A DNA stretch of 64,000 nt, taken from NCBI RefSeq assembly GCF_016907475.1, contig NZ_JAFBCA010000001.1, forward strand, positions 3,410,001-3,474,000, given 5' to 3'. The notes under the pieces are model-generated. The model saw nothing but the letters and a program-made list of their open reading frames with translations, was not told the DNA's origin and made no database searches. This stretch comes from Nocardioides cavernae. Lineage in GTDB: Bacteria; Actinomycetota; Actinomycetes; Propionibacteriales; Nocardioidaceae. Below, one piece after another: positions 1 to 64,000 of this stretch. Position numbers and translations under genes: made by a program. The number at the start of each line of letters is the position of its first letter. Position 1 is the stretch's first letter.

Positions 1-1
1 C

Positions 2-772
2 GAGCGCCTGGACCGGCTCGCCGTCACCGCTCCGGCGGTCAGCGACCCTGCCGCTCCCCTGCCTCTGCCCGCCGGTCACGGCGTCGTGGTGCGCGGTGCC
101 GAGCTCGGATGGACCGACCGTCCGGCGCTGGCGCTGGACCACCTCGTCCTGCGGCCGGGTGAGCACCTCGGGATCACCGGGCCCTCCGGGGCCGGGAAGT
201 CCACCCTCGCCGCCACCCTCGTCCGCTTCATCGACCCGGTCAGCGGTGAGGTGCTGCTCGGCGGGACCGACCTGCGGCGCCTGTCCCTCGACGACGTACG
301 CCGCCGGGTCGGGCTGGTCGACGACGACCCCCACGTCTTCGCCTCGACGGTCGCCGAGAACGTCCGGCTCGCCCGGCCGGACGCCGGCGACGACGAGGTC
401 CGCACGGCCCTGGACCGGGCGTGCCTCGGCGCGTGGGTGGACGGCCTGCCCGCGGGCATCCACACCCACGTCGGCTCCGGCAGCCACGAGGTGTCCGGGG
501 GCGAGCGTGCGCGCCTCGCCCTGGCACGCTCGCTGCTGGCGGACCCGCCGGTGCTCGTGCTCGACGAGCCGACCGCCCACCTCGACGGGCCCACCGCGCG
601 GGCGGTCGCGGAGGAGATGCTCGACTCGGCGGCCCGGGTCGGACGGTCGATCCTGTGGATCACCCACGGCACGGTCGGGCTCGACGCGATGGACCGGGTG
701 GTGCACCTCGAGGCGGGGACGGCCGCCTCGGTCAGTCGGCCTGCTCTCGAGGCGAGCGCAACGGGAGCGTGA
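2..772 (+). CDS. CydC-like thiol/heme ABC exporter, ATP-binding end (5' partial)
   Basis: The reading frame is open from the left edge of the window, so the N-terminus and the membrane domain lie outside. What remains is a complete ABC ATPase domain: Walker A GPSGAGKST, signature motif SGGERARLALARSL, Walker B VLVLDEPTAHLD and a switch His in WITHG. The Q-loop region LVDDDPHVFASTVAENVRL is the wording typical of CydC, the partner of CydD in an inner-membrane exporter of cysteine or glutathione needed for cytochrome bd assembly. The 3' end overlaps the convergent kinase gene by about 40 bp. CydC is inferred from the ATPase domain alone; another type IV exporter is possible. Confidence 0.75.
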   Translation, partial: ERLDRLAVTAPAVSDPAAPLPLPAGHGVVVRGAELGWTDRPALALDHLVLRPGEHLGITGPSGAGKSTLAATLVRFIDPVSGEVLLGGTDLRRLSLDDVRRRVGLVDDDPHVFASTVAENVRLARPDAGDDEVRTALDRACLGAWVDGLPAGIHTHVGSGSHEVSGGERARLALARSLLADPPVLVLDEPTAHLDGPTARAVAEEMLDSAARVGRSILWITHGTVGLDAMDRVVHLEAGTAASVSRPALEASATGA

Positions 773-2513
773 AGGTGAACGTGCTCCCCTGACCCAGCTC
801 GGAGGACACCGACAGCGTCCCACCGTGCGACTCCGCGATCCGCTGCGCGATCGGCAGCCCGAGCCCCGTGCCCGGCACCGACAGCGCGTTCGGGTTGGTG
901 GACCGGTGGAACGCGGAGAACACGTGCTGCTGGTCGGCCACCGAGATGCCGAGGCCGGTGTCGGTGACGTCGACACTCACCTCGTCACCACCGACGGTCA
1001 TCGCCACCGACACCGACCCGTCCTCGGGCGTGTACTTCACGGCGTTGTCGACCATGTTGTCGATCACCCGGGCCAGCTCCTCGGGGTCGCCGAAGACCAC
1101 CACGGGCGTCGTCCCGGGCGGGTCGAAGTGGAGCCGGACGCCGGCCTGCTTGGCGCGGATGCTGAGCAGGTCGACGCTGGCCTCGCACAGCTCGGCGATG
1201 TCGACGGCCCGGCGCACGGTCTCGCGCCTGCCCTGGATCCGCGAGTAGTGCAGCAGGTTGGCGACGAGGTTGTTCAGCCGGCCGGCGTTGCGGATGATCG
1301 CGTCGATCGAGGAGAGCTCGGGGTGCCGGTCGGCAATGAGCTCGGCATGGCCGAGGATCGCGGTGAGCGGCGTCTTGAGCTCGTGGGAGATGGTCGCGAT
1401 CAGCTCGCTGCGGTAGCGAGCGAGCTCGCGCAGCTCCTGGACGAGGCGCTGCTCGGTCTCCAGGACGCGGGACGCGCGGACGGTCTGGGCCAGCAGCCGC
1501 CCCACCTCGAGCACCGCGTCGGCCTCGTTGGCGGTCACAGCGCGGGCGTGGCGGGCGAAGCCGAGCACGAGGTAGCCGACCAGGTCGTCCTGCGACACGA
1601 GCGGCGACACGAGCGCACGGTCGACGCGCATCCCCCGCATCAGCTCCTGCATCCGGGCCGCGCTGCGGGGCAGCTGCGGTGACGACGGGTCGTCGACGCC
1701 GAGCTCGATGAGCACGGGGAGGTCCTCGAGGCGGGTGAGGTCCTCGCGGATCTCGGGCACGTCGTGCTCGGAGGTGAAGGCGTACGGCGTCCCGACGCCG
1801 AGCTGGCTGCCCTGCGCGTCGGTGGGGAAGGTGCGCACCACCGTCTGCACCGTGCCGAGCGACTCGGCGACGGCCACCACGGCCGCGCCGAGCGCCTGGG
1901 ACAGGTTCTGGGCGGTCGCGGCGCCCGCCACGGTGGTGAGCATCCGGTCGAGGCGCACGCGGTCGGTGAGGCGCTCGCGCTCGCGGGCGTTGGACAGTGC
2001 GACGCCCGCCTGCACGGCGAACATCTCCAGCAGCTCGCGGTCGGCCTCGTCGGGCACCCGGCCGTCGGCCGGGAGGTCGACGGCCATGTTGCCGAGGAGC
2101 TCGCCGCCCGCCGAGTAGAGCGGTGCATAGAGGGCGTGCTGGGGGTGCCACGCGTCCGGGTCACCGGACGGCTGGAACTCCGGGATCCACGCCGCCTGCA
2201 GCCGTGCCGCCGACATCCGCCCGGCCGGCACGAAGCGGAGGATGCCCCACTTGTCGGCCTCGCGGAACTCGTCGAGGATCTGCTCGGCCGGGGTGCGGCG
2301 GTGGAGGATCTGCGCGACCACGTCGGGCGGGCCCGCGACGTGGGTCATCACCAGCACGTCACCCTCGAGCCGGGCGATGGCGGCGACGCCGTAGCCCAGG
2401 ACGTCGACGACACCGTGGGCGATCTCCTCGAGGATCACCTCGGTGTCGGTGGAGGAGTTGACGCGCCGCATCAGCTCCGCCAACCGGCTCAACGCGCCCT
2501 GGCTTCGCGGCAT
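732..2513 (-). CDS. Sensor histidine kinase with GAF-type N-terminal domains
   Basis: A roughly 593-residue soluble kinase. The N-terminal 350 residues look like two GAF-type sensory modules without membrane segments. A HisKA domain follows with the phospho-acceptor in SHELKTPLT (His about 377), then a HATPase domain with N box DNMVDNAVKYTP, G1 DTGLGI and G2 GTGLGLPIAQRI. The start at 2513 is preferred over the longer frame because GGGGAGGTGG lies just upstream. No response regulator is adjacent, so the partner is unknown. The cytoplasmic GAF layout suggests sensing of a small ligand or redox state. Confidence 0.88.
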   Translation of the reverse strand: MPRSQGALSRLAELMRRVNSSTDTEVILEEIAHGVVDVLGYGVAAIARLEGDVLVMTHVAGPPDVVAQILHRRTPAEQILDEFREADKWGILRFVPAGRMSAARLQAAWIPEFQPSGDPDAWHPQHALYAPLYSAGGELLGNMAVDLPADGRVPDEADRELLEMFAVQAGVALSNARERERLTDRVRLDRMLTTVAGAATAQNLSQALGAAVVAVAESLGTVQTVVRTFPTDAQGSQLGVGTPYAFTSEHDVPEIREDLTRLEDLPVLIELGVDDPSSPQLPRSAARMQELMRGMRVDRALVSPLVSQDDLVGYLVLGFARHARAVTANEADAVLEVGRLLAQTVRASRVLETEQRLVQELRELARYRSELIATISHELKTPLTAILGHAELIADRHPELSSIDAIIRNAGRLNNLVANLLHYSRIQGRRETVRRAVDIAELCEASVDLLSIRAKQAGVRLHFDPPGTTPVVVFGDPEELARVIDNMVDNAVKYTPEDGSVSVAMTVGGDEVSVDVTDTGLGISVADQQHVFSAFHRSTNPNALSVPGTGLGLPIAQRIAESHGGTLSVSSELGQGSTFTFTLPLRSPREQAD

Positions 2514-2586
2514 GTCCACCTCCCCACCCAGGCCCGACGGCCCCACTCCTGCTGGTCCCACCGTCCCCGCGTTGATGCTAGGGCCG

Positions 2587-4272
<1,686 letters not shown>

Positions 4273-4295
4273 GGTATTCCTTCGGTGTCAGTGGT

Positions 4296-5186
4296 TCAGA
4301 TGAGGCCGGCGGCAGCCAGACCCGTGCGGAGCGCCGCGACCTCGTGGTCGTCGAGCGCGACGAGCGGGCCGCGGACGCGGCGGTTGTCGAGCACGCCGAG
4401 CAGCTCGAGGGCTGCCTTGGCGGTGGTGGCTCCGTAGTTGGGGACGCCCATCACGGCGTCGAAGGCCGGGAGGAGCGACGTGTGGATGCGGAGGGCCTCG
4501 GCGTGGTCGCCGCTGACCCAGGCGTCGATCATCGACGCCAGCTGGTCGCCCGCGGCGTGCGCGACGACCGAGACCAGGCCCACGCCGCCGTAGGCGAGGT
4601 AGCCCAGGGTGGCGACATCGTCGCCGGAGTAGACGGAGTAGCCCATCTCCACCAGCTGCGCGGTGCGTGGCAGCAGGCCGGACGCCTCCTTGACCGACGT
4701 GACGTGGTCGTAGCGGCGCATCGCCTCGTAGGTGTCGAGCTCGATGAGGCTCGCCGTGCGGCCCGGCACGTCGTAGAGCATGACCGGGAGGTCGGTCGCC
4801 TCGGCCACCGAGGTGAAGTGGTGGCGCAGGCCGACCTGGCCGGGCTTGTTGTAGTAGGGGCTGACGAGGAGCACGCCGTCGACGCCGATCTTCTCCGCCT
4901 GGCGGGCCAGCTCCACGGAGTGTGCGGTGGCGTTGGTGCCGACGCCCGCGACGACGCTCGCGCGGTCGCCGACCGCGTCCTGCACGGCACGGAGGATCTC
5001 GCCGTCCTCGGCCACCGAGGTGGTGGGGCTCTCCCCCGTCGTGCCGCTGACGACGACCCCGTCGTTGCCGTGGTCGATGAGGTGCGTCGCGATCCGCGCG
5101 GTGCCCTCGAGGTCGACGCTGCCGTCCTCGTGGAACGCGGTGGCCATCGCGGTGAGGAGGCGGCCGAACGGGACGGTAGAGCTCAT
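4296..5186 (-). CDS. dapA: 4-hydroxy-tetrahydrodipicolinate synthase
   Basis: A 296-residue class I aldolase that condenses pyruvate with aspartate semialdehyde, the first committed step of the lysine/diaminopimelate pathway. Visible motifs are GTTGESPT near residue 48, the YNKPGQ segment with the catalytic Tyr, YDVPGRT, and the Schiff-base Lys in VTSVKEASG. It is the first gene of a likely two-gene unit with rnj. The start ATG at 5186 gives a standard N-terminus (MSSTVPFGRLLTAM). Confidence 0.95.
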   Translation of the reverse strand: MSSTVPFGRLLTAMATAFHEDGSVDLEGTARIATHLIDHGNDGVVVSGTTGESPTTSVAEDGEILRAVQDAVGDRASVVAGVGTNATAHSVELARQAEKIGVDGVLLVSPYYNKPGQVGLRHHFTSVAEATDLPVMLYDVPGRTASLIELDTYEAMRRYDHVTSVKEASGLLPRTAQLVEMGYSVYSGDDVATLGYLAYGGVGLVSVVAHAAGDQLASMIDAWVSGDHAEALRIHTSLLPAFDAVMGVPNYGATTAKAALELLGVLDNRRVRGPLVALDDHEVAALRTGLAAAGLI

Positions 5187-5268
5187 GGTGAAAGGTTATC
5201 GCCCCGGTCCGGGATGACAGTCAGCGCCGAGCCGGGTGCCTGTCGGAGGGCTGACCTACGCTCGCCGC

Positions 5269-5601
5269 ATGGCGTACGACGAGGAGCTGGCGCAGCGGAT
5301 CCACGACCTGCTCGATGGCGAGCCCGGCGTGACGTCGAAGAAGATGTTCGGCGGGCTCGGCTTCATGGTCGACGGGCACATGGCGGTCGCGGCCGGGAGC
5401 CAGGGCTCGCTCATGGTGCGGGCCGACCCGGCCGACGGCGCGGAGTGGGCCGACGGCACGTCCGTGACGCCGATGGAGATGCGCGGGCGGCCGATGTCCG
5501 GGTGGCTGCTGGTGGCCTCCGACGCGCTCGCCGACGACGACCAGCTCCAGTTGTGGGTCGACCGTGGCGTCGCCTTCGTCCGGACGCTGCCTCCGAAGTA
5601 A
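5269..5601 (+). CDS. TfoX/Sxy N-terminal domain protein
   Basis: A 110-residue protein whose opening pattern (MAYDEELAQRIHDLL, then KKMFGGLGFMVDGHMA) is that of the TfoX N-terminal domain family. In gammaproteobacteria TfoX regulates competence, but stand-alone actinobacterial members have no demonstrated role. The ATG at 5269 is chosen over the earlier in-frame ATG because the family starts here and the upstream codons look non-coding. It is transcribed divergently from dapA. Confidence 0.85.
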   Translation: MAYDEELAQRIHDLLDGEPGVTSKKMFGGLGFMVDGHMAVAAGSQGSLMVRADPADGAEWADGTSVTPMEMRGRPMSGWLLVASDALADDDQLQLWVDRGVAFVRTLPPK

Positions 5602-5640
5602 TCGATTGCCCTCACCCGGCCGAGCGCGTTGGCTGGCGCC

Positions 5641-6444
5641 GTGACGCTGACCCTGGACCTTCCCGAGCACCTGGCCGCCACCGACCGCGCACTCATCGCG
5701 GCCCTCGCCGAACGCAACCTCGCCGACCACGGCGACGGGCTCCTCGGGCTGGTGCTGTCGGGGTCCGCCGGCCGCGGCTTGGCCACGGACAGGTCGGATC
5801 TCGATGTCCTGGTCGTGCTGAGTGACGAGGCCGCCGCGGAGAGGACGACGGCGCACTCGTCCGAGGTGGACGAGATCCCGTGGTCGCGGTCCGAGCTCGA
5901 CACCGTCGGGACCTTCGGCACGGAGGACTGGTGGTGCCGCTGGTCCTGCGCCTGGGCGCCTGTGCTCCTCGACCGCACGGACGGCGCCCTGGCCGACGCC
6001 GTCCGCCGCCAGGCGACGCTGTCCCCGGAGGAGGCCGACGGCGTGCTGATCGACCACGACCGGCTGGACGGCTGGCTCAACTTCGCCTACCGCGCCCTCA
6101 AGGGCGACCGCGACGGCCGCTCCCTCGAGACGCGCCTCGACGCGGCCGAGTCGGTGCCGTGGCTGCTCGACGTGGTCTTCGCGATGGCCGGCCGGGTGCG
6201 CCCCTACAACAAGTACCTCCCCTGGGAGCTCCGCACCCACCCACTCGAAGGCTGGCCGGCCGACGACCTGCTCGGGCTCGTCGAGCGCACTCTGGAGGGC
6301 GACGTGGGCGCGATCCGCGAGACCTTCGCCCGGGTGCGCCCGGCCTGTTCGTCGTACGACGCCTCCCGCGGCCACACACGCACGACCGACATGGTCCAGG
6401 GCTGGGGCGAGGAGCTGCGGCTGTTCGAGGTGCGCGCCGGCTGA
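5641..6444 (+). CDS. Nucleotidyltransferase-fold protein
   Basis: About 267 residues with a polymerase-beta-type nucleotidyltransferase signature, GSAGRGLATDRSDLDVLVVL: a Gly-Ser followed by an Asp-x-Asp pair that would bind two metals. The rest resembles DUF4037/aminoglycoside adenylyltransferase-like proteins with a helical C-terminal half. The substrate cannot be read from sequence, and resistance activity should not be assumed. GTG at 5641 is used; a TTG at 5629 is the alternative. Confidence 0.75.
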   Translation: MTLTLDLPEHLAATDRALIAALAERNLADHGDGLLGLVLSGSAGRGLATDRSDLDVLVVLSDEAAAERTTAHSSEVDEIPWSRSELDTVGTFGTEDWWCRWSCAWAPVLLDRTDGALADAVRRQATLSPEEADGVLIDHDRLDGWLNFAYRALKGDRDGRSLETRLDAAESVPWLLDVVFAMAGRVRPYNKYLPWELRTHPLEGWPADDLLGLVERTLEGDVGAIRETFARVRPACSSYDASRGHTRTTDMVQGWGEELRLFEVRAG

Positions 6445-6452
6445 GGGCCCGC

Positions 6453-6863
6453 TCAGGCCTCGCCGGCCGTCGCCCGGATGACGGGCAGCACGTGGTGCTC
6501 GAGCATCGGAGCGAGGTCGTCGGGGTGGTCGTGCAGCGGGGTCCAGCGCACCTCCGCGATCTCGGCGGACGCCACCGGGTCGGCGTCGGACTCCACCCAG
6601 AACACCGTCGAGTGCAGCGAGTGCCCCGGCTCGTTGGCCGCCTCGGAGAGGAACTCCCCCAGCAGCGTGGCCGACTCGATCTGCAGGCCGACCTCCTCGT
6701 AGGTCTCCCGCAGCGCCGCGTCCCGGGCCGACTCGCCCGGCTCGAGCTTGCCGCCGACCAGCATGAACCGCTCGGTCCCCCGCTTGCGGACCGTCAGCAC
6801 GTGCCCGTCGCGCACGAGCGCGACGGCCGCGACGACGATGTGCCTGTCCCGGTCGACGTCCAT
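6453..6863 (-). CDS. NUDIX hydrolase
   Basis: A 136-residue NUDIX protein with a full Nudix box (G, five residues, E, seven residues, REx2EExGL) in the segment GKLEPGESARDAALRE followed by TYEEVGL. It hydrolyses a nucleoside diphosphate linked to another group; the substrate is not predictable. ATG 6863 is preferred. Starts at 6893 (ATG) and 6896 (GTG) also exist but fall in the arm of a perfect inverted repeat. Confidence 0.85.
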   Translation of the reverse strand: MDVDRDRHIVVAAVALVRDGHVLTVRKRGTERFMLVGGKLEPGESARDAALRETYEEVGLQIESATLLGEFLSEAANEPGHSLHSTVFWVESDADPVASAEIAEVRWTPLHDHPDDLAPMLEHHVLPVIRATAGEA

Positions 6864-6891
6864 GGGCCGAGGATCGCAGGTGGCCCCGGAC

Positions 6892-6940
6892 ATCACTCAG
6901 CCACCCTGACCGGGGCTTACCCGGCGGGTGGCTGAGTGAT
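6892..6940. repeat. Perfect 15-bp inverted repeat upstream of NUDIX gene
   Basis: Arms ATCACTCAGCCACCC (6892-6906) and GGGTGGCTGAGTGAT (6926-6940) are exact reverse complements around a 19-nt loop. A second short hairpin (GCCGCT, CGA, AGCGGC) lies at 6978-6992. The remaining 267 bp up to 7163 shows no convincing gene. It could be an mRNA leader structure of the NUDIX gene or a mobile palindromic repeat. Confidence 0.6.
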
Positions 6941-7163
6941 GCTGCTCGCTGGTCCGTCAGCCGCCTCTCGGCGAAGGGCCGCTCGAAGCGGCAAGTGGTG
7001 AGGCCCGGGGGCATGAATGCGGAGCCAGCTGTCCGGTCCAACGGCGACCGGGCCGGGTTCATTCCCGGCAGTCGCGGACGACCTGCGTCACGTGCCCGGG
7101 CAACAACCGCCGCACGTGTCCGAGAGGTGGCCCCGCCCGGGATGTTTGGGCCGTGCGACCAGC

Positions 7164-7607
7164 TCAACCCTGCAGATGCAGGTCGATGAACGCAACGGTG
7201 TCGCCCTCGAGGAGATAGCGGTCGTGCTCGACGAAGCCGCGCGCGAGGGCGAACTGCAGCCCTTCCTGGTTCGAGGCCAGGACCACGGTCTCGATCCTCA
7301 CGGCGCCGGCCGATCGTGCCTGTGCGAGCTCCGCCTCGAGGTAGGCGGACCCGAGACCCCGACCGCGGTGCTCGGGCAGGATGCGGACGATCACGGTGGC
7401 CACCCGTCCGGGACCAGAGGGTGGGCGCACGGTGGCGTTGCCGACCAGCTCGTCGTCCGCGTAGGCGATGGTCAGGCGGTTGCGGGCGGAGCGCTCGGCC
7501 ACCTCGGCTGCGGACAGCGGGGCGCTCGGGATGATCGCATTGTGGATCGCGCGCCACTCCTCGAGGAGGTCGCGCGTCGCGACGACGATCTCCAGGGCAG
7601 CGGTCAC
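7164..7607 (-). CDS. GNAT-family N-acetyltransferase
   Basis: A 147-residue protein with the acetyl-CoA binding motif A in LPEHRGRGLGSAYLEAEL and the C-terminal beta-bulge motif NQEGLQFALARGFVEHDR typical of GNAT enzymes. The substrate is unknown. The start is GTG 7607, whose last bases overlap the TGA of the GntR regulator (GTGA), so the two are translationally coupled. Confidence 0.85.
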   Translation of the reverse strand: MTAALEIVVATRDLLEEWRAIHNAIIPSAPLSAAEVAERSARNRLTIAYADDELVGNATVRPPSGPGRVATVIVRILPEHRGRGLGSAYLEAELAQARSAGAVRIETVVLASNQEGLQFALARGFVEHDRYLLEGDTVAFIDLHLQG

Positions 7608-7954
7608 GACCCCAGCGCGCGGCGAACGGCGTCGAGGGCGTCGTCGTCGCTCAGGCCCAGCGTGCGCACCGAGGCGACGTACGACGACGCGGCCTCGCGC
7701 AGCGACCGCTGGACGCCCGACCCGGCGACGAACGTCCCGGCGCGGCCACGGGTCTCGACGACGCCGAGCGCCTCGAGCTCCTTGTAGGCGCGGGCCACGG
7801 TGCCGGCCGCGAGGTCGAGCTCGTCGGCGAGGGCGCGCACGGGTGGCAGGCGGAAGCCCGCGTCGAGGGTGCCGGCGTCGACCTGCGCGCGGATGCCGTC
7901 GCGCACCTGCTCGAAGGGAGGGACGCCGGAGGACGGGTCGACGGCGAGGTTCAC
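7604..7954 (-). CDS. GntR-family regulator (YtrA type)
   Basis: A short 116-residue regulator with an N-terminal winged helix: FEQVRDGIRAQVDAGTL, then LPPVRALADELDLAAGTVARA, then a C-terminal tail too short for a ligand domain of the FadR or HutC type. That length is typical of YtrA-subfamily repressors. GTG 7954 overlaps the folA stop (GTGA), and its own stop overlaps the acetyltransferase start. It may control its own operon; no operator was identified. Confidence 0.85.
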   Translation of the reverse strand: MNLAVDPSSGVPPFEQVRDGIRAQVDAGTLDAGFRLPPVRALADELDLAAGTVARAYKELEALGVVETRGRAGTFVAGSGVQRSLREAASSYVASVRTLGLSDDDALDAVRRALGS

Positions 7955-8445
7955 GCGGCCGGGTCCATCCGCTCCAGCCACACGCGCTCGTAGCCGTCGA
8001 AGGCCTCGCGCCGTGTCTCCACCCACTCCCCGGCGGGGAACTGCGGGTAGTGCACGTCACCCTCGGGCTCGAGGTCGACCTCGGTCAGCACCTGGTGGGT
8101 GGCGTGCGGCAGCAGGGCGTCGTAGACCTCGCCGCCGCCCGCGACCATCAGGTCACCGGACTGGGCGCCGGCCAGCTCCAGCGCCGCCTCGACCGAATGG
8201 GCGACCAGCACCCCCTCGTGGCGCCAGCCGGCGTGGCGGGTCAGCACGATCGTCGTCCGTCCGGGCAGCGGCCGGCCGATGGACTCGAAGGTGGTGCGGC
8301 CCATGAGGAGGGTGTGCCCCCAGGTGAGCTCCTTGAACTGCGCCTGCTCGCCGGGGAGGCGCCACGGGATGTCGGGGCCGTTGCCGATCACCCGGTTGCG
8401 GGCATGGGCCGCGACGAGGACGACGCGCTGGTCGGGACGGAGCAC
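7951..8445 (-). CDS. folA: Dihydrofolate reductase
   Basis: A 164-residue enzyme reducing dihydrofolate to tetrahydrofolate with NADPH. Characteristic parts are VLVAAHARNRVIGNGPDIPW with the substrate-binding acidic residue and Trp, LLMGRTTFESIGRPLPGR for NADPH binding, and VAGGGEVYDALL. It lies downstream of thyA on the same strand, fitting their joint role in thymidylate synthesis, and is coupled to the following GntR gene. Confidence 0.93.
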   Translation of the reverse strand: MLRPDQRVVLVAAHARNRVIGNGPDIPWRLPGEQAQFKELTWGHTLLMGRTTFESIGRPLPGRTTIVLTRHAGWRHEGVLVAHSVEAALELAGAQSGDLMVAGGGEVYDALLPHATHQVLTEVDLEPEGDVHYPQFPAGEWVETRREAFDGYERVWLERMDPAA

Positions 8446-8541
8446 GGGACCGACCCTACTGATGGACGGTCCATGGGCCCTGTTCCCTGCGCCGGGGCCC
8501 TGTCACGGTGGAAGGTAGATCCCCGACCTCCGGAGGCTCCG

Positions 8542-8676
8542 ATGAGCACTGAAGACAGCCCGACCTGCCCCGACTGCCACGCCGTCGTGGCCGACCTCAC
8601 CGCCCACGAGCGGTGGCACACGCGTCTGGTGGCCGACGTCGCGAAGGCGGTCAGCCAGGCGCTCGAGCGCCGCTAG
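8542..8676 (+). CDS. Small zinc-finger-like protein, 44 aa
   Basis: A 44-residue reading frame with GGAGG six bases before ATG. It contains C-P-D-C and, eleven residues later, H-E-R-W-H, a spacing like a single C2H2 zinc finger, followed by a short amphipathic helix. It runs opposite to folA and thyA and its stop overlaps the thyA stop by 4 bp. The ribosome binding site and metal-ligand pattern support a real gene; the function is unknown. Confidence 0.6.
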
Positions 8677-9467
8677 ACCGCGATGGGCGCCTTGATGCCC
8701 GGGTGGGGGTCGTAGCCCTCGACCGCGACGTGCTCGAGGTCGAAGCCGTCGATCTCGGTGACGGTGGGGTCGAGGACGAGGCGCGGCAGCGCGCGCGGCT
8801 CGCGCGAGAGCTGCAGCCTGGCCTGCTCGACGTGGTTGAGGTAGAGGTGCGCGTCGCCCATCGTGTGCACGAAGTCGCCCACCTCGAGCCCGGTCACCTG
8901 GGCGACCATGTGCGTCAGCAGCGCGTAGGACGCGATGTTGAACGGCACGCCGAGGAAGGTGTCGGCCGAGCGCTGGTAGAGCTGGCAGGAGAGCCGGCCG
9001 TCGGCGACGTAGAACTGGAACAGCGTGTGGCAGGGCGGCAGGGCCATGTCGTCGACGTCGGCGACGTTCCATGCCGACACGATGTGGCGACGCGAGTCCG
9101 GGTTCGTGCGGATGCCCTCGACCAACCGGGCGACCTGGTCGACGTGCCGGCCGTCGGGCGTGGGCCACGACCGCCACTGGTAGCCGTAGACGGGACCGAG
9201 GTCGCCGTTGTCGTCGGCCCACTCGTCCCAGATGGTGATGCCGCGGTCCTGCAGCCACTTCACGTTGGTGTCGCCGCGCAGGAACCACAGCAGCTCGCCG
9301 AAGACCGATCGCGTGTGCACCTTCTTGGTGGTCACGAGGGGGAACCCCTCGGACAGGTCGAAGCGCATCTGGTGGCCGAAGACGCTCAGCGTGCCGGTGC
9401 CGGTGCGATCGGTCTTCTCGACCCCCTCGTCGAGGATCCGCTGGAGCAGGTCGAGGTAGGCGCGCAC
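8673..9467 (-). CDS. thyA: Thymidylate synthase
   Basis: A 264-residue classical thymidylate synthase methylating dUMP with methylene-tetrahydrofolate. The catalytic Cys is in [14 protein letters not shown], with phosphate-binding arginines in [11 protein letters not shown] and family motifs [10 protein letters not shown] and [16 protein letters not shown]. Length is typical. It precedes folA on the same strand, which regenerates the folate it oxidises, although the 44-aa gene lies antisense between them. Confidence 0.96.
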
Positions 9468-9489
9468 GGGACGACTCTACGACGCCGGA

Positions 9490-9644
9490 TCAGGGGACCA
9501 GGACAACCTTGCCGGTCGTCTCACGAGCAGCCATGGCACGGTGCGGCCGAAGGGTCCCGGCTCGCCCTCGCGCAGGACGGTGTCGAGGAGCAGCACCTCG
9601 GGACCGCCGTGCTCACGCTGCCCGATTGCTGTCATCGTCGCCAT
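9490..9644 (-). pseudogene. Internally deleted zinc-type NADPH:quinone oxidoreductase
   Basis: The first roughly 30 codons from ATG 9644 read MATMTAIGQREHGGPEVLLL and on to EGEPGPF, the usual N-terminus of a quinone oxidoreductase. The last codons, in another frame, read HRAMAARETTGKVVLVP and stop, the usual C-terminus. About 280 central codons are missing, and the two ends are joined out of frame around 9540. Its promoter seems intact (see 9652-9682). Confidence 0.75.
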
Positions 9645-9651
9645 GGCGACG

Positions 9652-9682
9652 ACGCTAGGAGCTCACGTTGACTTGAGGTCAA
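9652..9682 (-). promoter_or_regulatory. SoxR/MerR-type promoter upstream of the deleted oxidoreductase
   Basis: Read on the minus strand there is -35 TTGACC (9682-9677), a 19-bp spacer and -10 TAGCGT (9657-9652). The spacer holds CCTCAAGTCAACGTGAGC (9678-9661), close to the SoxR box consensus CCTCAAGTTAACTTGAGG. An overlapping perfect palindrome TGACTTGA-GG-TCAAGTCA spans 9669-9686. A 19-bp spacer is typical of MerR-controlled promoters. The ATG at 9644 is about 8 bp past the -10, implying a leaderless transcript. Confidence 0.6.
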
Positions 9683-9683
9683 G

Positions 9684-10463
9684 TCAGGAGCGGGGCACCC
9701 GCGCCTCGACCAGCACGCACTCGACGTCGAAGACGAGGTCGGGTCCGTCGCGCCACGGCGCGTCCAGGACGTCGTACGCCGCTCGCAGGCGGGCCCGCAC
9801 GTCGTCGGTCTGCTCACGCCACAGGACGCCGAAGTTCCCGACCGAGGTGAGCCCCTCCCACAGGTCGTCGGCGGCGACGCGCCACCGCCAGGCGTGCGTG
9901 CCGGCGTGGGTGACGGCCAGCCTGGCCTCGCCGAGGATGCCGGCGAGACCGTGGGGCGAGCGCTCGAAGTCGCGCTCGGCCGGCAGCCGGGGCGACGGGG
10001 AGCGGGTGGCGCCGGCGGCGTCGAGCAGCCCGCTCCACATGACCGCCTGCGGCGGTGGGGTCGCGGCCCAGATCGTCGCGCGCACGGTGCCGCCTGGCGC
10101 GGCCACCCGCGCCAGCTCGCGCGCCCCGGCGCGGGGGTCGTCGACGTGGTTGAGCACGAAGGACGCCGTCACGGCCTCGAAGCCGTCGTCGGCCAGGGGC
10201 AGGTCGGGAAGGCCGCCGACCACCACGTCGGCGCCGAGGGCCGCCGAGGCCAGCGCCGCCATCTCCGCGTCGGGCTCGACCCCGACGGCGTCGTGCCCCG
10301 CCTCACGGGCCGTCCGCACGAGCGCGCCCGTGCCGCACCCGACGTCGAGCAACCGCCCGTCGCGGGGCAGGCCCGCCACCAGGACCGGGATCGCGCCGGC
10401 GCAGAGGCCGGCGAAGCTGCGTGCGTAGGCGTGCGCCACGCCTGTCCAGAGTGCTTCGGCCAC
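9684..10463 (-). CDS. Class I SAM-dependent methyltransferase
   Basis: About 259 residues. Motif I is LLDVGCGTGALVRTA near residue 45, followed by the acidic loop VGVEPDAEMAALA and the post-motif region DGFEAVTASFVLNHVDDP, as in UbiE-like small-molecule methyltransferases. The substrate is not evident. The GTG start at 10463 is chosen because the longer frame upstream is arginine-rich non-coding translation. Its 3' end abuts the SoxR-like promoter of the pseudogene. Confidence 0.82.
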   Translation of the reverse strand: MAEALWTGVAHAYARSFAGLCAGAIPVLVAGLPRDGRLLDVGCGTGALVRTAREAGHDAVGVEPDAEMAALASAALGADVVVGGLPDLPLADDGFEAVTASFVLNHVDDPRAGARELARVAAPGGTVRATIWAATPPPQAVMWSGLLDAAGATRSPSPRLPAERDFERSPHGLAGILGEARLAVTHAGTHAWRWRVAADDLWEGLTSVGNFGVLWREQTDDVRARLRAAYDVLDAPWRDGPDLVFDVECVLVEARVPRS

Positions 10464-10495
10464 GAGGCGGGACCCTAGCGACCGGCGCCGACGCC

Positions 10496-11350
10496 TCAGC
10501 GCAGCCTCACCGTGCCGCCGGCGACGACCGTGACCGGCTCGTCGCACGTCAACTCCGTCGGGCACACCACGACCGCGCGACGCCCGGTCTCGGACTGCCG
10601 CAGCTCGTCCTCCGCCCCGGCGCGGCGTGCGGAGTCGACGAGGTGGGCCCATCCCCCACCGGGCAGGGGCACGCTCTCCACCAGCACGTCGTACGCACCG
10701 AGCCCGAGAAGTGGCGGCGGCGTCAGGACCGCGTCGAGCGCGGAGGTCTCGTCGGCCGGCTCGACCCCACCCTCCGCGTCCACCCGCACCACCTCGCCGG
10801 TGCGCAGCCGCGCGACAACGGCCGGGCCGTCGGCGACGAACGCCTCGACCTCCGGGAGCTCGACCACCACGTCCTCGAGGTGCAGCTCGCCCTCGGCGTA
10901 CCACGCGACCGGGAGCCGGTTGGCCTCCGCGCGCACCGCCGGTGGCTCCGGCTGCGCCGCCCACCACGCCCACCCCGCGGCCAGCAGGGCCACGACGGCG
11001 AGCCCGACGACGGCGCGAAGGGCGCCCCGCCGTCGACGCGCGGCACGCACCTCCCCCGCGCGCTCGAGCCACTCCTCCGGCCCGTCATGCGGGTCGCGAG
11101 GACGTACGGCGTGGGGCACCGGCTCTCCCGGCCGCACGGGCAGTCCCGCCCGCTCCCGCGCCTCCGCCCAGAGCGTGACGTCGACCTGCTCGTCGCGCAC
11201 CCGGCGATGCCACGAGCGGCGGGCGGCGAGCAGGGCCTCGGCGACCGCGAGCCGTGCACGGTCGCCCGGCACGCCCTCGTCCTCGAGCCCGCCGACGAGG
11301 TCGGGCCAGCGCGCGTCGACGTACGACGCGAAGTCGGTCCGCTCCGTCAT
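10496..11350 (-). CDS. Hypothetical protein with one membrane segment
   Basis: About 284 residues, not recognised. The first 105 are charged and cytoplasmic in character. One hydrophobic helix (RAVVGLAVVALLAAGWAWWA) near 110-130 is followed by an extracytoplasmic part with two Cys close to the end (CPTELTC) that could form a disulfide. The layout is that of a bitopic sensor or anti-sigma-like protein, but no zinc-binding anti-sigma motif is present. ATG 11350 is chosen because GGGAGGTGGG directly precedes it. Confidence 0.7.
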   Translation of the reverse strand: MTERTDFASYVDARWPDLVGGLEDEGVPGDRARLAVAEALLAARRSWHRRVRDEQVDVTLWAEARERAGLPVRPGEPVPHAVRPRDPHDGPEEWLERAGEVRAARRRRGALRAVVGLAVVALLAAGWAWWAAQPEPPAVRAEANRLPVAWYAEGELHLEDVVVELPEVEAFVADGPAVVARLRTGEVVRVDAEGGVEPADETSALDAVLTPPPLLGLGAYDVLVESVPLPGGGWAHLVDSARRAGAEDELRQSETGRRAVVVCPTELTCDEPVTVVAGGTVRLR

Positions 11351-11425
11351 CCCACCTCCCACCGTCTCGCCACTCTGGGCGAGGCGTCGTGGACCTTTCG
11401 GATCCGGTGGCCGGCGCGGATGGGT

Positions 11426-11677
11426 TCAGGCGCTCAGCGACATCGGGCCGTAGACCTGGCGGTCGTGCTCGAACAGCGTCACTGCAGCCACGCCGTGCTC
11501 GGCGAGGTCGGCCCAGATCTCGCCGACCCACGACTCCGCGTCGCCCTGGTTGGCAAAGCGCTGGTCGGAGTGGCCGGCGACCTCGACAGCCTCGCCGGAC
11601 GCGTCCTCGAGGCGCCACCACCACGGCCGCTCGGCGGCCGAGGGCTGGCGGAACGTCGGGGGCTGGCCGGGCAGCAC
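11426..11677 (-). CDS. Conserved hypothetical protein, 83 aa
   Basis: A small acidic protein beginning with GTG right after the gcvT stop on the same strand, so probably co-transcribed with gcvT. It is Trp-rich near the N-terminus (ERPWWWRLED) and has a regular helical stretch (NQGDAESWVGEIWADLAEHG), which suggests a folded product. The family and function are not recognised. Confidence 0.65.
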   Translation of the reverse strand: MLPGQPPTFRQPSAAERPWWWRLEDASGEAVEVAGHSDQRFANQGDAESWVGEIWADLAEHGVAAVTLFEHDRQVYGPMSLSA

Positions 11678-11678
11678 G

Positions 11679-12788
11679 TCAGGACTCCTTGACCGACGGG
11701 TCGACGAAGGGCGGCTTGACCAGCTGGAAGATCTCGCGCCGGCCGCGGATGTCGACGCCGACCTGCGCGTCCTCGGCGACCATCGTCGGGATCAGGGCGA
11801 GCCCGATGCCCTTCTTCAGCGTCGGGGAGAACGTGCCGGACGTGATGTCGGCCAGGGGCACGTCGTGGGTCAGGGTGACGCCCATGCCGGGTCGCGGGAT
11901 GCCGCGACCGACGGCGACGAGGCCGCGCAGGCGACGCTTGGGCCCGTCCTCCTTGACCTTCACGACCGCGTCGCGGCCCCAGAAGGTGTCCTTCTTCCAC
12001 CCGACCGCCCACGACAGCCCCGCCTCGACGGGGTTGGTCTCGAGGCTGATGTCCTGGCCGTGCAAGGGATAGCCCATCTCGGTGCGCAGCGTGTCGCGGG
12101 AGCCGAGGCCGCACGCGGTGATGCCCCACTCCTCGCCGGCGGCCATCAGTTCGTCCCAGAGCCGGCCCGCCACGGAGTTGGCGACGACCAGCTCGTAGCC
12201 GCGCTCGCCGGTGTAGCCGGTGCGGCACACGACGACGCCGACACCGGTGTCGCCCAGCTCGGCCTCGACGAAGGTCATGTAGTCGTGACCGGTGGGCAGT
12301 CCGACCTTGTCGAGCACCTCGTCGGAGCGGGTGCCCTGCACCGCCAGCACGGCGTAGTCGTCGTGGTGGCTCCTGACCGTCACTTCGTCGGGCGCCGCGG
12401 CGGCGAGGCGGGCCACGACCTCGGCGGTGTTGGCCGCGTTGGGGATCAGCAGCACGTGCTCGAGGTCGTGCCAGTAGGCGATCAGGTCGTCGACGATGCC
12501 GCCGGACTCGTCGAGGCAGAGGGTGTACTGCGCCTTGCCGGGCTCGATCTTCGCGAGGTCGTTGGACAGCGTGGCGTTGACGAAGTCGGCGGCGCCCGGA
12601 CCGGACACCATCGCCTTGCCGAGGTGGCTCACGTCGAAGATGCCGACCGACTCGCGGACGGCCGTGTGCTCCTTCACGACACCGGTCGGGTACTCCAGCG
12701 GCATCGACCACCCACCGAACTCGGCGAACTTCGCACCGAGGGCCTCGTGACGGTCGTGGAGGGGCGACTGCTTGAGCGATCCGGCCAT
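11679..12788 (-). CDS. gcvT: Glycine cleavage system T protein (aminomethyltransferase)
   Basis: A 369-residue folate-binding protein that transfers the methylene group from lipoyl-bound aminomethyl on H protein to tetrahydrofolate, releasing ammonia. Hallmarks are FGGWSMPLEYPTGVVKEH near the N-terminus, GIFDVSHLGK, RTGYTGERGYEL and GLGSRDTLRTEMGYPL. It is divergent from pepA with 45 bp between the starts. No glycine riboswitch is seen upstream, and gcvH/gcvP are not in the window. Confidence 0.95.
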   Translation of the reverse strand: MAGSLKQSPLHDRHEALGAKFAEFGGWSMPLEYPTGVVKEHTAVRESVGIFDVSHLGKAMVSGPGAADFVNATLSNDLAKIEPGKAQYTLCLDESGGIVDDLIAYWHDLEHVLLIPNAANTAEVVARLAAAAPDEVTVRSHHDDYAVLAVQGTRSDEVLDKVGLPTGHDYMTFVEAELGDTGVGVVVCRTGYTGERGYELVVANSVAGRLWDELMAAGEEWGITACGLGSRDTLRTEMGYPLHGQDISLETNPVEAGLSWAVGWKKDTFWGRDAVVKVKEDGPKRRLRGLVAVGRGIPRPGMGVTLTHDVPLADITSGTFSPTLKKGIGLALIPTMVAEDAQVGVDIRGRREIFQLVKPPFVDPSVKES

Positions 12789-12833
12789 GGCGCGAACCTA
12801 CCGCAGCAGGAATTGCGTCAGGTCTCGCCTAGC

Positions 12834-14360
12834 ATGCCGCGGGTGACCACCTACGCCCTCCGCAGCGCCAGCCCCGCCAAGACCCGAGCCGACGCCGTCG
12901 TCGTGGGAGTAGTCGCCGGCCCGAAGGGTCCACGGTTGTGCGACGCCGCTGCGGACGTCAGTGCGGCGTACGGCCGCCGACTGCGCCCCTTCCTCTCCAC
13001 CATGGGCGTGACCGGCAAGGCCGGCGAGGCGGTCCGGACGCCGACGCGCGACGAGGTCAACGCCCCGCTCCTGGTGTTCGTCGGCCTCGGCGAGGACCCG
13101 ACCGACCCCATCGCCGTACGCCGTGCCGCGGGCGTCGCGGCCCGCAACGTCCCCAACGCCGCCTCGGTCGCCCTCGCCCTGCCGAGCGACACCCCCGAGC
13201 TGGTCGCCGCGGTGGTCGAGGGCCACCGCCTCGGCGGCTACACGTTCACCGCCTACAAGTCCACGAAGTCCGAGACCACCGAGCCCAACGACGTCGTCGT
13301 GCTCACCGCGATCGCGCGCAAGGCCGACGCCGTCGCCGCCCTCGAGCGCGCGGAGGTCCTCGCCGACGCCGTCGCGCTGGCCCGCGACTGGGTCAACACT
13401 CCGCCGCGCGACTGCACGCCCCCGCTGCTGGCCGAGCTCGTCACGGCCGCGCACAAGGAGGTCACCAAGGGCCGCGGTGCGCCCAAGGTGAAGCTCGAGG
13501 TGTTCGACCACGAGCAGCTCGCCGAGATGGGCTGCGGCGGCATCCTCAGCGTCGGCGACTCCTCGGACGCGCCGTCCCGCCTGGTCAAGCTGACCTGGGC
13601 GCCGCAGGACGCGGTGGCGCACCTCGCCCTGGTCGGCAAGGGCGTCACCTTCGACTCCGGCGGCCTCACCATCAAGCCGTCCGCGAGCATGGTCAACATG
13701 AAGGGCGACATGGCCGGAGCGGCCAGCGTCGTCGCGGCCACCCTCGCGATCGCGCGGCTCGGCCTGCCGGTCAAGGTGACCGCGTTCGCGCCGATGGCCG
13801 AGAACATGGTGTCGGGCACCGCCACCCGCCCCGGCGACGTCATCACCATGCACAACGGGTCGACCGTCGAGATCGCCAACACCGACGCCGAGGGCCGGAT
13901 GCTGCTGGGCGACGCGCTGTCGCTCGCGGTGCAGGAGGAGCCCGACGTGGTCGTCGACATCGCCACCCTCACCGGCCACATGCAGCTCGCGCTGGGCGAC
14001 AAGGTCGGCGCCGTCATGGGCACCGACGGCGAGGTGCAGGTCGTCCTGGCCGCAGGCCGGGCCGCCGGCGAGCAGCACTGGCCGATGCCGATCCCGGAGG
14101 AGATGAAGGAGCGCATCAACTCCTCCAAGGTCGCCGACCTGCTCCAGCACGACTGGGTGCGCTGGGGCGGCGGCCTCTACGCGTCAGCGTTCCTGCGCGA
14201 GTTCACCGGCGGGTTGCCGTGGGCGCACCTCGACATCGCCGGCAAGGAGATGAACACCGGTGGTCCCTACGGCCACGTGCCCTCGGGCGCCACCGGCTTC
14301 GGGGTCACCACGCTCGTGGAGATCGCGCGGTCCCTCACCGAGGGCCGGTCCGAGGACTGA
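12834..14360 (+). CDS. pepA: Leucyl aminopeptidase, M17 family
   Basis: About 508 residues. The C-terminal catalytic domain carries the two-metal site: GKGVTFDSGGLTIKPS, then MVNMKGDMAGAA, and NTDAEGRMLLGDAL. It removes N-terminal amino acids from peptides in the cytosol, usually as a hexamer. The N-terminal macro-like domain begins right after the start. ATG 12834 is used; GTG 12843 is equally possible because no clear ribosome binding site is seen. Confidence 0.93.
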   Translation: MPRVTTYALRSASPAKTRADAVVVGVVAGPKGPRLCDAAADVSAAYGRRLRPFLSTMGVTGKAGEAVRTPTRDEVNAPLLVFVGLGEDPTDPIAVRRAAGVAARNVPNAASVALALPSDTPELVAAVVEGHRLGGYTFTAYKSTKSETTEPNDVVVLTAIARKADAVAALERAEVLADAVALARDWVNTPPRDCTPPLLAELVTAAHKEVTKGRGAPKVKLEVFDHEQLAEMGCGGILSVGDSSDAPSRLVKLTWAPQDAVAHLALVGKGVTFDSGGLTIKPSASMVNMKGDMAGAASVVAATLAIARLGLPVKVTAFAPMAENMVSGTATRPGDVITMHNGSTVEIANTDAEGRMLLGDALSLAVQEEPDVVVDIATLTGHMQLALGDKVGAVMGTDGEVQVVLAAGRAAGEQHWPMPIPEEMKERINSSKVADLLQHDWVRWGGGLYASAFLREFTGGLPWAHLDIAGKEMNTGGPYGHVPSGATGFGVTTLVEIARSLTEGRSED

Positions 14361-14382
14361 CCCGGGCTCGCGCCCTGACCTC

Positions 14383-14742
14383 CTAGATCCCGCCGGCCTT
14401 CTTGCGCCGGTTGTAGTCGCGCATCCGCTGCGGGACGCCGACCACCGCTGCGTCGTACGACGGCACGCGGTGGCGGTTGGCGAAGTCGTGCGCCCACTTC
14501 ACGCTCGGCACGCGCCGTCGGGTCCACTCGCCGTCGTGCGCGACCAGCAGGAGGGTCACGTCGTTGACGGCCGTGCGGGGCTCGACGAACCCCTCGACCC
14601 CCTGGCGGGTGGCGACGAAGTTCTCGAGGTGTCGCACGTCCTCACCGTCGGAGGCACGCACGCGCGTCGAGCCGGTGCGGGTGGCGTCGCGCGCCGGAGC
14701 ACTGGAGCGCCCTTTGCGGCGGAATCGGTCGAACAGGCCCAT
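14383..14742 (-). CDS. Conserved hypothetical protein, about 119 aa
   Basis: A basic N-terminus (MGLFDRFRRKGRSS) precedes a compact segment: RHLENFVATRQGVEGFVEPR, then VTLLLVAHDGEWTRRRVPS, then AHDFANRHRVPSYDAAVVG. This is a recurrent actinobacterial small protein, but I do not know a function. It converges on pepA with about 20 bp between stops and diverges from lpdA. Confidence 0.7.
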   Translation of the reverse strand: MGLFDRFRRKGRSSAPARDATRTGSTRVRASDGEDVRHLENFVATRQGVEGFVEPRTAVNDVTLLLVAHDGEWTRRRVPSVKWAHDFANRHRVPSYDAAVVGVPQRMRDYNRRKKAGGI

Positions 14743-14890
14743 GGCGCACATTCTGCCGGGAGGTTCCCCATCGTGCGCGCGCGGATCGCCGGTTCAGCCC
14801 ACCCGACCCGGTGTGGACAGCCTCGCGAAGAGTGCAAAGATGGACGCGCCCGAGATGGTCGGTGCGAGTCGAGCGTGTGGAGGAAAGTCA

Positions 14891-16267
14891 GTGACGGACG
14901 GTGAGTTCGACGTCCTCGTCCTCGGGGCTGGATCGGGCGGTTACGCCTGTGCCCTGCGAGCGGCCCAGCTGGGTCTGAGCGTCGGGCTGGTCGAGAAGGG
15001 CAACCTCGGCGGCACCTGCCTCCACGTGGGCTGCATCCCGACCAAGGCCCTCCTGCACGCCGCGGAGGTCGCCGACTCGGCCCGCGAGGCCGCGCAGTTC
15101 GGCGTCACCGCGACCCTCGACGGCATCGACATGGCCGGCGTCAACGCCTACAAGGACAAGGTCGTCGACCGTTTGTTCAAGGGCCTGACCGGCCTCATCA
15201 AGTCGCGCGGCATCACCGTCGTCCAGGGCACCGGCACACTGACCGGTCCCCGCGAGGTCACCGTCGACGGCACGGCCTACACCGGCAAGGCCGTCGTGCT
15301 GGCCTCCGGCTCCTACAGCAAGTCGCTGCCCGGCCTCGAGGTCGACGGCGAGAAGGTCATCACCTCCGAGCACGCGCTCCGCCTCGACCGCGTCCCGGCG
15401 TCCGCCATCGTGCTGGGCGGCGGCGTGATCGGCTGCGAGTTCGCGAGCGTCTGGAAGTCCTTCGGCTCCGAGGTCACCATCATCGAGGCCCTCCCGCGGC
15501 TCGTCGCCGCCGAGGACGAGGCCTCCTCCAAGGCGCTCGAGCGTGCCTTCCGCAAGCGCAAGATCAGCTTCCTCACCGGCACCCCGTTCCAGAGCGTCAA
15601 GACCACCGACACGGGCGTCGCCGTCACCGTCGAGGGCGGCGACGTGATCGAGGCCGAGGTGCTCCTCGTCGCCGTCGGGCGCGGCCCCTCGACCGACGGC
15701 CTCGGCTACGCCGAGCAGGGCATCGAGATGGACCGCGGCTTCGTGCTCGCCGACGAGCGCTGCCGGACCAACGTCGAGGGCGTCTACGCCGTCGGCGACA
15801 TCGTCCCCGGCCTCCAGCTGGCCCACCGCGGCTTCCAGCAGGGCATCTTCGTGGCCGAGGACATCGCCGGTCTCGACCCGCGCCCCGTCGACGACGCCGG
15901 CATCCCGCGGGTGACCTACTCCCACCCGGAGATCGCGTCGGTCGGGCTCGACGAGGCGAGGGCGCGCGAGCTGCACGGCGACGCGGTCACCACGGTGACG
16001 TACGACCTCGGCGGCAACGGCAAGAGCCAGATCCTCCAGACCCAGGGCTTCGTCAAGCTGGTCAGCCTGGTCGACGGCCCGGTCCTCGGCGTCCACATGG
16101 TGGGCGATCGGGTCGGTGAGCTCATCGGCGAGGCCCAGCTCATCTACAACTGGGAGGCACACGCCGACGACGTCGCGCCGCTCGTGCACGCCCACCCCAC
16201 GCAGAACGAGGCCCTCGGCGAGGCGCACCTCGCGCTGGCCGGCAAGCCGCTGCACGCGCACTCCTGA
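14891..16267 (+). CDS. lpdA: Dihydrolipoyl dehydrogenase (E3)
   Basis: A 458-residue flavoenzyme that reoxidises dihydrolipoyl groups with NAD. The N-terminal FAD motif is [19 protein letters not shown]; the redox disulfide is in [13 protein letters not shown]; an NAD site [12 protein letters not shown] follows; the C-terminal catalytic His-Glu pair is in [13 protein letters not shown]. The GTG start is preceded by GGAGGAAAG. It sits 44 bp upstream of sucB, so E3 and E2 are probably made from one transcript. Confidence 0.95.
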
Positions 16268-16311
16268 ACATCCCTCAGAATCTCCCCAACCAACGCGAGC
16301 GAAGGAACCAC

Positions 16312-18177
16312 ATGGCCTCCGAAGTCACCCTCCCCGCACTCGGCGAGTCCGTCACCGAGGGCACCGTCACCCGCTGGCTGAAGCAGGTCGGTGACACGGT
16401 TGCCGTCGACGAGCCGTTGCTGGAGGTCTCCACCGACAAGGTCGACACCGAGATCCCCTCGCCCGTCGCCGGCACGCTCCTCGAGATCAAGGCCAACGAG
16501 GACGACACCATCGAGGTCGGCGCGGTCCTCGGCGTGATCGGCGAGGAGGGCGAGTCCGCGGGCGACGCCTCCGAGACCGCCGAGCCCGAGGCGCAGCCCC
16601 AGGACGAGGGCGAGTCGGAGAAGAAGGCCGAGCAGGAGGAGCAGGTCGCCGAGGAGACCGGCGAGCTCCCCGCCGGCGACGAGACCCCCGAGTCGGAGAA
16701 GGACGACGCCCCGGCCGAGTCCGAGCCCGCGGCCGAGCAGGCCTCGTCCGGCGGCTCCTCCTCCGGTGGTGGCGGCGGTACGCCGGTCACGCTGCCCGCG
16801 CTGGGTGAGTCCGTCACCGAGGGCACCGTCACCCGCTGGCTCAAGAAGGTCGGCGACGAGGTCGCGGTCGACGAGCCGCTCCTGGAGGTCTCCACCGACA
16901 AGGTCGACACCGAGATCCCCTCGCCCGTCGCCGGCACGCTGCTGGAGATCAAGGCCGAGGAGGACGAGACGGTCGAGGTCGGCGCCGAGCTCGCGATCAT
17001 CGGGTCCGGCGACGCGGCTCCCGCGAAGTCCGCCGAGCCGGAGCCCGAGCCCGAGGCCAAGGAAGAGCCGAAGTCCGAGCCGGAGCCCGAGCCGGAGCCG
17101 GCGCCCGAGGCCGAGGAGAAGCCCCAGGCAGAGCCCGAGCCGCAGGCGAAGGAAGAGCCGAAGGAGCAGCCGAAGGAGGAGGCTCCGGCCGCGCCGGCAG
17201 CCCCGGTGGCGAGCGAGGGTGGCCGCGACCAGTCGGCGTACGTCACCCCGCTGGTGCGCAAGATGGCCGACCAGCACGGCATCGACCTCGGGTCGGTCCA
17301 GGGCACCGGTGTCGGTGGCCGGATCCGCAAGCAGGACGTCCTCGACGCCGCTGCTGCCGCCCAGCAGGCTGCCTCCGCCCCGGCTGCTCCGGCCGCCGCG
17401 CCGTCCGCGCCCGCCGCCGGCGCTCCGCCTGCTGCTGCCGCCCCGTCGTCGGCGTCGCCGTCGCCGCTGCGTGGCACCACCGAGCCCCTCTCGCGCCTGC
17501 GCAAGGTGATCGCCACGCGCATGGTCGAGTCGCTGCGGGAGGCCGCCCAGCTGACGCAGGTCATGGAGGTCGACGTCACCTCGATCGCCCGTCTCCGCGA
17601 AGCGTCGAAGGCCGACTTCCTGGCCCGCGAGGGCGTGAAGCTGACGTACCTGCCCTTCTTCGCCAAGGCCGCGATCGACGCGCTCAAGCTGCACCCCAAG
17701 CTCAACGCGGCGATCGACTCTGACAAGGGCGAGGTGACCTACTTCGACCGTGAGAACATCGCGTTCGCGGTGGACACCGAGAAGGGCCTGCTGACCCCGG
17801 TGGTGAAGGAGGCCGGTGACCTCTCGATCGCCGGGCTGGCGAAGAAGATCGCCGACGTCGCCGAGCGCACCCGCACCAACAAGATCACCCCGGACGAGCT
17901 GTCCGGTGGCACCTTCACCATCACCAACCTCGGCAGCTTCGGGGCGCTCTTCGACACCCCGATCATCAACAAGCCGCAGGTCGCCATCCTCGGCCCCGGT
18001 GCCGTGGTGAAGCGTCCCGTCGTGATCGACGACCCCAACCTGGGCGAGACGATCGCGGTGCGCCACATGGTCCACCTGTCGCTGACGTACGACCACCGCC
18101 TGGTCGACGGCGCCGACGCGGGTCGCTTCCTCCAGGAGGTCAAGAAGCGCCTCGAGGCCGGCCAGTTCGAGGTCTGA
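16312..18177 (+). CDS. sucB: 2-oxo acid dehydrogenase E2 (dihydrolipoamide succinyltransferase type)
   Basis: A 621-residue acyltransferase with two nearly identical lipoyl domains (about residues 3-80 and 158-235; lipoyl Lys in [18 protein letters not shown]). They are separated by Glu/Ala-rich linkers including long Pro-Glu stretches. A peripheral-subunit-binding domain ([17 protein letters not shown]) comes next, then the catalytic domain ending in [18 protein letters not shown]. It transfers succinyl (or another acyl) groups to CoA. The second lipoyl copy shows a recent in-gene duplication. It neighbours lpdA, lipB and lipA. Confidence 0.92.
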
Positions 18178-18192
18178 GCACAGCCGCTGATC

Positions 18193-18224
18193 GACGCCCC
18201 GTCCACCTCGGTGGGCGGGGCGTC
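18193..18224 (+). terminator. Hairpin terminator after sucB
   Basis: Arms GACGCCCCGTCCACC and GGTGGGCGGGGCGTC pair with one G-U and a tight loop, 15 bp past the sucB stop. No U tract follows, as is common in high-GC actinobacteria. Confidence 0.7.
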
Positions 18225-18257
18225 GTCGCGTCCTGCCCCGGTCGCCGGCTGCCTGGA

Positions 18258-18332
18258 GTCACCGGATATCCGGTGACTTCCCACGGATCGTGGAAGATCC
18301 GAGCCACCAGGTGACCCAGACCTTCCACGATC
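18258..18332. repeat. Palindromic intergenic element between sucB and ABC exporter
   Basis: A perfect 20-bp palindrome GTCACCGGATATCCGGTGAC (18258-18277) is followed by an inverted pair GATCGTGGAAG (18286-18296) and CTTCCACGATC (18322-18332). The 250-bp gap from 18178 otherwise holds only the sucB terminator. It could be an operator for the ABC gene or a palindromic genomic repeat. Confidence 0.6.
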
Positions 18333-18423
18333 TCCGTACGCCCCGCGCTCGAAGAGCTCCGGCCAGCGGCCGGGGTCACACGAAAATCGGGCGCGCGATG
18401 TCGGCCCCGGCACGTAACGTCTT

Positions 18424-21400
18424 GTGCTTGTGACGGTGACCGAGACGCAGACCCACCCGGCACCGGCGACGACGTCCGCGACCGACGGACTGCCGCCGGG
18501 TCGGGTGCCTGTCGACTGGCGCCGGGTCCGCCGTCCGCTGACCTACCTCTGCTTCTCGATGTCCCTGCTCGGCGCGGTCGCGGCGTCCCTCGGCTCGATG
18601 GTCGCCGGGCGCCTCGCCGTCGGCCCGACCAGCACGCTGCTGACCCTCCTGGCGCTGTGCGTCGTGGGCGGGGCGGTGATCGACACGGTCGCCAAGACCA
18701 TCTGGGCCACCATCTGCGACCGCGCCGAGGGGCAGCTGCGTGCCGACCTGCTCGACGCGGCGATGGCGCAGCCGCTGTCCGAGCTCTCCGAACAGGCGGT
18801 CGGCGAGGTCCTCGACCGCATCGACGACGACACCTGGGAGGTCGGCCAGCTGATGCGCTGGGGCGTGTGGCAGGCCGCGCGCACCTTCCTGGCCTCCGGC
18901 CCGCTGTGGGTGGTCGCGTCCCTCACCTGGTGGCCGGCGGCCTTCCTGTTCCCGGTGACCGCGGTCGTCACCTACCTCTCGATCCGCCACCTGCTCCCCC
19001 AGATCGCCCAGCGCAAGGTCGTCGAGGAGGCAGCCTGGACCGACCATGCCGCCTCCACCGAGGAAGGCGTCGCCGCCCGCGACGACGTACGCACCTCACT
19101 GGGCCAGGCCCACGTGCTGCGCCGCAACGCCTACCTCGCGTCGGTCATCCACCAGACCCTCGACGCGGTCCTCGCGGTCGAGGTGCGCGTCACCCGGCGC
19201 AGCGGCGGGCTGCTCCACGGCGCCCTCGCCGCGGTCGGCGTCGTCGGCGTCGCGCTGGTCCTGTCCGGCGACCTGTCGACGGCGCGGCTGGTCACGCTGT
19301 TCCTCGTCACGACGATGTTCGTCGGGGGCGTCGACATGCTCGCCCGCCACCTGCCCGACCTCCAGGAGGGCTTCGGCGCCGTGCTCCGGCTGCGCGCCAT
19401 GATGGCCTCGTCCGTCGAGCCCCAGGGCGGCCTCCCCGTGCCCGACGGCCCGCTCGACGTGGAGTTCCGGCACCTGGAGTTCCGCTACGGCACGGGCACG
19501 TTCGCGCTCCGCGACGTCGACCTCCTGCTCACCGCGGGCCACACCTGCGCGCTCGTCGGTCGCACCGGGTCGGGCAAGTCCACCCTCGCCTCCCTGCTGT
19601 CCCGTGCCGTCGAGCCGCCGCGCGGCATGGTGTTCCTCGGCGGGGTCGACGTCCTCGACCTCGACCTGCAGCAGCTGCGCTCCGCCGTCGGCGTGGTGAC
19701 CCAGCGCACCGAGGTCCTCGCCGGCACCCTCGCCGACAACATCACCCTCTTCGACGACGTCCCCCGCTCGGTCGTCGAGGCGGCGGTGGCCGAGCTCGGC
19801 CTGACCGAGTGGGTCGCCGGGCTGCCCGACGGCCTCGACACCGTCCTCGGCCCCGGCGGCACCAGCCTGTCCGCCGGGGAGGAGCAGCTCGTCGCCTTCG
19901 CCCGGCTCCTGGTGCGCGATGTCAGCGTCGTCGTCCTCGACGAGGCCACGGCCCGCATGGACCCGGTCACCGAGGCCCGCGTCGTACGCGCCGCCGACCG
20001 GCTGATCTCGGGACGCACCGGCATCCTCGTCGCCCACCGGCTCTCCACCACCGAGCGAGCCGAGCAGGTCGCCGTCCTCGAGTCCGGTCGCGTGGTCCAG
20101 CAGGGCCCGCGGGCCCGCCTCGCCGCCGAGGACGGCCGGTTCCGCGACCTCCTCGACGCCGCCGCGCACGAGGCGGTCGTCGAGGAGCACCACCACGACG
20201 ACTCCACCATCGGGTCGGTGCGCCGCAGCACCACTCCCCCGGCGCCGCCCGAGCTCGCCCCGACGCCGAGCCTGGCCCGCCAGGTGCTCCACACGATCAG
20301 CATGCAGCCGCAGTGGGGCCTGCTCGGAGCGTTCCTGTTCCTCGTCTCCTCGCTGACCGGTGCGTTCGGTGCGGTCACCGGATGGGTATGGGGCCACATC
20401 GTCACCGACCTGCAGGCGGGTGAGCGCCCCGGGCTCCTGGTCGTCGCCCTCGTCGCCTCCCTCCTCGTCGGCCCGCTCCTCCTCGCCCAGGCGTTCCGCA
20501 CCTATCCGCACTGGTGGGTGGAGGTACGCCTCCGCGTGCGCGCCGCGGTGCTCCACGGGCAGACGTCCCAGCGCCGACTGCTGCGCACGCCGCCCGGTGA
20601 GGTCGTCGCCCGCACGATGGACGCCGACCGGCTCGCGCGCTACACCGACCGCTGGGTCGACTTCGTCAACGGACTGGTCATCGCGGTGGTGACCGCCCTG
20701 ATCGCCCGCACCTGGCTGGCCGGCGCGGTCCTGCTGGCCGTCATGGTCGCGTCCGCCCTCGCCTCGACCCTGGGCCGCCGCGTCGCCGGACGCTCGGCTG
20801 CGGCCGCATCGACCGCACGCGCGAGGTTCGGGCAGTCGCTCGTGTCGGCGCTGGAGTCGGTGCGCACCGTCAAGCTCGCCGCGGCCACGCCGCAGGTCCA
20901 CCAGCACCTGCGCGACGTCGACGGTGGCCGCGTGGACGCCGCCGTGCGCGAGCACCGCGTGCAGGCGCTGCTCGAGGGCGTGCCGGTCGTCATGGTCCAG
21001 TGCGGCGTCGTCGCGGCGTGGGCCGGGCTGCTCACCGGCCGGTGGGAGCTCGCGACCGCGCTGCTCGTCGCCAACGCCGTCAGCGGGTTCGACTGGTTCG
21101 GTCGGGTCGCCGGCACGGTCGTGACCGAGGCGCCCGGCACCCGGGCGTGGATGAACGCCACCAGCGAGCTCGCCGGAGGCGGCGACCTGATGGACCTGCC
21201 CCCCGGCGTCGACCTCGTCCGCGGCACCGGGCCGGAGCCCTCCACGCCCCACCGCGACCCGCTGCGCATCCTCACGATCCGCGACCTCGCCGCGGTGCAC
21301 GACGACGGCACGGTCGGCGTGCAGGACGTCGACCTCGACGTGCGGGCCGGCGAGCTCGTCCTGCTGCTCGGCCAGGTCGGGTCGGGCAAGTCCAGCCTGC

Positions 21401-21945
21401 TCAGCGCGCTCGCCGGCCTCGTCGGGAGCACGGGCGAGATCCGCTGGAACGACCGCCTCGTCGACGACCCGCAGACCACGCTCCGGCCCGGTCGGGTCGC
21501 CCACGTGGCGCAGGTGCCGCGAGTGCTGTCCGGCACGTTCACCGGCAACGTCGCCCTCGACCACGCCGACCGCTCGGTGGTGCCCGCGCTCGAGGCGGCC
21601 CGCATGGGACGCGACGTCTCGGAGGCCGGTGGCGCCGATGCCGTCGTCGGCCACCGCGGCGTACGCCTCTCCGGTGGGCAGGTGCAGCGCCTCGCGCTGG
21701 CCCGGGCGCTGGCGACGGACGCCGACGTGCTGCTGGCCGACGACGTGTCGTCCGCGCTCGACGCCGCCACCGAGATCGAGCTGTGGCAGGCGTTGCGGGC
21801 TCGCGGCACGGCCGTCATCGGCGCCACGAGCAAGGCTGCGGCACTCGCGCAGGCCGACCGGGTCGTGGTGCTCGACTCCGGTCGCGTGGTCGACGACGGA
21901 CCGTGGCACGAGCTGTCGTCGCGGTGGGCCCACCTGGCCGGCTGA
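18424..21945 (+). CDS. Fused ABC transporter with two permease-ATPase halves
   Basis: About 1173 residues in the order TM domain, ATPase, TM domain, ATPase. The first ATPase has GRTGSGKST, signature LSAGEEQL and VVLDEATARMD; the second has GQVGSGKSS, signature LSGGQVQRLALARAL and LLADDVSSALD. Each half has several hydrophobic helices. The layout is that of a type IV exporter of lipids, peptides or drugs, with no clue to substrate. The second half carries Asp instead of the catalytic Glu, so the two ATP sites are not equivalent. The exact start (GTG 18424, 18430 or 18436) is uncertain. Confidence 0.88.
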   Translation: MLVTVTETQTHPAPATTSATDGLPPGRVPVDWRRVRRPLTYLCFSMSLLGAVAASLGSMVAGRLAVGPTSTLLTLLALCVVGGAVIDTVAKTIWATICDRAEGQLRADLLDAAMAQPLSELSEQAVGEVLDRIDDDTWEVGQLMRWGVWQAARTFLASGPLWVVASLTWWPAAFLFPVTAVVTYLSIRHLLPQIAQRKVVEEAAWTDHAASTEEGVAARDDVRTSLGQAHVLRRNAYLASVIHQTLDAVLAVEVRVTRRSGGLLHGALAAVGVVGVALVLSGDLSTARLVTLFLVTTMFVGGVDMLARHLPDLQEGFGAVLRLRAMMASSVEPQGGLPVPDGPLDVEFRHLEFRYGTGTFALRDVDLLLTAGHTCALVGRTGSGKSTLASLLSRAVEPPRGMVFLGGVDVLDLDLQQLRSAVGVVTQRTEVLAGTLADNITLFDDVPRSVVEAAVAELGLTEWVAGLPDGLDTVLGPGGTSLSAGEEQLVAFARLLVRDVSVVVLDEATARMDPVTEARVVRAADRLISGRTGILVAHRLSTTERAEQVAVLESGRVVQQGPRARLAAEDGRFRDLLDAAAHEAVVEEHHHDDSTIGSVRRSTTPPAPPELAPTPSLARQVLHTISMQPQWGLLGAFLFLVSSLTGAFGAVTGWVWGHIVTDLQAGERPGLLVVALVASLLVGPLLLAQAFRTYPHWWVEVRLRVRAAVLHGQTSQRRLLRTPPGEVVARTMDADRLARYTDRWVDFVNGLVIAVVTALIARTWLAGAVLLAVMVASALASTLGRRVAGRSAAAASTARARFGQSLVSALESVRTVKLAAATPQVHQHLRDVDGGRVDAAVREHRVQALLEGVPVVMVQCGVVAAWAGLLTGRWELATALLVANAVSGFDWFGRVAGTVVTEAPGTRAWMNATSELAGGGDLMDLPPGVDLVRGTGPEPSTPHRDPLRILTIRDLAAVHDDGTVGVQDVDLDVRAGELVLLLGQVGSGKSSLLSALAGLVGSTGEIRWNDRLVDDPQTTLRPGRVAHVAQVPRVLSGTFTGNVALDHADRSVVPALEAARMGRDVSEAGGADAVVGHRGVRLSGGQVQRLALARALATDADVLLADDVSSALDAATEIELWQALRARGTAVIGATSKAAALAQADRVVVLDSGRVVDDGPWHELSSRWAHLAG

Positions 21946-21985
21946 ACCATCCGCAGCCGCTTTGGCCGCATGGTTGGGTGGGGAC

Positions 21986-22876
21986 ATGCGCGTCGTCATC
22001 GCTGGTGCCTCGGGCTTTCTCGGGACCCACCTGTCCGACCACCTGCGGGTGCACGGGCACGAGGTGACGGCCCTCGTCCGGGGCGAGCCCGGCTCGGCCC
22101 ACGAGTCCCGGTGGGACCCGGCCGCCGGCAGCATCGACGCTGCGGTGATCGAGTCCGCCGACGCGGTGGTCAACCTCGCCGGCGCGCCCATCGCCGGCAA
22201 CCCGCACTCGAGGAAGTGGGCCCGGGAGGTGCTCGAGTCGCGAGTCTCGACCACCCGCCTGCTCGCCGAGACGATCGCCGAGACCGCGCGCCCGGCTGCC
22301 TTCCTCGCCGGCAACGGCATCGCCTGGTACGGCGACCACGGCACGTCGCCGGTCACCGAGGACACGCCCAGCACCGGCGACGCGTTCCTCACCAACGTCT
22401 CCCACGAGTGGTCCGAGGCGGCCGACCCGGCCCGCAAGGCGGGCGCTCGTGTGTGCGAGCTGCGGACCTCCCCGGTCATGGACCGCACCTCGCCGCCGCT
22501 GAAGCAGCTGCGCCTGCTCTTCCAGGCCGGCGGCGGCGCCCGCCTCGGGTCGGGCGAGCAGTTCATGCCGATGATCTCGCTGCGCGACTGGGTCGGCGCG
22601 GTGAGCTACCTCATCGAGTCGCGCGACGTCTCCGGCGCCTTCAACCTCTGCTGCCCGCACACGCCGACCAACGCCGAGTTCACCAAGGCTCTGGCGGCCG
22701 CGCTGCGCCGCAAGGCCTTCCTCGCCGTCCCGGCGCCGCTGATGAAGCTGGCCGCCGGCGACCTCGCACCCGAGGTGCTCGGCTCGGTCAACGCCCGGCC
22801 GGCAGCACTCGAGCGGGCCGGCTACGACTTCGAGGACGAGGACGTGCGCGAGGTGCTGACCGCCGCGCTGTCCTGA
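21986..22876 (+). CDS. TIGR01777-family NAD-dependent epimerase/dehydratase
   Basis: A 296-residue extended short-chain dehydrogenase-like protein. The Rossmann motif is MRVVIAGASGFLGTHL; later landmarks are VVNLAGAPIAG, KWAREVLESRVSTTRLL, GNGIAWYGDHG (active-site Tyr region) and a C-terminal DUF1731-like part, AEFTKALAAALRRKAFLAVP. This family sits between sucB and lipB in other actinobacteria, as here. The substrate is unknown. Confidence 0.9.
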   Translation: MRVVIAGASGFLGTHLSDHLRVHGHEVTALVRGEPGSAHESRWDPAAGSIDAAVIESADAVVNLAGAPIAGNPHSRKWAREVLESRVSTTRLLAETIAETARPAAFLAGNGIAWYGDHGTSPVTEDTPSTGDAFLTNVSHEWSEAADPARKAGARVCELRTSPVMDRTSPPLKQLRLLFQAGGGARLGSGEQFMPMISLRDWVGAVSYLIESRDVSGAFNLCCPHTPTNAEFTKALAAALRRKAFLAVPAPLMKLAAGDLAPEVLGSVNARPAALERAGYDFEDEDVREVLTAALS

Positions 22877-23436
22877 TCGCGCACCTCAGCCACCACCCAC
22901 CTCGCACCCTCGCGGACCAGCGCCACCCGTCGCGTGGACGGTCGTTCGACCGGCAGCGAGACGGACGCGCCGGACCCGACGGCCTCCGCACCGACGACAC
23001 GGTCCGTGACCACCAGCTCCAGCCGGCCCGGTGACCGGGCGGCCACCCGCAGGGCCAGCACCTGCGTCACCATCCCCTCCACGCGCAGCCCGCGCCGGCC
23101 GTAGTCCCGCAGCAGCCGGACATCGGCCGCCCCCGCTCCGGACCCGTCGGCGTACAACCTCCCGAGAGCGCGTGCGTCGCCCTCGGCCCAGGCGGCGGAC
23201 CGCCGCTCGTCCCAGGCCGCCAGCACCGCGGCCGGCCCGGACCGCTCGGCCTGCGGCGCGGACGGGGACGACGCCGGGCTCGCCAGGCGCGGGCGTGGCG
23301 CCGGGTCGGGGCGCGCCACGACGACCACGAGCGTCGCCACCACCAGCGCGCAGGCGACGGCGGTGAGCGCGGGGAGCAGTCGTCGCGGGTCCACCCCGCC
23401 ACCCTCGCCGATCCCGCGGTCGGCTGCAGGCGTCAT
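22822..23436 (-). CDS. Hypothetical exported or membrane-anchored protein
   Basis: About 204 residues. A hydrophobic helix (LLPALTAVACALVVATLVVVV) near residues 19-39 acts as signal anchor, followed by a Pro/Ser-rich linker. A folded domain comes next (AWDERRSAAWAEGDARALGRLY and RDYGRRGLRVEGM), reminiscent of NTF2-like secreted domains. The 3' end overlaps the convergent epimerase by 55 bp. The function is not recognised. Confidence 0.65.
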   Translation of the reverse strand: MTPAADRGIGEGGGVDPRRLLPALTAVACALVVATLVVVVARPDPAPRPRLASPASSPSAPQAERSGPAAVLAAWDERRSAAWAEGDARALGRLYADGSGAGAADVRLLRDYGRRGLRVEGMVTQVLALRVAARSPGRLELVVTDRVVGAEAVGSGASVSLPVERPSTRRVALVREGARWVVAEVRDQDSAAVSTSRTSSSSKS

Positions 23437-23570
23437 CCACAGGCGTTCGCCCGTCCCCGCTCGGACATGTCTGAGGACGCCGTGGACGGAACCGAGGGCC
23501 TGGGCCGACCGTTGCGTCCTCAGATGTCCCCGCGGCGGGACGGACGGCCCAGCGGCGTACGCTCGGGGCC

Positions 23571-24323
23571 ATGTCGTCGGACCAGATCGCCACGCACGCG
23601 CTCGCCTTCGAGGTCGCCGGTCTCGGCGACGACGCCGTCGACTACCTGGCCGCCTGGGACCTCCAGCGCCGGGTGCACGAGGAGGTCGTCGCGGGCTCGC
23701 GGCCCGACACCGTGCTGCTGCTCGAGCACCCGCCCGTGTTCACCGCCGGCAAGCGCACCGACCCCCACGAGCGGCCGCTCGACCCGGGCGGCGCGGCGGT
23801 GATCGACGTCGACCGCGGCGGGAAGATCACCTTCCACGGCCCCGGCCAGCTCGTCGGCTACCCGATCGTCCAGCTGCCCGACCACGTCAAGGTCGTCGAC
23901 TACGTGCGCCGGGTCGAGGAGGCGCTCATCGCGGTCTGCACCGACCTGGGCGTCACCACCGCCCGCATCCCGGGCCGTAGCGGCGTGTGGCTGCGCGAGG
24001 ACGAGCGCGGCCCCGAGCGCAAGATCGCCGCCATCGGGATCCGGGTCAGCCGGGGCGTCACGATGCACGGCTTCGCCCTCAACTGCGACGTCGACCTGGG
24101 CTGGTACGACCGCTTCGTCCCGTGCGGCATCGCCGACGCCGGCGTCACCTCGCTCTCGCAGGAGCTCGGTCGCGACGTCACGATCGACGACGTGCTGCCG
24201 AGCGTGCGCCGGCACCTGGCGACGTACCTCGCCTGGCAGCCCTATGACGCCACCCCCGACTACGACGCCCGTCCCGAGCCGGGCCACGGCTCCCGCATCG
24301 AGCTGGTGCGCCCGGGCGCGTGA
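23571..24323 (+). CDS. lipB: Octanoyl-[acyl carrier protein] protein transferase
   Basis: A 250-residue lipoate-biosynthesis enzyme moving octanoyl groups from ACP to lipoyl domains of E2 and GcvH. Signature parts are [18 protein letters not shown], the catalytic Lys in [18 protein letters not shown], and the catalytic Cys in [13 protein letters not shown]. It acts just before lipA, 1.4 kb downstream, and its target sucB lies upstream in the same block. Confidence 0.95.
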
Positions 24324-24341
24324 CCCGCGCGGACCGGTGCG

Positions 24342-24980
24342 TCAGTCGCGCCGGTCCTCACCGAACCGCTCGTGCGAGTGGTGCTCCTCGGCGAGCCGCC
24401 GCAGCGTGGTGAGCACGGTCGCGAAGACGACCTGCCCGACGATCATCTCCTCGAGCAGGCCGACGCGGTCCTTGCGGTCGTCGAGGTTGGCGATCTCGTG
24501 GCGTGCGAGCTGGTCGGCCATCGCGACGTAGGGCGCGATCTCGGCGGGGTCGCGGGGGTGGGTGTCGAAGCACGCCACCAGCTCCAGCGTCGCCGCCAGG
24601 TTGTCGCGGTCGACGGAGTCCTTGCGCACGCAGTCCCAGCCCGCCTGGGCGATGATCGCGTCGGCGATCTCCCGCGCCTGCCCTCGCGACGGGTCGGCGG
24701 ACGCCGGAGGCGGGGTGGGTGCGAGTGCGTCGGCGGCCACCGCGAAGAGGTCGTGCACGGTCCCCCGCGTCTCCGAAGCAGCGACGAGACGCCGCAGGCC
24801 CTCGACCGGCACGTCGCCCACGTCGCGCAGGATCCGCAGCAGCTCGAGGCGTCGTACGTGCTGCTCGGCGTAGTCGGTGAGCCGCGGCGTCCGCTTGTCG
24901 CCCTCGGGGAGGAGCCCCTCCCGGAGGTAGTACTTGATCGTCGGCACCGGCACGCCGGTCCGCTCCGAGAGCTCGGACAT
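24342..24980 (-). CDS. MerR-family transcriptional regulator
   Basis: About 212 residues. The N-terminal MerR winged helix is [20 protein letters not shown], then [19 protein letters not shown]. The C-terminal roughly 130 residues form an unassigned helical sensor domain without an obvious Cys metal site (CVRKD and ACFDTH hold single cysteines). It is divergent from the DUF4188 gene, and a palindrome lies between them, so it probably controls that gene and itself. Confidence 0.87.
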
Positions 24981-25012
24981 CCGCACGCTCGTCCCCCTTG
25001 ACCTACTTCATA

Positions 25013-25048
25013 GATAGTGCCACTGTCGTACAAGACAGTACCACTATC
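25013..25048. promoter_or_regulatory. Probable operator between MerR regulator and DUF4188 gene
   Basis: A 36-bp dyad: GATAGTGCCACTGTC (25013-25027) and GACAGTACCACTATC (25034-25048) are reverse complements at 13 of 15 positions around a 6-bp centre. It lies between the divergent starts, 13 bp before the DUF4188 gene. This is the position expected for a MerR operator. Confidence 0.65.
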
Positions 25049-25061
25049 CAAGGAGGCCGCC

Positions 25062-25631
25062 ATGGCCGGCTCCACCACCCGGCGTGTCCCCCGCGCCTAT
25101 GCCCCGGCGCCCGGACGCGCCCCAGCAGGAGTGCGCGGCGGTCAGTACGTCGCCGACCCGCAGGTCGACGACGTCGTCGTCTTCGTCATCGGCATGCGCA
25201 TCAACCGACTGCGCCGGGTACGCACCTGGTGGCCCGTGTTCGTCGGCATGCCGCGGATGCTCCGCGAGCTGGCGGGCAGCGACCGCGGGCTGCTCGGCGC
25301 GCACTCGTTGGTCGGCGGACGCACGCTCGTCACCATCCAGTACTGGCGCAGCGCCGAGGAGCTCGGCGCCTTCGCCCGCGACGTCTCCCTGTCGCACGCG
25401 CCCGCGTGGCGCGCGTTCAACCAGGACGTGGCCGCGACGGGGGACGTCGGGATCTTCCACGAGACCTACGTCGTCCCGGCCGACCGCGTCGAGTCCGTCT
25501 ACGGCAACATGACGGAGTTCGGCCTGGCCGCCGCGTTCGGCTCCGTCGAGCGCGGCCGCGGGAAGGGTCGTACGACGGCGCACGAGCGGCTCGAGTCCAC
25601 CGAGCCCGACTACGTCGACGCCTCGACCTGA
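25062..25631 (+). CDS. DUF4188-like (monooxygenase-fold) protein
   Basis: About 189 residues from an ATG preceded by AAGGAGG. The core ([72 protein letters not shown]) reads as a dimeric alpha-beta barrel of the DUF4188/phenylacetaldoxime dehydratase-like group. Enzymatic activity is unproven. It is probably regulated by the divergent MerR protein. Confidence 0.75.
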
Positions 25632-25684
25632 GTGCTCCGGATGCTGATTGGGGACGCTCGGGGCACCGTCGTAGAGTGGCGCGT

Positions 25685-26626
25685 GTGACGACCGCTCCCG
25701 CACCCGAAGGACGCAAGCTTCTCCGACTGGAGATCCGCAACGCGGAGACCCCGATCGAACGCAAGCCGGAGTGGATCAAGACCCGGGCCAAGATGGGGCC
25801 GGAGTACACCTCCCTGCAGAACCTCGTGAAGTCCGAGGGGCTCCACACGGTCTGCCAGTCGGCGGGCTGCCCCAACATCTTCGAGTGCTGGGAGGACAAG
25901 GAAGCCACCTTCCTCATCGGCGGCGACCAGTGCACCCGCCGCTGCGACTTCTGCCAGATCGACACCGGCAAGCCGCAGCCGCTCGACCGCGACGAGCCGC
26001 GCCGCGTCGCGGAGTCGGTGCAGAAGATGCAGCTCAAGTACGCCACCATCACCGGCGTCGCCCGCGACGACCTGCCCGACGGTGGCGCCTGGCTCTACGC
26101 CGAGACCGTCCGGGTGATCCACGAGCTCAACCCCGGCACGGGCGTGGAGAACCTGATCCCCGACTTCAACGGCAAGCCCGACCTCCTCCAGGAGGTCTTC
26201 GAGAGCCGTCCCGAGGTGCTCGCCCACAACGTGGAGACGGTGCCGCGGATCTTCAAGCGGATCCGCCCCGCGTTCCGCTACGACCGCTCGCTCGACGTGA
26301 TCACCCAGGCGCGCGACTTCGGCCTGGTGACCAAGTCCAACCTGATCCTCGGCATGGGCGAAACCCGCGAGGAGGTCAGCCAGGCGCTTCGCGACCTCCA
26401 CGAGGCCGGCTGCGAGCTGATCACCATCACCCAGTACCTCCGCCCCTCCCCCCGGCACCACCCCGTCGAGCGGTGGGTCAAGCCGGAGGAGTTCGTCGAG
26501 CTCAAGGCCGAGGCCGACGAGATCGGCTTCGCCGGAGCGCTCTCGGGTCCGCTGGTCCGCTCGTCCTACCGCGCCGGCCGGCTGTACGGTCAGGCGATGG
26601 ACGCGCGCGCCGCCGCTGCCGTCTGA
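25685..26626 (+). CDS. lipA: Lipoyl synthase
   Basis: A 313-residue radical-SAM enzyme inserting two sulfurs into protein-bound octanoyl chains. Both iron-sulfur clusters are visible: the auxiliary cluster in [13 protein letters not shown] and the radical-SAM cluster in [10 protein letters not shown]. Further motifs are AHNVETVPR and [16 protein letters not shown], and the C-terminal SSYRAG motif is kept. It starts at GTG 25685. It works after lipB on sucB and GcvH. Confidence 0.96.
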
Positions 26627-26698
26627 CCCAGCACCACCCAGCTCCACCCAGCACCAGCACCAGCACCTGTTCAACACCTGACCGGACAAGGCCACCTC

Positions 26699-27406
26699 AT
26701 GTCGACCCCCGCCACCACGCCCAGCTCGCGCCGCGGGCAGATCATGCAGACCTACCAGATGGCCAAGCGGAGCGACCCGCGCATCGGCCTGATCGTGATG
26801 GGCGTCTTCGTGCTCGGCGCCGCCCTCGGCTTCGCGCTCATGTGGGTGCTGCCGGGCGACGGCATGATCGGCTGGATCATGTCGGTCGTCGGTGCGCTCC
26901 TGATCGGTGCACTCTGCGCGCTGCTCGTCTTCGGTCGCCGCGCCCAGAAGGCGGCGTACACCCAGATGGAGGGCCAGCCGGCCGCCGGGGCCGGAGCCCT
27001 GCAGATGCTCCGTCGCGGCTGGAAGGTCGACCCGGTCGTCGGCTTCACCAAGCAGCAGGACGTCGTGCACCGCGTGGTCGGCCCGCCCGGAATCGTGCTG
27101 GTCGGCGAGGGCTCGAGCCCCAGCCGGGTCAAGCAGCTGCTCGCCACGGAGCGCAAGAAGCACGAGCGCGTCGCCTACGGCGTCCCGATCCACGAGGTCG
27201 TCTGCGGCCGCGGCGAGGGCGAGGTCCCGCTGCCCAAGCTGGTCAAGCACGTCCAGAAGCTCGGCCGCAACGTCAAGCCCGCCGAGATGACCGACATCCT
27301 CCAGCGCCTCAAGGCCCTCGACGCCCAGCGCGGCAAGCTGCCGCTCCCCAAGGGCCCGATGCCGACCTCGATGAAGGGCATGCGCTCGCAGCAGCGCGGC
27401 CGCTGA
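26699..27406 (+). CDS. DUF4191 membrane protein
   Basis: A 235-residue protein with two adjacent membrane helices near residues 40-60 and 63-85 (LIVMGVFVLGAALGFALMWV and WIMSVVGALLIGALCALLVF), then a cytoplasmic basic domain with Lys/Gly-rich tail. It follows lipA directly, as in other actinobacteria where DUF4191 lies between lipA and the RDD gene. The function is unknown. The short gap upstream contains CACCAG-type micro-repeats. Confidence 0.85.
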   Translation: MSTPATTPSSRRGQIMQTYQMAKRSDPRIGLIVMGVFVLGAALGFALMWVLPGDGMIGWIMSVVGALLIGALCALLVFGRRAQKAAYTQMEGQPAAGAGALQMLRRGWKVDPVVGFTKQQDVVHRVVGPPGIVLVGEGSSPSRVKQLLATERKKHERVAYGVPIHEVVCGRGEGEVPLPKLVKHVQKLGRNVKPAEMTDILQRLKALDAQRGKLPLPKGPMPTSMKGMRSQQRGR

Positions 27407-27428
27407 CCACGCTGCTGCGACTCGGCCG

Positions 27429-28829
27429 TCAGTGCCAGTGGCGCAACGGCTGCATGTGGTTCTTGGCGATGTAGGCGCCGACCTTGCGCCCGAGGGCCTT
27501 GCCCATCTCGGTCGAGAAGCGGAAGTGGATGCCGGCTCGCACGCGCGAGTCGGCGTTCTCGTCCGCCGCCTGGGTGAAGGTCTCGAACGAACGGACCGGG
27601 TTCGCCGGAAGCGCCGTCGTCGAGTCCATGGAGAACGGCACGTGGTCGGTGCCGAAGGCTCGCTTGAGCACCTCCGCCGCCCCGGCGCCGAGGACGCTGT
27701 GCGTCGACGGGTAGTCCTGGACCGGCGGGGTCTCCAGGTAGCTCAGCCACGCAGGGTCAGCGACCGTGCGGCGGTTGCCGTCGGTGTCACCGGCCCGGAT
27801 CGCGGTGTACGGCCGCCAGAAGTCCCAGTGGAACTTGGAGTCCCAGCCCGCGACGTAGCTGTCGTACAGGGCCATGTCGACCAGCGCGAACATCCGGGCC
27901 GCCCGCCAGAGCTCCAGGTCTTCGCTCGTCGCGGTGACGCGGGCGATGCGGGGCCAGCCGATCTCCGACCCCTCGTACCACCAGTTGGCGTAGTTGCTCT
28001 GGTCCGTGGTGCGCGTCGTGCTGCCCAGGGCGCCGACCGACTTCACCTCGTCGTACGCCCGGGCGTAGGCGCGGCTCCTCAGCGAGGGGGGCGGCGGCAC
28101 CCGGAACTGCTCAGGTGACGTGAGCCCGAAGGGAGTCGCGTAGCGGAAGTCCTCGGCGAAGGTGAAGGGGTACGGCGGCACGAACTGGTAGTCGCCCGGC
28201 TCGGTCCCCGGTACGTAGGTCGAGCTGAAGAGGTCGACGACCGTGCCGTCGTCCTCGCGGAGGGCGACGATGGCCGCCGCCGTCGCGGCGCCGAGGGTGA
28301 GGGCCCTCGTCTTGGCAGGGCCGTCGGGCACGGTGGCGAGCCAGGTCGCCAGCTCGGCATCCAGCGTCGCCTGCTGCGCGGGATAGACGGTCACGAGCAC
28401 GTCGTGCGCTGCTGCCGCGGCGGCCGCGACCGGGTCCGCGCCGTACGAACGGCCGACGTAGGCGTACTGCTCGTACCTCGGCCTGATGGCGTTGAGGGCG
28501 TCGTGCATCGCGATGTGCATCATCGCCTGGTGCCGGGCGCCCAGGAACGACACGAAGCCGTCGTCCGTCGTCGCCGCCTCGAAGGCGATGCGGCTCCAGT
28601 CGACCACGACGTCGCTGCTGGTCGCGGTCGGGTGCGAGTGACCGGTCGCGGCGGCGAGGGTCGGGGCGAGGGCGTCCTGCGAGCCCTCGTCATCGGTCGC
28701 CTCGGCGTTGCCACCGAGTACGAGGAGCGCGAGCAGCGTGACGAGCGCGGTGGTGACAGCCGATGCTGTCCGCCGACCTGCGCGCGCTGCCGGCGCCACA
28801 TGAACGTGTCTGGTTGAGGTTGTCGTCAT
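27429..28829 (-). CDS. Secreted vanadium-dependent haloperoxidase-like (PAP2-fold) protein
   Basis: A 466-residue protein with an N-terminal signal-type helix (TTALVTLLALLVLGG). The vanadate/phosphate-binding triad of the PAP2 superfamily is visible: Lys/Arg in KFHWDFWRPYTAIR, Ser-x-His in DYPSTHSVLGAG, and Arg plus His in SRVRAGIHFRFS. Family members oxidise halides with peroxide, but halide use cannot be told from phosphatase activity by sequence. It converges on DUF4191 and interrupts the usual DUF4191-RDD adjacency. Confidence 0.85.
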   Translation of the reverse strand: MTTTSTRHVHVAPAARAGRRTASAVTTALVTLLALLVLGGNAEATDDEGSQDALAPTLAAATGHSHPTATSSDVVVDWSRIAFEAATTDDGFVSFLGARHQAMMHIAMHDALNAIRPRYEQYAYVGRSYGADPVAAAAAAAHDVLVTVYPAQQATLDAELATWLATVPDGPAKTRALTLGAATAAAIVALREDDGTVVDLFSSTYVPGTEPGDYQFVPPYPFTFAEDFRYATPFGLTSPEQFRVPPPPSLRSRAYARAYDEVKSVGALGSTTRTTDQSNYANWWYEGSEIGWPRIARVTATSEDLELWRAARMFALVDMALYDSYVAGWDSKFHWDFWRPYTAIRAGDTDGNRRTVADPAWLSYLETPPVQDYPSTHSVLGAGAAEVLKRAFGTDHVPFSMDSTTALPANPVRSFETFTQAADENADSRVRAGIHFRFSTEMGKALGRKVGAYIAKNHMQPLRHWH

Positions 28830-28962
28830 CGGTCCTCCTCAGCGAGTTCCGACAGCCGGAAGGTCCCCCGTGGCAAGTTCTCGACGCTACGCCGGGCGGC
28901 GACGCGAGGCGACCGGGGAACGCGACGGCCGCCGGCTCACGCGTGGACCTGACTAGCCCTGA

Positions 28963-29346
28963 CTAGACCGCGATGGTGCGGGTGCCGGCCGCGACGTCGT
29001 GGAGCCCACGACCGTCGAAGGTCAGCAGGGGCGGCACGAGCAGCGCGACGAGCACGGAGCGACCGAGGGAGCGCAGCAGCGAGACCGGCTGGCCGGAGCC
29101 GTCGTTCCGGACCACCCGCAGCCGGGTGGCGAGCTTGCCGAACGACCCGCCGGCCAGTGTGGTGAACAGCGCCGACTCGAGGACGAAGAGCGCCAGCGTG
29201 CCGAGGCCGTTGGGGTTGCCGCCGAGGACGTCGACCGCCACCAGGCCCTCGACGACCGCCAGGCAGGCCACCCAGTCGACGAACAGGGCCAGGATGCGTC
29301 GCCCCCACGAGGCGGACGCGAGCTCCGGTGTTACAGCGCTGGTCAC
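28963..29346 (-). CDS. RDD-family membrane protein
   Basis: A 127-residue protein with three hydrophobic segments and the RDD signature: ASWGRRILALFVDWVACLAV near the N-terminus, GGSFGKLATRLRVV in the middle and LGRSVLVALLVPPLL near the end. In related genomes it lies just upstream of glnA. The role is unproven. It is transcribed divergently from glnA. Confidence 0.85.
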   Translation of the reverse strand: MTSAVTPELASASWGRRILALFVDWVACLAVVEGLVAVDVLGGNPNGLGTLALFVLESALFTTLAGGSFGKLATRLRVVRNDGSGQPVSLLRSLGRSVLVALLVPPLLTFDGRGLHDVAAGTRTIAV

Positions 29347-29394
29347 GCGACCAGCCTAGGAGGCGTCCTGGGACGGCCCAGCGACCGGTCACCC

Positions 29395-29432
29395 GTAACA
29401 CGAGCGAAACAAACGGGATACGGTCTTGAAAC
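29395..29432 (+). promoter_or_regulatory. GlnR operator with four half-sites upstream of glnA
   Basis: GTAAC-N6-GAAAC-N6-GATAC-N6-GAAAC occupies 29395-29432, matching the actinobacterial GlnR box (gTnAC-n6-GaAAC repeated twice) at every spacing. It lies 95 bp before the glnA start. GlnR binding here would make glnA nitrogen-controlled. Confidence 0.85.
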
Positions 29433-29526
29433 TGCTCCCACCTAGCGTGGCGGCACGGTGCAACGAGGCTCCGCTCCCGAACGCTGCAAACTCGACGTGC
29501 GCGCGCCGCCGTCAAGGAGGAACCGA

Positions 29527-30948
29527 ATGTTCAACAACTCCGATGAGCTCCTGAAGTTCATCAAGGACGAGGGCGTCGAGATGATCGACGTCCGCTTCTG
29601 CGACCTGCCGGGCATCATGCAGCACTTCACGGTGCCCGCGTCGTCGTTCGACCAGAGCGTCTTCGATGACGGCCTCGGCTTCGACGGCTCGTCGATCCGC
29701 GGCTTCCAGGCGATCAACGAGTCGGACATGTCGCTCTTCCCGGACCCGACCACCGCGTACCTCGACCCGTTCCGCAAGTCCAAGACGCTCAACGTCAACT
29801 TCTTCATCCACGACCCGATCACCGGTGAGGCCTACAGCCGCGACCCGCGCAACATCGCGCGCAAGGCGCTGGCGTACCTCGACTCGACGGGCATCGCGGA
29901 CACTGCCTACTTCGCTCCCGAGGCCGAGTTCTACATCTTCGACAACGTCCGCTACAGCACGGGCGTGAACGAGGGCTACTACCACATCGACTCCGTCGAG
30001 GGCTGGTGGAACTCCGGCCAGGACGACGGCCAGAACAAGGGCTACAAGACCCGCCTCAAGGGCGGCTACTTCCCCGTCGAGCCGTACGACCACTACAGCG
30101 ACCTGCGCGCCGACATGGTCAAGAACCTCGAGGCGTGCGGCCTGCTCGTCGAGCGTGCCCACCACGAGGTCGGCACCGCCGGGCAGGCGGAGATCAACTA
30201 CCGCTTCGACACGCTGCTCAAGGCCGCCGACGACGTGATGAAGTTCAAGTACCTCGTCAAGAACACCGCCTGGGACCAGGGCAAGTCGGTCACGTTCATG
30301 CCGAAGCCCATCTTCGGCGACAACGGCTCGGGCATGCACATCCACTCGTCGCTGTGGAAGGACGGCGACCCGCTGTTCTTCGACGAGACCGGCTACGCCG
30401 GGCTGTCCGACATGGCTCGCTGGTACATCGGCGGCATCCTCGAGCACGCTCCGTCGCTGCTCGCCTTCACCAACCCCACCGTGAACTCGTACCACCGGCT
30501 GGTGCCCGGGTTCGAGGCGCCGATCTCGCTGGTCTACTCCTCGCGCAACCGCTCCGCCTCGGTCCGTATCCCGATCACGGGTGCCAACCCCAAGGCCAAG
30601 CGCGTCGAGGCCCGCTTCCCCGACCCGTCGGCCAACCCGTACCTCGCCTTCTCCGCCCTGATGCTCGCCGGCCTCGACGGCATCCAGAACAAGACCGAGC
30701 CCGCAGCGCCGATCGACAAGGACATCTACGAGCTGCCGCCGGACGAGATGGCCGACATCAACCAGGTGCCGACCAGCCTCGACGCCGTGCTCGAGGCCCT
30801 CGAGGCGGACCACGACTACCTGACGGCCGGCGGTGTCTTCACCGACGACCTGATCGAGACGTGGATCCACTTCAAGCGTACCCAGGAGATCGCCCCGGTC
30901 CAGCAGCGGCCGCACCCGCACGAGTTCGAGCTCTACTACGACATCTGA
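29527..30948 (+). CDS. glnA: Glutamine synthetase type I
   Basis: A 473-residue enzyme making glutamine from glutamate, ammonia and ATP. Motifs are [54 protein letters not shown], and the adenylylation Tyr (about residue 401) in [11 protein letters not shown]. The start has AAGGAGG upstream. The final codons YYDI and the stop form the attachment core of the genomic island. The protein end is preserved, but the native terminator is now beyond 61,070. Confidence 0.97.
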
Positions 30949-30950
30949 GC
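30933..30950 (+). repeat. attL core, 18 bp
   Basis: CTACTACGACATCTGAGC covers the last four glnA sense codons (YYDI), the TGA and two further bases. It is identical to 61036-61053; flanking bases differ on both sides (T versus G before, A versus C after), so the identity block is exactly 18 bp. Confidence 0.88.
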
Positions 30951-30984
30951 AAGAGGGGCTACACCGCCCCTGACCTGCATAAAC

Positions 30985-31053
30985 GCGAAGCCCCTTCCCG
31001 GGTTTCCCCCGGATTCCCCCGAGGATCCGGCGGACGACGGGCGGGGGCTTTGC
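30985..31053. promoter_or_regulatory. Structured left end: nested inverted repeats and possible integrase arm site
   Basis: Outer arms GCGAAGCCCC (30985-30994) and GGGGCTTTGC (31044-31053) enclose an inner hairpin CCGGAT/ATCCGG (31009-31014, 31025-31030). The motif TTCCCCCGGATTCCCCCG at 31004-31021 recurs with small changes near the right end (60898-60916). It could end glnA transcription after insertion, bind integrase, or both. A smaller hairpin AGGGGC-GCCCCT lies just before it. Confidence 0.45.
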
Positions 31054-31078
31054 TGCGCCCGCGGACCGGCGGCCTGCC

Positions 31079-32437
31079 ATGAGCCGCCGCCCCGTGCCGC
31101 GGGCACGGCCCGTGGATGTCATCGACAGCGTCGCGGTGTTTGCCCCGGCCAACTCGGGCGGTTACTACAGGCTGCGCTGGACTGGCCTGGATGGCCGACG
31201 AGCGGACACGTCTGGCGGGCGCGACCTCGACGGCGCACGCTGCAAGGCAGCCAAGGTCGCCGCCGGACTCTCACGTGCGGCCGGCCCGCAGGCCAGCACC
31301 ACCCTGGCCGAGCTCTTCGAGCTGTACCTCAAGGCTGGCAGCAGCCCGTACACCGGCCGGCCCTGGCGACGGTCGACCCGCAACCAGATCGAGGACAACC
31401 TGGGCCGCGCCCTGCGCGGCCACACCGACGCCGCGGCGATGGACGTTACCCGCGAACTACTCGACCGGATGCGCGCACAAGCTGGCACACCACACATGGT
31501 TCGAATCAACACCACCGCCCTGCGGGCGTTCCTGCTCTGGGGCTACCGGCACTCCCCCAGCTTCTTCACCGCCGCCCAAGCCGACCTGCTCCCCCCGCGG
31601 GTGGTCATGCCGGCTCCGGCGGTGAAGGGGACAGAGGCACCGACGCGACGCACCAGGGCCCGCCGAGTCGGCCAGGCTGAGGACTACATCCACGAGGAGG
31701 ACGCCCCGTCAGCAAGCCAGGTGCGCGCACTTTCCCAGGCCCTGCAGCACCGCGTCGGCCCGTGGGGAGCACTGGCACCCGAGCTCGCCGCGAACTGCGG
31801 ACCCCGATGGGGCGAGCAGTTCCAGCTGCGCGCGCCAGACATCCACCTGGACGGATGTCACGAGGCTGAGCAACCGCACCTTCACATCGACTGGGCGATC
31901 GACCCCGGCGCCCCCGCCGACGCTCCCAACGGGCGTCGCGCACGTCCCAAGGGCGACAAGACCCGCATCGCTCCCCTCCCGGCCGTCTCCTTCACCGGCG
32001 TAAGCCTGAAGAACATGGTTCGCGATCGCGTCGACACGGCTCTCGCCGAGCAGTCGTCGGGCGCCAACCCTGACGCCCTCCTGTTCCCGGCGCCGCGGGG
32101 TGGGCTCTGGTGGCACACCAGCTTCGAGGCCGACCTTCTGAGACCGGCCATGATCGAGGCCGGATGGCCTCTCCGCGAGTGGGTAGAGGAGCGCGACACG
32201 TGGGACCCGGTCACCGCCACCTACACGCGCGAGACGCGACACCGCGTCCTCGCGGTGATGCCGTGGCACGCCCACCGGCATCGGTTCGCACGCATCGCCA
32301 TCGACGAGTTCGGCGCCGACCCCGGCGTGCTCATGGCGCTGGGTGGCTGGGAGAACGAGCTCACGGTGGTGCACCGCTACTACCGCACCGGTCGCGAGCA
32401 CACCGAGCGGGGACTAGCGCTGTTCGCCCGGCACTGA
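31079..32437 (+). CDS. Tyrosine recombinase/integrase 1
   Basis: A 452-residue integrase. The catalytic domain shows Arg I in NCGPRWGEQF (R243), the box II H-x-x-R in HAHRHRFARI (H399, R402), GGWEN, and the nucleophile Tyr in VVHRYYRTG (Y434 or Y435). The N-terminal half carries an SAM-like core-binding domain (residues about 70-170). Located 130 bp inside attL, it is a good candidate for catalysing insertion into glnA. It shares the GxRWGEQFQL and HRFARI blocks with the next gene. Confidence 0.9.
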   Translation: MSRRPVPRARPVDVIDSVAVFAPANSGGYYRLRWTGLDGRRADTSGGRDLDGARCKAAKVAAGLSRAAGPQASTTLAELFELYLKAGSSPYTGRPWRRSTRNQIEDNLGRALRGHTDAAAMDVTRELLDRMRAQAGTPHMVRINTTALRAFLLWGYRHSPSFFTAAQADLLPPRVVMPAPAVKGTEAPTRRTRARRVGQAEDYIHEEDAPSASQVRALSQALQHRVGPWGALAPELAANCGPRWGEQFQLRAPDIHLDGCHEAEQPHLHIDWAIDPGAPADAPNGRRARPKGDKTRIAPLPAVSFTGVSLKNMVRDRVDTALAEQSSGANPDALLFPAPRGGLWWHTSFEADLLRPAMIEAGWPLREWVEERDTWDPVTATYTRETRHRVLAVMPWHAHRHRFARIAIDEFGADPGVLMALGGWENELTVVHRYYRTGREHTERGLALFARH

Positions 32438-32536
32438 CTCGCTGCCGCGAAGTCGGACGATCATCCCTGGTCGGCAGATTGATGACCCAGAACGGCAGTG
32501 ACTGCGCAGGTTCTTCGGAGCCGGACCTGTCTGTCC

Positions 32537-33901
32537 ATGACACAGACCAAGAAGCGCACCCTCCCGCTCGAGACCGTCGGCAACGTCAACATCTTCCAGC
32601 GCTGCTCGAAGGGCTACTTCCGCCTCAAGTGGCTGGAGCCCGACGGCACCCGGGGCGACACCAGCGGCGGACCGACGATGGAGACCGCACGAGCCAAGGC
32701 GGCCGCGATCGACCTGCGTCTCGACCTGGCTGTCGGGCCCCTCGCCGTGACCCCGCTCCGAAAGGCCGTCGACCAGTTCGTCGAGGAGGGTCGTAGCCCC
32801 TACCCGCACAAGCGGACGAACAAGCCGGAGCTGTGGAAGCCCGCCCAGAAGAACAACATTCGCAAGGCGCTCAACCGCTGCCTGCACGGCCACGAGCACC
32901 TGCGGGCTATGGACATCGATCTCGACCGCAAGGTAGTCGACGCGATGCGCGCCCAGGGTGGGACCTACCACGTTGTCCGACAGAACACGTCGGCGCTCCG
33001 CGCGTTCCTGGTCTGGGCCGGTAAGCGGAAGTACATCTCGTACGCACAGGCCGAGCAGCTCCCGCGCGGGGCACTCGCACCCGATCCCGCGTACCCGCGT
33101 CGGTCCCGCCTGATCGAGGAGGCCAACTCCCCCGCCCGTCGTCGCCGGATCGGCGAGGCGCACCAGTACATCCGCGACGAGGACGCGCCCACCCCCCGCC
33201 AAGTCCGCTCGATCTGCGCACAGCTGGCCGCCTCGTTCCCCCTATGGGCGGAGCTCGCCCCGGAGTTCGCCGCGAACTCGGGATGCCGGTGGGGTGAGCA
33301 GTTCCAGCTCACGGCCGACGACGCACACGTCGATGGCTGCAGTGAGGACCCCTCGGCTCACATGCACATCAACTGGCAGATCAACCCCAGCGGCACGGCG
33401 GACGAGGACCGTCGCTGCTTGCCCAAGGGGGACATCACTCGGCGCGCCCCGATCGCACGAGAATCCTTCACCGGCTATCCGCTCCGCGCGGAGATGCGCA
33501 AGCGGGTCGAGCAGGCGCGGTTGGAGCAGCAGGCCGGCACCAATCCGGAAGGGCTGCTGTTTCCGGCTGAGAACGGCGGCATGCTCTGGCACACGTCCTT
33601 CAACGCCGACCACCTCCTGCCGGCCATGGAGCGCGCCGGGTGGCCGATCGACGTGTACGAGGACACGTGGCACCAGTGGGACGGCAAGACGTTCGTCGTA
33701 CGGGTTTCGCGGCGCCGCGACGCACGTCTGACCTGGCACTCGCTTCGCCATCGGTTCGCGCGCATCTGCGTGGACGACAAGAAGCTCTCCGAGAGCGCTC
33801 TCATGGCCGCCGGAGGCTGGATCAACATCGCCACGGTCCAGAACCGCTACTACCGCAGCGGCGACGAGGCCAACAACCAGGCAACGGCGGCCTTCGACTG
33901 A
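32537..33901 (+). CDS. Tyrosine recombinase/integrase 2
   Basis: About 454 residues, paralogous to the gene 100 bp upstream and collinear with it. Catalytic residues are Arg I in SGCRWGEQF (R251), H-x-x-R in TWHSLRHRFARI (H401, R404) and Tyr in NRYYRSG (Y438 or Y439). All are present, so both copies look active. ATG 32537 is chosen over an upstream GTG that would add 13 unlikely residues. Paired integrases may act together or one may drive excision. Confidence 0.9.
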   Translation: MTQTKKRTLPLETVGNVNIFQRCSKGYFRLKWLEPDGTRGDTSGGPTMETARAKAAAIDLRLDLAVGPLAVTPLRKAVDQFVEEGRSPYPHKRTNKPELWKPAQKNNIRKALNRCLHGHEHLRAMDIDLDRKVVDAMRAQGGTYHVVRQNTSALRAFLVWAGKRKYISYAQAEQLPRGALAPDPAYPRRSRLIEEANSPARRRRIGEAHQYIRDEDAPTPRQVRSICAQLAASFPLWAELAPEFAANSGCRWGEQFQLTADDAHVDGCSEDPSAHMHINWQINPSGTADEDRRCLPKGDITRRAPIARESFTGYPLRAEMRKRVEQARLEQQAGTNPEGLLFPAENGGMLWHTSFNADHLLPAMERAGWPIDVYEDTWHQWDGKTFVVRVSRRRDARLTWHSLRHRFARICVDDKKLSESALMAAGGWINIATVQNRYYRSGDEANNQATAAFD

Positions 33902-34075
33902 CAGCTATTCGCGCGGGCATTCTCTGGACACGGGAACCTTGGCCTCATAGTCAGTCGATTCACGCCCTTGGTCCTGCCCCCGTTTCACCCTCTAATCAAC
34001 GTGTTATTGCCGCTGTGGTGACAGTGGCCGGTAGACCCTGGTCCGGCCCATGGGTGCGGCTCACGACTTCGCTCC

Positions 34076-35128
34076 TCACCTCACCACCATGGCAGAACGC
34101 AGTACGCCGTGCGCTGCCGAACGGCGCTTCCACGCGGCGTCCGCAGCGGCTTCGCCTTGCTGGGCCGACAGACGAAGGTGCTCGAGACGTTCCACGGCTC
34201 GCTCCACACGCTCGCGCTGCTCCCGGACTCCTCGAGACGTGTCGGCGGGCTGCAGGCGGTCCCTGCGGGCTTCCTCCAACTCGACCTCGGCGTCCCAGGT
34301 CTCCTCCTCGATGGTCGAGGCGAGATCCGACAGTTCCTCCCACTCGGTGCTGGCACGGTCGAAATCCTGCTGTGCTTGGGCGATGGCCGCTGCCTTCAAG
34401 GACTTCCATGCCGAGTGCGGAAAGGCCTGAAGGACGTCGTCCCTGTGTCGGACGAGGTCGTCGCGACTCGGGGACGCTCCCAGCTCGGCGGAGGCCAGCA
34501 TGTCTTGCCACTGCTTCGCGAGCTGACGAGCTGCCTTCGAGACGTGGCGGGAGTCTTGTTGCTTCCATCCCAGGTAGTAGTTGCTGCCCTGCCCGAACGA
34601 TGTCGCGGCGTACAGCGTCTTTGGGATCCGCCGGAGTTGGACGGCGGTGTCCAACTTGCCGGTCCGGAGCGAATGCACGTTGGGCCTTGGCCCCGTCCAG
34701 AATCCTGAGTCGTGTCCGAAGGTCTGTACCGCGTCGTAGACCGACACTCCGGGATAGATCCCCGTGACGTAGCGCCCGAAAGGCGTGTCTTGGACGCGGG
34801 ATGTGGCCGTGAAGGCCCCGAACGGATTGTCCGGATGTGCGTCGGTCAGTGCCACGGCGGAACGCTCGCCGCGCAGCAGGATGGCGGGCACCTCGCGGAT
34901 GGAGAAGACGTTGCCGCGTTGCCGTTGCCGTTCGGCGCCCGCCTTTGCACTGTCGACGTCGGTGTACATCGTTGCGTTCTTGAGGTAGTGCTTCACCCAG
35001 GTGCTGTTCCAGGCGTTGCGCTCCCGGATCAGCAGTACGACGACTCTCGGTTCCACGCCGAGGAGCAGATCCGTCTCGTGCGCGTCGCGTAGGTCGCGGA
35101 CCGTCCAGGAGAGCTCGTCCACCTTCAC
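34076..35128 (-). CDS. Hypothetical protein with C-terminal coiled coil
   Basis: 350 residues from GTG 35128, not recognised. Residues 1-200 look globular and alpha/beta (VVVLLIRERNAWNSTWVKHY, TPFGRYVTGIYPGVSVYDAV). Residues about 235-340 are strongly charged heptad-like helix (EWEELSDLASTIEEETWDAE, then GVREQRERVERAVERLEHLR), a likely coiled coil. It lies 125 bp downstream of the DUF262 gene on the same strand and may be the last member of the restriction operon. Confidence 0.6.
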   Translation of the reverse strand: MKVDELSWTVRDLRDAHETDLLLGVEPRVVVLLIRERNAWNSTWVKHYLKNATMYTDVDSAKAGAERQRQRGNVFSIREVPAILLRGERSAVALTDAHPDNPFGAFTATSRVQDTPFGRYVTGIYPGVSVYDAVQTFGHDSGFWTGPRPNVHSLRTGKLDTAVQLRRIPKTLYAATSFGQGSNYYLGWKQQDSRHVSKAARQLAKQWQDMLASAELGASPSRDDLVRHRDDVLQAFPHSAWKSLKAAAIAQAQQDFDRASTEWEELSDLASTIEEETWDAEVELEEARRDRLQPADTSRGVREQRERVERAVERLEHLRLSAQQGEAAADAAWKRRSAAHGVLRSAMVVR

Positions 35129-35253
35129 CGAATCAGCATCGCCGATGAGGCCGACACTATCCGGTAGATCACCAGATTTCGGGGCTGATACGCGTCGGCG
35201 TCACTGTCTGTGCCGCGGTCCCTGGGCCCGCCGCGAGTCAGCCCGCTGAACAC

Positions 35254-37173
35254 CTACTCGATCGCACCGGCCCGGAGGCGCTCAACGTACCCGCGGAGCG
35301 CCACTACTGTCGTGAACGCCTCGATACCGCGCGCAGCCAACTGGTCGACCACGTCGCGCTCGTCCAACTCAAGGACGACTGGGCGTCCGATGCCTTCCTG
35401 CAGCCCGGCGGGCCAGAATGCCTCGGCAGTGCACAGGTACTCACCGGTGACCTCGTCAGCCACTTCGACGTCGCGCTCCGGAGCGGAGAATCCTTCGTCC
35501 AGAAGCCATGCCACGAGCTCGTCCACCTCGGAGACTGCCTCGTCTTGCTCGACCGCTGGCAGCTCGGCCGGGGCTGCTGAGATGAGGTCCGGCTGTGGTG
35601 TTGCTCCGCTCTCGAGGCTGGAGAGGAACTGGTTGGCAGCCGCGGCGAGAGTGCGACGGCGCGCGGCAAGGAAGTCATGGAAGCGGTCGACCTCCCAGAG
35701 AGCGAGGTCGTTCGGGATCCACTGGCTGGCGAGGGCGCCTGGCTGACTCGCTTCTACCTTCGGCATGTAGGTCGCCGGCGGAGTCGCGCTGATGGAGATG
35801 TTGGTCTGCTTGGTGAGGAAGCAGAAGTTCGCCACGGCGTTGACGTCGCTGCGGTGGTATCCGGCCTTGTACAGCTGCGCCTTGGGGAAGATGTGGTGCA
35901 CGTCCAAGGACGCGAGATGGCCGAGGAGCGACGCCGACAGCGGGACGCCCGTACCGAAGTCACGGGCTGCTTGGGTCCGGGTCAGCATGTACAGCGTCGG
36001 GTAGAAGCGCGAGCCCATCGTGCTGCCGGCGAAGTCGCTCTCCCGCACGGTGAGGTCGCCGCGCGACTGACGGATGACGTCGATGAGCGCGTCGACCCCG
36101 CCGTTGTTGACGGCGTCGAGGTCCTGGCTGAGGAACGTCTCGGTCGACCCGGCGTAGCGGCCCCACATTCCGGTGTGTGCGAACCACGCGAGGAGCCGTC
36201 CCTGCGTTGCGGCGTCGGGGAGCTGCCCTCCGTTGAGGTGCATGTGACGGGCCAGGATGACCAGCGCGAACTTGCTGAACAGGACACGGTCGTGGTCGAG
36301 CCCGAGACGGCCTCCGATCACGTTGAGCCAGGCGCTGACGTACTTGCGGGCAAGCTTCAGGCCGTTCTGTACATCGGCGACCGGGACTCCAGCAAGGGAC
36401 GAGAACGGCGCCTTGCCGGTGACGATCGCGTTGACGACGCGCAGCAGCCAGTCGAGCTTGAAGTTGAAGCCCGCGTTGCGCCACTCGGTCCGGGCGTCGT
36501 TGAACTCCTGGCGAGCCTCGGGCCACGACGCGCACACCTTGGCCAGGGCGAGATCGCCCTTCGACAGCTTGGTGCCGCCCGAGTTGACCCGGTTGAAGAT
36601 GTCGACGACGACGTCGATCGTCTTGTCAGCTCCGCTGACCTCCTCGATGTGCATGTCGCGGCGCTGGATCTCGTTCACCGCGTTCACACGGTCGAGGTAC
36701 GTCGCGAACAGGGCGTTGTCGCCCGCCGCTAGCGCTTGCATGGTCGGGATCTGGCTGCCGACGCCGGAGCCCATCAACGCGCTCACGTCGATCCAAGCCG
36801 GATCATTCTTCATCTTGCCCGGCGCGTAGAACTCGAAGGCCTGGTCGACCACGTTGAAGTACAGGCCGGTGAACGCCTGCGCATTGCCCTCGAAGAACTT
36901 CGGAGCCTGACCGCGAATGACGCCGTACAGAGACGTCGCGCGCTGCTGTCCATCGAGCAGCAACTTGATCGTCCCGTCGGTGCTTACCCCGCCGCGCGCC
37001 GCGGCCGTGTCGGCGGCCGTGTTCCAGGTCATGAACCCACCCACCGGGTATCCGCGGTAGAGCGAGGTGAACAGGCCGCGCACCTGGTCTCGGTTCCACA
37101 CGTAGCCGCGCTGGAACTCCGGCAGAGCGATGTCTCCGCTGTCAATCTGATTGAGGATCTGGGTGACCTGCAT
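35254..37173 (-). CDS. DUF262 and DUF1524/HNH protein, GmrSD-type endonuclease
   Basis: 639 residues. The N-terminal DUF262 domain begins at once (LPEFQRGYVWNRDQVRGLF) and has the DGQQR NTPase motif at residues 74-78. The C-terminal part has the DUF1524 HNH-like motif SLDVHHIFPKAQLYKAG (H426-H427) and an Asn-rich follow-up (NAVANFCFLTKQTNIS). In GmrSD this combination cleaves modified phage DNA. ATG 37173 lies 13 bp after the upstream helicase/nuclease stop, so it is in the same operon as a methyltransferase and Res-like protein. Confidence 0.85.
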   Translation of the reverse strand: MQVTQILNQIDSGDIALPEFQRGYVWNRDQVRGLFTSLYRGYPVGGFMTWNTAADTAAARGGVSTDGTIKLLLDGQQRATSLYGVIRGQAPKFFEGNAQAFTGLYFNVVDQAFEFYAPGKMKNDPAWIDVSALMGSGVGSQIPTMQALAAGDNALFATYLDRVNAVNEIQRRDMHIEEVSGADKTIDVVVDIFNRVNSGGTKLSKGDLALAKVCASWPEARQEFNDARTEWRNAGFNFKLDWLLRVVNAIVTGKAPFSSLAGVPVADVQNGLKLARKYVSAWLNVIGGRLGLDHDRVLFSKFALVILARHMHLNGGQLPDAATQGRLLAWFAHTGMWGRYAGSTETFLSQDLDAVNNGGVDALIDVIRQSRGDLTVRESDFAGSTMGSRFYPTLYMLTRTQAARDFGTGVPLSASLLGHLASLDVHHIFPKAQLYKAGYHRSDVNAVANFCFLTKQTNISISATPPATYMPKVEASQPGALASQWIPNDLALWEVDRFHDFLAARRRTLAAAANQFLSSLESGATPQPDLISAAPAELPAVEQDEAVSEVDELVAWLLDEGFSAPERDVEVADEVTGEYLCTAEAFWPAGLQEGIGRPVVLELDERDVVDQLAARGIEAFTTVVALRGYVERLRAGAIE

Positions 37174-37186
37174 GGCGTGCTCCTGG

Positions 37187-39805
37187 TCAGGCTTCGTAGG
37201 CGATCGCGATGTCCGACTCGTAGTACTCCACCACGGACCGGCCCAGCTTGCGGATGCCTTCGCGCGAGTACTCAAAGTGCAGCGGGATCGTGCGCTTGCG
37301 GTTCCCGATGACGGTGACCTGCTCGATGCGATCGAAGCTGTCGCCGTACCTCTCGGCGTAATCGGCGAGAGCATTGAGCTTCATCCGGGCGTCGTCGAGG
37401 TGGTGGCTGTGCGGGTCGACGATCGACGCCTTCACTTCACCGTCGATGTCGTGGAAGAACACGAAGTCGGGGTGCATCGACCGCCAGTTGCCTGCGTCGT
37501 CGCGGTAGGCGATGGTGAGCGAGTCGGTCGCCGGGCGCGGCGGGTTGCGATACCAGCCGAGCGCGCCGTCGCGCGACATCTCGGTGCGGACGACGTCGAC
37601 CTCCCAGGGGTTGAGTCCGCCGAGCGGATAGAGACCGTTCGCGTCCGCCATTAGGTGGCCCTCGAGCAGCGGCGCTTCGGACACCTCGCCGGTCGCCTTG
37701 TCGACGACCTTGTAGTCCTCCATCCGCAGGCGAGGCTCGCCGAGCCAGCCTCGTTGCGGGTCGACCGCAAGTCCGCGAATCTTCTCGTACTCCTCCTGGC
37801 GCTCGTCGCTGAGCTTGGCGGTCTCCCGGCGGAACTCGTCGAACCAGCGCTCCGCGATCGAGTTCGCCACCTCGTCGACCCGCGCCCGCACGTCGCGGGT
37901 CGAGGCGAGCGCTGCCGTCCGGACGAACGCGTCGCGGAGCTCGTCGTCATCGTCGTCCTCAGGGCACAGGTGGTCCACGTACGCCGTCGCCAGCGAGTGG
38001 CCGAGCGCCTTGGTGGCGAACCGGAAGCCGGTGCGGATCGCCCGGTCGTCGGCGCGGATGACGAAGTCGTTGTAGGTCAGCCTGGACCCGCCCGTGCGAC
38101 CCAGGATCTCCTTGACGTGGACGTCCCAGATCTCCGACACCGCCGCCTCGAGCGCGTCGGCGTGGTCGGCCGCGAGCTTGTCGAGCACGGGGATCAGCTC
38201 GCCGTTGACCGCCTCGAGTGCGCGGGGCCGGATGCCGTCGTGCGAGAGCGCCTGGGCCAGAGCCGTCAGCCGGATCACCGGGCGCGCTCCGCGCTGCGGC
38301 ATCGTCTGGGTCGGCAGCCGGTCCCACACGTCCCACACCGCCTGCGGGATCGCGGGGTTCCGGGTGAGCTCGCACGGCTCGAGGAGCACCTTGCGCTGAG
38401 CCGAGCCAGGCATCTCCTCGATCTGGCCGGTCAGGTACTTCACCACGTTCCCGGCCGTGGTCCGGTCGAAGAACGGCAGGATGCAGTCGACGGCGTTGAG
38501 CCGCTCGTCCCCGGGCACGCGGCGCGCTAGCGGGGAGCGCACCATGCGCCCAAGGAGCTGGGTGATGTGGGTGCTGTCCTTGGCAGGCCTGAACGACACC
38601 ATCACCTCCGCGCGCGGGCAGTCCCACCCGGTGGAGATGGCGTCCTTCGCGACCAGGACGCGGACCTCGCGGGTGCCCTCGACGCGCTGCGGCGGGATCC
38701 AGTCGATCTCCCATGGCCCGAACTTCTGCGGCTTGTGGCCACTAAGGACGTGCCGCACGTGGCGGGCGTCGACGTCTCCGAGGACCGCCGCGATCACGTC
38801 GAGCGCCTGCCCGATCTCGTCGCGCCACGTCGTCTCGCCCGCTTCGTCGTCGGGGGTGTTGCGCACCTGCAGGATGAGCAGGGGTACGACGACGTCTGCT
38901 TCCTCCTGCTGCTTCGCGTAGCCGGCCCACCGGTCGGCAGACGCCTTCAGTCGCTCGGCGGCGTGGCGCACAAACGTCAGATCGAACTGGCCGGCCTCGT
39001 CGGGGATCGTCAGCGCGATCGTGTCCTTGACGAGACCGGAGGCCTGGACCAGACCCGGGTCCACGAGCACCCGCTGCAAGGCGCGCCGGTTCTTCGACGC
39101 GTCGGCAGTCTTCATCGCATCGTCGAACCGCTCGATCGTCGCCGAGATCCCCCACACGATGGGGATCGGCTTGTAGCCCGCGTGCCCGTTGATCAGGCGT
39201 CGCACCAGGGTCGGCTTGTCCTGCACCTTCGCCGGGGTGAACCCGCGGTGGGCCTCGTCGAGGATGAGGTACACCGTGAGGTCCTCGTCCTCGATCGTGT
39301 TGGAGATCGTCTCCCAGATGGTCGACGACTGCAGGTCCGGTGCGACCGCGAACGCAGCGGTTTGCTCAACGTCCGCGTCGGCGACGTGCCCGCGCGTCAG
39401 CAGCGAGTTCTTGCCGAGCTTGCCAGTGTTGAGGAAGTAGACCTTGCCGGGCTCGAGCTTCTTGCGGGAGAACGGCGGCTCGATCACGACCAGGTCGGCG
39501 ACGTTGAGCTGCTCGGAGGCCTGGATCAACCGGTCTCGGGTCTGCAGGTTGAGAGCCGGGTCGTCGGAGAACCAGACGACGACGGCGCCCGGATCGGGCT
39601 CGAATCCGTCCAGCAGGTCACTGCTGCCGTAGAAGAGCGCCTCGATCGCGGCAGCCGCCATCACCGTCTTGCCGGCGCCAGTGGTCGCGGTCAGCGAGAG
39701 AGACGAGCTCTCACCGTCGCGGTGGAACGCGACTCGTGCGCGCTCCAGGTTGTCGAGGACCTTCTCGACCGCGTCGCGCTGGTACGGGTGGAGCTCGAAC
39801 CTCAT
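37187..39805 (-). CDS. Type III restriction Res-like DEAH helicase/nuclease
   Basis: 872 residues. The SF2 motor has Walker A TATTGAGKT (residues 39-47), DEAH at 183-186 in YLILDEAHRGF, and motif VI in ITQLLGRMVRSPLAR. The C-terminal roughly 150 residues contain MHPDFVFF followed by EVKASIVDPHSHHLDDARMK, a layout seen in type III Res-like nuclease ends, although the Glu-x-Lys is unusual. The start ATG overlaps the methyltransferase stop (ATGA), so subunits are made in coupled amounts. Confidence 0.87.
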   Translation of the reverse strand: MRFELHPYQRDAVEKVLDNLERARVAFHRDGESSSLSLTATTGAGKTVMAAAAIEALFYGSSDLLDGFEPDPGAVVVWFSDDPALNLQTRDRLIQASEQLNVADLVVIEPPFSRKKLEPGKVYFLNTGKLGKNSLLTRGHVADADVEQTAAFAVAPDLQSSTIWETISNTIEDEDLTVYLILDEAHRGFTPAKVQDKPTLVRRLINGHAGYKPIPIVWGISATIERFDDAMKTADASKNRRALQRVLVDPGLVQASGLVKDTIALTIPDEAGQFDLTFVRHAAERLKASADRWAGYAKQQEEADVVVPLLILQVRNTPDDEAGETTWRDEIGQALDVIAAVLGDVDARHVRHVLSGHKPQKFGPWEIDWIPPQRVEGTREVRVLVAKDAISTGWDCPRAEVMVSFRPAKDSTHITQLLGRMVRSPLARRVPGDERLNAVDCILPFFDRTTAGNVVKYLTGQIEEMPGSAQRKVLLEPCELTRNPAIPQAVWDVWDRLPTQTMPQRGARPVIRLTALAQALSHDGIRPRALEAVNGELIPVLDKLAADHADALEAAVSEIWDVHVKEILGRTGGSRLTYNDFVIRADDRAIRTGFRFATKALGHSLATAYVDHLCPEDDDDDELRDAFVRTAALASTRDVRARVDEVANSIAERWFDEFRRETAKLSDERQEEYEKIRGLAVDPQRGWLGEPRLRMEDYKVVDKATGEVSEAPLLEGHLMADANGLYPLGGLNPWEVDVVRTEMSRDGALGWYRNPPRPATDSLTIAYRDDAGNWRSMHPDFVFFHDIDGEVKASIVDPHSHHLDDARMKLNALADYAERYGDSFDRIEQVTVIGNRKRTIPLHFEYSREGIRKLGRSVVEYYESDIAIAYEA

Positions 39806-41838
39806 CGCGCGCTCCGTCCCGCTTCGATCTCGAAGTTCCGCAGGTACGCCTCGTAGAGACGTACGGCCTCGACGTGCTCGGGAAGGTCCCGGCACACCGA
39901 CGTGAACAGCCGGTCGTCGTCCGTAACCACGAACGCCACCCGGATCTCCGCACCGCTCGCCTCGCGCTCGGCGAGCGCCTTGAGGAACGGCTCGGTCTGG
40001 TCGAGGTCGGCGAGCACACCGTAGGTGTCCGCGACCTCGAACCCGGCCGAGACGTCGTCGATCCGGCGACCCTGCGAGCCTGCCCGCATCCAGAGCAGCG
40101 GCGCGACCTTCGCGAACTCGCGGTTGCTCGACACGCGCAGCGGCGCCTCATACCTGAGGTCGAAGAACTCGACGTTCTGTTCCAGCCCCTCGGAGTACGT
40201 CGATCCGTCCGGCCGGACGCCGGTGGCGACGGTGCTGATGCGGGGCTTGGTCACGTACTCGTAGACACCCTTCTTCTCCCACTCTTGGTCACCAGGCCGG
40301 TGGCCGGCCTTGCGTAGCTTCTTGGCATCGGCTGCGGCGGCCTCGTTGTTGGTGACGAGGATGCACCGGCGGGTGCCGCCGTCCTCTTCGTTGAGGCGCA
40401 TGACTGCCTCGGCGGTGGTGCCCGATCCTCCGAAGAAGTCGAGGACCACGTCATCGGCATGTCCTGCGATGCGCAGCCAGCGCGCAATGACCTCGTGATC
40501 CTTCGGATTCGGGAACCGCCCCTCTCCAAGGACCTTCTTGAGGTGGAGCCCGGACGCCCGTCGATCACGCTCGAAGACCGAGCCCACCGTCTCTTGTGTC
40601 TGGTCCGAAAGAAACCTTTTGTAGTAGGCCGTCGACGTGTGGTCGACGCCGAACAAGACGCGGTCGTCAGCAAGCAACTTGTCCATGGCCTCTCGGCTGG
40701 TTCTCCAGCCGTTTGGGTTCATCTTCACCGGGAGTCCGGTATGCGGATGCACCAGGTCGTACCTCAGATTTGGCCGAGGGTTCGGGCTGCTTAGATCGCC
40801 GGCGAAGAACACGCGCCCGGCACTGTCAATCGCGTTGTAGCGTGCGACACCATCCGTCAACCGGCCTCGATTGGAACGAATCCACGATCTGAACGCCGTA
40901 GTGGCGAGCGTCGCGTTGCCGTCCGCTTCCGCCCAGGCAGTCGACGCAGCCAGAAGAGCGTCGTCGACGCCCTGCTTCCGATCACTCCACTGGACGTCGG
41001 CAGTCGCCAGCGCTGACTCATCCCGGGCATACACCAACATGTAGTCAGCGCCGTTGGACACGTATCGCGAGTCGTTCTTGCGCCCGCCCTGCCATACGAC
41101 GTCCGAGATGAAGTTCTGCGCCTCGAACACCTGGTCCATCAGCATCCGCAGCCGGTGGTGCTCCTCGTCGCCGATCGCGACGATGATCACTCCGGTCGGC
41201 TTCAGCAACTCTTTCGCGAGCAACAGCCGTCGCTCCATGAACGCGAGCCACTTGGAGTGCTTGTAGTGGTCGTCGCCGGCGACGTACTTGTCGCTGTAGA
41301 TCCAGCCCTCGTTCCCGGTGTTGTAAGGCGGGTCGATGTAGATGCAGTCAACCTGGCTGCGGTGGGTGAACAGCAGCGTCTGGAGCGCGTGGTAGTTCTC
41401 CGCGTTGATGACCGTGTGGAACGGCTTGTCGCCGCCGCGCTCGACCTTCCCTGTCGAAGCGAGGCCCGGGTAGATCGGGTCGCGGAACTCGGCGACGACG
41501 ACGAGCTCGGTGGCCGGCTGCTCCTGCGTCTCGGCCGGCTCGGTGCTCGAATCCTCGATCGTCGCGACGCCGGTGGCTCGGTCGATCGCGATCACTCGCC
41601 ACAGACGGGAGTTCTCCTGGGTGGGGTTCTTGCCGCGCTCGGGGAGGACGTGGACCTTGTCGCCGCGTCGGACCGGGCGGCCGGGGAGCTCGACGGTCTC
41701 CGGGGTGTGGCGCTCGAAGTTGAGACCGAAGGCACGACGGTCGGCGAGCGCGTCGTACTCGGTGCGGAGTTCCTTGGCGATCGCCGCGGTCTTCTCGTTC
41801 GCTTCGAGCTGGCGGAGCAGGTCGTTGAGCCGGGACAC
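39802..41838 (-). CDS. Beta-class DNA N6-adenine methyltransferase (Mod-like)
   Basis: 678 residues. Catalytic motif IV DPPYNTGNE (D169) precedes the SAM motif LDFFGGSGTTAEAV (about 467-480), the order of beta-class type III Mod enzymes that methylate adenine N6. An N-terminal 140-residue extension contains an SH3-like stretch (GRPVRRGDKVHVLPERGKN). The recognition site cannot be read. GTG 41838 has AGGAG upstream and begins 4 bp after the SF1 helicase stop. The 3' end overlaps the Res-like gene. Confidence 0.9.
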   Translation of the reverse strand: MSRLNDLLRQLEANEKTAAIAKELRTEYDALADRRAFGLNFERHTPETVELPGRPVRRGDKVHVLPERGKNPTQENSRLWRVIAIDRATGVATIEDSSTEPAETQEQPATELVVVAEFRDPIYPGLASTGKVERGGDKPFHTVINAENYHALQTLLFTHRSQVDCIYIDPPYNTGNEGWIYSDKYVAGDDHYKHSKWLAFMERRLLLAKELLKPTGVIIVAIGDEEHHRLRMLMDQVFEAQNFISDVVWQGGRKNDSRYVSNGADYMLVYARDESALATADVQWSDRKQGVDDALLAASTAWAEADGNATLATTAFRSWIRSNRGRLTDGVARYNAIDSAGRVFFAGDLSSPNPRPNLRYDLVHPHTGLPVKMNPNGWRTSREAMDKLLADDRVLFGVDHTSTAYYKRFLSDQTQETVGSVFERDRRASGLHLKKVLGEGRFPNPKDHEVIARWLRIAGHADDVVLDFFGGSGTTAEAVMRLNEEDGGTRRCILVTNNEAAAADAKKLRKAGHRPGDQEWEKKGVYEYVTKPRISTVATGVRPDGSTYSEGLEQNVEFFDLRYEAPLRVSSNREFAKVAPLLWMRAGSQGRRIDDVSAGFEVADTYGVLADLDQTEPFLKALAEREASGAEIRVAFVVTDDDRLFTSVCRDLPEHVEAVRLYEAYLRNFEIEAGRSAR

Positions 41839-41842
41839 GTGA

Positions 41843-43357
41843 TTACTCCTGAGCAACGTCGTCTGGGGTGTAGGTGATGGTGGCACGGGCGAACGTGTCG
41901 AGGATGCGTCGGTGGGTCTGGCGCGGCAGCTGCCGGTTGCCGGGTTCGCCGTACGGGTTGCCCGGGCGGGCCGGCGCCTCGCCGAGCAGCGTGTCGAGGC
42001 CGGGTCGGCTGACCATCAGCAGCCCGTGGGTCGCTCGGGTACAGGTGACGGCGAGGCGGCCGAACGCGGAGTTGAAGTCGTTGAGCTCACCGGCCCCGGT
42101 TAGCGGGTGGATGGCGATCGTGATGCCGTTGGTCTGGCCCTGCCACGAGTCGACGGTGGAGGCAACGATGTCCTTGTCGGTCAGGGCGTGCTTGTCGCGG
42201 AGCCGGTCGACGGCGTCGGCCGCGTCATCGACCGCCTGATTCCGGGTCGCCAGGATCGCGACCAAGGGGTCTCCGGTGTGGGTCCTCAGCTCCCACGTGT
42301 CGCGTTCGCCGGTCGGGGCCCCGGTGTCGTCGTACTCGGCCCGTTCGAGGGTGAATCCGGCCGTGAACAGCTCGTCGAGGAGCGCCTCGACGTACTCCAC
42401 CAGCGGCAGGTCGATGTCGGCGGCCTCGGCGGGCGGTAGGCCGTCGACCTCGAGCAGGGTGGGGACGCCGCTGCCGACCGAGCGCCACACCTCGGCGGCG
42501 GTTCCGTTGACCTGGGTTGTGAGGCTGCGGTCGCCGGGCGCGGCGACGCAGTTGAGTCGGTCCCACTCGGGGTAGAACGCTCGCCACAGGGCGAGCGCTC
42601 CGGCGGGCGGGCGCCACACGGCCGGGAGCTCGCGCTCCCAGGTGTGGTCGGGGTCCTTGCCGTCGGTGTAGTCGGTCGGCCAGGCGCGGTAGGGGTTGTG
42701 ACCGGGGTCGCCGCGCCACGGATTGCTGCCGACTTCCAGCGGCGGGAGCTGTCCGACATCGCCGACACCGACCCACAGGGGTGCTGCCTTGTTGACGCGG
42801 TCGAACAGGTAGTGCGGAAGCTGCCACGCCTCGTCGACGAACAGCACGTCGTAGGGGGCGTCGCCGTTGCGGCCGGGCCCGAGTGCGTCCTTCTGGCGGC
42901 GCAGCTCGCTCGGCGCGCCGAGCTTGTGGCTGGTAGCGACCACGACCTTCGCGTCGGTGGGGATCTCCGAGGTCTTCTCGGCGATCGTGACGTGCTTGAT
43001 GACGTCATCGGGAAGGTCGTTGACGGTGCCCTTCTTCACGAAGATGCACACGTAGTCCTTGCCGATCGCCTTGGCGATGTCGACGGCGAGCGGGTGGATC
43101 TGTTTGTTCGTAAACGCGATGATCGCGACCCGAGAGCAGCGTTCGTGAGCGACGGCGTCCTGCACAAGCCGCTTGAGCGCGAACGACTTGCCCGCGCCGG
43201 CGGCGGCCTTCAGCAGGACGCGCCGGTGGTCGCTCGTCCCGGCTAGGGCGGCCTGGAGGGCAGCCGACGCCTCGATCGCGACGGCGGTGTTGCCGGCTGC
43301 CGCTGCGGCGTGGTGCACGCCCGTCGCGGTCTCGGCGGGTGGAGTGAACGTTTCCAT
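41843..43357 (-). CDS. Upf1-like superfamily 1 helicase
   Basis: A 504-residue compact SF1 helicase. Walker A AAAGAGKS is at residues 51-58, Walker B is VLFVDEAWQL, motif III GDVGQLPP, motif V STVDSWQGQTNG and motif VI VTCTRATHGLLMV. It lacks the large inserted domains of UvrD. Its ATG overlaps the nuclease stop by one base (TGATG), implying obligate co-translation with the Cas4/RecB-like protein, a nuclease-helicase pairing reminiscent of AddAB or Dna2. Confidence 0.85.
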   Translation of the reverse strand: METFTPPAETATGVHHAAAAAGNTAVAIEASAALQAALAGTSDHRRVLLKAAAGAGKSFALKRLVQDAVAHERCSRVAIIAFTNKQIHPLAVDIAKAIGKDYVCIFVKKGTVNDLPDDVIKHVTIAEKTSEIPTDAKVVVATSHKLGAPSELRRQKDALGPGRNGDAPYDVLFVDEAWQLPHYLFDRVNKAAPLWVGVGDVGQLPPLEVGSNPWRGDPGHNPYRAWPTDYTDGKDPDHTWERELPAVWRPPAGALALWRAFYPEWDRLNCVAAPGDRSLTTQVNGTAAEVWRSVGSGVPTLLEVDGLPPAEAADIDLPLVEYVEALLDELFTAGFTLERAEYDDTGAPTGERDTWELRTHTGDPLVAILATRNQAVDDAADAVDRLRDKHALTDKDIVASTVDSWQGQTNGITIAIHPLTGAGELNDFNSAFGRLAVTCTRATHGLLMVSRPGLDTLLGEAPARPGNPYGEPGNRQLPRQTHRRILDTFARATITYTPDDVAQE

Positions 43358-46062
43358 CAGTCGAGGTCGTCCTCAGTGAGATCGGCGGGCGAACTGACCG
43401 GGGCCTCTGCGTACGGGTCGCCTTGGGGTTGTCCGGCGGCTGCGGCCTCGAACGCGTCGTCGTTGCGGACCGGGGGCCAGGTCTGCGGGTTGAGGAGGCC
43501 CGCGGCGCGACGTTCGGCGAGTGTGTCGGACCACTCGGCCTCGTTCACCTCGTGCGGCTTGCAGCAGTAGGCGTGGGCGTCGGGGTCGTCGGAGTAGCCG
43601 GCGGTGAGACAGTCGGGCTTCGGCGCGGCGTGCCCGTCGACGGCGGGCCGTTTCACGTTCAGGTTGCGTCTGTAGGGAGTGCCCGCGAACCAGTCGCAGT
43701 CGGCCACCACGACACGATCTCGAACGGCGAGGGTGGGGGCGATCGCGGCCCCCCAAGAGAGGTGTCCGCGTGGGGCGTCCTCGTCGATGCCGTCCTTGCT
43801 GAGTGGCCCGATTGCCATCCCCTGGAACTGGAAGGACCCGCCCTGCACCTTCAGCCCGACAGCCGGGTCTTCGACGCAGGGGTCGTCGTTCACGTGGAGC
43901 AGGACCACCGACGAGCCGGCGGCGATGCGCCGCGAGTGGACGTCGAGGACGAGCGGGTCGACGGAGACGACGTCGGCGAACGCGACCATCCGCTGGCCGG
44001 CGTCGGAGGCCAGGTCCTGGGCGGCCTGCGGGTTGGCGAGCGCAAGGAGCTGGTCGCGGCACTTCTGGTCGTCCTGGATCGGCTCGACGAGTGCGTTGCG
44101 CCACCAACGATAGGTGCGTCCGAACCGAACGAGGTCGGAGGCGTGGAGGCGCAAGCGGCGCTGCCAGACGGCCTGGGCGTCCGCTTCGATCGTGCGGTGC
44201 ACGTCGCGCAGGCGGGACGGCTGATCGTTGTCGAGGATCTCGATCGCCTTCGTCAGGACGTCGGACTTGTAGGTGAGCTCGGCGCGGACGAGTCGGTCGT
44301 ACTCGGCCAGGTTGCGACGCTCTTCCGGACCGGAGATCGTCGCGTGGATGGCATTGGACTGGGTGTTCGTCAGCCGGGCGCCCGGAGTGTGTTCGAGGTT
44401 CTCGATCTCGTCGGAGAGGTTGCGGTGGTCGACGGCGCTGCCCTCGAGGAACCACGCGACGACGTAGTCCAGACGCAGGGCGCTGACCGTCGGGCCGCCT
44501 ACGACGTGGTGACGGGTGAGCACCTCCTGGGCGTTGACGATCGGCGAGCGCAGGGTCATCGCGCGAGCGCGGTCGTCTTCGAGCAGGAACGCGACCGCGG
44601 TGCGGTCGTCCTCGCTCAGGCGGAGCGGCACCTGTGCTGGCTCGCCGTCGAAGGTCAGCTGGGGGCGGCCCATCAGCTTGTCCTGCGCCCAGCGGAGGCG
44701 ACTCAGCTCGAGGCCGGCCAGGTTGTCGGCGATGGATACGAGGACGTCGGCGGTCATCTTGTCCGGCACGACGAGGTGGACCGGTTCAGGGTTGTCCGGA
44801 TCCGCCAGACGACGGTCCTTGATCGCCTTGGTGAGAGCGGACCCGATGACGCGGACGACGGCGCGACGTGTTTGCGGCGACTGCGGCTCGGGAAAGACAT
44901 GCTGGATCCAGTCTCCTGGGCCGTCGGCGGTGACGACCTGGATCCCGATCCCGTGAACGCCGAGGGACGCGGCGTCGGCCTTGGCGAGCACGAAGTTGAC
45001 GGTGCCGGGGAGGCCGATTGGATCGACGCGTCGCTGCTTCGTCTGCTGGGCGACGCCTGCGTTGGTGGCGACGACCTGGGCGATGAGGGACGGCTGCGCC
45101 GCGCCGATGTGGCCGGTGCCGTCGACGATCCCGGCGACGAGCGGCCGGACGTCGCGCGGGATGCCGATCTCAACCAGCACATCGGTGGGGTCAGCGGACT
45201 TGCGCAGTTCGGCGCGGCAGTACGCGAACAGCGAGCACGACGGGCAGGACCCGGGGTCGAAGGTCGCGACGAGGTGTTCGGTGAACAGGTCGAGTTCGCT
45301 CGGGTCGAACGCAGCGTCCTTCGCTTCTGCTCGACGTTCGGCAATCCGCATCGCGACCTCGCGACGGTGGTCGGCCAAGTCCTCCACGAGTGCCTCTGGT
45401 TGGAGGAACGCGTTACGCGGGACCGCGAGGGCGCCGTACCGGTGGACGCTCATGCCGGCGGGGAGCTTGGACCACGCCGCGGCGGACTCGGCGCCGACGG
45501 CGACCTGGAGGAATCCCTTCAGGAGGCGTGAGTCCTCCACCCGCGAGCGGTGGCGCTCGTAGTCCTTTGCGTCCCCGACAACGAGCCAGGATCCGCTCTG
45601 GTCGACTGTCGGAGCAACGACGGCGAAGTCGGGCTTGACGTCGGTCGCGCTGGTGTTCTCGAAGCCCGCGAACGGAACGGCCAGCTGGTGGATCAGGGTC
45701 GCAGCACCGTCCCCGATGGCCCGCTGGTGGGCCGCTGAAAGGAGGTCCGCTGTGCGGTCCTTGTTAATCTTGGCATCCGCGATCACTACCTCGCTGGGCC
45801 GGTTGAGCCCGACCGCACCGACGGTGGTGGTGACCGTCTGACTGGCGAACGCCTCGTTCTTGACCAGCCGCTCGAACGTCATGGCGCGCATCCAGCGAGC
45901 GTCGGGTATCCGGCCGGACGTGTCCGGATGACCGAGCTTCTCCGCCAAAGCTCTGCGTGACATTCCGGTGATCAGCGGGTCGGTGCGACGGAACCGCGCG
46001 CACGCCGCGTGCGCTGAGGCTGCGACCGCACTCGACCCGCCCCCGATGACCTTCGTCGACAC
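43357..46062 (-). CDS. RecB/Cas4-like Fe-S nuclease with long C-terminal region
   Basis: 901 residues. The N-terminal third has a PD-(D/E)xK core: PD at 144-145 in VKPDFAVVAP, D164-x-K166 in VVGDAKDYER and a following QxxA-type helix in LLKGFLQVAVG. Four cysteines fit a Cas4/AddB cluster: C21 near the N-terminus plus C273, C276 and C282 in CPSCSLFAYC. The C-terminal 600 residues are unassigned; CDWFAGTPYRRN and a late CC pair are notable. It is the first gene of the five-gene operon. Confidence 0.75.
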   Translation of the reverse strand: MSTKVIGGGSSAVAASAHAACARFRRTDPLITGMSRRALAEKLGHPDTSGRIPDARWMRAMTFERLVKNEAFASQTVTTTVGAVGLNRPSEVVIADAKINKDRTADLLSAAHQRAIGDGAATLIHQLAVPFAGFENTSATDVKPDFAVVAPTVDQSGSWLVVGDAKDYERHRSRVEDSRLLKGFLQVAVGAESAAAWSKLPAGMSVHRYGALAVPRNAFLQPEALVEDLADHRREVAMRIAERRAEAKDAAFDPSELDLFTEHLVATFDPGSCPSCSLFAYCRAELRKSADPTDVLVEIGIPRDVRPLVAGIVDGTGHIGAAQPSLIAQVVATNAGVAQQTKQRRVDPIGLPGTVNFVLAKADAASLGVHGIGIQVVTADGPGDWIQHVFPEPQSPQTRRAVVRVIGSALTKAIKDRRLADPDNPEPVHLVVPDKMTADVLVSIADNLAGLELSRLRWAQDKLMGRPQLTFDGEPAQVPLRLSEDDRTAVAFLLEDDRARAMTLRSPIVNAQEVLTRHHVVGGPTVSALRLDYVVAWFLEGSAVDHRNLSDEIENLEHTPGARLTNTQSNAIHATISGPEERRNLAEYDRLVRAELTYKSDVLTKAIEILDNDQPSRLRDVHRTIEADAQAVWQRRLRLHASDLVRFGRTYRWWRNALVEPIQDDQKCRDQLLALANPQAAQDLASDAGQRMVAFADVVSVDPLVLDVHSRRIAAGSSVVLLHVNDDPCVEDPAVGLKVQGGSFQFQGMAIGPLSKDGIDEDAPRGHLSWGAAIAPTLAVRDRVVVADCDWFAGTPYRRNLNVKRPAVDGHAAPKPDCLTAGYSDDPDAHAYCCKPHEVNEAEWSDTLAERRAAGLLNPQTWPPVRNDDAFEAAAAGQPQGDPYAEAPVSSPADLTEDDLD

Positions 46063-46298
46063 CTGTCTCCCGTTCCGTTCCCACCGCAGTCTTTACCTTC
46101 TTGGCTGACGGTAGTTGAGGGGCCGACCGAATGGACCGTCTTGACGAAACTGCGAGGCCGTCGCGTCGGATGTGGCCTTCTGCCGCTGCGGAGGCTCAGG
46201 AGTGTGTGCGAGTGCGGGCCCGCGTCGGAACGCAAGAGCGAGGAGGAGCGCGTGGATCTTCGTCGACGCCACTTCCCTCAACCGGACCTGACGCCGAA

Positions 46299-46342
46299 CA
46301 TGCGAGAGCCCCCGAACCTGATGGTTCCGGGGCTCCCGCATG
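46299..46342 (-). terminator. Strong hairpin separating RAMA gene from the restriction operon
   Basis: CATGCGAGAGCCCC (from 46299) pairs with GGGGCTCCCGCATG (to 46342), extended by an inner GAACC/GGTTC. It lies just past the stop of the RAMA gene on the same strand. So the RAMA gene is probably a separate transcript, and the operon promoter lies in 46063-46298, where no gene is seen. Confidence 0.75.
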
Positions 46343-46347
46343 TCACC

Positions 46348-46767
46348 TCACTCGCCCGATGCGGACTTCCGCAGTTCCTCACGAAGCTCCCGCAGCGTCT
46401 TCCCGGACAGCACGTGGGTCCAGTTCGCCCAACCGTCGATCTGCGACCCCACCAAGTCGCGCAACGCCGGCGAGGGCTCCCGGTATGAGTTCACTTCTGT
46501 GACGGTCCAGCCGTGGTTGTCCACGATCGCCCCGAAGTCCCGACCCTTGCGCACCTGACGGTGCTCCAGCGAGTCCCCCGGTTTGATCAGCCCCGCCTCA
46601 ATGAGCGGCAGCAGTCGACCCGGCATCACGGTCGGCTCCGGCTGCGGGATCTCGACCGCGGCGTCCGGCAGCAGCAGCCGTCGCAACACCGTGTTCGGCG
46701 ATTCGAACCCGCGGACGTGCCCCTCAAGGAAGCGGTAGACCTCCTCGTCGACCTCTATCCTGTGCAT
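46348..46767 (-). CDS. SeqA-like N-terminus plus RAMA domain protein
   Basis: About 139 residues. The first 35 (MHRIEVDEEVYRFLEGHVRG, then NTVLRRLLLP) resemble the ribbon-helix-helix dimerisation part of SeqA. The rest (LLPLIEAGLIKPGDSLEHRQ, DFGAIVDNHGWTVTEVNSYR, and GWANWTHVLSGKTLRELREE) fits the RAMA domain, associated with adenine-methylase restriction systems and predicted to sense modified DNA. It lies upstream of the methyltransferase operon on the same strand; a methylation-responsive regulator is an inference. ATG 46776 is an alternative start. Confidence 0.7.
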   Translation of the reverse strand: MHRIEVDEEVYRFLEGHVRGFESPNTVLRRLLLPDAAVEIPQPEPTVMPGRLLPLIEAGLIKPGDSLEHRQVRKGRDFGAIVDNHGWTVTEVNSYREPSPALRDLVGSQIDGWANWTHVLSGKTLRELREELRKSASGE

Positions 46768-47002
46768 GGCGACCATCCCTTCTCTTGCGATTTCTGTGAC
46801 TTTGACACTTGCAGATTAGTGGAGTTGGGATGGTCGCGCAAGCTTTGCCCATGGCATAGCCACGGTCGCCCTGGTGCCGACATGGCGGATCTCCGCAACC
46901 ACCCACCGGCACGTTGGCTCCGCGGACCCACAGCGCCTCCAGATCCACAGCCCGCAACAGAGGTGCGTAGAAATGTCGTGGTCTCCCACGATCCTGTCCG
47001 CC

Positions 47003-47341
47003 ATGAGCACCCCCGCCCAACGCGCACACTGGCGCCAACGTGCCACGTGGCTCGCTCAACTGCGCCTCGATCCCGACGAGGCCGCACCTGCTGACGTCGC
47101 GGAGCAGCTCGGAGATGCGGCGCTTGCGCTCCTTGCTGAAGTGGAGCGCCCCGAGGAGGAGGTGCTCGAGGCGCGTCGCATCGGGCGTGGCTCTACGGCC
47201 ACCTGGAGCCGGGAGCTCGCATCTTCCTTGGCGACGTATCGGAGTGGCCATGGCTGCTGGGGGGACATGAGCCGTGAGCCGGGTAGCTCGTCTGGCGAGT
47301 TGCCGTGCACGACCCACGAGACGAGGCGGAGACGCCGATGA
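47003..47341 (+). CDS. Hypothetical small protein, 112 aa
   Basis: Not recognised. A helical acidic N-terminal half (HWRQRATWLAQLRLDPDEAA, EQLGDAALALLAEVERPEEE) is followed by a low-complexity Arg-rich tail. Its stop overlaps the next start (ATGA at 47338-47341), and this coupling is the main support for both genes being real. It begins a run of seven small plus-strand genes. Confidence 0.5.
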   Translation: MSTPAQRAHWRQRATWLAQLRLDPDEAAPADVAEQLGDAALALLAEVERPEEEVLEARRIGRGSTATWSRELASSLATYRSGHGCWGDMSREPGSSSGELPCTTHETRRRRR

Positions 47342-47811
47342 CCTACTACGACCACGACCACACCGCCGAGGCTGCGTTCCTCGACTACACGGCCGCGCCA
47401 ACGCCGGAGAACGCCCATGCCGCCGAGTTGACCATCGCAACGCTGCAGCGCCGATACGACGCGCTCCTGCGCAGGCTGGACGGCGAAGCCGCACCGCCGC
47501 TGACGCCGCCCCACACGCACAACGCTTGGGACACCCCGGAGGCGTGCATCGAAGGCAGCCTGACCGACCTGGCAGAAGGTTCCCTCGAGGATCGGGCTGC
47601 CACGCTCGCCCACGGGCGGGAGGCACTGCGAGCGCTCGTGCACGACGTCGACGAAGCGCGCCGGTACGCGAGGCTGCTCTTCCAACAGGTGACCTTCGGC
47701 CTGCTCGACTACGGAGCTCTCGACGTGCCGACGGACGTCGATGAGTGGCCGGAGTGGCTGACCTACTATGACGGCGAGGCGCCCGAGCGCCAGGGCCCCG
47801 CTTCGGTGTAG
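47338..47811 (+). CDS. Hypothetical protein, 157 aa
   Basis: Not recognised. Mostly helical and acidic, with helices around AAELTIATLQRRYDALLRRL and DVDEARRYARLLFQQVTFGL and an acidic C-terminal stretch (DVDEWPEWLTYYDGEAPE). The start overlaps the upstream stop. The preceding segment CGAGACGAGGCGGAGACG offers a weak ribosome binding site. Confidence 0.6.
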   Translation: MTYYDHDHTAEAAFLDYTAAPTPENAHAAELTIATLQRRYDALLRRLDGEAAPPLTPPHTHNAWDTPEACIEGSLTDLAEGSLEDRAATLAHGREALRALVHDVDEARRYARLLFQQVTFGLLDYGALDVPTDVDEWPEWLTYYDGEAPERQGPASV

Positions 47812-47980
47812 CCCTTCGCCACGTAGAACACCTGGGAGATGTCGCGCGGCTGCGCCTACCCCTCGTGCACATCTCTCACTGTGCGCCGTTTCCTTCGACT
47901 GCGTGCGCCACCACCGGCTACACCGTGGCCGCGTCAGATCACTGACCGCTCGCCCGCCGAGCCCGCACTGGAGGACCGCC

Positions 47981-48907
47981 ATGACCCGCCAGCACACCGC
48001 TCCGCTCGAACCCAGCCCGTGGCCGCCGACGGGGCCCGTGGACTTGAAGACGTTCATCCGCAACCTGGGGGCGTCTCGCGCACGGGGATCTGCGACGTCG
48101 ACGCAGTACCGCCGGACGGCCATGCTCGTCGAACGTGCCGCACCCCGGATGATCGAGGCGGCCCCGCTCGAGCCAATCGGCTTTCTCGATGCCGTGCAGC
48201 GCCGTGCCCTCGTCGGGAGGAGGAACCGGCTCGACATCAGTCTCGTCTTCCTGGCCGCGGGCACCGTGCTCGGGAACCGGCTGCTCAACGTTGAGGAGCG
48301 GCTGGCCGTACTGTGCAGCGTCCAGGACGAGCAGTTCGTGCGGGCCGCGCTCTCAGACGTCCCGGTGGTTGCGCTTCCAGACCTGCTGCCGTGGGGCGTG
48401 GCGAGTGCCACCGACGGCTGGATCGACGAAACCCGACGACGCCTCGAAGAACGCGCACTCGAAGGAGCTCCTCGGGCTTCCGGTCACTTCGTTGTCGTCG
48501 ACGGGAGTCTTCCGCCGCACGCGTCGCGGCTCGACGCGGTCGGCGTCATCAAGACGACCGCGACGGACTGGCTCATCGACGAGTCGTCCTATCCGTACCT
48601 TGGTGGCTGGCGGTCTCCGGCTCTGCTGCTGCCTCCGAGCCGCGCCGGCGACCGGGCTCGTTTGAGCTGTCTGGTTCGCCTGCGTGATGTGGAGGGGTGT
48701 CACGCGTACGACTACTCCCTGGTCCGGGTGGAGTGCTTCGAGGAGGCCGGGATCGAGACGCTAGAAGCCGTCGCGGCTCTCGCGGTGCAGGAGCGCCAGC
48801 CTCTGACCTCTGGCGACCCGCGGGCCGAGGTCCACATGCGATCGATGCGCACGACCGAGGACGTCCTGAGGACTCGCGTGCCTGTCGCGTTCCAGGTACT
48901 GCCGTGA
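47981..48907 (+). CDS. NurA-like domain protein (tentative nuclease)
   Basis: 308 residues from ATG with GGAGG eight bases upstream. The C-terminal half has an RNase H-like/NurA arrangement: VVVDGSLPPHAS (D174), LDAVGVIKTTATDWLI, SCLVRLRDVEGC and YDYSLVRVECFEE. NurA proteins keep such a DGS Asp and a late acidic residue. The N-terminal half is helical. Homology is a pattern judgement only, and no HerA-type ATPase was recognised nearby. Confidence 0.55.
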   Translation: MTRQHTAPLEPSPWPPTGPVDLKTFIRNLGASRARGSATSTQYRRTAMLVERAAPRMIEAAPLEPIGFLDAVQRRALVGRRNRLDISLVFLAAGTVLGNRLLNVEERLAVLCSVQDEQFVRAALSDVPVVALPDLLPWGVASATDGWIDETRRRLEERALEGAPRASGHFVVVDGSLPPHASRLDAVGVIKTTATDWLIDESSYPYLGGWRSPALLLPPSRAGDRARLSCLVRLRDVEGCHAYDYSLVRVECFEEAGIETLEAVAALAVQERQPLTSGDPRAEVHMRSMRTTEDVLRTRVPVAFQVLP

Positions 48908-48982
48908 CCTACCTGACCTACCTCCTGCGAAGAACTCACTGGAGACCATTGCGGACCGTTCCTCGGGCCGGACCTTCGCCTC

Positions 48983-49267
48983 ATGGAGACTCCTAGGCAC
49001 CTGCTGACCCCGGCACTACGACAGGTCGCTCTGGCGCTCGCCACGGCGAGGGACGCGGGTGCTGACCACGCCGGCCTGGTCCAGCTGCTCAGCTCTCGCA
49101 GCACGAGTGGAGTGCCTGATGACCTCATCGAGGACATCCTGTTGGCAGCCGGCCAGCTTCTTGCCGGGGTGGACCCGGACCTGCCGATGCTCGTGAGCGT
49201 GTGGGGTCGGTACCAGCCCGAGCTCATCGCCGTCCAGATCGCGATCACGCTTGAGTTCGTGATCTAG
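48983..49267 (+). CDS. Hypothetical protein, 94 aa
   Basis: Not recognised. Predominantly helical and hydrophobic-acidic (LRQVALALATARDAGADHAG, LIEDILLAAGQLLAGVDP). The ribosome binding site is weak. It is retained because codon composition and direction match the neighbouring small genes; it could be spurious. Confidence 0.45.
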   Translation: METPRHLLTPALRQVALALATARDAGADHAGLVQLLSSRSTSGVPDDLIEDILLAAGQLLAGVDPDLPMLVSVWGRYQPELIAVQIAITLEFVI

Positions 49268-49374
49268 CCGCTCTTGCGCCTGGGTGCTGCGCCACGACGG
49301 GTCTCCAGCGGCACGACATGTGTCCGCATCGCGGCCCCGTCGGGAGTCCGGATGCCACAACCCATGGAGACACC

Positions 49375-49725
49375 ATGCTCGACCTCGAACAGCAGGTCCT
49401 AGCCCTGCTCACCGGAGCCCGGGGACGACGATTCACGTGGCTTGCTCAGCAGCGTCTCGTCCTCGCCGAAACGGTCGCACAAACGGACTGCTTTGGCGTC
49501 ACGGAGGCACCCTCCCTCGACCAGCAGGTCGAACTGGTCGAGGAGACGCTGCTCAACATGGTGCCGGACCTCGACCTCGCCGCCGAGCTGGCAGCGGAGT
49601 ACGCCATCCGCGACGCAGCGCTGATCCACGGCCGGGGCGAACCGCCCGCCGGGTTCGACTGCAGCGTCTGCAGCGGCCGGTTCGGCATCCACGAACTCCT
49701 CGCGCGCATCCCCGCGTTCGAGTAG
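49375..49725 (+). CDS. Hypothetical protein with CxxC, 116 aa
   Basis: Starts at ATG with GGAGA upstream. An N-terminal helical region (LDLEQQVLALLTGARGRRFT and LDQQVELVEETLLNMVPDLD) precedes a C-terminal C-S-V-C motif (FDCSVCSGRFGIHELLARIP), possibly a minimal metal site with the nearby His. Function unknown. Confidence 0.55.
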   Translation: MLDLEQQVLALLTGARGRRFTWLAQQRLVLAETVAQTDCFGVTEAPSLDQQVELVEETLLNMVPDLDLAAELAAEYAIRDAALIHGRGEPPAGFDCSVCSGRFGIHELLARIPAFE

Positions 49726-49829
49726 TACCCAGCGGCCGGCACACCTCGTGTGCCGGCCGCTTCCGCGCACACAACCGCAAGGGCGCTCTCGGCGTCCACC
49801 CGAAAGACATCCCACGAGAGGACCGACAA

Positions 49830-50477
49830 GTGACCGCAGATCGCTCGCCGCGAGATCGACGGCGGCGCGTGGGCCTGATGCCTGCCCGAGGCACCTACCA
49901 CCGCGAGGACGGACCTGCCATCGGACGCCCCGACGGGCCCGTCTGGTGGTGCCAGCGCGGCAAGCTCCACCGCGTCGACGGTCCCGCAATCGTGGTCCCG
50001 CCCGACCCGTCGGGCATCGGTGGCTGGGAGGAGTGGTGGCTCGAGGGGAAGCGCCACCGCGAAGCTGGGGCCGGCGAACGTCGAGGGCGATCACCAGCAG
50101 TGGTGGGTCGACGGCGCGCTGCATCGAGAGGATGGCCGGCCCTTGTGTCGGACGGTTCGCGAGACGACCTCCGGTGGTACCTCCACGGGAAGCTTCACCG
50201 CGAGGACGGTCCCGCCATCGAGTACGCCGACGGCACGCTCGAGTGGCACCGGCACGACCAGCTCCACCGCTTCGACGGTCCGGCTCGCGACTACGCCGGC
50301 GGCTGGCGCAAGTGGTACGTCCATGGAATGCACATCCCGTTCCCGCACACGATGATCCTCGAGTCCCTCCTCGGGCGAACCGACTACGAGACCCTAGAGC
50401 TGGTGCTGTCCTCCTGGCGACCAGACGGACCGAACTCCAGCGCCCTGCTCGACGCGATCAGAGCAGCTCGCCTGTGA
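49830..50477 (+). CDS. Tandem HREDGPA-repeat protein with compensating frameshifts
   Basis: About 215 residues built from six repeats of a W-x3-G-x2-HRxDGPA unit (YHREDGPAI, LHRVDGPAI, KRHREAG, LHREDGPAI, LHRFDGPAR). Such units occur in MORN/YwqK-like proteins. Between about 50068 and 50136 the conserved unit reads in the next frame (GPANVEGDHQQWWVDGALHR), while the annotated frame is Arg-rich; frame returns afterwards. One extra G near 50067-50070 and one missing base near 50136 would explain it. The GTG start has GAGAGGA upstream. Confidence 0.6.
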   Translation: MTADRSPRDRRRRVGLMPARGTYHREDGPAIGRPDGPVWWCQRGKLHRVDGPAIVVPPDPSGIGGWEEWWLEGKRHREAGAGERRGRSPAVVGRRRAASRGWPALVSDGSRDDLRWYLHGKLHREDGPAIEYADGTLEWHRHDQLHRFDGPARDYAGGWRKWYVHGMHIPFPHTMILESLLGRTDYETLELVLSSWRPDGPNSSALLDAIRAARL

Positions 50478-50537
50478 CCGTGCTTCAACCCGACCTAGCG
50501 CCACCACTTCCCTACGCCCGATGACCAGCGAAGGAGC

Positions 50538-50963
50538 ATGGTGAAGATCCTGCACACCGACATGGCAAGCTTTACGGGTGCTGGCCACGGCGTGGCACGC
50601 ATCCCACCGGGGACTGCTCTCACGCCAGGCGAGACGGTCTACCTGGTCGACGACGAAGCCGACGCCGTTGAGGCGGAAGTACTGTCCGTCGCCGACAACA
50701 CGGCACAGGTCCGGATCCGCTGGGACCGCTCCCCCGTCCCCATGTTCGAGCTCGAGGTGTCACCGACGGCACGCCGGATCGGCGTCATGTACCTTCACGA
50801 CGTGTACCTTGACGCCGACCAGAACCTGGCAGTCGGCGACTCAGTGCTTGTCCGCGACGAAGGAGGCACGCTCTGGGTCGGCGAGGTGACGGGGCGGGAC
50901 GACGCCAGGCTCGGGCACAAGTACCGACTCCAGATCGGACTACCTCCGAACAGCTCCGGCTGA
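50538..50963 (+). CDS. Hypothetical protein, 141 aa
   Basis: Starts at ATG with AAGGAG directly upstream. An all-beta-looking protein with two similar halves, each with a barrel-like stretch: GETVYLVDDEADAVEAEVLS and GDSVLVRDEGGTLWVGEVTG. This suggests duplicated SH3-like/KOW-like barrels. Function unknown. Last gene of the plus-strand run. Confidence 0.6.
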   Translation: MVKILHTDMASFTGAGHGVARIPPGTALTPGETVYLVDDEADAVEAEVLSVADNTAQVRIRWDRSPVPMFELEVSPTARRIGVMYLHDVYLDADQNLAVGDSVLVRDEGGTLWVGEVTGRDDARLGHKYRLQIGLPPNSSG

Positions 50964-51039
50964 TCGGGAGACGCAGCGTCCATGAGCGTCAAGCCAAACC
51001 AGACAGCCTCACGTCGGCCAGGCGTCCCAATTCAGTTCG

Positions 51040-51294
51040 TCAGCGAGTGCTTCCTTCTGGAGGAGGTCCGGCAGGTTCTCGAAACCCGGATCGATCTCCG
51101 CGGATGTTCTCGTCGGTGTTGGACGCGGCGTTGATGCCGAGAGGGTCGTCACCGAACAGGAAGGTGGTTACGGTCGCGACGAAGTCGCGGCTCCCCGCGG
51201 TCAGTTCGACACGCTGCTGTTTCGCTGCACGCACCCGCACCTCGACCTTCCGTGGCGTCTCGACGTTGCGTCGGTCTTGTAGGTGGTACTTCAT
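51040..51294 (-). CDS. Hypothetical protein, 84 aa, coupled to the decayed DUF1016 gene
   Basis: Begins with ATG overlapping the TGA of the upstream DUF1016 remnant (ATGA). A basic beta-rich N-terminus (RKVEVRVRAAKQQRVELTAG) is followed by LFGDDPLGINAASNTDEN, reminiscent of small proteins in restriction or toxin loci that carry a DDPxGI motif. I cannot name a family. Confidence 0.45.
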   Translation of the reverse strand: MKYHLQDRRNVETPRKVEVRVRAAKQQRVELTAGSRDFVATVTTFLFGDDPLGINAASNTDENIRGDRSGFREPAGPPPEGSTR

Positions 51295-51827
51295 GACGGC
51301 ACCGTGCCCGGGGCGACCTGTTCTCGGCCATGGAGGCCGGTGCGGATGTGGTGTGCGAGGACGTCTTGCGACCAGCCGTGTTCGACCGCGCGGTTGGCAT
51401 ACCGGTCTCGAGTCGGACCGTCGTTGAGCTCATCGAGCAGCACGCGGACCTGCCCCCAGGGCAAGGCACCAGCGCCGGGTAAGGGAGCCGGAGTGCCATC
51501 GTCGTGCGGCGGGTAGGCGGCCTCGAAGCGCCGCATGGCCTCGACGTGCCTCGCGTCGATGTCCGCATGCCCGGGAACGCAGCGCTGAGGTCTGCGCCGA
51601 CGGGCTCAACCGCGGACTCGTCGCCGGTTCCACCGATCTGCTGGGACAGGAGTGCGGCCGATGGTCCAGTACAGGCGCAACATCTCGGCGTTCGCGGCCA
51701 CACGCGCTCGAAACTGTGCGGTCCGGACCTCGGCCTCCAGACCACCTAGGACGTCGGGGTGGAACCGCACGCCCTCGGCCGCCCGTCCTCGCTGTCTCGT
51801 GGGTTCACCGGCGTTCATGACAGACAT
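51291..51827 (-). pseudogene. Decayed DUF1016/YhcG-type nuclease, N-terminal part
   Basis: Three frame segments together match the DUF1016 N-terminal domain: VRFHPDVLGGLEAEVRTAQF and MLRLYWTIGR (about 51820-51660), then LLSQQIGGTGDESAVEPVGA and LSAAFPGM in a second frame, then MRRFEAAYPPHDDGTP, LPWGQVRVLLDELND and YANRAVEHGWSQDVLAHHI back in the first frame. Frameshifts fall near 51655 and 51560. The C-terminal PD-(D/E)xK domain is absent; the frame stops at 51291. Confidence 0.7.
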
Positions 51828-52085
51828 GGTGTCGGATGAGACCGACAGCAGCCCTCGACATCGAGGCCGTACTGCTCGCCCCGCTACGAGTGTTGCTCGT
51901 CGCGATGACATCGAGCAGTGGGTCCGGCAGCGACGGGGGGCCGGGGAGCGTTCATCCCGTCCTGTCAGGCGAACGCCAAGCCGAACCCGGATTGTGTAGA
52001 GCATGCGTCGCCCTGCCGTCCGGGCAAGCTAGACGGCCGACGCTTCTGCCACGGCTGAGGCAGTAGGTCGATTCCCATGGCTCCC

Positions 52086-55037
52086 TCACCCCTGAGATCC
52101 GGCGACGGTCCCGGCGACGTCCATGATGGAAGCCTTGGCCGGGTTCTTGGTCCAGAGCTCAGTCACGTACCCGGCTGGGAAGAGCGTGGCTGCCCAGATT
52201 GGGTCCTTGACCGGCACACGCCGGCAGCGACGACAGAGCACACCAACCCCGCTCGCGGCCACCTCAGGCAGGAGCGAAACGAAGTCGGCCGGCACACCGT
52301 CGTGCGGGCAGGAGATCGGACGAATTCGATTCTTCGCGGCGTCCGCGTACTCCAAGTAGCGAGGACGCTTGAAGCCAGCCTTGCGTGCTCGCGGCGTGAC
52401 GAGCTGCCGAACGTTCCACTCGGATTTGCCCAGCCGCAGGGCCAGTTCTTGGAGCGTCATCCCTTGGCTAGCCACGTCCTCGTCGTGGGTCAGGATGTCC
52501 AGGGCGCGCTGGATCCACACGGTGTCGTCGGGGACGGCCGTGTTGCCCCACGACCCGTCCGGATCGCGGTACGTCGACGCGATGCGGTCGAGATACGCCG
52601 GGGACTCCGGGATGTCGAGCAACGACTCTCCGTTGGCCACGCGCCACAGGATCGTGCGCACCAGCGGTGTCGGGTGGTCCACGGCTGCGCACTTGAGCCC
52701 GGGTGAGGTGACACCGTTATCCCGCAACCAGGGCATCAGGTAGTAGAGGTACACGGTGCGTCGAATGCATCCAACGAACTCGGCGACCTCGTCCACGTTG
52801 CGGCCCTCGCCGAAGACGTAGCGGGCAGCGCCGGCGAGCCTGCGCTTCTTCCGCCCAGTCTCGGTACGAAGGTTCCGGATCGTGCCGGACAACGGAAGCT
52901 CAACCGTCTGGCCGGACGTGACCGGAATCCGCGCAACGCACGACCAGTAGAGGTGCTCACCGTCGGGGACGAAGCGCCAGTCAGCGAAGGTTCGGTCACA
53001 GAGCTTCCCGATTCGATCGTCCGCAAGGCCATGGTTGGTCGCTGCCTTCTCAAGAGCAACAACAAGGTAGGCCAGGATGCTGACATCGCCTTCTGCGTCG
53101 TGGTCCGAGCCCAGCAGCCGGTGGTCTTCCAACTGTCGCTCGATGTCGCCGATCTCGAGCTTCAACGCAGCGACTCGCTCGGCCGCGATCGACGCCGACT
53201 TCAGGTACTCATCCCGCTTGGCGGCATCGTCAGCAGCCTCAGCGCGGGCGGCCAACCTGTTGAAGCCAGCCTCTTCGTCCTCGCTGTCCTTCTGCTCCTT
53301 CTGACGGCGCTCGAGGCGATCCCGCCAGGCGATCGTGGGGTCGTCGCCGAGGTGACGAACTGCGTTGAGGGTGACGGGCGTGTTCTCCTCGAGTAGTGCC
53401 GTCACCCGCGCATCGCAGTCGCGGGCGACGGAGGCACACAGCTCTGCCAACGATCCGGAACCGGCATCGGGCAGGTAGCCCCACCCGCCCGTGTCTTCGC
53501 TGACCGGCCGGTGCATGACGCATATGGTGTTCTTGCCGCCACGCTGGGTGCGGCCGCGCACTCCCCACGCCGTCGGCTCGCTGTCGTAGACGCTCGCAGG
53601 GTCGCCGGGCTCGGTTCGCCACGAAGCGATCGCCTGAAACACGCGGCGCAAGCCGTCTCGTCGCGGACGTCCTCCCCCGATTTCCCGAGCCGCGATGAGT
53701 TCGCGCAGGAGCCTGGCGCCGACCTGACGGCAGGTCTGGTCGTCGATTCCGAAGGACGGAACTTCGTTCCCGGCCTCGTCGACCGGCCACGGCCAGGGTT
53801 GGGAGAGCACGTAGAACGCCCCCTTGAAGTCCAGCTCGTCGCGCAGTTCGGGCTTGTAGCCGTTCACCCCCTTCGCGGTGATGCCCTTCATGTCGTTGCG
53901 GAGCCTCCTGAAGTACCGACCGGTGCGGATGTGCTCGACGCGTGACAGGTAGACGCGTGTGTCCCGGTCGAAGACATCGGCTGGGTCTTCTCCGTCGAGG
54001 TAGCGAGCGATGGCTTCCTCGGTGGGGGGCGTTGCCGGCTTGGACTTGGAGATTGCGAAGAACGGGCTGATCGCGTCGTCCCGGCTCACGGCGGTGGACG
54101 CCGATGCGTAGGTGTTGTCGGGATTCGCGTGGTCACGGCGAGCAACAAGCCCTTCCTTCTCGAAGTCAACGAGAAGGCGCCACAGGTCCTGGTAGCTGTC
54201 TCCCGCGGCATGCCGCGCGAAGAGCGCCTGCATGACGGGGATCATCGCCGCGTCACCTTCCGGGACTACGGATCCCTTTCGGCCGTCGGTGATGGGGCGG
54301 CCCCAACGATCCCGCGCCTGCCTCCACCCGCGCGTCAGGCCCTGCTCGGGCACTGCGCCGCCGCCATCGTGGAGCTTGGCGATCCGCTTGCCCGTCAGCA
54401 TCTCCTGGCGCTCCTTGTTGTCGGAGCTGGTGACCGCGCTCAGGATGTCAAGAGAAACCTTGTCGGACTTCTCGCTGAGGTCGAAAGCCTTGCCCCCGAA
54501 CGTCATGAGGATGTCGTAGTTGAGGCACTTCTCCTTGATCTGCGCCCACGACACCTCGGTGCGGCCAGCGCGCTTGAGGTCGTCGGCCCAGCGGATAGCG
54601 TCGGCCTTGCGGTAGTGGTTGAGCAGAGATGTGACGAGCCAGGTGTATCCGTTCTCCTCGGAGCCGTCATCGCGCTGGATGTGCGCCGTGACGGCGGACA
54701 GTTCGACACTGGCGAAGACGGTCTCACCCCGCCACGTGACGGCTGCGAAGGAGTTGCGGCCATCGAGCGACGGGTGGAGGTCGCAGAGGGAGATCCACGT
54801 GATGCCGTGCACAGCCCCCACTTCGGGCTGTTTCGGATCCCAGGCCGCCTCCGGGATGCGGCGAAGTTCTTGGATGTCGGGATCGGCGGCGTAGCGCGAG
54901 AAGTGGGCGCTCCGCTGACCTGCTACACCGCCCTCGCCTGCCTTGGAGTAGCGGGCGATGTCGACGTAGCGCGGCCGCAGGGCCGGCAGCTTGTCGGCCA
55001 GCGGCTTGTACACGGAGCGGTCGGTGAAGAGAGTCAT
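52086..55037 (-). CDS. Diverged large serine recombinase-like protein
   Basis: 983 residues. The central part follows the order of large serine recombinases: GGKAFDLSEKSDKVSLDILS, KERQEMLTGKRIAKLHDGGG, RWGRPITDGRKGSVVPEGDA and MQALFARHAAGDSYQDLWRL. The N-terminus offers a possible catalytic Arg-x-Ser (YVDIARYSKAG, R29 and S31) but otherwise departs from the resolvase fold. The C-terminus has helix-turn-helix-like segments and Cys pairs (ISCPHDG, VLCRRC). It may be a second mobility gene or a repurposed DNA-binding protein. Confidence 0.55.
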   Translation of the reverse strand: MTLFTDRSVYKPLADKLPALRPRYVDIARYSKAGEGGVAGQRSAHFSRYAADPDIQELRRIPEAAWDPKQPEVGAVHGITWISLCDLHPSLDGRNSFAAVTWRGETVFASVELSAVTAHIQRDDGSEENGYTWLVTSLLNHYRKADAIRWADDLKRAGRTEVSWAQIKEKCLNYDILMTFGGKAFDLSEKSDKVSLDILSAVTSSDNKERQEMLTGKRIAKLHDGGGAVPEQGLTRGWRQARDRWGRPITDGRKGSVVPEGDAAMIPVMQALFARHAAGDSYQDLWRLLVDFEKEGLVARRDHANPDNTYASASTAVSRDDAISPFFAISKSKPATPPTEEAIARYLDGEDPADVFDRDTRVYLSRVEHIRTGRYFRRLRNDMKGITAKGVNGYKPELRDELDFKGAFYVLSQPWPWPVDEAGNEVPSFGIDDQTCRQVGARLLRELIAAREIGGGRPRRDGLRRVFQAIASWRTEPGDPASVYDSEPTAWGVRGRTQRGGKNTICVMHRPVSEDTGGWGYLPDAGSGSLAELCASVARDCDARVTALLEENTPVTLNAVRHLGDDPTIAWRDRLERRQKEQKDSEDEEAGFNRLAARAEAADDAAKRDEYLKSASIAAERVAALKLEIGDIERQLEDHRLLGSDHDAEGDVSILAYLVVALEKAATNHGLADDRIGKLCDRTFADWRFVPDGEHLYWSCVARIPVTSGQTVELPLSGTIRNLRTETGRKKRRLAGAARYVFGEGRNVDEVAEFVGCIRRTVYLYYLMPWLRDNGVTSPGLKCAAVDHPTPLVRTILWRVANGESLLDIPESPAYLDRIASTYRDPDGSWGNTAVPDDTVWIQRALDILTHDEDVASQGMTLQELALRLGKSEWNVRQLVTPRARKAGFKRPRYLEYADAAKNRIRPISCPHDGVPADFVSLLPEVAASGVGVLCRRCRRVPVKDPIWAATLFPAGYVTELWTKNPAKASIMDVAGTVAGSQG

Positions 55038-55210
55038 GGGGCGTGCCTTCCGGGAAGGACTCCTCGGTGGAGTCGTCCCGAAGCACGGTGTGGACTCAGT
55101 TGCGCCACGCAATCAATTGCACAGATCTCCCGGACCTACCGGAGCGGGCCCGGCAGTTCTGCCCATGCCCGACACCTTGCACTTGCCGCGCAGGTTCGAC
55201 CTCTCCGGCC

Positions 55211-55417
55211 CTACGTGTGTGCACTCGTCTGGTCCGCGGCCGACGGCTCCTCGGCGCGGCGCACGTGGACGCGCACGGAGATGTCGACCGGCATGAGCGC
55301 GCCGATGTCGAGTTCATCGAATTCGGCGTTCGACAGCTCCGTGAGTTTCTCCAGCAACTTGCGAAAGTCTTCTAGGCGGTCATTACGGCTCGTGGCGTGG
55401 GCGGAAGTGGTGGTCAT
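55211..55417 (-). CDS. Hypothetical small protein, 68 aa
   Basis: Not recognised. Acidic helix (RNDRLEDFRKLLEKLTELSN), then a short beta-like tail (ALMPVDISVRVHVRRAEE). It precedes the recombinase-like gene on the same strand with 173 bp between, a position where small accessory genes often lie. A longer frame to 55507 exists. Confidence 0.45.
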   Translation of the reverse strand: MTTTSAHATSRNDRLEDFRKLLEKLTELSNAEFDELDIGALMPVDISVRVHVRRAEEPSAADQTSAHT

Positions 55418-55584
55418 GCTGGAGACAGTCCGCACGGCAACCGTTTCGCCACCCATCCACTTCCCCAAGGCAAGCTCGATGTAGGCGGCGAGGCGGTGGC
55501 GGCTCAAGTCGCGTGCGCTTCGTGAAGGACGCGGTCCCCGGGGTCACCTTGGCCGAGGCTGCGTCCTTACTCGCCCTCGCAGGT

Positions 55585-56007
55585 TCAGCGGCGGGTGAGC
55601 GTGATGTCGCTCCCGTCGTCGAGTTCGATCTGCGGCACGCCTTCGTACATGGACACCTCTCCGGACGCGCAGGCGCGGTACGAGGCCGTCGCCGGGTCTA
55701 CGGCTTCGACGCTGTCCGGGTTGTCCCACACGACGATGGTGAACCGCGGTTCCTGCGGGTAGGGCGCACCCAGGTTGAGGAACCGGTCGTTGCCGTCCGA
55801 GCCGGTGCTCTTCAGCGGCCCGCACACCCGCACCACATCGCCGGCATGGTCGGCTGCGTCGCGCCACGACACGTCACCGGAACCCGTGTCCGAGCGGGCG
55901 GCGCTGCACCCCGACAGCACCGCCGCCATCAGGCCGCCCAGCACTAGCCACGAGGACGACGAGACGGGTCGATGGCCGGCGGCCGACTTGCGGGCAGGTG
56001 GCTCCAT
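55585..56007 (-). CDS. Predicted lipoprotein with OB-fold-like domain
   Basis: About 140 residues from ATG 56007. A signal helix WLVLGGLMAAVLSGC ends in a lipobox (LSGC) for lipid attachment. The mature part (WRDAADHAGDVVRVCGPLKS, RFLNLGAPYPQEPRFTIVVW) follows the pattern of small OB-fold proteins that share 'G..V.V.G......FLNLG..YP...FT' and often accompany secreted nucleases. Function unproven. Confidence 0.7.
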   Translation of the reverse strand: MEPPARKSAAGHRPVSSSSWLVLGGLMAAVLSGCSAARSDTGSGDVSWRDAADHAGDVVRVCGPLKSTGSDGNDRFLNLGAPYPQEPRFTIVVWDNPDSVEAVDPATASYRACASGEVSMYEGVPQIELDDGSDITLTRR

Positions 56008-56705
56008 GTTCGGACCGTAGCCGTCACGCCACGTAGGCGCAGCCGAACAGCAGGGCCGGGTCAGCGGCGTGCGGTGATGAAGAACCTCTTCGACCACGAC
56101 GGCAACGCGAGGTCGCCGGCAAACACCCTCGAGTCGACGCCAGCGCGCGTGGACCCAAGCAGATCCTCTCCGAACTCGACGACCTCAACGCCCCGACCGA
56201 TCATCTGCGCCGGCTTGGCCTCGCCAGCCTCGCCTTTGGCTTTGGGATCGGTGGGGCTGACGACGGGCGGCGCGGATCCACGGGATGGAACGCGCCGCCA
56301 GTCACCCCGCCGACAGTCACGACAAGATCGCGACGGCCAAGACAATTACCACCGTGATCCAGATGGCATCGGCCACCGGACTACTGGGCTTCGGCAGCAG
56401 CTCCAACACCCGAACGAACACACGCATACCGCACCTCCGACTGAAGAGGTAGGGCCGGGTTGGCCCTCCTCACCCCTTCAGGGGTTGAGGTGTGCGGGGC
56501 AGCAGGTCGATCGCTCAGAAATCCGGTGTGATCTGCCCCACACGGCAGTCGTGCGCCACCTAGCCGAACTCCTTTCACGTGCTCACTCCCCGGCACGTGA
56601 ATGCCGGCAATCTGTCAGTTCCTGACTACCTGGCTGACAATCGCGACGGCTTCGACGTTCGCCAGACAGCCTGAGTAGGGCCCGCCAGCAATGCAGCACG
56701 TCGGT
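56008..56705. other. About 700-bp region without a convincing gene
   Basis: A minus-strand frame at 56061-56345 ends in a plausible protein-like stretch (RGVEVVEFGEDLLGSTRAGV, then LPSWSKRFFITARR) and may be the tail of a broken gene, but no start or family is evident. An inverted repeat GTGTGCGGGGCAG (56490-56502) versus CTGCCCCACAC (56533-56543) could end the minus-strand gene at 56706. A small CCCCT/AGGGG hairpin lies near 56475. Confidence 0.4.
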
Positions 56706-57587
56706 CTAACACGGCGGCTTCGCGTCCATGCCATGCTCGCGCTCGTAAGCAAGTTCGATTCCCAGGTCGATCAGGCCATACACGTACTCGGTGACCGCAC
56801 GGTGAAGCGCGCGGAGTCGTTCTTCGAGGGTGCGCCATGGTCTGACGTCCTCGTCACCGTTGGGTCCCGGCCCGAGCTCGACTCCAGCTACCTCGACGTC
56901 GAACTCGGTCCCGCCATCGAGGTAGTCGGGGTTGATGGGGAAGTCCCCGAGCCATCGGAAGGTCGCCAACGTCCCGTCAGGGGCCACGGGGCCTGGGAAG
57001 ACCTGCAAATCCTTTACAAGGTTCATGTCGTGCTGGAGCCACCCGTTCGACGCGAACGACGTGACGAAGTGGACTGCGCGGTGCCGATCGGTGCGTGCCA
57101 TCTCGTTGAGGATCCTGAGACAGTTCCAGCTGGGCAATTCCGCCTGGAACGGCTGGATCGCGTAAAGAGCGTCCTGAATTTCGATCGAGAGCGCACTCAG
57201 CCGGCGATCTCGATGTGACTTCCAGGCCTTCTCATCAGCGCAGATTGGCCACTCGAGGGCTGACGCCTTGGGTGGGGGGTCCTGTCCGGAGTCCAGGATG
57301 GCTACGGCGTACAGAGCATTGTCGAGTGCGGCGCGTAGCTCGTAGAGGAACTCACCCAGGATGAGGGACAACTTCGCAGGAGGTTCCTGCAGGCGCGTGA
57401 ACACGATGCGGCCCAGCCCGTCGTCACCAACCTCGACACCGACGGCATGGGGGCTGGTATCGAGATGAGCTGCCCAGGCGTCTCGGAATGCGCCGAAATG
57501 CTCGACACTGCGGTCGAGTCTTGCGCCGACCACAGCCACCTCCTTGGGCAGGTCGCGATGCGACAGCCGCGCGTCGTCAGCGAACAA
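56706..57587 (-). CDS. Conserved hypothetical protein, about 290 aa
   Basis: Not assigned. The helical segment LSLILGEFLYELRAALDNAL (near residues 73-95), together with FNEMARTDRH-type RILNEMARTDRHRAVHF, is a pattern I associate with uncharacterised actinobacterial proteins often found in mobile regions. No signal peptide. The annotated start is TTG 57587; an internal GTG could be the real one. It follows the Mrr-like gene by about 54 bp on the same strand, so the two may be co-transcribed. Confidence 0.65.
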   Translation of the reverse strand: MFADDARLSHRDLPKEVAVVGARLDRSVEHFGAFRDAWAAHLDTSPHAVGVEVGDDGLGRIVFTRLQEPPAKLSLILGEFLYELRAALDNALYAVAILDSGQDPPPKASALEWPICADEKAWKSHRDRRLSALSIEIQDALYAIQPFQAELPSWNCLRILNEMARTDRHRAVHFVTSFASNGWLQHDMNLVKDLQVFPGPVAPDGTLATFRWLGDFPINPDYLDGGTEFDVEVAGVELGPGPNGDEDVRPWRTLEERLRALHRAVTEYVYGLIDLGIELAYEREHGMDAKPPC

Positions 57588-57641
57588 GGTTCGTCCCTGA
57601 GCGATCGGTAGGAATGTGACTCGAGTTATGGGCCATTGGAC

Positions 57642-60600
57642 TTACTCGTTGATGTCGAGCAGCGGCAGGAGAGCCCCATCAGCGTCGACACAGTCGAGGA
57701 GATCGCGATGAGGGACATCATCGACCGCGTATCGGTAGCGCCGCGTGAGAAGGTCCCGCAACGCGCCCTCTTCCTTGCCTTCGTTTCGCCCACGGATGTT
57801 CCATCGACGCGCGACAGTGACGGTCTGCATGAAGAAGTGCAGTTCGAGGTTGTCCGCGTCGAACACGCTGAGCGGGATCTCCGGGGAGTCGGCGGTCTCC
57901 GGAGCGCGGCCGAGCCTCATGAGCGCAGCGTTGTCGTGATGGTCGGGCGTCATTCCGGCGACTTGCATTTTCCAATTGAGGGCCGCATTGAGGAACGTGA
58001 CCAAGATCTGCCAGTCGAGCCATCCGTCCGCGCGCAGGCGTTCGATCTGTGCCCGGCCGTGAGCGTCGGCGAGGATGCGGGGCAACGTGTATCGCAGAGC
58101 GTCATTCGCAACCTCGTAGCGCTCCCGAATGGTCCGGAGCGAGGCAGCTTCGTCGTAGCCCGGACCTCGCTTGGTCGAGGCCGCGAGCGCCGGCCGATCG
58201 GTCGGTCGAAATGAGTCGGACGATGCTGGGCGGGTCGCTTCCGCAAGTCGCGTGTAGTGCTCCGGCGGGAAGAGCCGCGTGGTCTCCTCGTAGGGCCTGC
58301 CGATTGCGATCTTGTGTGTAATGCCGCCCCGGAATAGTGGCTCCATGAGGTCCTGAAGTTCGCCGGGCGGACGCACATGCGCCGACTGGATGAGCTGGAA
58401 ACCTATGACCATCAACGCCTGGCATCGTGCGTCGGCGTCTGCGCAGTCGTCTGTCAGGGTGATCTGGGCGTGCACCTCTGAATCGGATTCGCCGATCTCG
58501 ATGTTGTCGTCTGCTCGCTCCGCTCCGGGCACAACGTCGATCGTCGTGTGCACGGTCGCTGGGATGAGCACCGGGTGCAGGTGCGCGATGTCGGCGAGGA
58601 GCACCTGAAAGGCTGCCACGGCCGCTTCGGCGGTCAGGACAGATGTCTGGTCGTTGTCGAACGTGAAGGTCCACCGCACGCCCAGCGCAGTGAAGTCGAT
58701 GATGCGGCTAGGGCCGACATCGCTCAGGACGGGTCCCCCGAGCTGCGCTGTGGCTCGGTCTTGGAACTCGTCTTCGCTCAGGTCGAACGTTGAGCCGTCG
58801 GTCTCGATGAGCTCGACGAGGCCCTCGTACCACCTTGTGGTCGGGTGGGCGGCAGCGATGAGGGGCTCGATCTCCGGCCAGAAGCTTCGGATTCCTGCCA
58901 GCTCAAGGGCTGCGTTGGTCTCGTGGTGCGCCAAGTCGGGGTTCGTGTCGTAGTCGAACCCGTCCACCATGAACTGGGCGCGGGCAAGAAGTGCGACCTC
59001 TGTCAGCGCCGCGGCGTCCACCCACGTTCCAGCCCGCTGGGCGAAGCCCGCGCTCTCCAGCAGCGCCTTCGGGAGCTGGGACTTGACGTCGGTGTCATCG
59101 GATAACAAAGCGAGGGTCGCGGCTGCGCACCCGTACATCTTGGCGGCGTACATCAGGCCCAACTCCGCGTAGACCTGTGCGATGAAGCGCATGGTGAGGA
59201 TGGCGCCGTACATCGTGTCGCCGTTGAACCACTTGACCTTCGCGGTGTGCAGTTCGGCCAACGCATGCAGGGGTTGATCCGCCTCTAGGAACGCGGTCCC
59301 CCGGTCGCGACACGCCTCAGCCGTGGCGGCATCTCCGCGGACCGCAGCGGTGGCCTCGTCGAGACCATCGCGGACCTTCGCGTACGAGGGGTGCTCGACG
59401 GTCAGCGGAGCCACCAGGTTGAAGACCCGCGCAAGTTGGCGCACCGAGTAGGGCTTCGCGCGAGGAAGGAGGTCGATCAGCGCATCCAACTGCTCCATAG
59501 CCTGCTCGAGACCAGTGAAGTAGCGGGGGTCGAGAAGCCCCACGTTGACCTCGAAGTCATCCAGCGTGACCCCGACGTGGGGGGCACGCTCTGCGGGCTC
59601 AGGCGTGCCGTAACTGGATGCGGCGAGCTCCCAGTTGGGCAGCAGGTAGGAGAACGCAAGCGTCCCGGTCAGGGACGCGGCGCGTACCGGATGGGTGTCG
59701 GGATTGGTGCCGATGAGGAGTGATGACACGTGCTGGCGAAGGCGTTGCTGTGCCGCGGCAATCTCGGCGGCTTCGGCGCGCCCTACGCCAGTGGTCCACA
59801 TGACACCCCAGTACGACGCGAGGGTCACGGCGTCGTCGACGATGTTGGGCTGATCGCTAGTGCACGCGTACTCGAGCGCGCGCCGAACAAGGTCCTCGAT
59901 GTCTTCGGCTACACCGGTTCCGCGGAATCGCGCGACCGCAATCTCGTAGCAGGCACGGAACGCCAGCTCTCCGTCGGCTTCGTCCTCGTCCGTGTGTGAG
60001 AGAAACGAGCGCATGAACGCCAGCCATTCGGGGATGTCGGCGTTGGCGTCGGCGTCCCAAGTTGCGAACCGCAGCCCTTCGGTCACCTCGCCTTGGGTGG
60101 CAGGCGTCAGCATGCTGGGTCCGTTGTTGCGTCGGAGCTTGTCGAGCAGCTCGGTGTACCACTCGGGCGCCGGATCGCCTTCGGGTGGCGGCACCATCGA
60201 GGACGGGAGTTCTAAGTAGTGACGCGCGACCCAGATCAAGTCCGGCTGGGCGAGCTGTGTGGCGATGTCGTCGCCGCAGAAGATGTCGAGAGTCACCCCG
60301 TATGTCTCCCGGGCAAACCTTTGTAGTTCGTGGGTGTGCCCCTCCGAGATGGGATGTACGGAGAAGAAGGCGACATGTTCGACCGCTGCGGCGTCCTCGG
60401 CGCAGATGCCCGCGAGGTCGTCGCGGACCTTCTGCCGTAGGCCGGTGCGCTGGACCGTGCAGGCGACCACGATCGGAGAGGTACTGGCGGAGGCAGCGAA
60501 CCCCGTGGCGTGCGGGAGCTCGTCTGGGATCCTGGTGTGGAACGTCTCCGCATCACGCTGCTGGTCTCCGCCGGCGCTGACGGGTCCGGTCGCGACGAGG

Positions 60601-60740
60601 ATGTTTGCACTGATGCGCTTGTGCGCGACGCGAGCCGCGATCTCTTCGAATCGGTGGTGTTCGTTGCGCGACGACATCTCCTCAAGTCGGAAACGCAGGA
60701 AGGCTTCGGCCTCAGGGATCGCTTCGCTCACGCAGGCCAT
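57642..60740 (-). CDS. Large protein with Mrr-like nuclease N-terminus
   Basis: 1032 residues. Residues about 28-195 read as an Mrr-type restriction nuclease module: HHRFEEIAARVAHKRI (E32/E33), TGPVSAGGDQQRDAETFHT (D59, D63), IVVACTVQRTGLRQKVRDDL (Q97, K104) and FCGDDIATQLAQPDLIWVAR, then HYLELP. The middle (about 230-650) is helical and repeat-like, resembling TPR proteins (LAELHTAKVKWFNGDTMYGA). The C-terminus is unassigned. Such architecture suggests a stand-alone defence protein that uses the repeats for sensing. It is the last gene before attR. Confidence 0.7.
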   Translation of the reverse strand: MACVSEAIPEAEAFLRFRLEEMSSRNEHHRFEEIAARVAHKRISANILVATGPVSAGGDQQRDAETFHTRIPDELPHATGFAASASTSPIVVACTVQRTGLRQKVRDDLAGICAEDAAAVEHVAFFSVHPISEGHTHELQRFARETYGVTLDIFCGDDIATQLAQPDLIWVARHYLELPSSMVPPPEGDPAPEWYTELLDKLRRNNGPSMLTPATQGEVTEGLRFATWDADANADIPEWLAFMRSFLSHTDEDEADGELAFRACYEIAVARFRGTGVAEDIEDLVRRALEYACTSDQPNIVDDAVTLASYWGVMWTTGVGRAEAAEIAAAQQRLRQHVSSLLIGTNPDTHPVRAASLTGTLAFSYLLPNWELAASSYGTPEPAERAPHVGVTLDDFEVNVGLLDPRYFTGLEQAMEQLDALIDLLPRAKPYSVRQLARVFNLVAPLTVEHPSYAKVRDGLDEATAAVRGDAATAEACRDRGTAFLEADQPLHALAELHTAKVKWFNGDTMYGAILTMRFIAQVYAELGLMYAAKMYGCAAATLALLSDDTDVKSQLPKALLESAGFAQRAGTWVDAAALTEVALLARAQFMVDGFDYDTNPDLAHHETNAALELAGIRSFWPEIEPLIAAAHPTTRWYEGLVELIETDGSTFDLSEDEFQDRATAQLGGPVLSDVGPSRIIDFTALGVRWTFTFDNDQTSVLTAEAAVAAFQVLLADIAHLHPVLIPATVHTTIDVVPGAERADDNIEIGESDSEVHAQITLTDDCADADARCQALMVIGFQLIQSAHVRPPGELQDLMEPLFRGGITHKIAIGRPYEETTRLFPPEHYTRLAEATRPASSDSFRPTDRPALAASTKRGPGYDEAASLRTIRERYEVANDALRYTLPRILADAHGRAQIERLRADGWLDWQILVTFLNAALNWKMQVAGMTPDHHDNAALMRLGRAPETADSPEIPLSVFDADNLELHFFMQTVTVARRWNIRGRNEGKEEGALRDLLTRRYRYAVDDVPHRDLLDCVDADGALLPLLDINE

Positions 60741-61035
60741 CTTGCCTGCGCGCGCCGACAGACCCGCATGACCACCAGGTCAAGCACCACCCCACTCGCT
60801 CTGCGCACGTCGCGCTGGGCGCGCCCCTGTCCGACCCTCAAGCGAGGTGCCTGGCCGCTCCGCATCGCATGAGCATGAAGGTCGCTCGTCGCGTGTCTTC
60901 CCCCGAATTTCCCCCGGAACTTCTCTCCACAACTCACTTCGAGTGGGACTGCAGCGGACACAAAACCTGACACAGTGTGGCTCTCACCTGCGGAAACGGC
61001 CTGTATCCACCGCGAGCACGATCGGAGTTTCGGTG
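60741..61035. other. Right end of the island, no gene; possible arm site
   Basis: Noncoding. It holds TTCCCCCGAATTTCCCCCG at 60898-60916, a near copy of 31004-31021 in the left end, about 120 bp inside attR. The rest has no recognised feature; the promoter of the Mrr-like gene presumably lies close to 60741. Confidence 0.45.
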
Positions 61036-61053
61036 CTACTACGACATCTGAGC
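61036..61053 (+). repeat. attR core, 18 bp
   Basis: CTACTACGACATCTGAGC, identical to the glnA 3' end at 30933-30950. It marks the junction where the original chromosome sequence downstream of glnA resumes. Confidence 0.88.
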
Positions 61054-61071
61054 CGTACCGTCGTACGACGA

Positions 61072-61102
61072 GGCCCCGGTCCCCTTCGTGGGGGCCGGGG
61101 CC
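61072..61102 (+). terminator. Displaced native glnA terminator
   Basis: GGCCCCGGTCCCC (61072-61084) pairs with GGGGGCCGGGGCC (61090-61102) through 13 pairs including one U-G, with loop TTCGT and TT after it. It starts 18 bp past attR, the distance expected for a terminator just after the uninterrupted glnA stop. Confidence 0.8.
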
Positions 61103-61199
61103 TTCGGCGTGTCCGACGATCACAACTCGTGGGTACGACGACGCTCCACGCGGCGTGCGAGCGGTGTGCCGGGACTTGTGGTCGTCCGACGCGCCGCCG

Positions 61200-61957
61200 T
61201 CAGGGCCTGTCGGCGTGGTCGGCGGGACCCGGGTGCTGGGCCGCCCGGTGCTGGGCGAGGATGTCGACACCGAAGTCGTTGGTGGGGTCGCGCCACACGC
61301 AGTGAACGTGGTTGGCGTCGTCCTCGGTGTTGTCGAACTCGACGAGGGTCACTGGACCCTCGAGGCGGAAGTAGTGCGGCTCCTCGATGCGGTGGGACCC
61401 GGCCCACACGAAGTGGAGGTCGTCCCGACCGGCGTTCCGGATCCGGTCCATCTCCCGTCCCACCTGCTCGGGTTTGAGCCGCAGGAGGAACGCCTCGACG
61501 AGCTCGTCGAACGCCTGCTGCTGGTTGGCGCCCATTCGGGCACGGGACAGGCCACGGGGCTGTCCCTTCACCCACCGCAGCGCTTCGCGGTCCGCGTCGG
61601 TGATCGGGGCGTCGCGCCGGCCGACGCCATGGACGTCCGGCCACTCCTCGTCTCCGAGCACGGGCACGCACCGGCTCGCGAAGTCGGGCGGAGGGGTGGT
61701 GTGGATCGTCGCCGTCGCGCGCTGGTCATCGTCCAGCTGTGCGAGAACGGCGAAGCCGAGGTCCTCCTCGTGCCGAGGATCCGGAACGGTCCCAGCCGGG
61801 CCGGCTCCGAGCCGAGAAGGAACGGCGTCGCGGCCATGAGGTCCTGCCCAGCCACCGTGAAGTTGAGGGACAGGTGGTGGCCCACCAGGCGCCAGCCCCA
61901 GTCACTGTCGGGCTGCGGCTGGTTGAAGCCGCGCCGAACGGCGAGGATGACGGCCAT
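61200..61957 (-). pseudogene. DUF3500-domain protein, truncated and frameshifted
   Basis: The first segment from ATG 61957 reads DWGWRLVGHHLSLNFTVAGQ and ATPFLLGSEPARLGPFRILG. The match then continues in another frame (HEEDLGFAVLAQLDDDQRAT, PITDADREALRWVKGQPRGL, HYFRLEGPVTLVEFDNTEDD and VWRDPTNDFGVDILAQH) to the stop at 61200. The frameshift is near 61785. The first 100-150 residues usual for DUF3500 are missing because the hydrolase gene begins there. Confidence 0.75.
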
Positions 61958-62825
61958 GGCTCGCCTCAGCACGCTCAAGGTCACCCTCCACGGCCACGAA
62001 CTGTCCTTCGTCGACAGTGGTGAGGGACCGGTCGTCCTCTTCGTCCACGGGATCCTCGGGTCCGAGCGACAGTGGTCCCAGCTGGTCGACAAGGTCGACA
62101 ACGACCACCGGGTGATCGTCCCGGATCTCTTCGGCCACGGCGACTCCGCCAAACCCATGGGTGACTACTCACTCAGCTCCCATGCCGCGACGCTGCGGGA
62201 CCTCCTGGACCACCTCGGCATCGACAGGGTCACGCTCGTCGGACACTCGTTGGGCGGCGGCATCGCCATGCAGTTCTTCTACCTCTTCCCCGACCGGGTG
62301 GACTGTCTCGTCCTCGTGTCGAGCGGCGGGCTGGGGCGCGAGGTCAACCTCGCCCTGCGATCGGCCACACTGCCGGGTGCCGAGCAGGTCCTCAGCGTCA
62401 TCGCTTCGACTCCAGTGCTCGAGAGGGTCGAGGCACTCGGACGGGGCGCTCAGCGGATCGGGTGGAAACCGGGAGCCGACGTCGGCGCGATCTGGCGCGG
62501 GCTCACCACCCTCGGTGACCGCGACAGCCGGCGCGCGTTCCTGGCCACCACACGGGCGGTCATCGACTTCGGTGGCCAGAGCATCAATGCGCACGACCAC
62601 CTCAGTGCGGTGACCGCTCCCCCGACCATGATCGTGTGGGGGTCGAACGACCGGATGATTCCCGCGTGGCACGCGCTCAACGCACAACGGGCCGTTCCCG
62701 ACTGTCGCGTCGAGCTCTTCGAGGGCGCTGGTCACTTCCCGCACCTCGACGACCCGGAGCGGTTCGCGCGAGTGCTGCGCGACTTCATCTCGTCCGAACG
62801 AGACGCGACCGGTCAGGTCCGGTGA
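61956..62825 (+). CDS. Alpha/beta-fold hydrolase
   Basis: About 289 residues. The fold opens with VVLFVHGILGSERQWSQL (oxyanion hole region). The nucleophile is in LVGHSLGGG, the acid in WGSNDRMIPAWHA, and the catalytic His in GAGHFPHLDDPERF. The substrate is unknown; relatives include esterases and epoxide or lactone hydrolases. ATG 61956 follows GAGG by 8 bases; ATG 61947 is an alternative. Its start overlaps the pseudogene start on the other strand. Confidence 0.9.
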   Translation: MARLSTLKVTLHGHELSFVDSGEGPVVLFVHGILGSERQWSQLVDKVDNDHRVIVPDLFGHGDSAKPMGDYSLSSHAATLRDLLDHLGIDRVTLVGHSLGGGIAMQFFYLFPDRVDCLVLVSSGGLGREVNLALRSATLPGAEQVLSVIASTPVLERVEALGRGAQRIGWKPGADVGAIWRGLTTLGDRDSRRAFLATTRAVIDFGGQSINAHDHLSAVTAPPTMIVWGSNDRMIPAWHALNAQRAVPDCRVELFEGAGHFPHLDDPERFARVLRDFISSERDATGQVR

Positions 62826-63021
62826 GCTGACTCCCTCGTTCGAGAGGTCCTCACGCGGTCTGGACCGGAAGTGCGACGGGTCCGCCTCAGGCAGGGACAT
62901 ACCCAAGCGGGGCCTTGACGCCATCGGAGAGCGGGTGGAGGTTCGATCCATCCCCGGGGAGCCGTGCCCGGGCGCCACACGTTCCCTGAGGATGGGCTCC
63001 CACCCCGCCTTGGAGGGTGCC

Positions 63022-64000
63022 GTGAACCGCAGAGACCGTCGTCCCGTCGTCGTCGCCGCAGCCCTGGCCCTCGTGGCCCCGGCCGCCGTCGCAGCCCTCA
63101 CCGTGGGTACGCCCGCCGCGTCGGCCCACAAGGGCGGCGGACACCATCCGTCGCCCCCCTCCACCTCGGGCAAGGCGGTCTTCTTCGCCTCCGACGGCCT
63201 GCGTCAGGACCTGGTCGAGAAGTACGCCGACCAGGGGGCGATGCCGACGATGCGGAAGTTCCTCAAGAACGGCGTCAAGGCGCGCGGTGACGGCATGCTC
63301 ACCCAGGCGCCGCCCAACACCGGAGCGGGCTGGTACACGATGGCGACCGGCGCGTGGCCGGGCGTGACCGGCTCGACCAACAACACCTTCCACAAGAACG
63401 GCGACCCGTTCGGCACCACCCGCACCGCGGCGTTCGACCCCGGTGTGCTGCAGGCGGAGTCGATCGCGCAAGCGGCCGAGCGCGGCGGCCTGAAGGTCGC
63501 CCAGATGGAGTGGGCCGGCGGGCGCAACGCCTCGATCCAGGGGCCCACGATCGACTTCCAGACCTTCTCCTCCGGTCGGGGCGTGGCCACGAACTTCATC
63601 GGCCAGAAGGGCGACGTGCTCTTCGACGACGCGCCGTTCATCGCCTCGTTCGGGCTGCAGTTCGACCACCCGGCTGGGTATGCCGGACGCGACCCGTTCC
63701 CGGCCGCCGCCCCCACCCCGGCCACCGGCTGGACCGGCGTGCCGACGTCGTACAGCCCGGCGCAGGAGATGCGGATGCGGGTGCTCGACGGGACGGTCGA
63801 CAAGTACGGCCTGAACGCCTACATCTACGACAGCCGCAACGACGGCCGCACGAAGTACGACCGGGTGCTGTTCTCGCCCACGAAGAACGGCGCGGACGCG
63901 GTCGGCGACCTGAAGCAGGGCCAGTGGGCCGACGTGAAGGTGAAGATCGTTGGCGGCGCGCTGGCCGGCAAGACCGCCGGCATGCTGGTCAAGGTCGAGA
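63022..64000 (+). CDS. Secreted alkaline-phosphatase/phosphodiesterase family protein (3' partial)
   Basis: Open to the right edge. GTG 63022 has TTGGAGGG upstream. A signal peptide (RRDRRPVVVAAALALVAPAA, cleavage near ASA-HKG) leads to a domain starting AVFFASDGLRQDLVEKYADQ, then MPTMRKFLKNGVKA and APPNTGAGWYTMATGAWPGV. This is the metal-binding Asp and nucleophile-Thr/Ser pattern of type I phosphodiesterase/nucleotide pyrophosphatases (alkaline phosphatase superfamily). It would act outside the cell on phosphate esters. Confidence 0.85.
   Translation, partial: MNRRDRRPVVVAAALALVAPAAVAALTVGTPAASAHKGGGHHPSPPSTSGKAVFFASDGLRQDLVEKYADQGAMPTMRKFLKNGVKARGDGMLTQAPPNTGAGWYTMATGAWPGVTGSTNNTFHKNGDPFGTTRTAAFDPGVLQAESIAQAAERGGLKVAQMEWAGGRNASIQGPTIDFQTFSSGRGVATNFIGQKGDVLFDDAPFIASFGLQFDHPAGYAGRDPFPAAAPTPATGWTGVPTSYSPAQEMRMRVLDGTVDKYGLNAYIYDSRNDGRTKYDRVLFSPTKNGADAVGDLKQGQWADVKVKIVGGALAGKTAGMLVKVE

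Follow-up and report, generated by a model that had tools for sequence, protein, structure and literature searches.

Do five genes that lie packed on one strand of a Nocardioides cavernae contig make up one system against foreign DNA, or is a smaller unit inherited among them? The window, i.e. the whole stretch of DNA analysed here, comprises 64,000 nt of the assembly GCF_016907475.1 (NZ_JAFBCA010000001.1, positions 3,410,001-3,474,000 of the forward strand), and its source contig is one piece of 4.85 Mb. The genes, called A to E in the following, are five uninterrupted open reading frames:

46062-43357, minus strand: gene A, GTG start, 901 aa
43357-41843, minus strand: gene B, 504 aa, 1-bp overlap with A
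41838-39802, minus strand: gene C (Mod), GTG start, 678 aa, 4-bp gap after B
39805-37187, minus strand: gene D (Res), 872 aa, 4-bp ATGA overlap with C
37173-35254, minus strand: gene E, 639 aa, 13-bp gap after D

Predicted functions of the five gene products

The products of A-E were searched against Pfam, PADLOC 2023 and NCBIfam with a limit of E 0.01, and gene A gave no match in any of these libraries. Sequence searches of solved structures returned nothing for A and D, and A had no match among phage records or, with two peptide patterns as query, among viral contigs. The parts of A were recognized by conserved residues and by predicted folds, whole models having been used as queries in the structural searches:

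A, residues 1-300: predicted Cas4/MGME1/Dna2-like PD-(D/E)XK domain with E64, D145, D164-x-K166 and the cysteines C21, C273, C276 and C282
A, residues 351-628: predicted DnaQ/RNase H-like fold
A, C-terminus: Cys/His cluster (C818, H830, C833, C834, H837) and conserved acidic tail

On these residues and the fold, A is predicted to be an Fe-S PD-(D/E)XK nuclease of the Dna2/Cas4 class. The DxE of the first strand is not visible in its RNase H-like part, and Pfam finds no helicase domain in A. B was matched in Pfam by general helicase and ATPase models only (AAA_19, 4e-07; AAA_30), without a nuclease domain, and in PADLOC weakly by GajB. Its Walker A and B and later SF1 motifs are conserved, and hhalign aligned it to the helicase part of TM0106 at 96.9%; from motifs and model, B is an SF1 helicase, probably of the SF1B type (Upf1/Dna2-like).

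The product of C contains DPPY and FGGSGTT, as in N6-adenine-type methyltransferases, and is matched by N6_N4_Mtase in Pfam (2e-31), by MTase_III in PADLOC (4.9e-160) and by the Mod subunit of EcoP15I (4zcf, 2.6e-48). It is thus predicted to have the make-up of a type III Mod, an N6 methyltransferase with a central target-recognition region, while D, matched by ResIII (2e-10), has that predicted for a type III Res, a DEAD-type ATPase motor encoded directly 3' of Mod. E has a GmrSD_N (DUF262) domain (~2e-26; 1.6e-26). The gene identities proposed in the sequence-only reading are therefore confirmed, by Pfam for B, C, D and E and by conserved residues and fold for A, and so are the overlaps and gaps of 1, 4, 4 and 13 bp that it had given. 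Since PADLOC scores only Mod, Res and E clearly, such loci will probably be recorded as ordinary type III restriction systems.

A and B are inherited as a pair

Using six exact peptide patterns on one genome per species, we found 32 loci with A besides the window, all of them in Actinomycetota. B lies 3' of A in 31 of them (tblastn), and in the remaining one (L031) the start of B follows A before the contig ends, so that B or its start is present in 32/32 loci, including one (L033) where both genes occur as fragments only. In the window and the other 31 loci A and B are separate genes. The distance between them lies between -14 and +7 bp for 28 of the 30 measured loci; the other two gaps, of 41 and 59 bp, may be a matter of start-codon choice.

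The pair is rare. A was found in one of 296 Actinomycetota genomes, namely the window's own, and B in three of 396: that of the window, an A-B genome in which its coordinates are the same as those of locus L025, and G252. Close matches to B (at least 49%) were limited in these 396 genomes to the window and another A-B locus, and in all 31 searchable A-B genomes B is confined to the A-B locus. Moreover, pairwise identities of A and of B run closely parallel over 12 loci (r=0.95, 0/2000 permutations). A and B are a pair.

The match in G252 is distant (31%) and belongs to a 435-aa helicase whose gene is one of three coupled in a row; no frame resembling A lies within 19 kb of it. In L094 (9914-13841) and L121 (8237-12098), a distant B-like helicase of about 435 aa is coupled to two genes whose products measure about 500 and 357 aa. 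The layout in L094 is the same as that around the G252 gene; Pfam matches neither of the two companion genes there, and a UvrD-Cas4 gene and type III Mod/Res lie next to the run. These three-gene runs are perhaps a distant analogue of A-B.

Mod and Res travel with one part of the A-B family

Mod and Res follow A-B directly on the same strand in 11 of the 32 loci (L002, L005, L006, L007, L009, L010, L011, L012, L023, L030 and L032), which belong to Nocardioides, Microbacterium, Arthrobacter, Gordonia, Agrococcus, Paeniglutamicibacter and one metagenome bin. A twelfth case is likely: in L029 the contig ends after B, and another contig of the same genome opens with the end of Res, so that the count would be 12/32 if this operon is split by contig ends. 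The four genes were also found in order in two of 72,556 plasmid records, both from Rhodococcus (A, 52%; B, 63%; Mod; Res, 54%), neither of which has a relative of E. The sequence-only reading had tied a nuclease-helicase pair to a type III Mod/Res core, and this part of it is borne out by the recurring order.

Res itself is scarce outside this setting. Eleven of the 12 Res matches in the 31 A-B genomes adjoin A-B, the twelfth being a 34% relative in G421, and only five of 395 other Actinomycetota genomes gave a match. The comparison of 11/32 with 5/395 (Fisher, 2e-10) is a guide only, the genome sets being drawn differently and the loci being related. All five of the other matches are Mod-Res pairs; A and B are absent from the 5.7 to 19.9 kb fetched around each of them, and upstream of Mod-Res they are absent in 4/4 genomes where that side is visible, the contig of the fifth (L042) beginning inside Mod.

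On a tree of A and B built from the window and 30 loci (31 rows), the presence of Mod-Res requires 4 changes against a mean of 9.8 for shuffled labels, and 0/500 shufflings were as low. Over 12 loci, identities of A correlate with those of Res (r=0.74, 0/2000 permutations), whereas the correlations of Mod with Res (r=0.41, 14/2000) and with A (r=0.25, 78/2000) are weak, which fits a swapping of the Mod target region. In the Res tree, a branch of modest support (78/99) separates the proteins of A-B loci from the five others. Two Gordonia loci depart from the common course: their A is 64-71% identical to that of L006, L007, L012, L023 and L032, but their Res only 55-57% to the same five, so that the Mod-Res module has probably been replaced there.

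These data bear on the possibility that A-B is a complete defence by itself, comparable to Gabija or Hachiman, and that Mod-Res is an independent second system carried along. The occurrence of Mod-Res elsewhere without A-B would agree with this. On the other hand, Mod-Res stays in the operon throughout one A-B clade that covers several genera, and the divergence of Res parallels that of A; of an independent module one would expect more frequent separation. We regard a stand-alone A-B as the main rival of the mechanism proposed below, possible but less likely.

The Mod target region and the Res active site

The closest relative of the window, Nocardioides silvaticus (L002), has a Res 95% identical to that of the window. 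In Mod, six bins of 40 residues at about 240-480 are only 22-32% identical between the two, and the other twelve bins 47-95%. As judged from this alignment, the target-recognition region of Mod is an exchangeable segment, which would allow swapping of specificity. Three pairs of loci (L007/L032, L010/L011 and window/L002) have cores of the Mod target region that are 20-45% identical next to Res proteins that are 88-95% identical.

In the C-terminal endonuclease motif of Res, DPH replaces (D/E)xK in 19 of 19 aligned rows, i.e. 12 beside A-B, five from other genomes and two from the plasmids. The PD of the motif is kept in 18 of the 19 and reads VD in L041. Pfam RE_endonuc did not match D up to E 0.01; it does match the Res of L094. 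It would be tempting to conclude that the nuclease of Res is dead and that A must cut instead. As a rule this is not supported, since the same DPH occurs in the five Res proteins of other genomes, four of them with no A-B in view; the motif alone thus cannot show that A replaces the Res nuclease.

Gene E is an optional add-on

A relative of E (tblastn, 1e-5) was found in one of the 32 A-B loci (L023), where it is 26% identical and lies upstream of A. E matched in 14 of 198 genomes, its own included, and its three closest relatives (50-54%) have no A-D gene within the 9.9 to 19.9 kb fetched. The best PADLOC match of E is HEC-05, and it also matches the DUF262 protein of the solved structure 7p9k, which we take to be BrxU. 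Pfam GmrSD_C gave no match up to E 0.05, and an HNH-like stretch (HHIFPK...N) was spotted by eye. E is an optional add-on outside the conserved cassette, and the five-gene unit was dismissed as a candidate on this ground.

The sequence-only reading had offered, as one possibility, that all five genes form a system of layered defence; with a single relative of E, at 26%, in 32 loci and the best kin of E found without A-D, this does not hold. It had also named two outcomes that would make the operon a chance assembly, a gene order restricted to this genome and a nuclease-helicase usually found apart from Mod-Res and the DUF262 gene. The five-gene order with the E of the window was indeed seen in none of the 32 other loci, and Mod-Res does occur without A-B, yet A-B-Mod-Res is found again in a number of genera and in plasmids. 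That the five genes came together in a defence island by chance and have no joint function is highly improbable as an account of the whole run. It is contradicted for A-D, since the orders A-B and A-B-C-D, closely spaced, are repeated across several genera and in plasmid records; for E, which is not conserved and whose kin, like Mod-Res, are found apart from the rest, it stands.

The slot after Res may hold other genes. L030 is the only locus in which a different GmrSD-family gene was seen there (18952-21117, with GmrSD_N, GmrSD_C and a C-terminal RAMA domain), which overlaps the end of Res by 4 bp. In L009 a gene of 1102 aa without Pfam or PADLOC match (18996-22304) begins 23 bp after Res. 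In L002 a short frame directly after Res (about 18999-19040, VQVTPMMKDQG followed by a stop) resembles the start of E (MQVTQILNQID), so that E may have been lost in L002 rather than gained in the window.

A commoner companion was missed in the sequence-only reading, whose gene set was otherwise right for A-D: a fusion of UvrD_C and PDDEXK_1 (a UvrD-Cas4 helicase-nuclease, F4), present in 8 of the 11 A-B-Mod-Res loci as against one of 32 for kin of E. Six copies lie convergent after Res and two upstream. In L006, whose Res is incomplete at the contig end, and in L029, another contig end bears a C-terminal piece of Res and F4, which is consistent with a Res-then-F4 layout. F4 occurs in 12 of the 31 A-B genomes and in six of 246 background genomes (Fisher, 5e-9), only three of the latter six at 50% or more. 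Among these three, it adjoins type III genes in L094 and in L095, in both cases without A-B; in L096 its neighbour is a Mod-like fragment. The genome of the window gave no F4 match at E 1e-60.

Other neighbours of A-B

Type ISP enzymes were found in five of the 32 A-B loci (L008, L014, L024, L028 and L031) as compared with three of 246 background genomes (Fisher, 7e-4). Eight of the 31 A-B genomes have such enzymes, five beside A-B and three elsewhere. On the tree of A and B, the type ISP label, borne by 4 rows, takes 4 changes (shuffled mean 3.9); it is not clustered, which speaks for repeated meetings and not for inheritance. Another type III Res-Mod pair stands by A-B in L016 and L019, BREX genes in L013, Zac genes in L015, Leo genes in L020, a DndH/HerA-like gene in L024, a PbeA-like gene in L029, and SMC-type and GmrSD genes in L021 and, by clustering, in L022. 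Among 69 neighbour proteins of seven further loci, a scan whose figures come from 25 of 69 matching families, there were CRISPR type I-E genes, which by gene sizes probably belong to L004, a DpdF-like gene and other single matches. The neighbour list consists of representative large proteins and these 69, and a general enrichment of defence genes around A-B is an impression of which the counts of Res, F4 and type ISP are the measured part.

Such a variety of neighbours, from type ISP (5/32), other type III, BREX and Zac genes to CRISPR type I-E, is what a stand-alone A-B would predict. A-B might also be a general plug-in effector, a split Dna2-type machine recruited by several DNA-marking systems of Actinomycetota (type III, ISP, BREX); in the A-B-Mod-Res cassette, Res with its altered PD...DPH site would then serve mainly as sensor and motor and A as the destroying nuclease, but this we consider unlikely. 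Dna2-like enzymes elsewhere are repair enzymes, and A-B might accordingly repair or resect breaks that the host suffers from its own restriction enzymes instead of attacking invading DNA. That the identified neighbours are mostly DNA-cutting systems would suit such a control of self-damage. However, A-B is rare (A in 1/296 genomes) and also carried on plasmids, and DNA-cutting systems of these kinds occur without it too, so that this role is quite improbable.

Proposed mechanism and comparison with known systems

With moderate confidence, we propose that A-D is a mobile type III anti-invader cassette with a dedicated Dna2-like pair, in which Mod-Res would sense the invader and A-B would degrade its ends. 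The proposal builds on the gene order, the pairing of A with B, the co-inheritance of A-B with Mod-Res, the predicted folds, the conserved residues and the presence on plasmids. Mod would methylate adenine in a short host motif chosen by the exchangeable target-recognition region, and Mod together with Res would find unmethylated invading DNA and act on it with ATP. A and B would associate into a two-chain Dna2-like machine, whose motor B would load on a DNA end or single strand and, if it is of the SF1B type, would be expected to move 5' to 3'. A would then degrade the strand, leaving the invader unable to repair or replicate, and through this joint action A-D would protect the host against phages. 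That the nuclease-helicase acts on DNA ends, as put forward in the sequence-only reading, is plausible. E would be a separate and optional nuclease for modified DNA (type IV-like) in the downstream slot; in most related loci, a UvrD-Cas4 helicase-nuclease stands beside the cassette instead.

As compared with type III restriction of the EcoP15I kind, the cassette shares the Mod match, the ResIII motor and the Mod target region that is exchangeable here, and it differs by the DPH in place of (D/E)xK in Res and by the two extra upstream genes A and B. AddAB and AdnAB carry a UvrD-like motor and a nuclease on the same subunit. The AddAB-like pair of the sequence-only reading is therefore not what we found, since A is without a helicase domain and B without a nuclease domain; A-B is Dna2-like, with the two activities predicted on separate chains. 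From eukaryotic Dna2 it differs in being split into two genes and in the additional RNase H-like domain and C-terminal region of A, and no match to Dna2 was obtained at the sequence level. TM0106 (TIGR03491), a fused RecB-like nuclease and helicase whose middle part is RNase H-like, has the same order of parts, and B aligns with its helicase. TM0106 is, however, one chain instead of two, and the DxE is not visible in A; the Fe-S stretch of A aligns weakly with it, and A reached a probability of 2.5% against TM0106. The idea of A-B as a split TM0106 was thus supported for B only and given up, the resemblance being kept. E resembles the type IV enzymes GmrSD and BrxU by its GmrSD_N domain and the match to 7p9k, and differs from them in that GmrSD_C is unmatched and the HNH-like stretch is seen by eye only.

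A UvrD-Cas4 fusion linked to type III Mod/Res was published in 2017 (PMC5704561). It shares with the present loci a helicase-nuclease tied to Mod-Res, and its type is that of F4 in 8 of the 11 loci. A-B differs from it as a separate two-gene pair with an Upf1/Dna2-like motor, and F4 has no match in the genome of the window at E 1e-60. Section 8 of that paper describes no A-B-like pair, and none together with Mod-Res is described in the accessible portions of PMC10853773, PMC13092281 and PMC12839542 or of the other literature searched, which was mostly without subscription papers and preprints. The novelty lies in the A-B pair; the cassette A-D is a variant form of type III restriction, and E is incidental.

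A-B points to a two-gene nuclease-helicase family that recurs beside DNA-marking immune systems and whose nuclease matches no library model. It makes testable whether restriction enzymes carry dedicated DNA-degrading partners or rely on the RecBCD-type enzymes of the cell.

Flanks of the operon and a candidate island

The DNA of the window is homologous to that of L002 over 37157-46251 (minus strand, 84-91%), which takes in A-D and some 190 bp preceding A; at its other end it stops about 16 bp inside E. The homology is broken at 40192-41214, in the Mod target region, where one piece of 125 bp (73%) is found. Further out, a possible mobile element is marked by the following features:

30933-30950, plus strand: left 18-bp direct repeat, candidate attL, spanning the stop codon of a glutamine synthetase gene (29527-30948)
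31112-32437, plus strand: protein beside the integrase, clustering with the integrase (F29), without Pfam match
32537-33901, plus strand: tyrosine recombinase (Phage_integrase, 1.4e-06), just inside the left repeat
61036-61053, plus strand: right 18-bp direct repeat, candidate attR, identical to the left copy

A search for repeats between the two flanks gave the 18-bp repeat as its best match (E 0.002). Used as a pattern, it matches the window twice, and 100 shuffled sequences gave no match, the repeat having been picked before this test. Positions 30933-61053 are a candidate island, about 30 kb long, which contains genes A-E and sits at the 3' end of the glutamine synthetase gene. An empty site was sought in two relatives and not found, no glutamine synthetase having turned up near the right-flank gene in either; the proposed ends of the island are those given by the 18-bp repeats together with the integrase.

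Upstream of A, a small protein (46348-46776, minus strand) combines SeqA_N (4.5e-08) and RAMA (4.5e-10) domains and is possibly a reader of modified DNA; it has no relative in the other fetched loci (tblastn, 1e-6). A gene of 983 aa (52086-55037) without Pfam or PADLOC match lies 6 kb from A in the window. It has a 43% relative in L002, 6-7 kb from A and in the opposite relative orientation, and is the only upstream gene found to be common to the window and L002.
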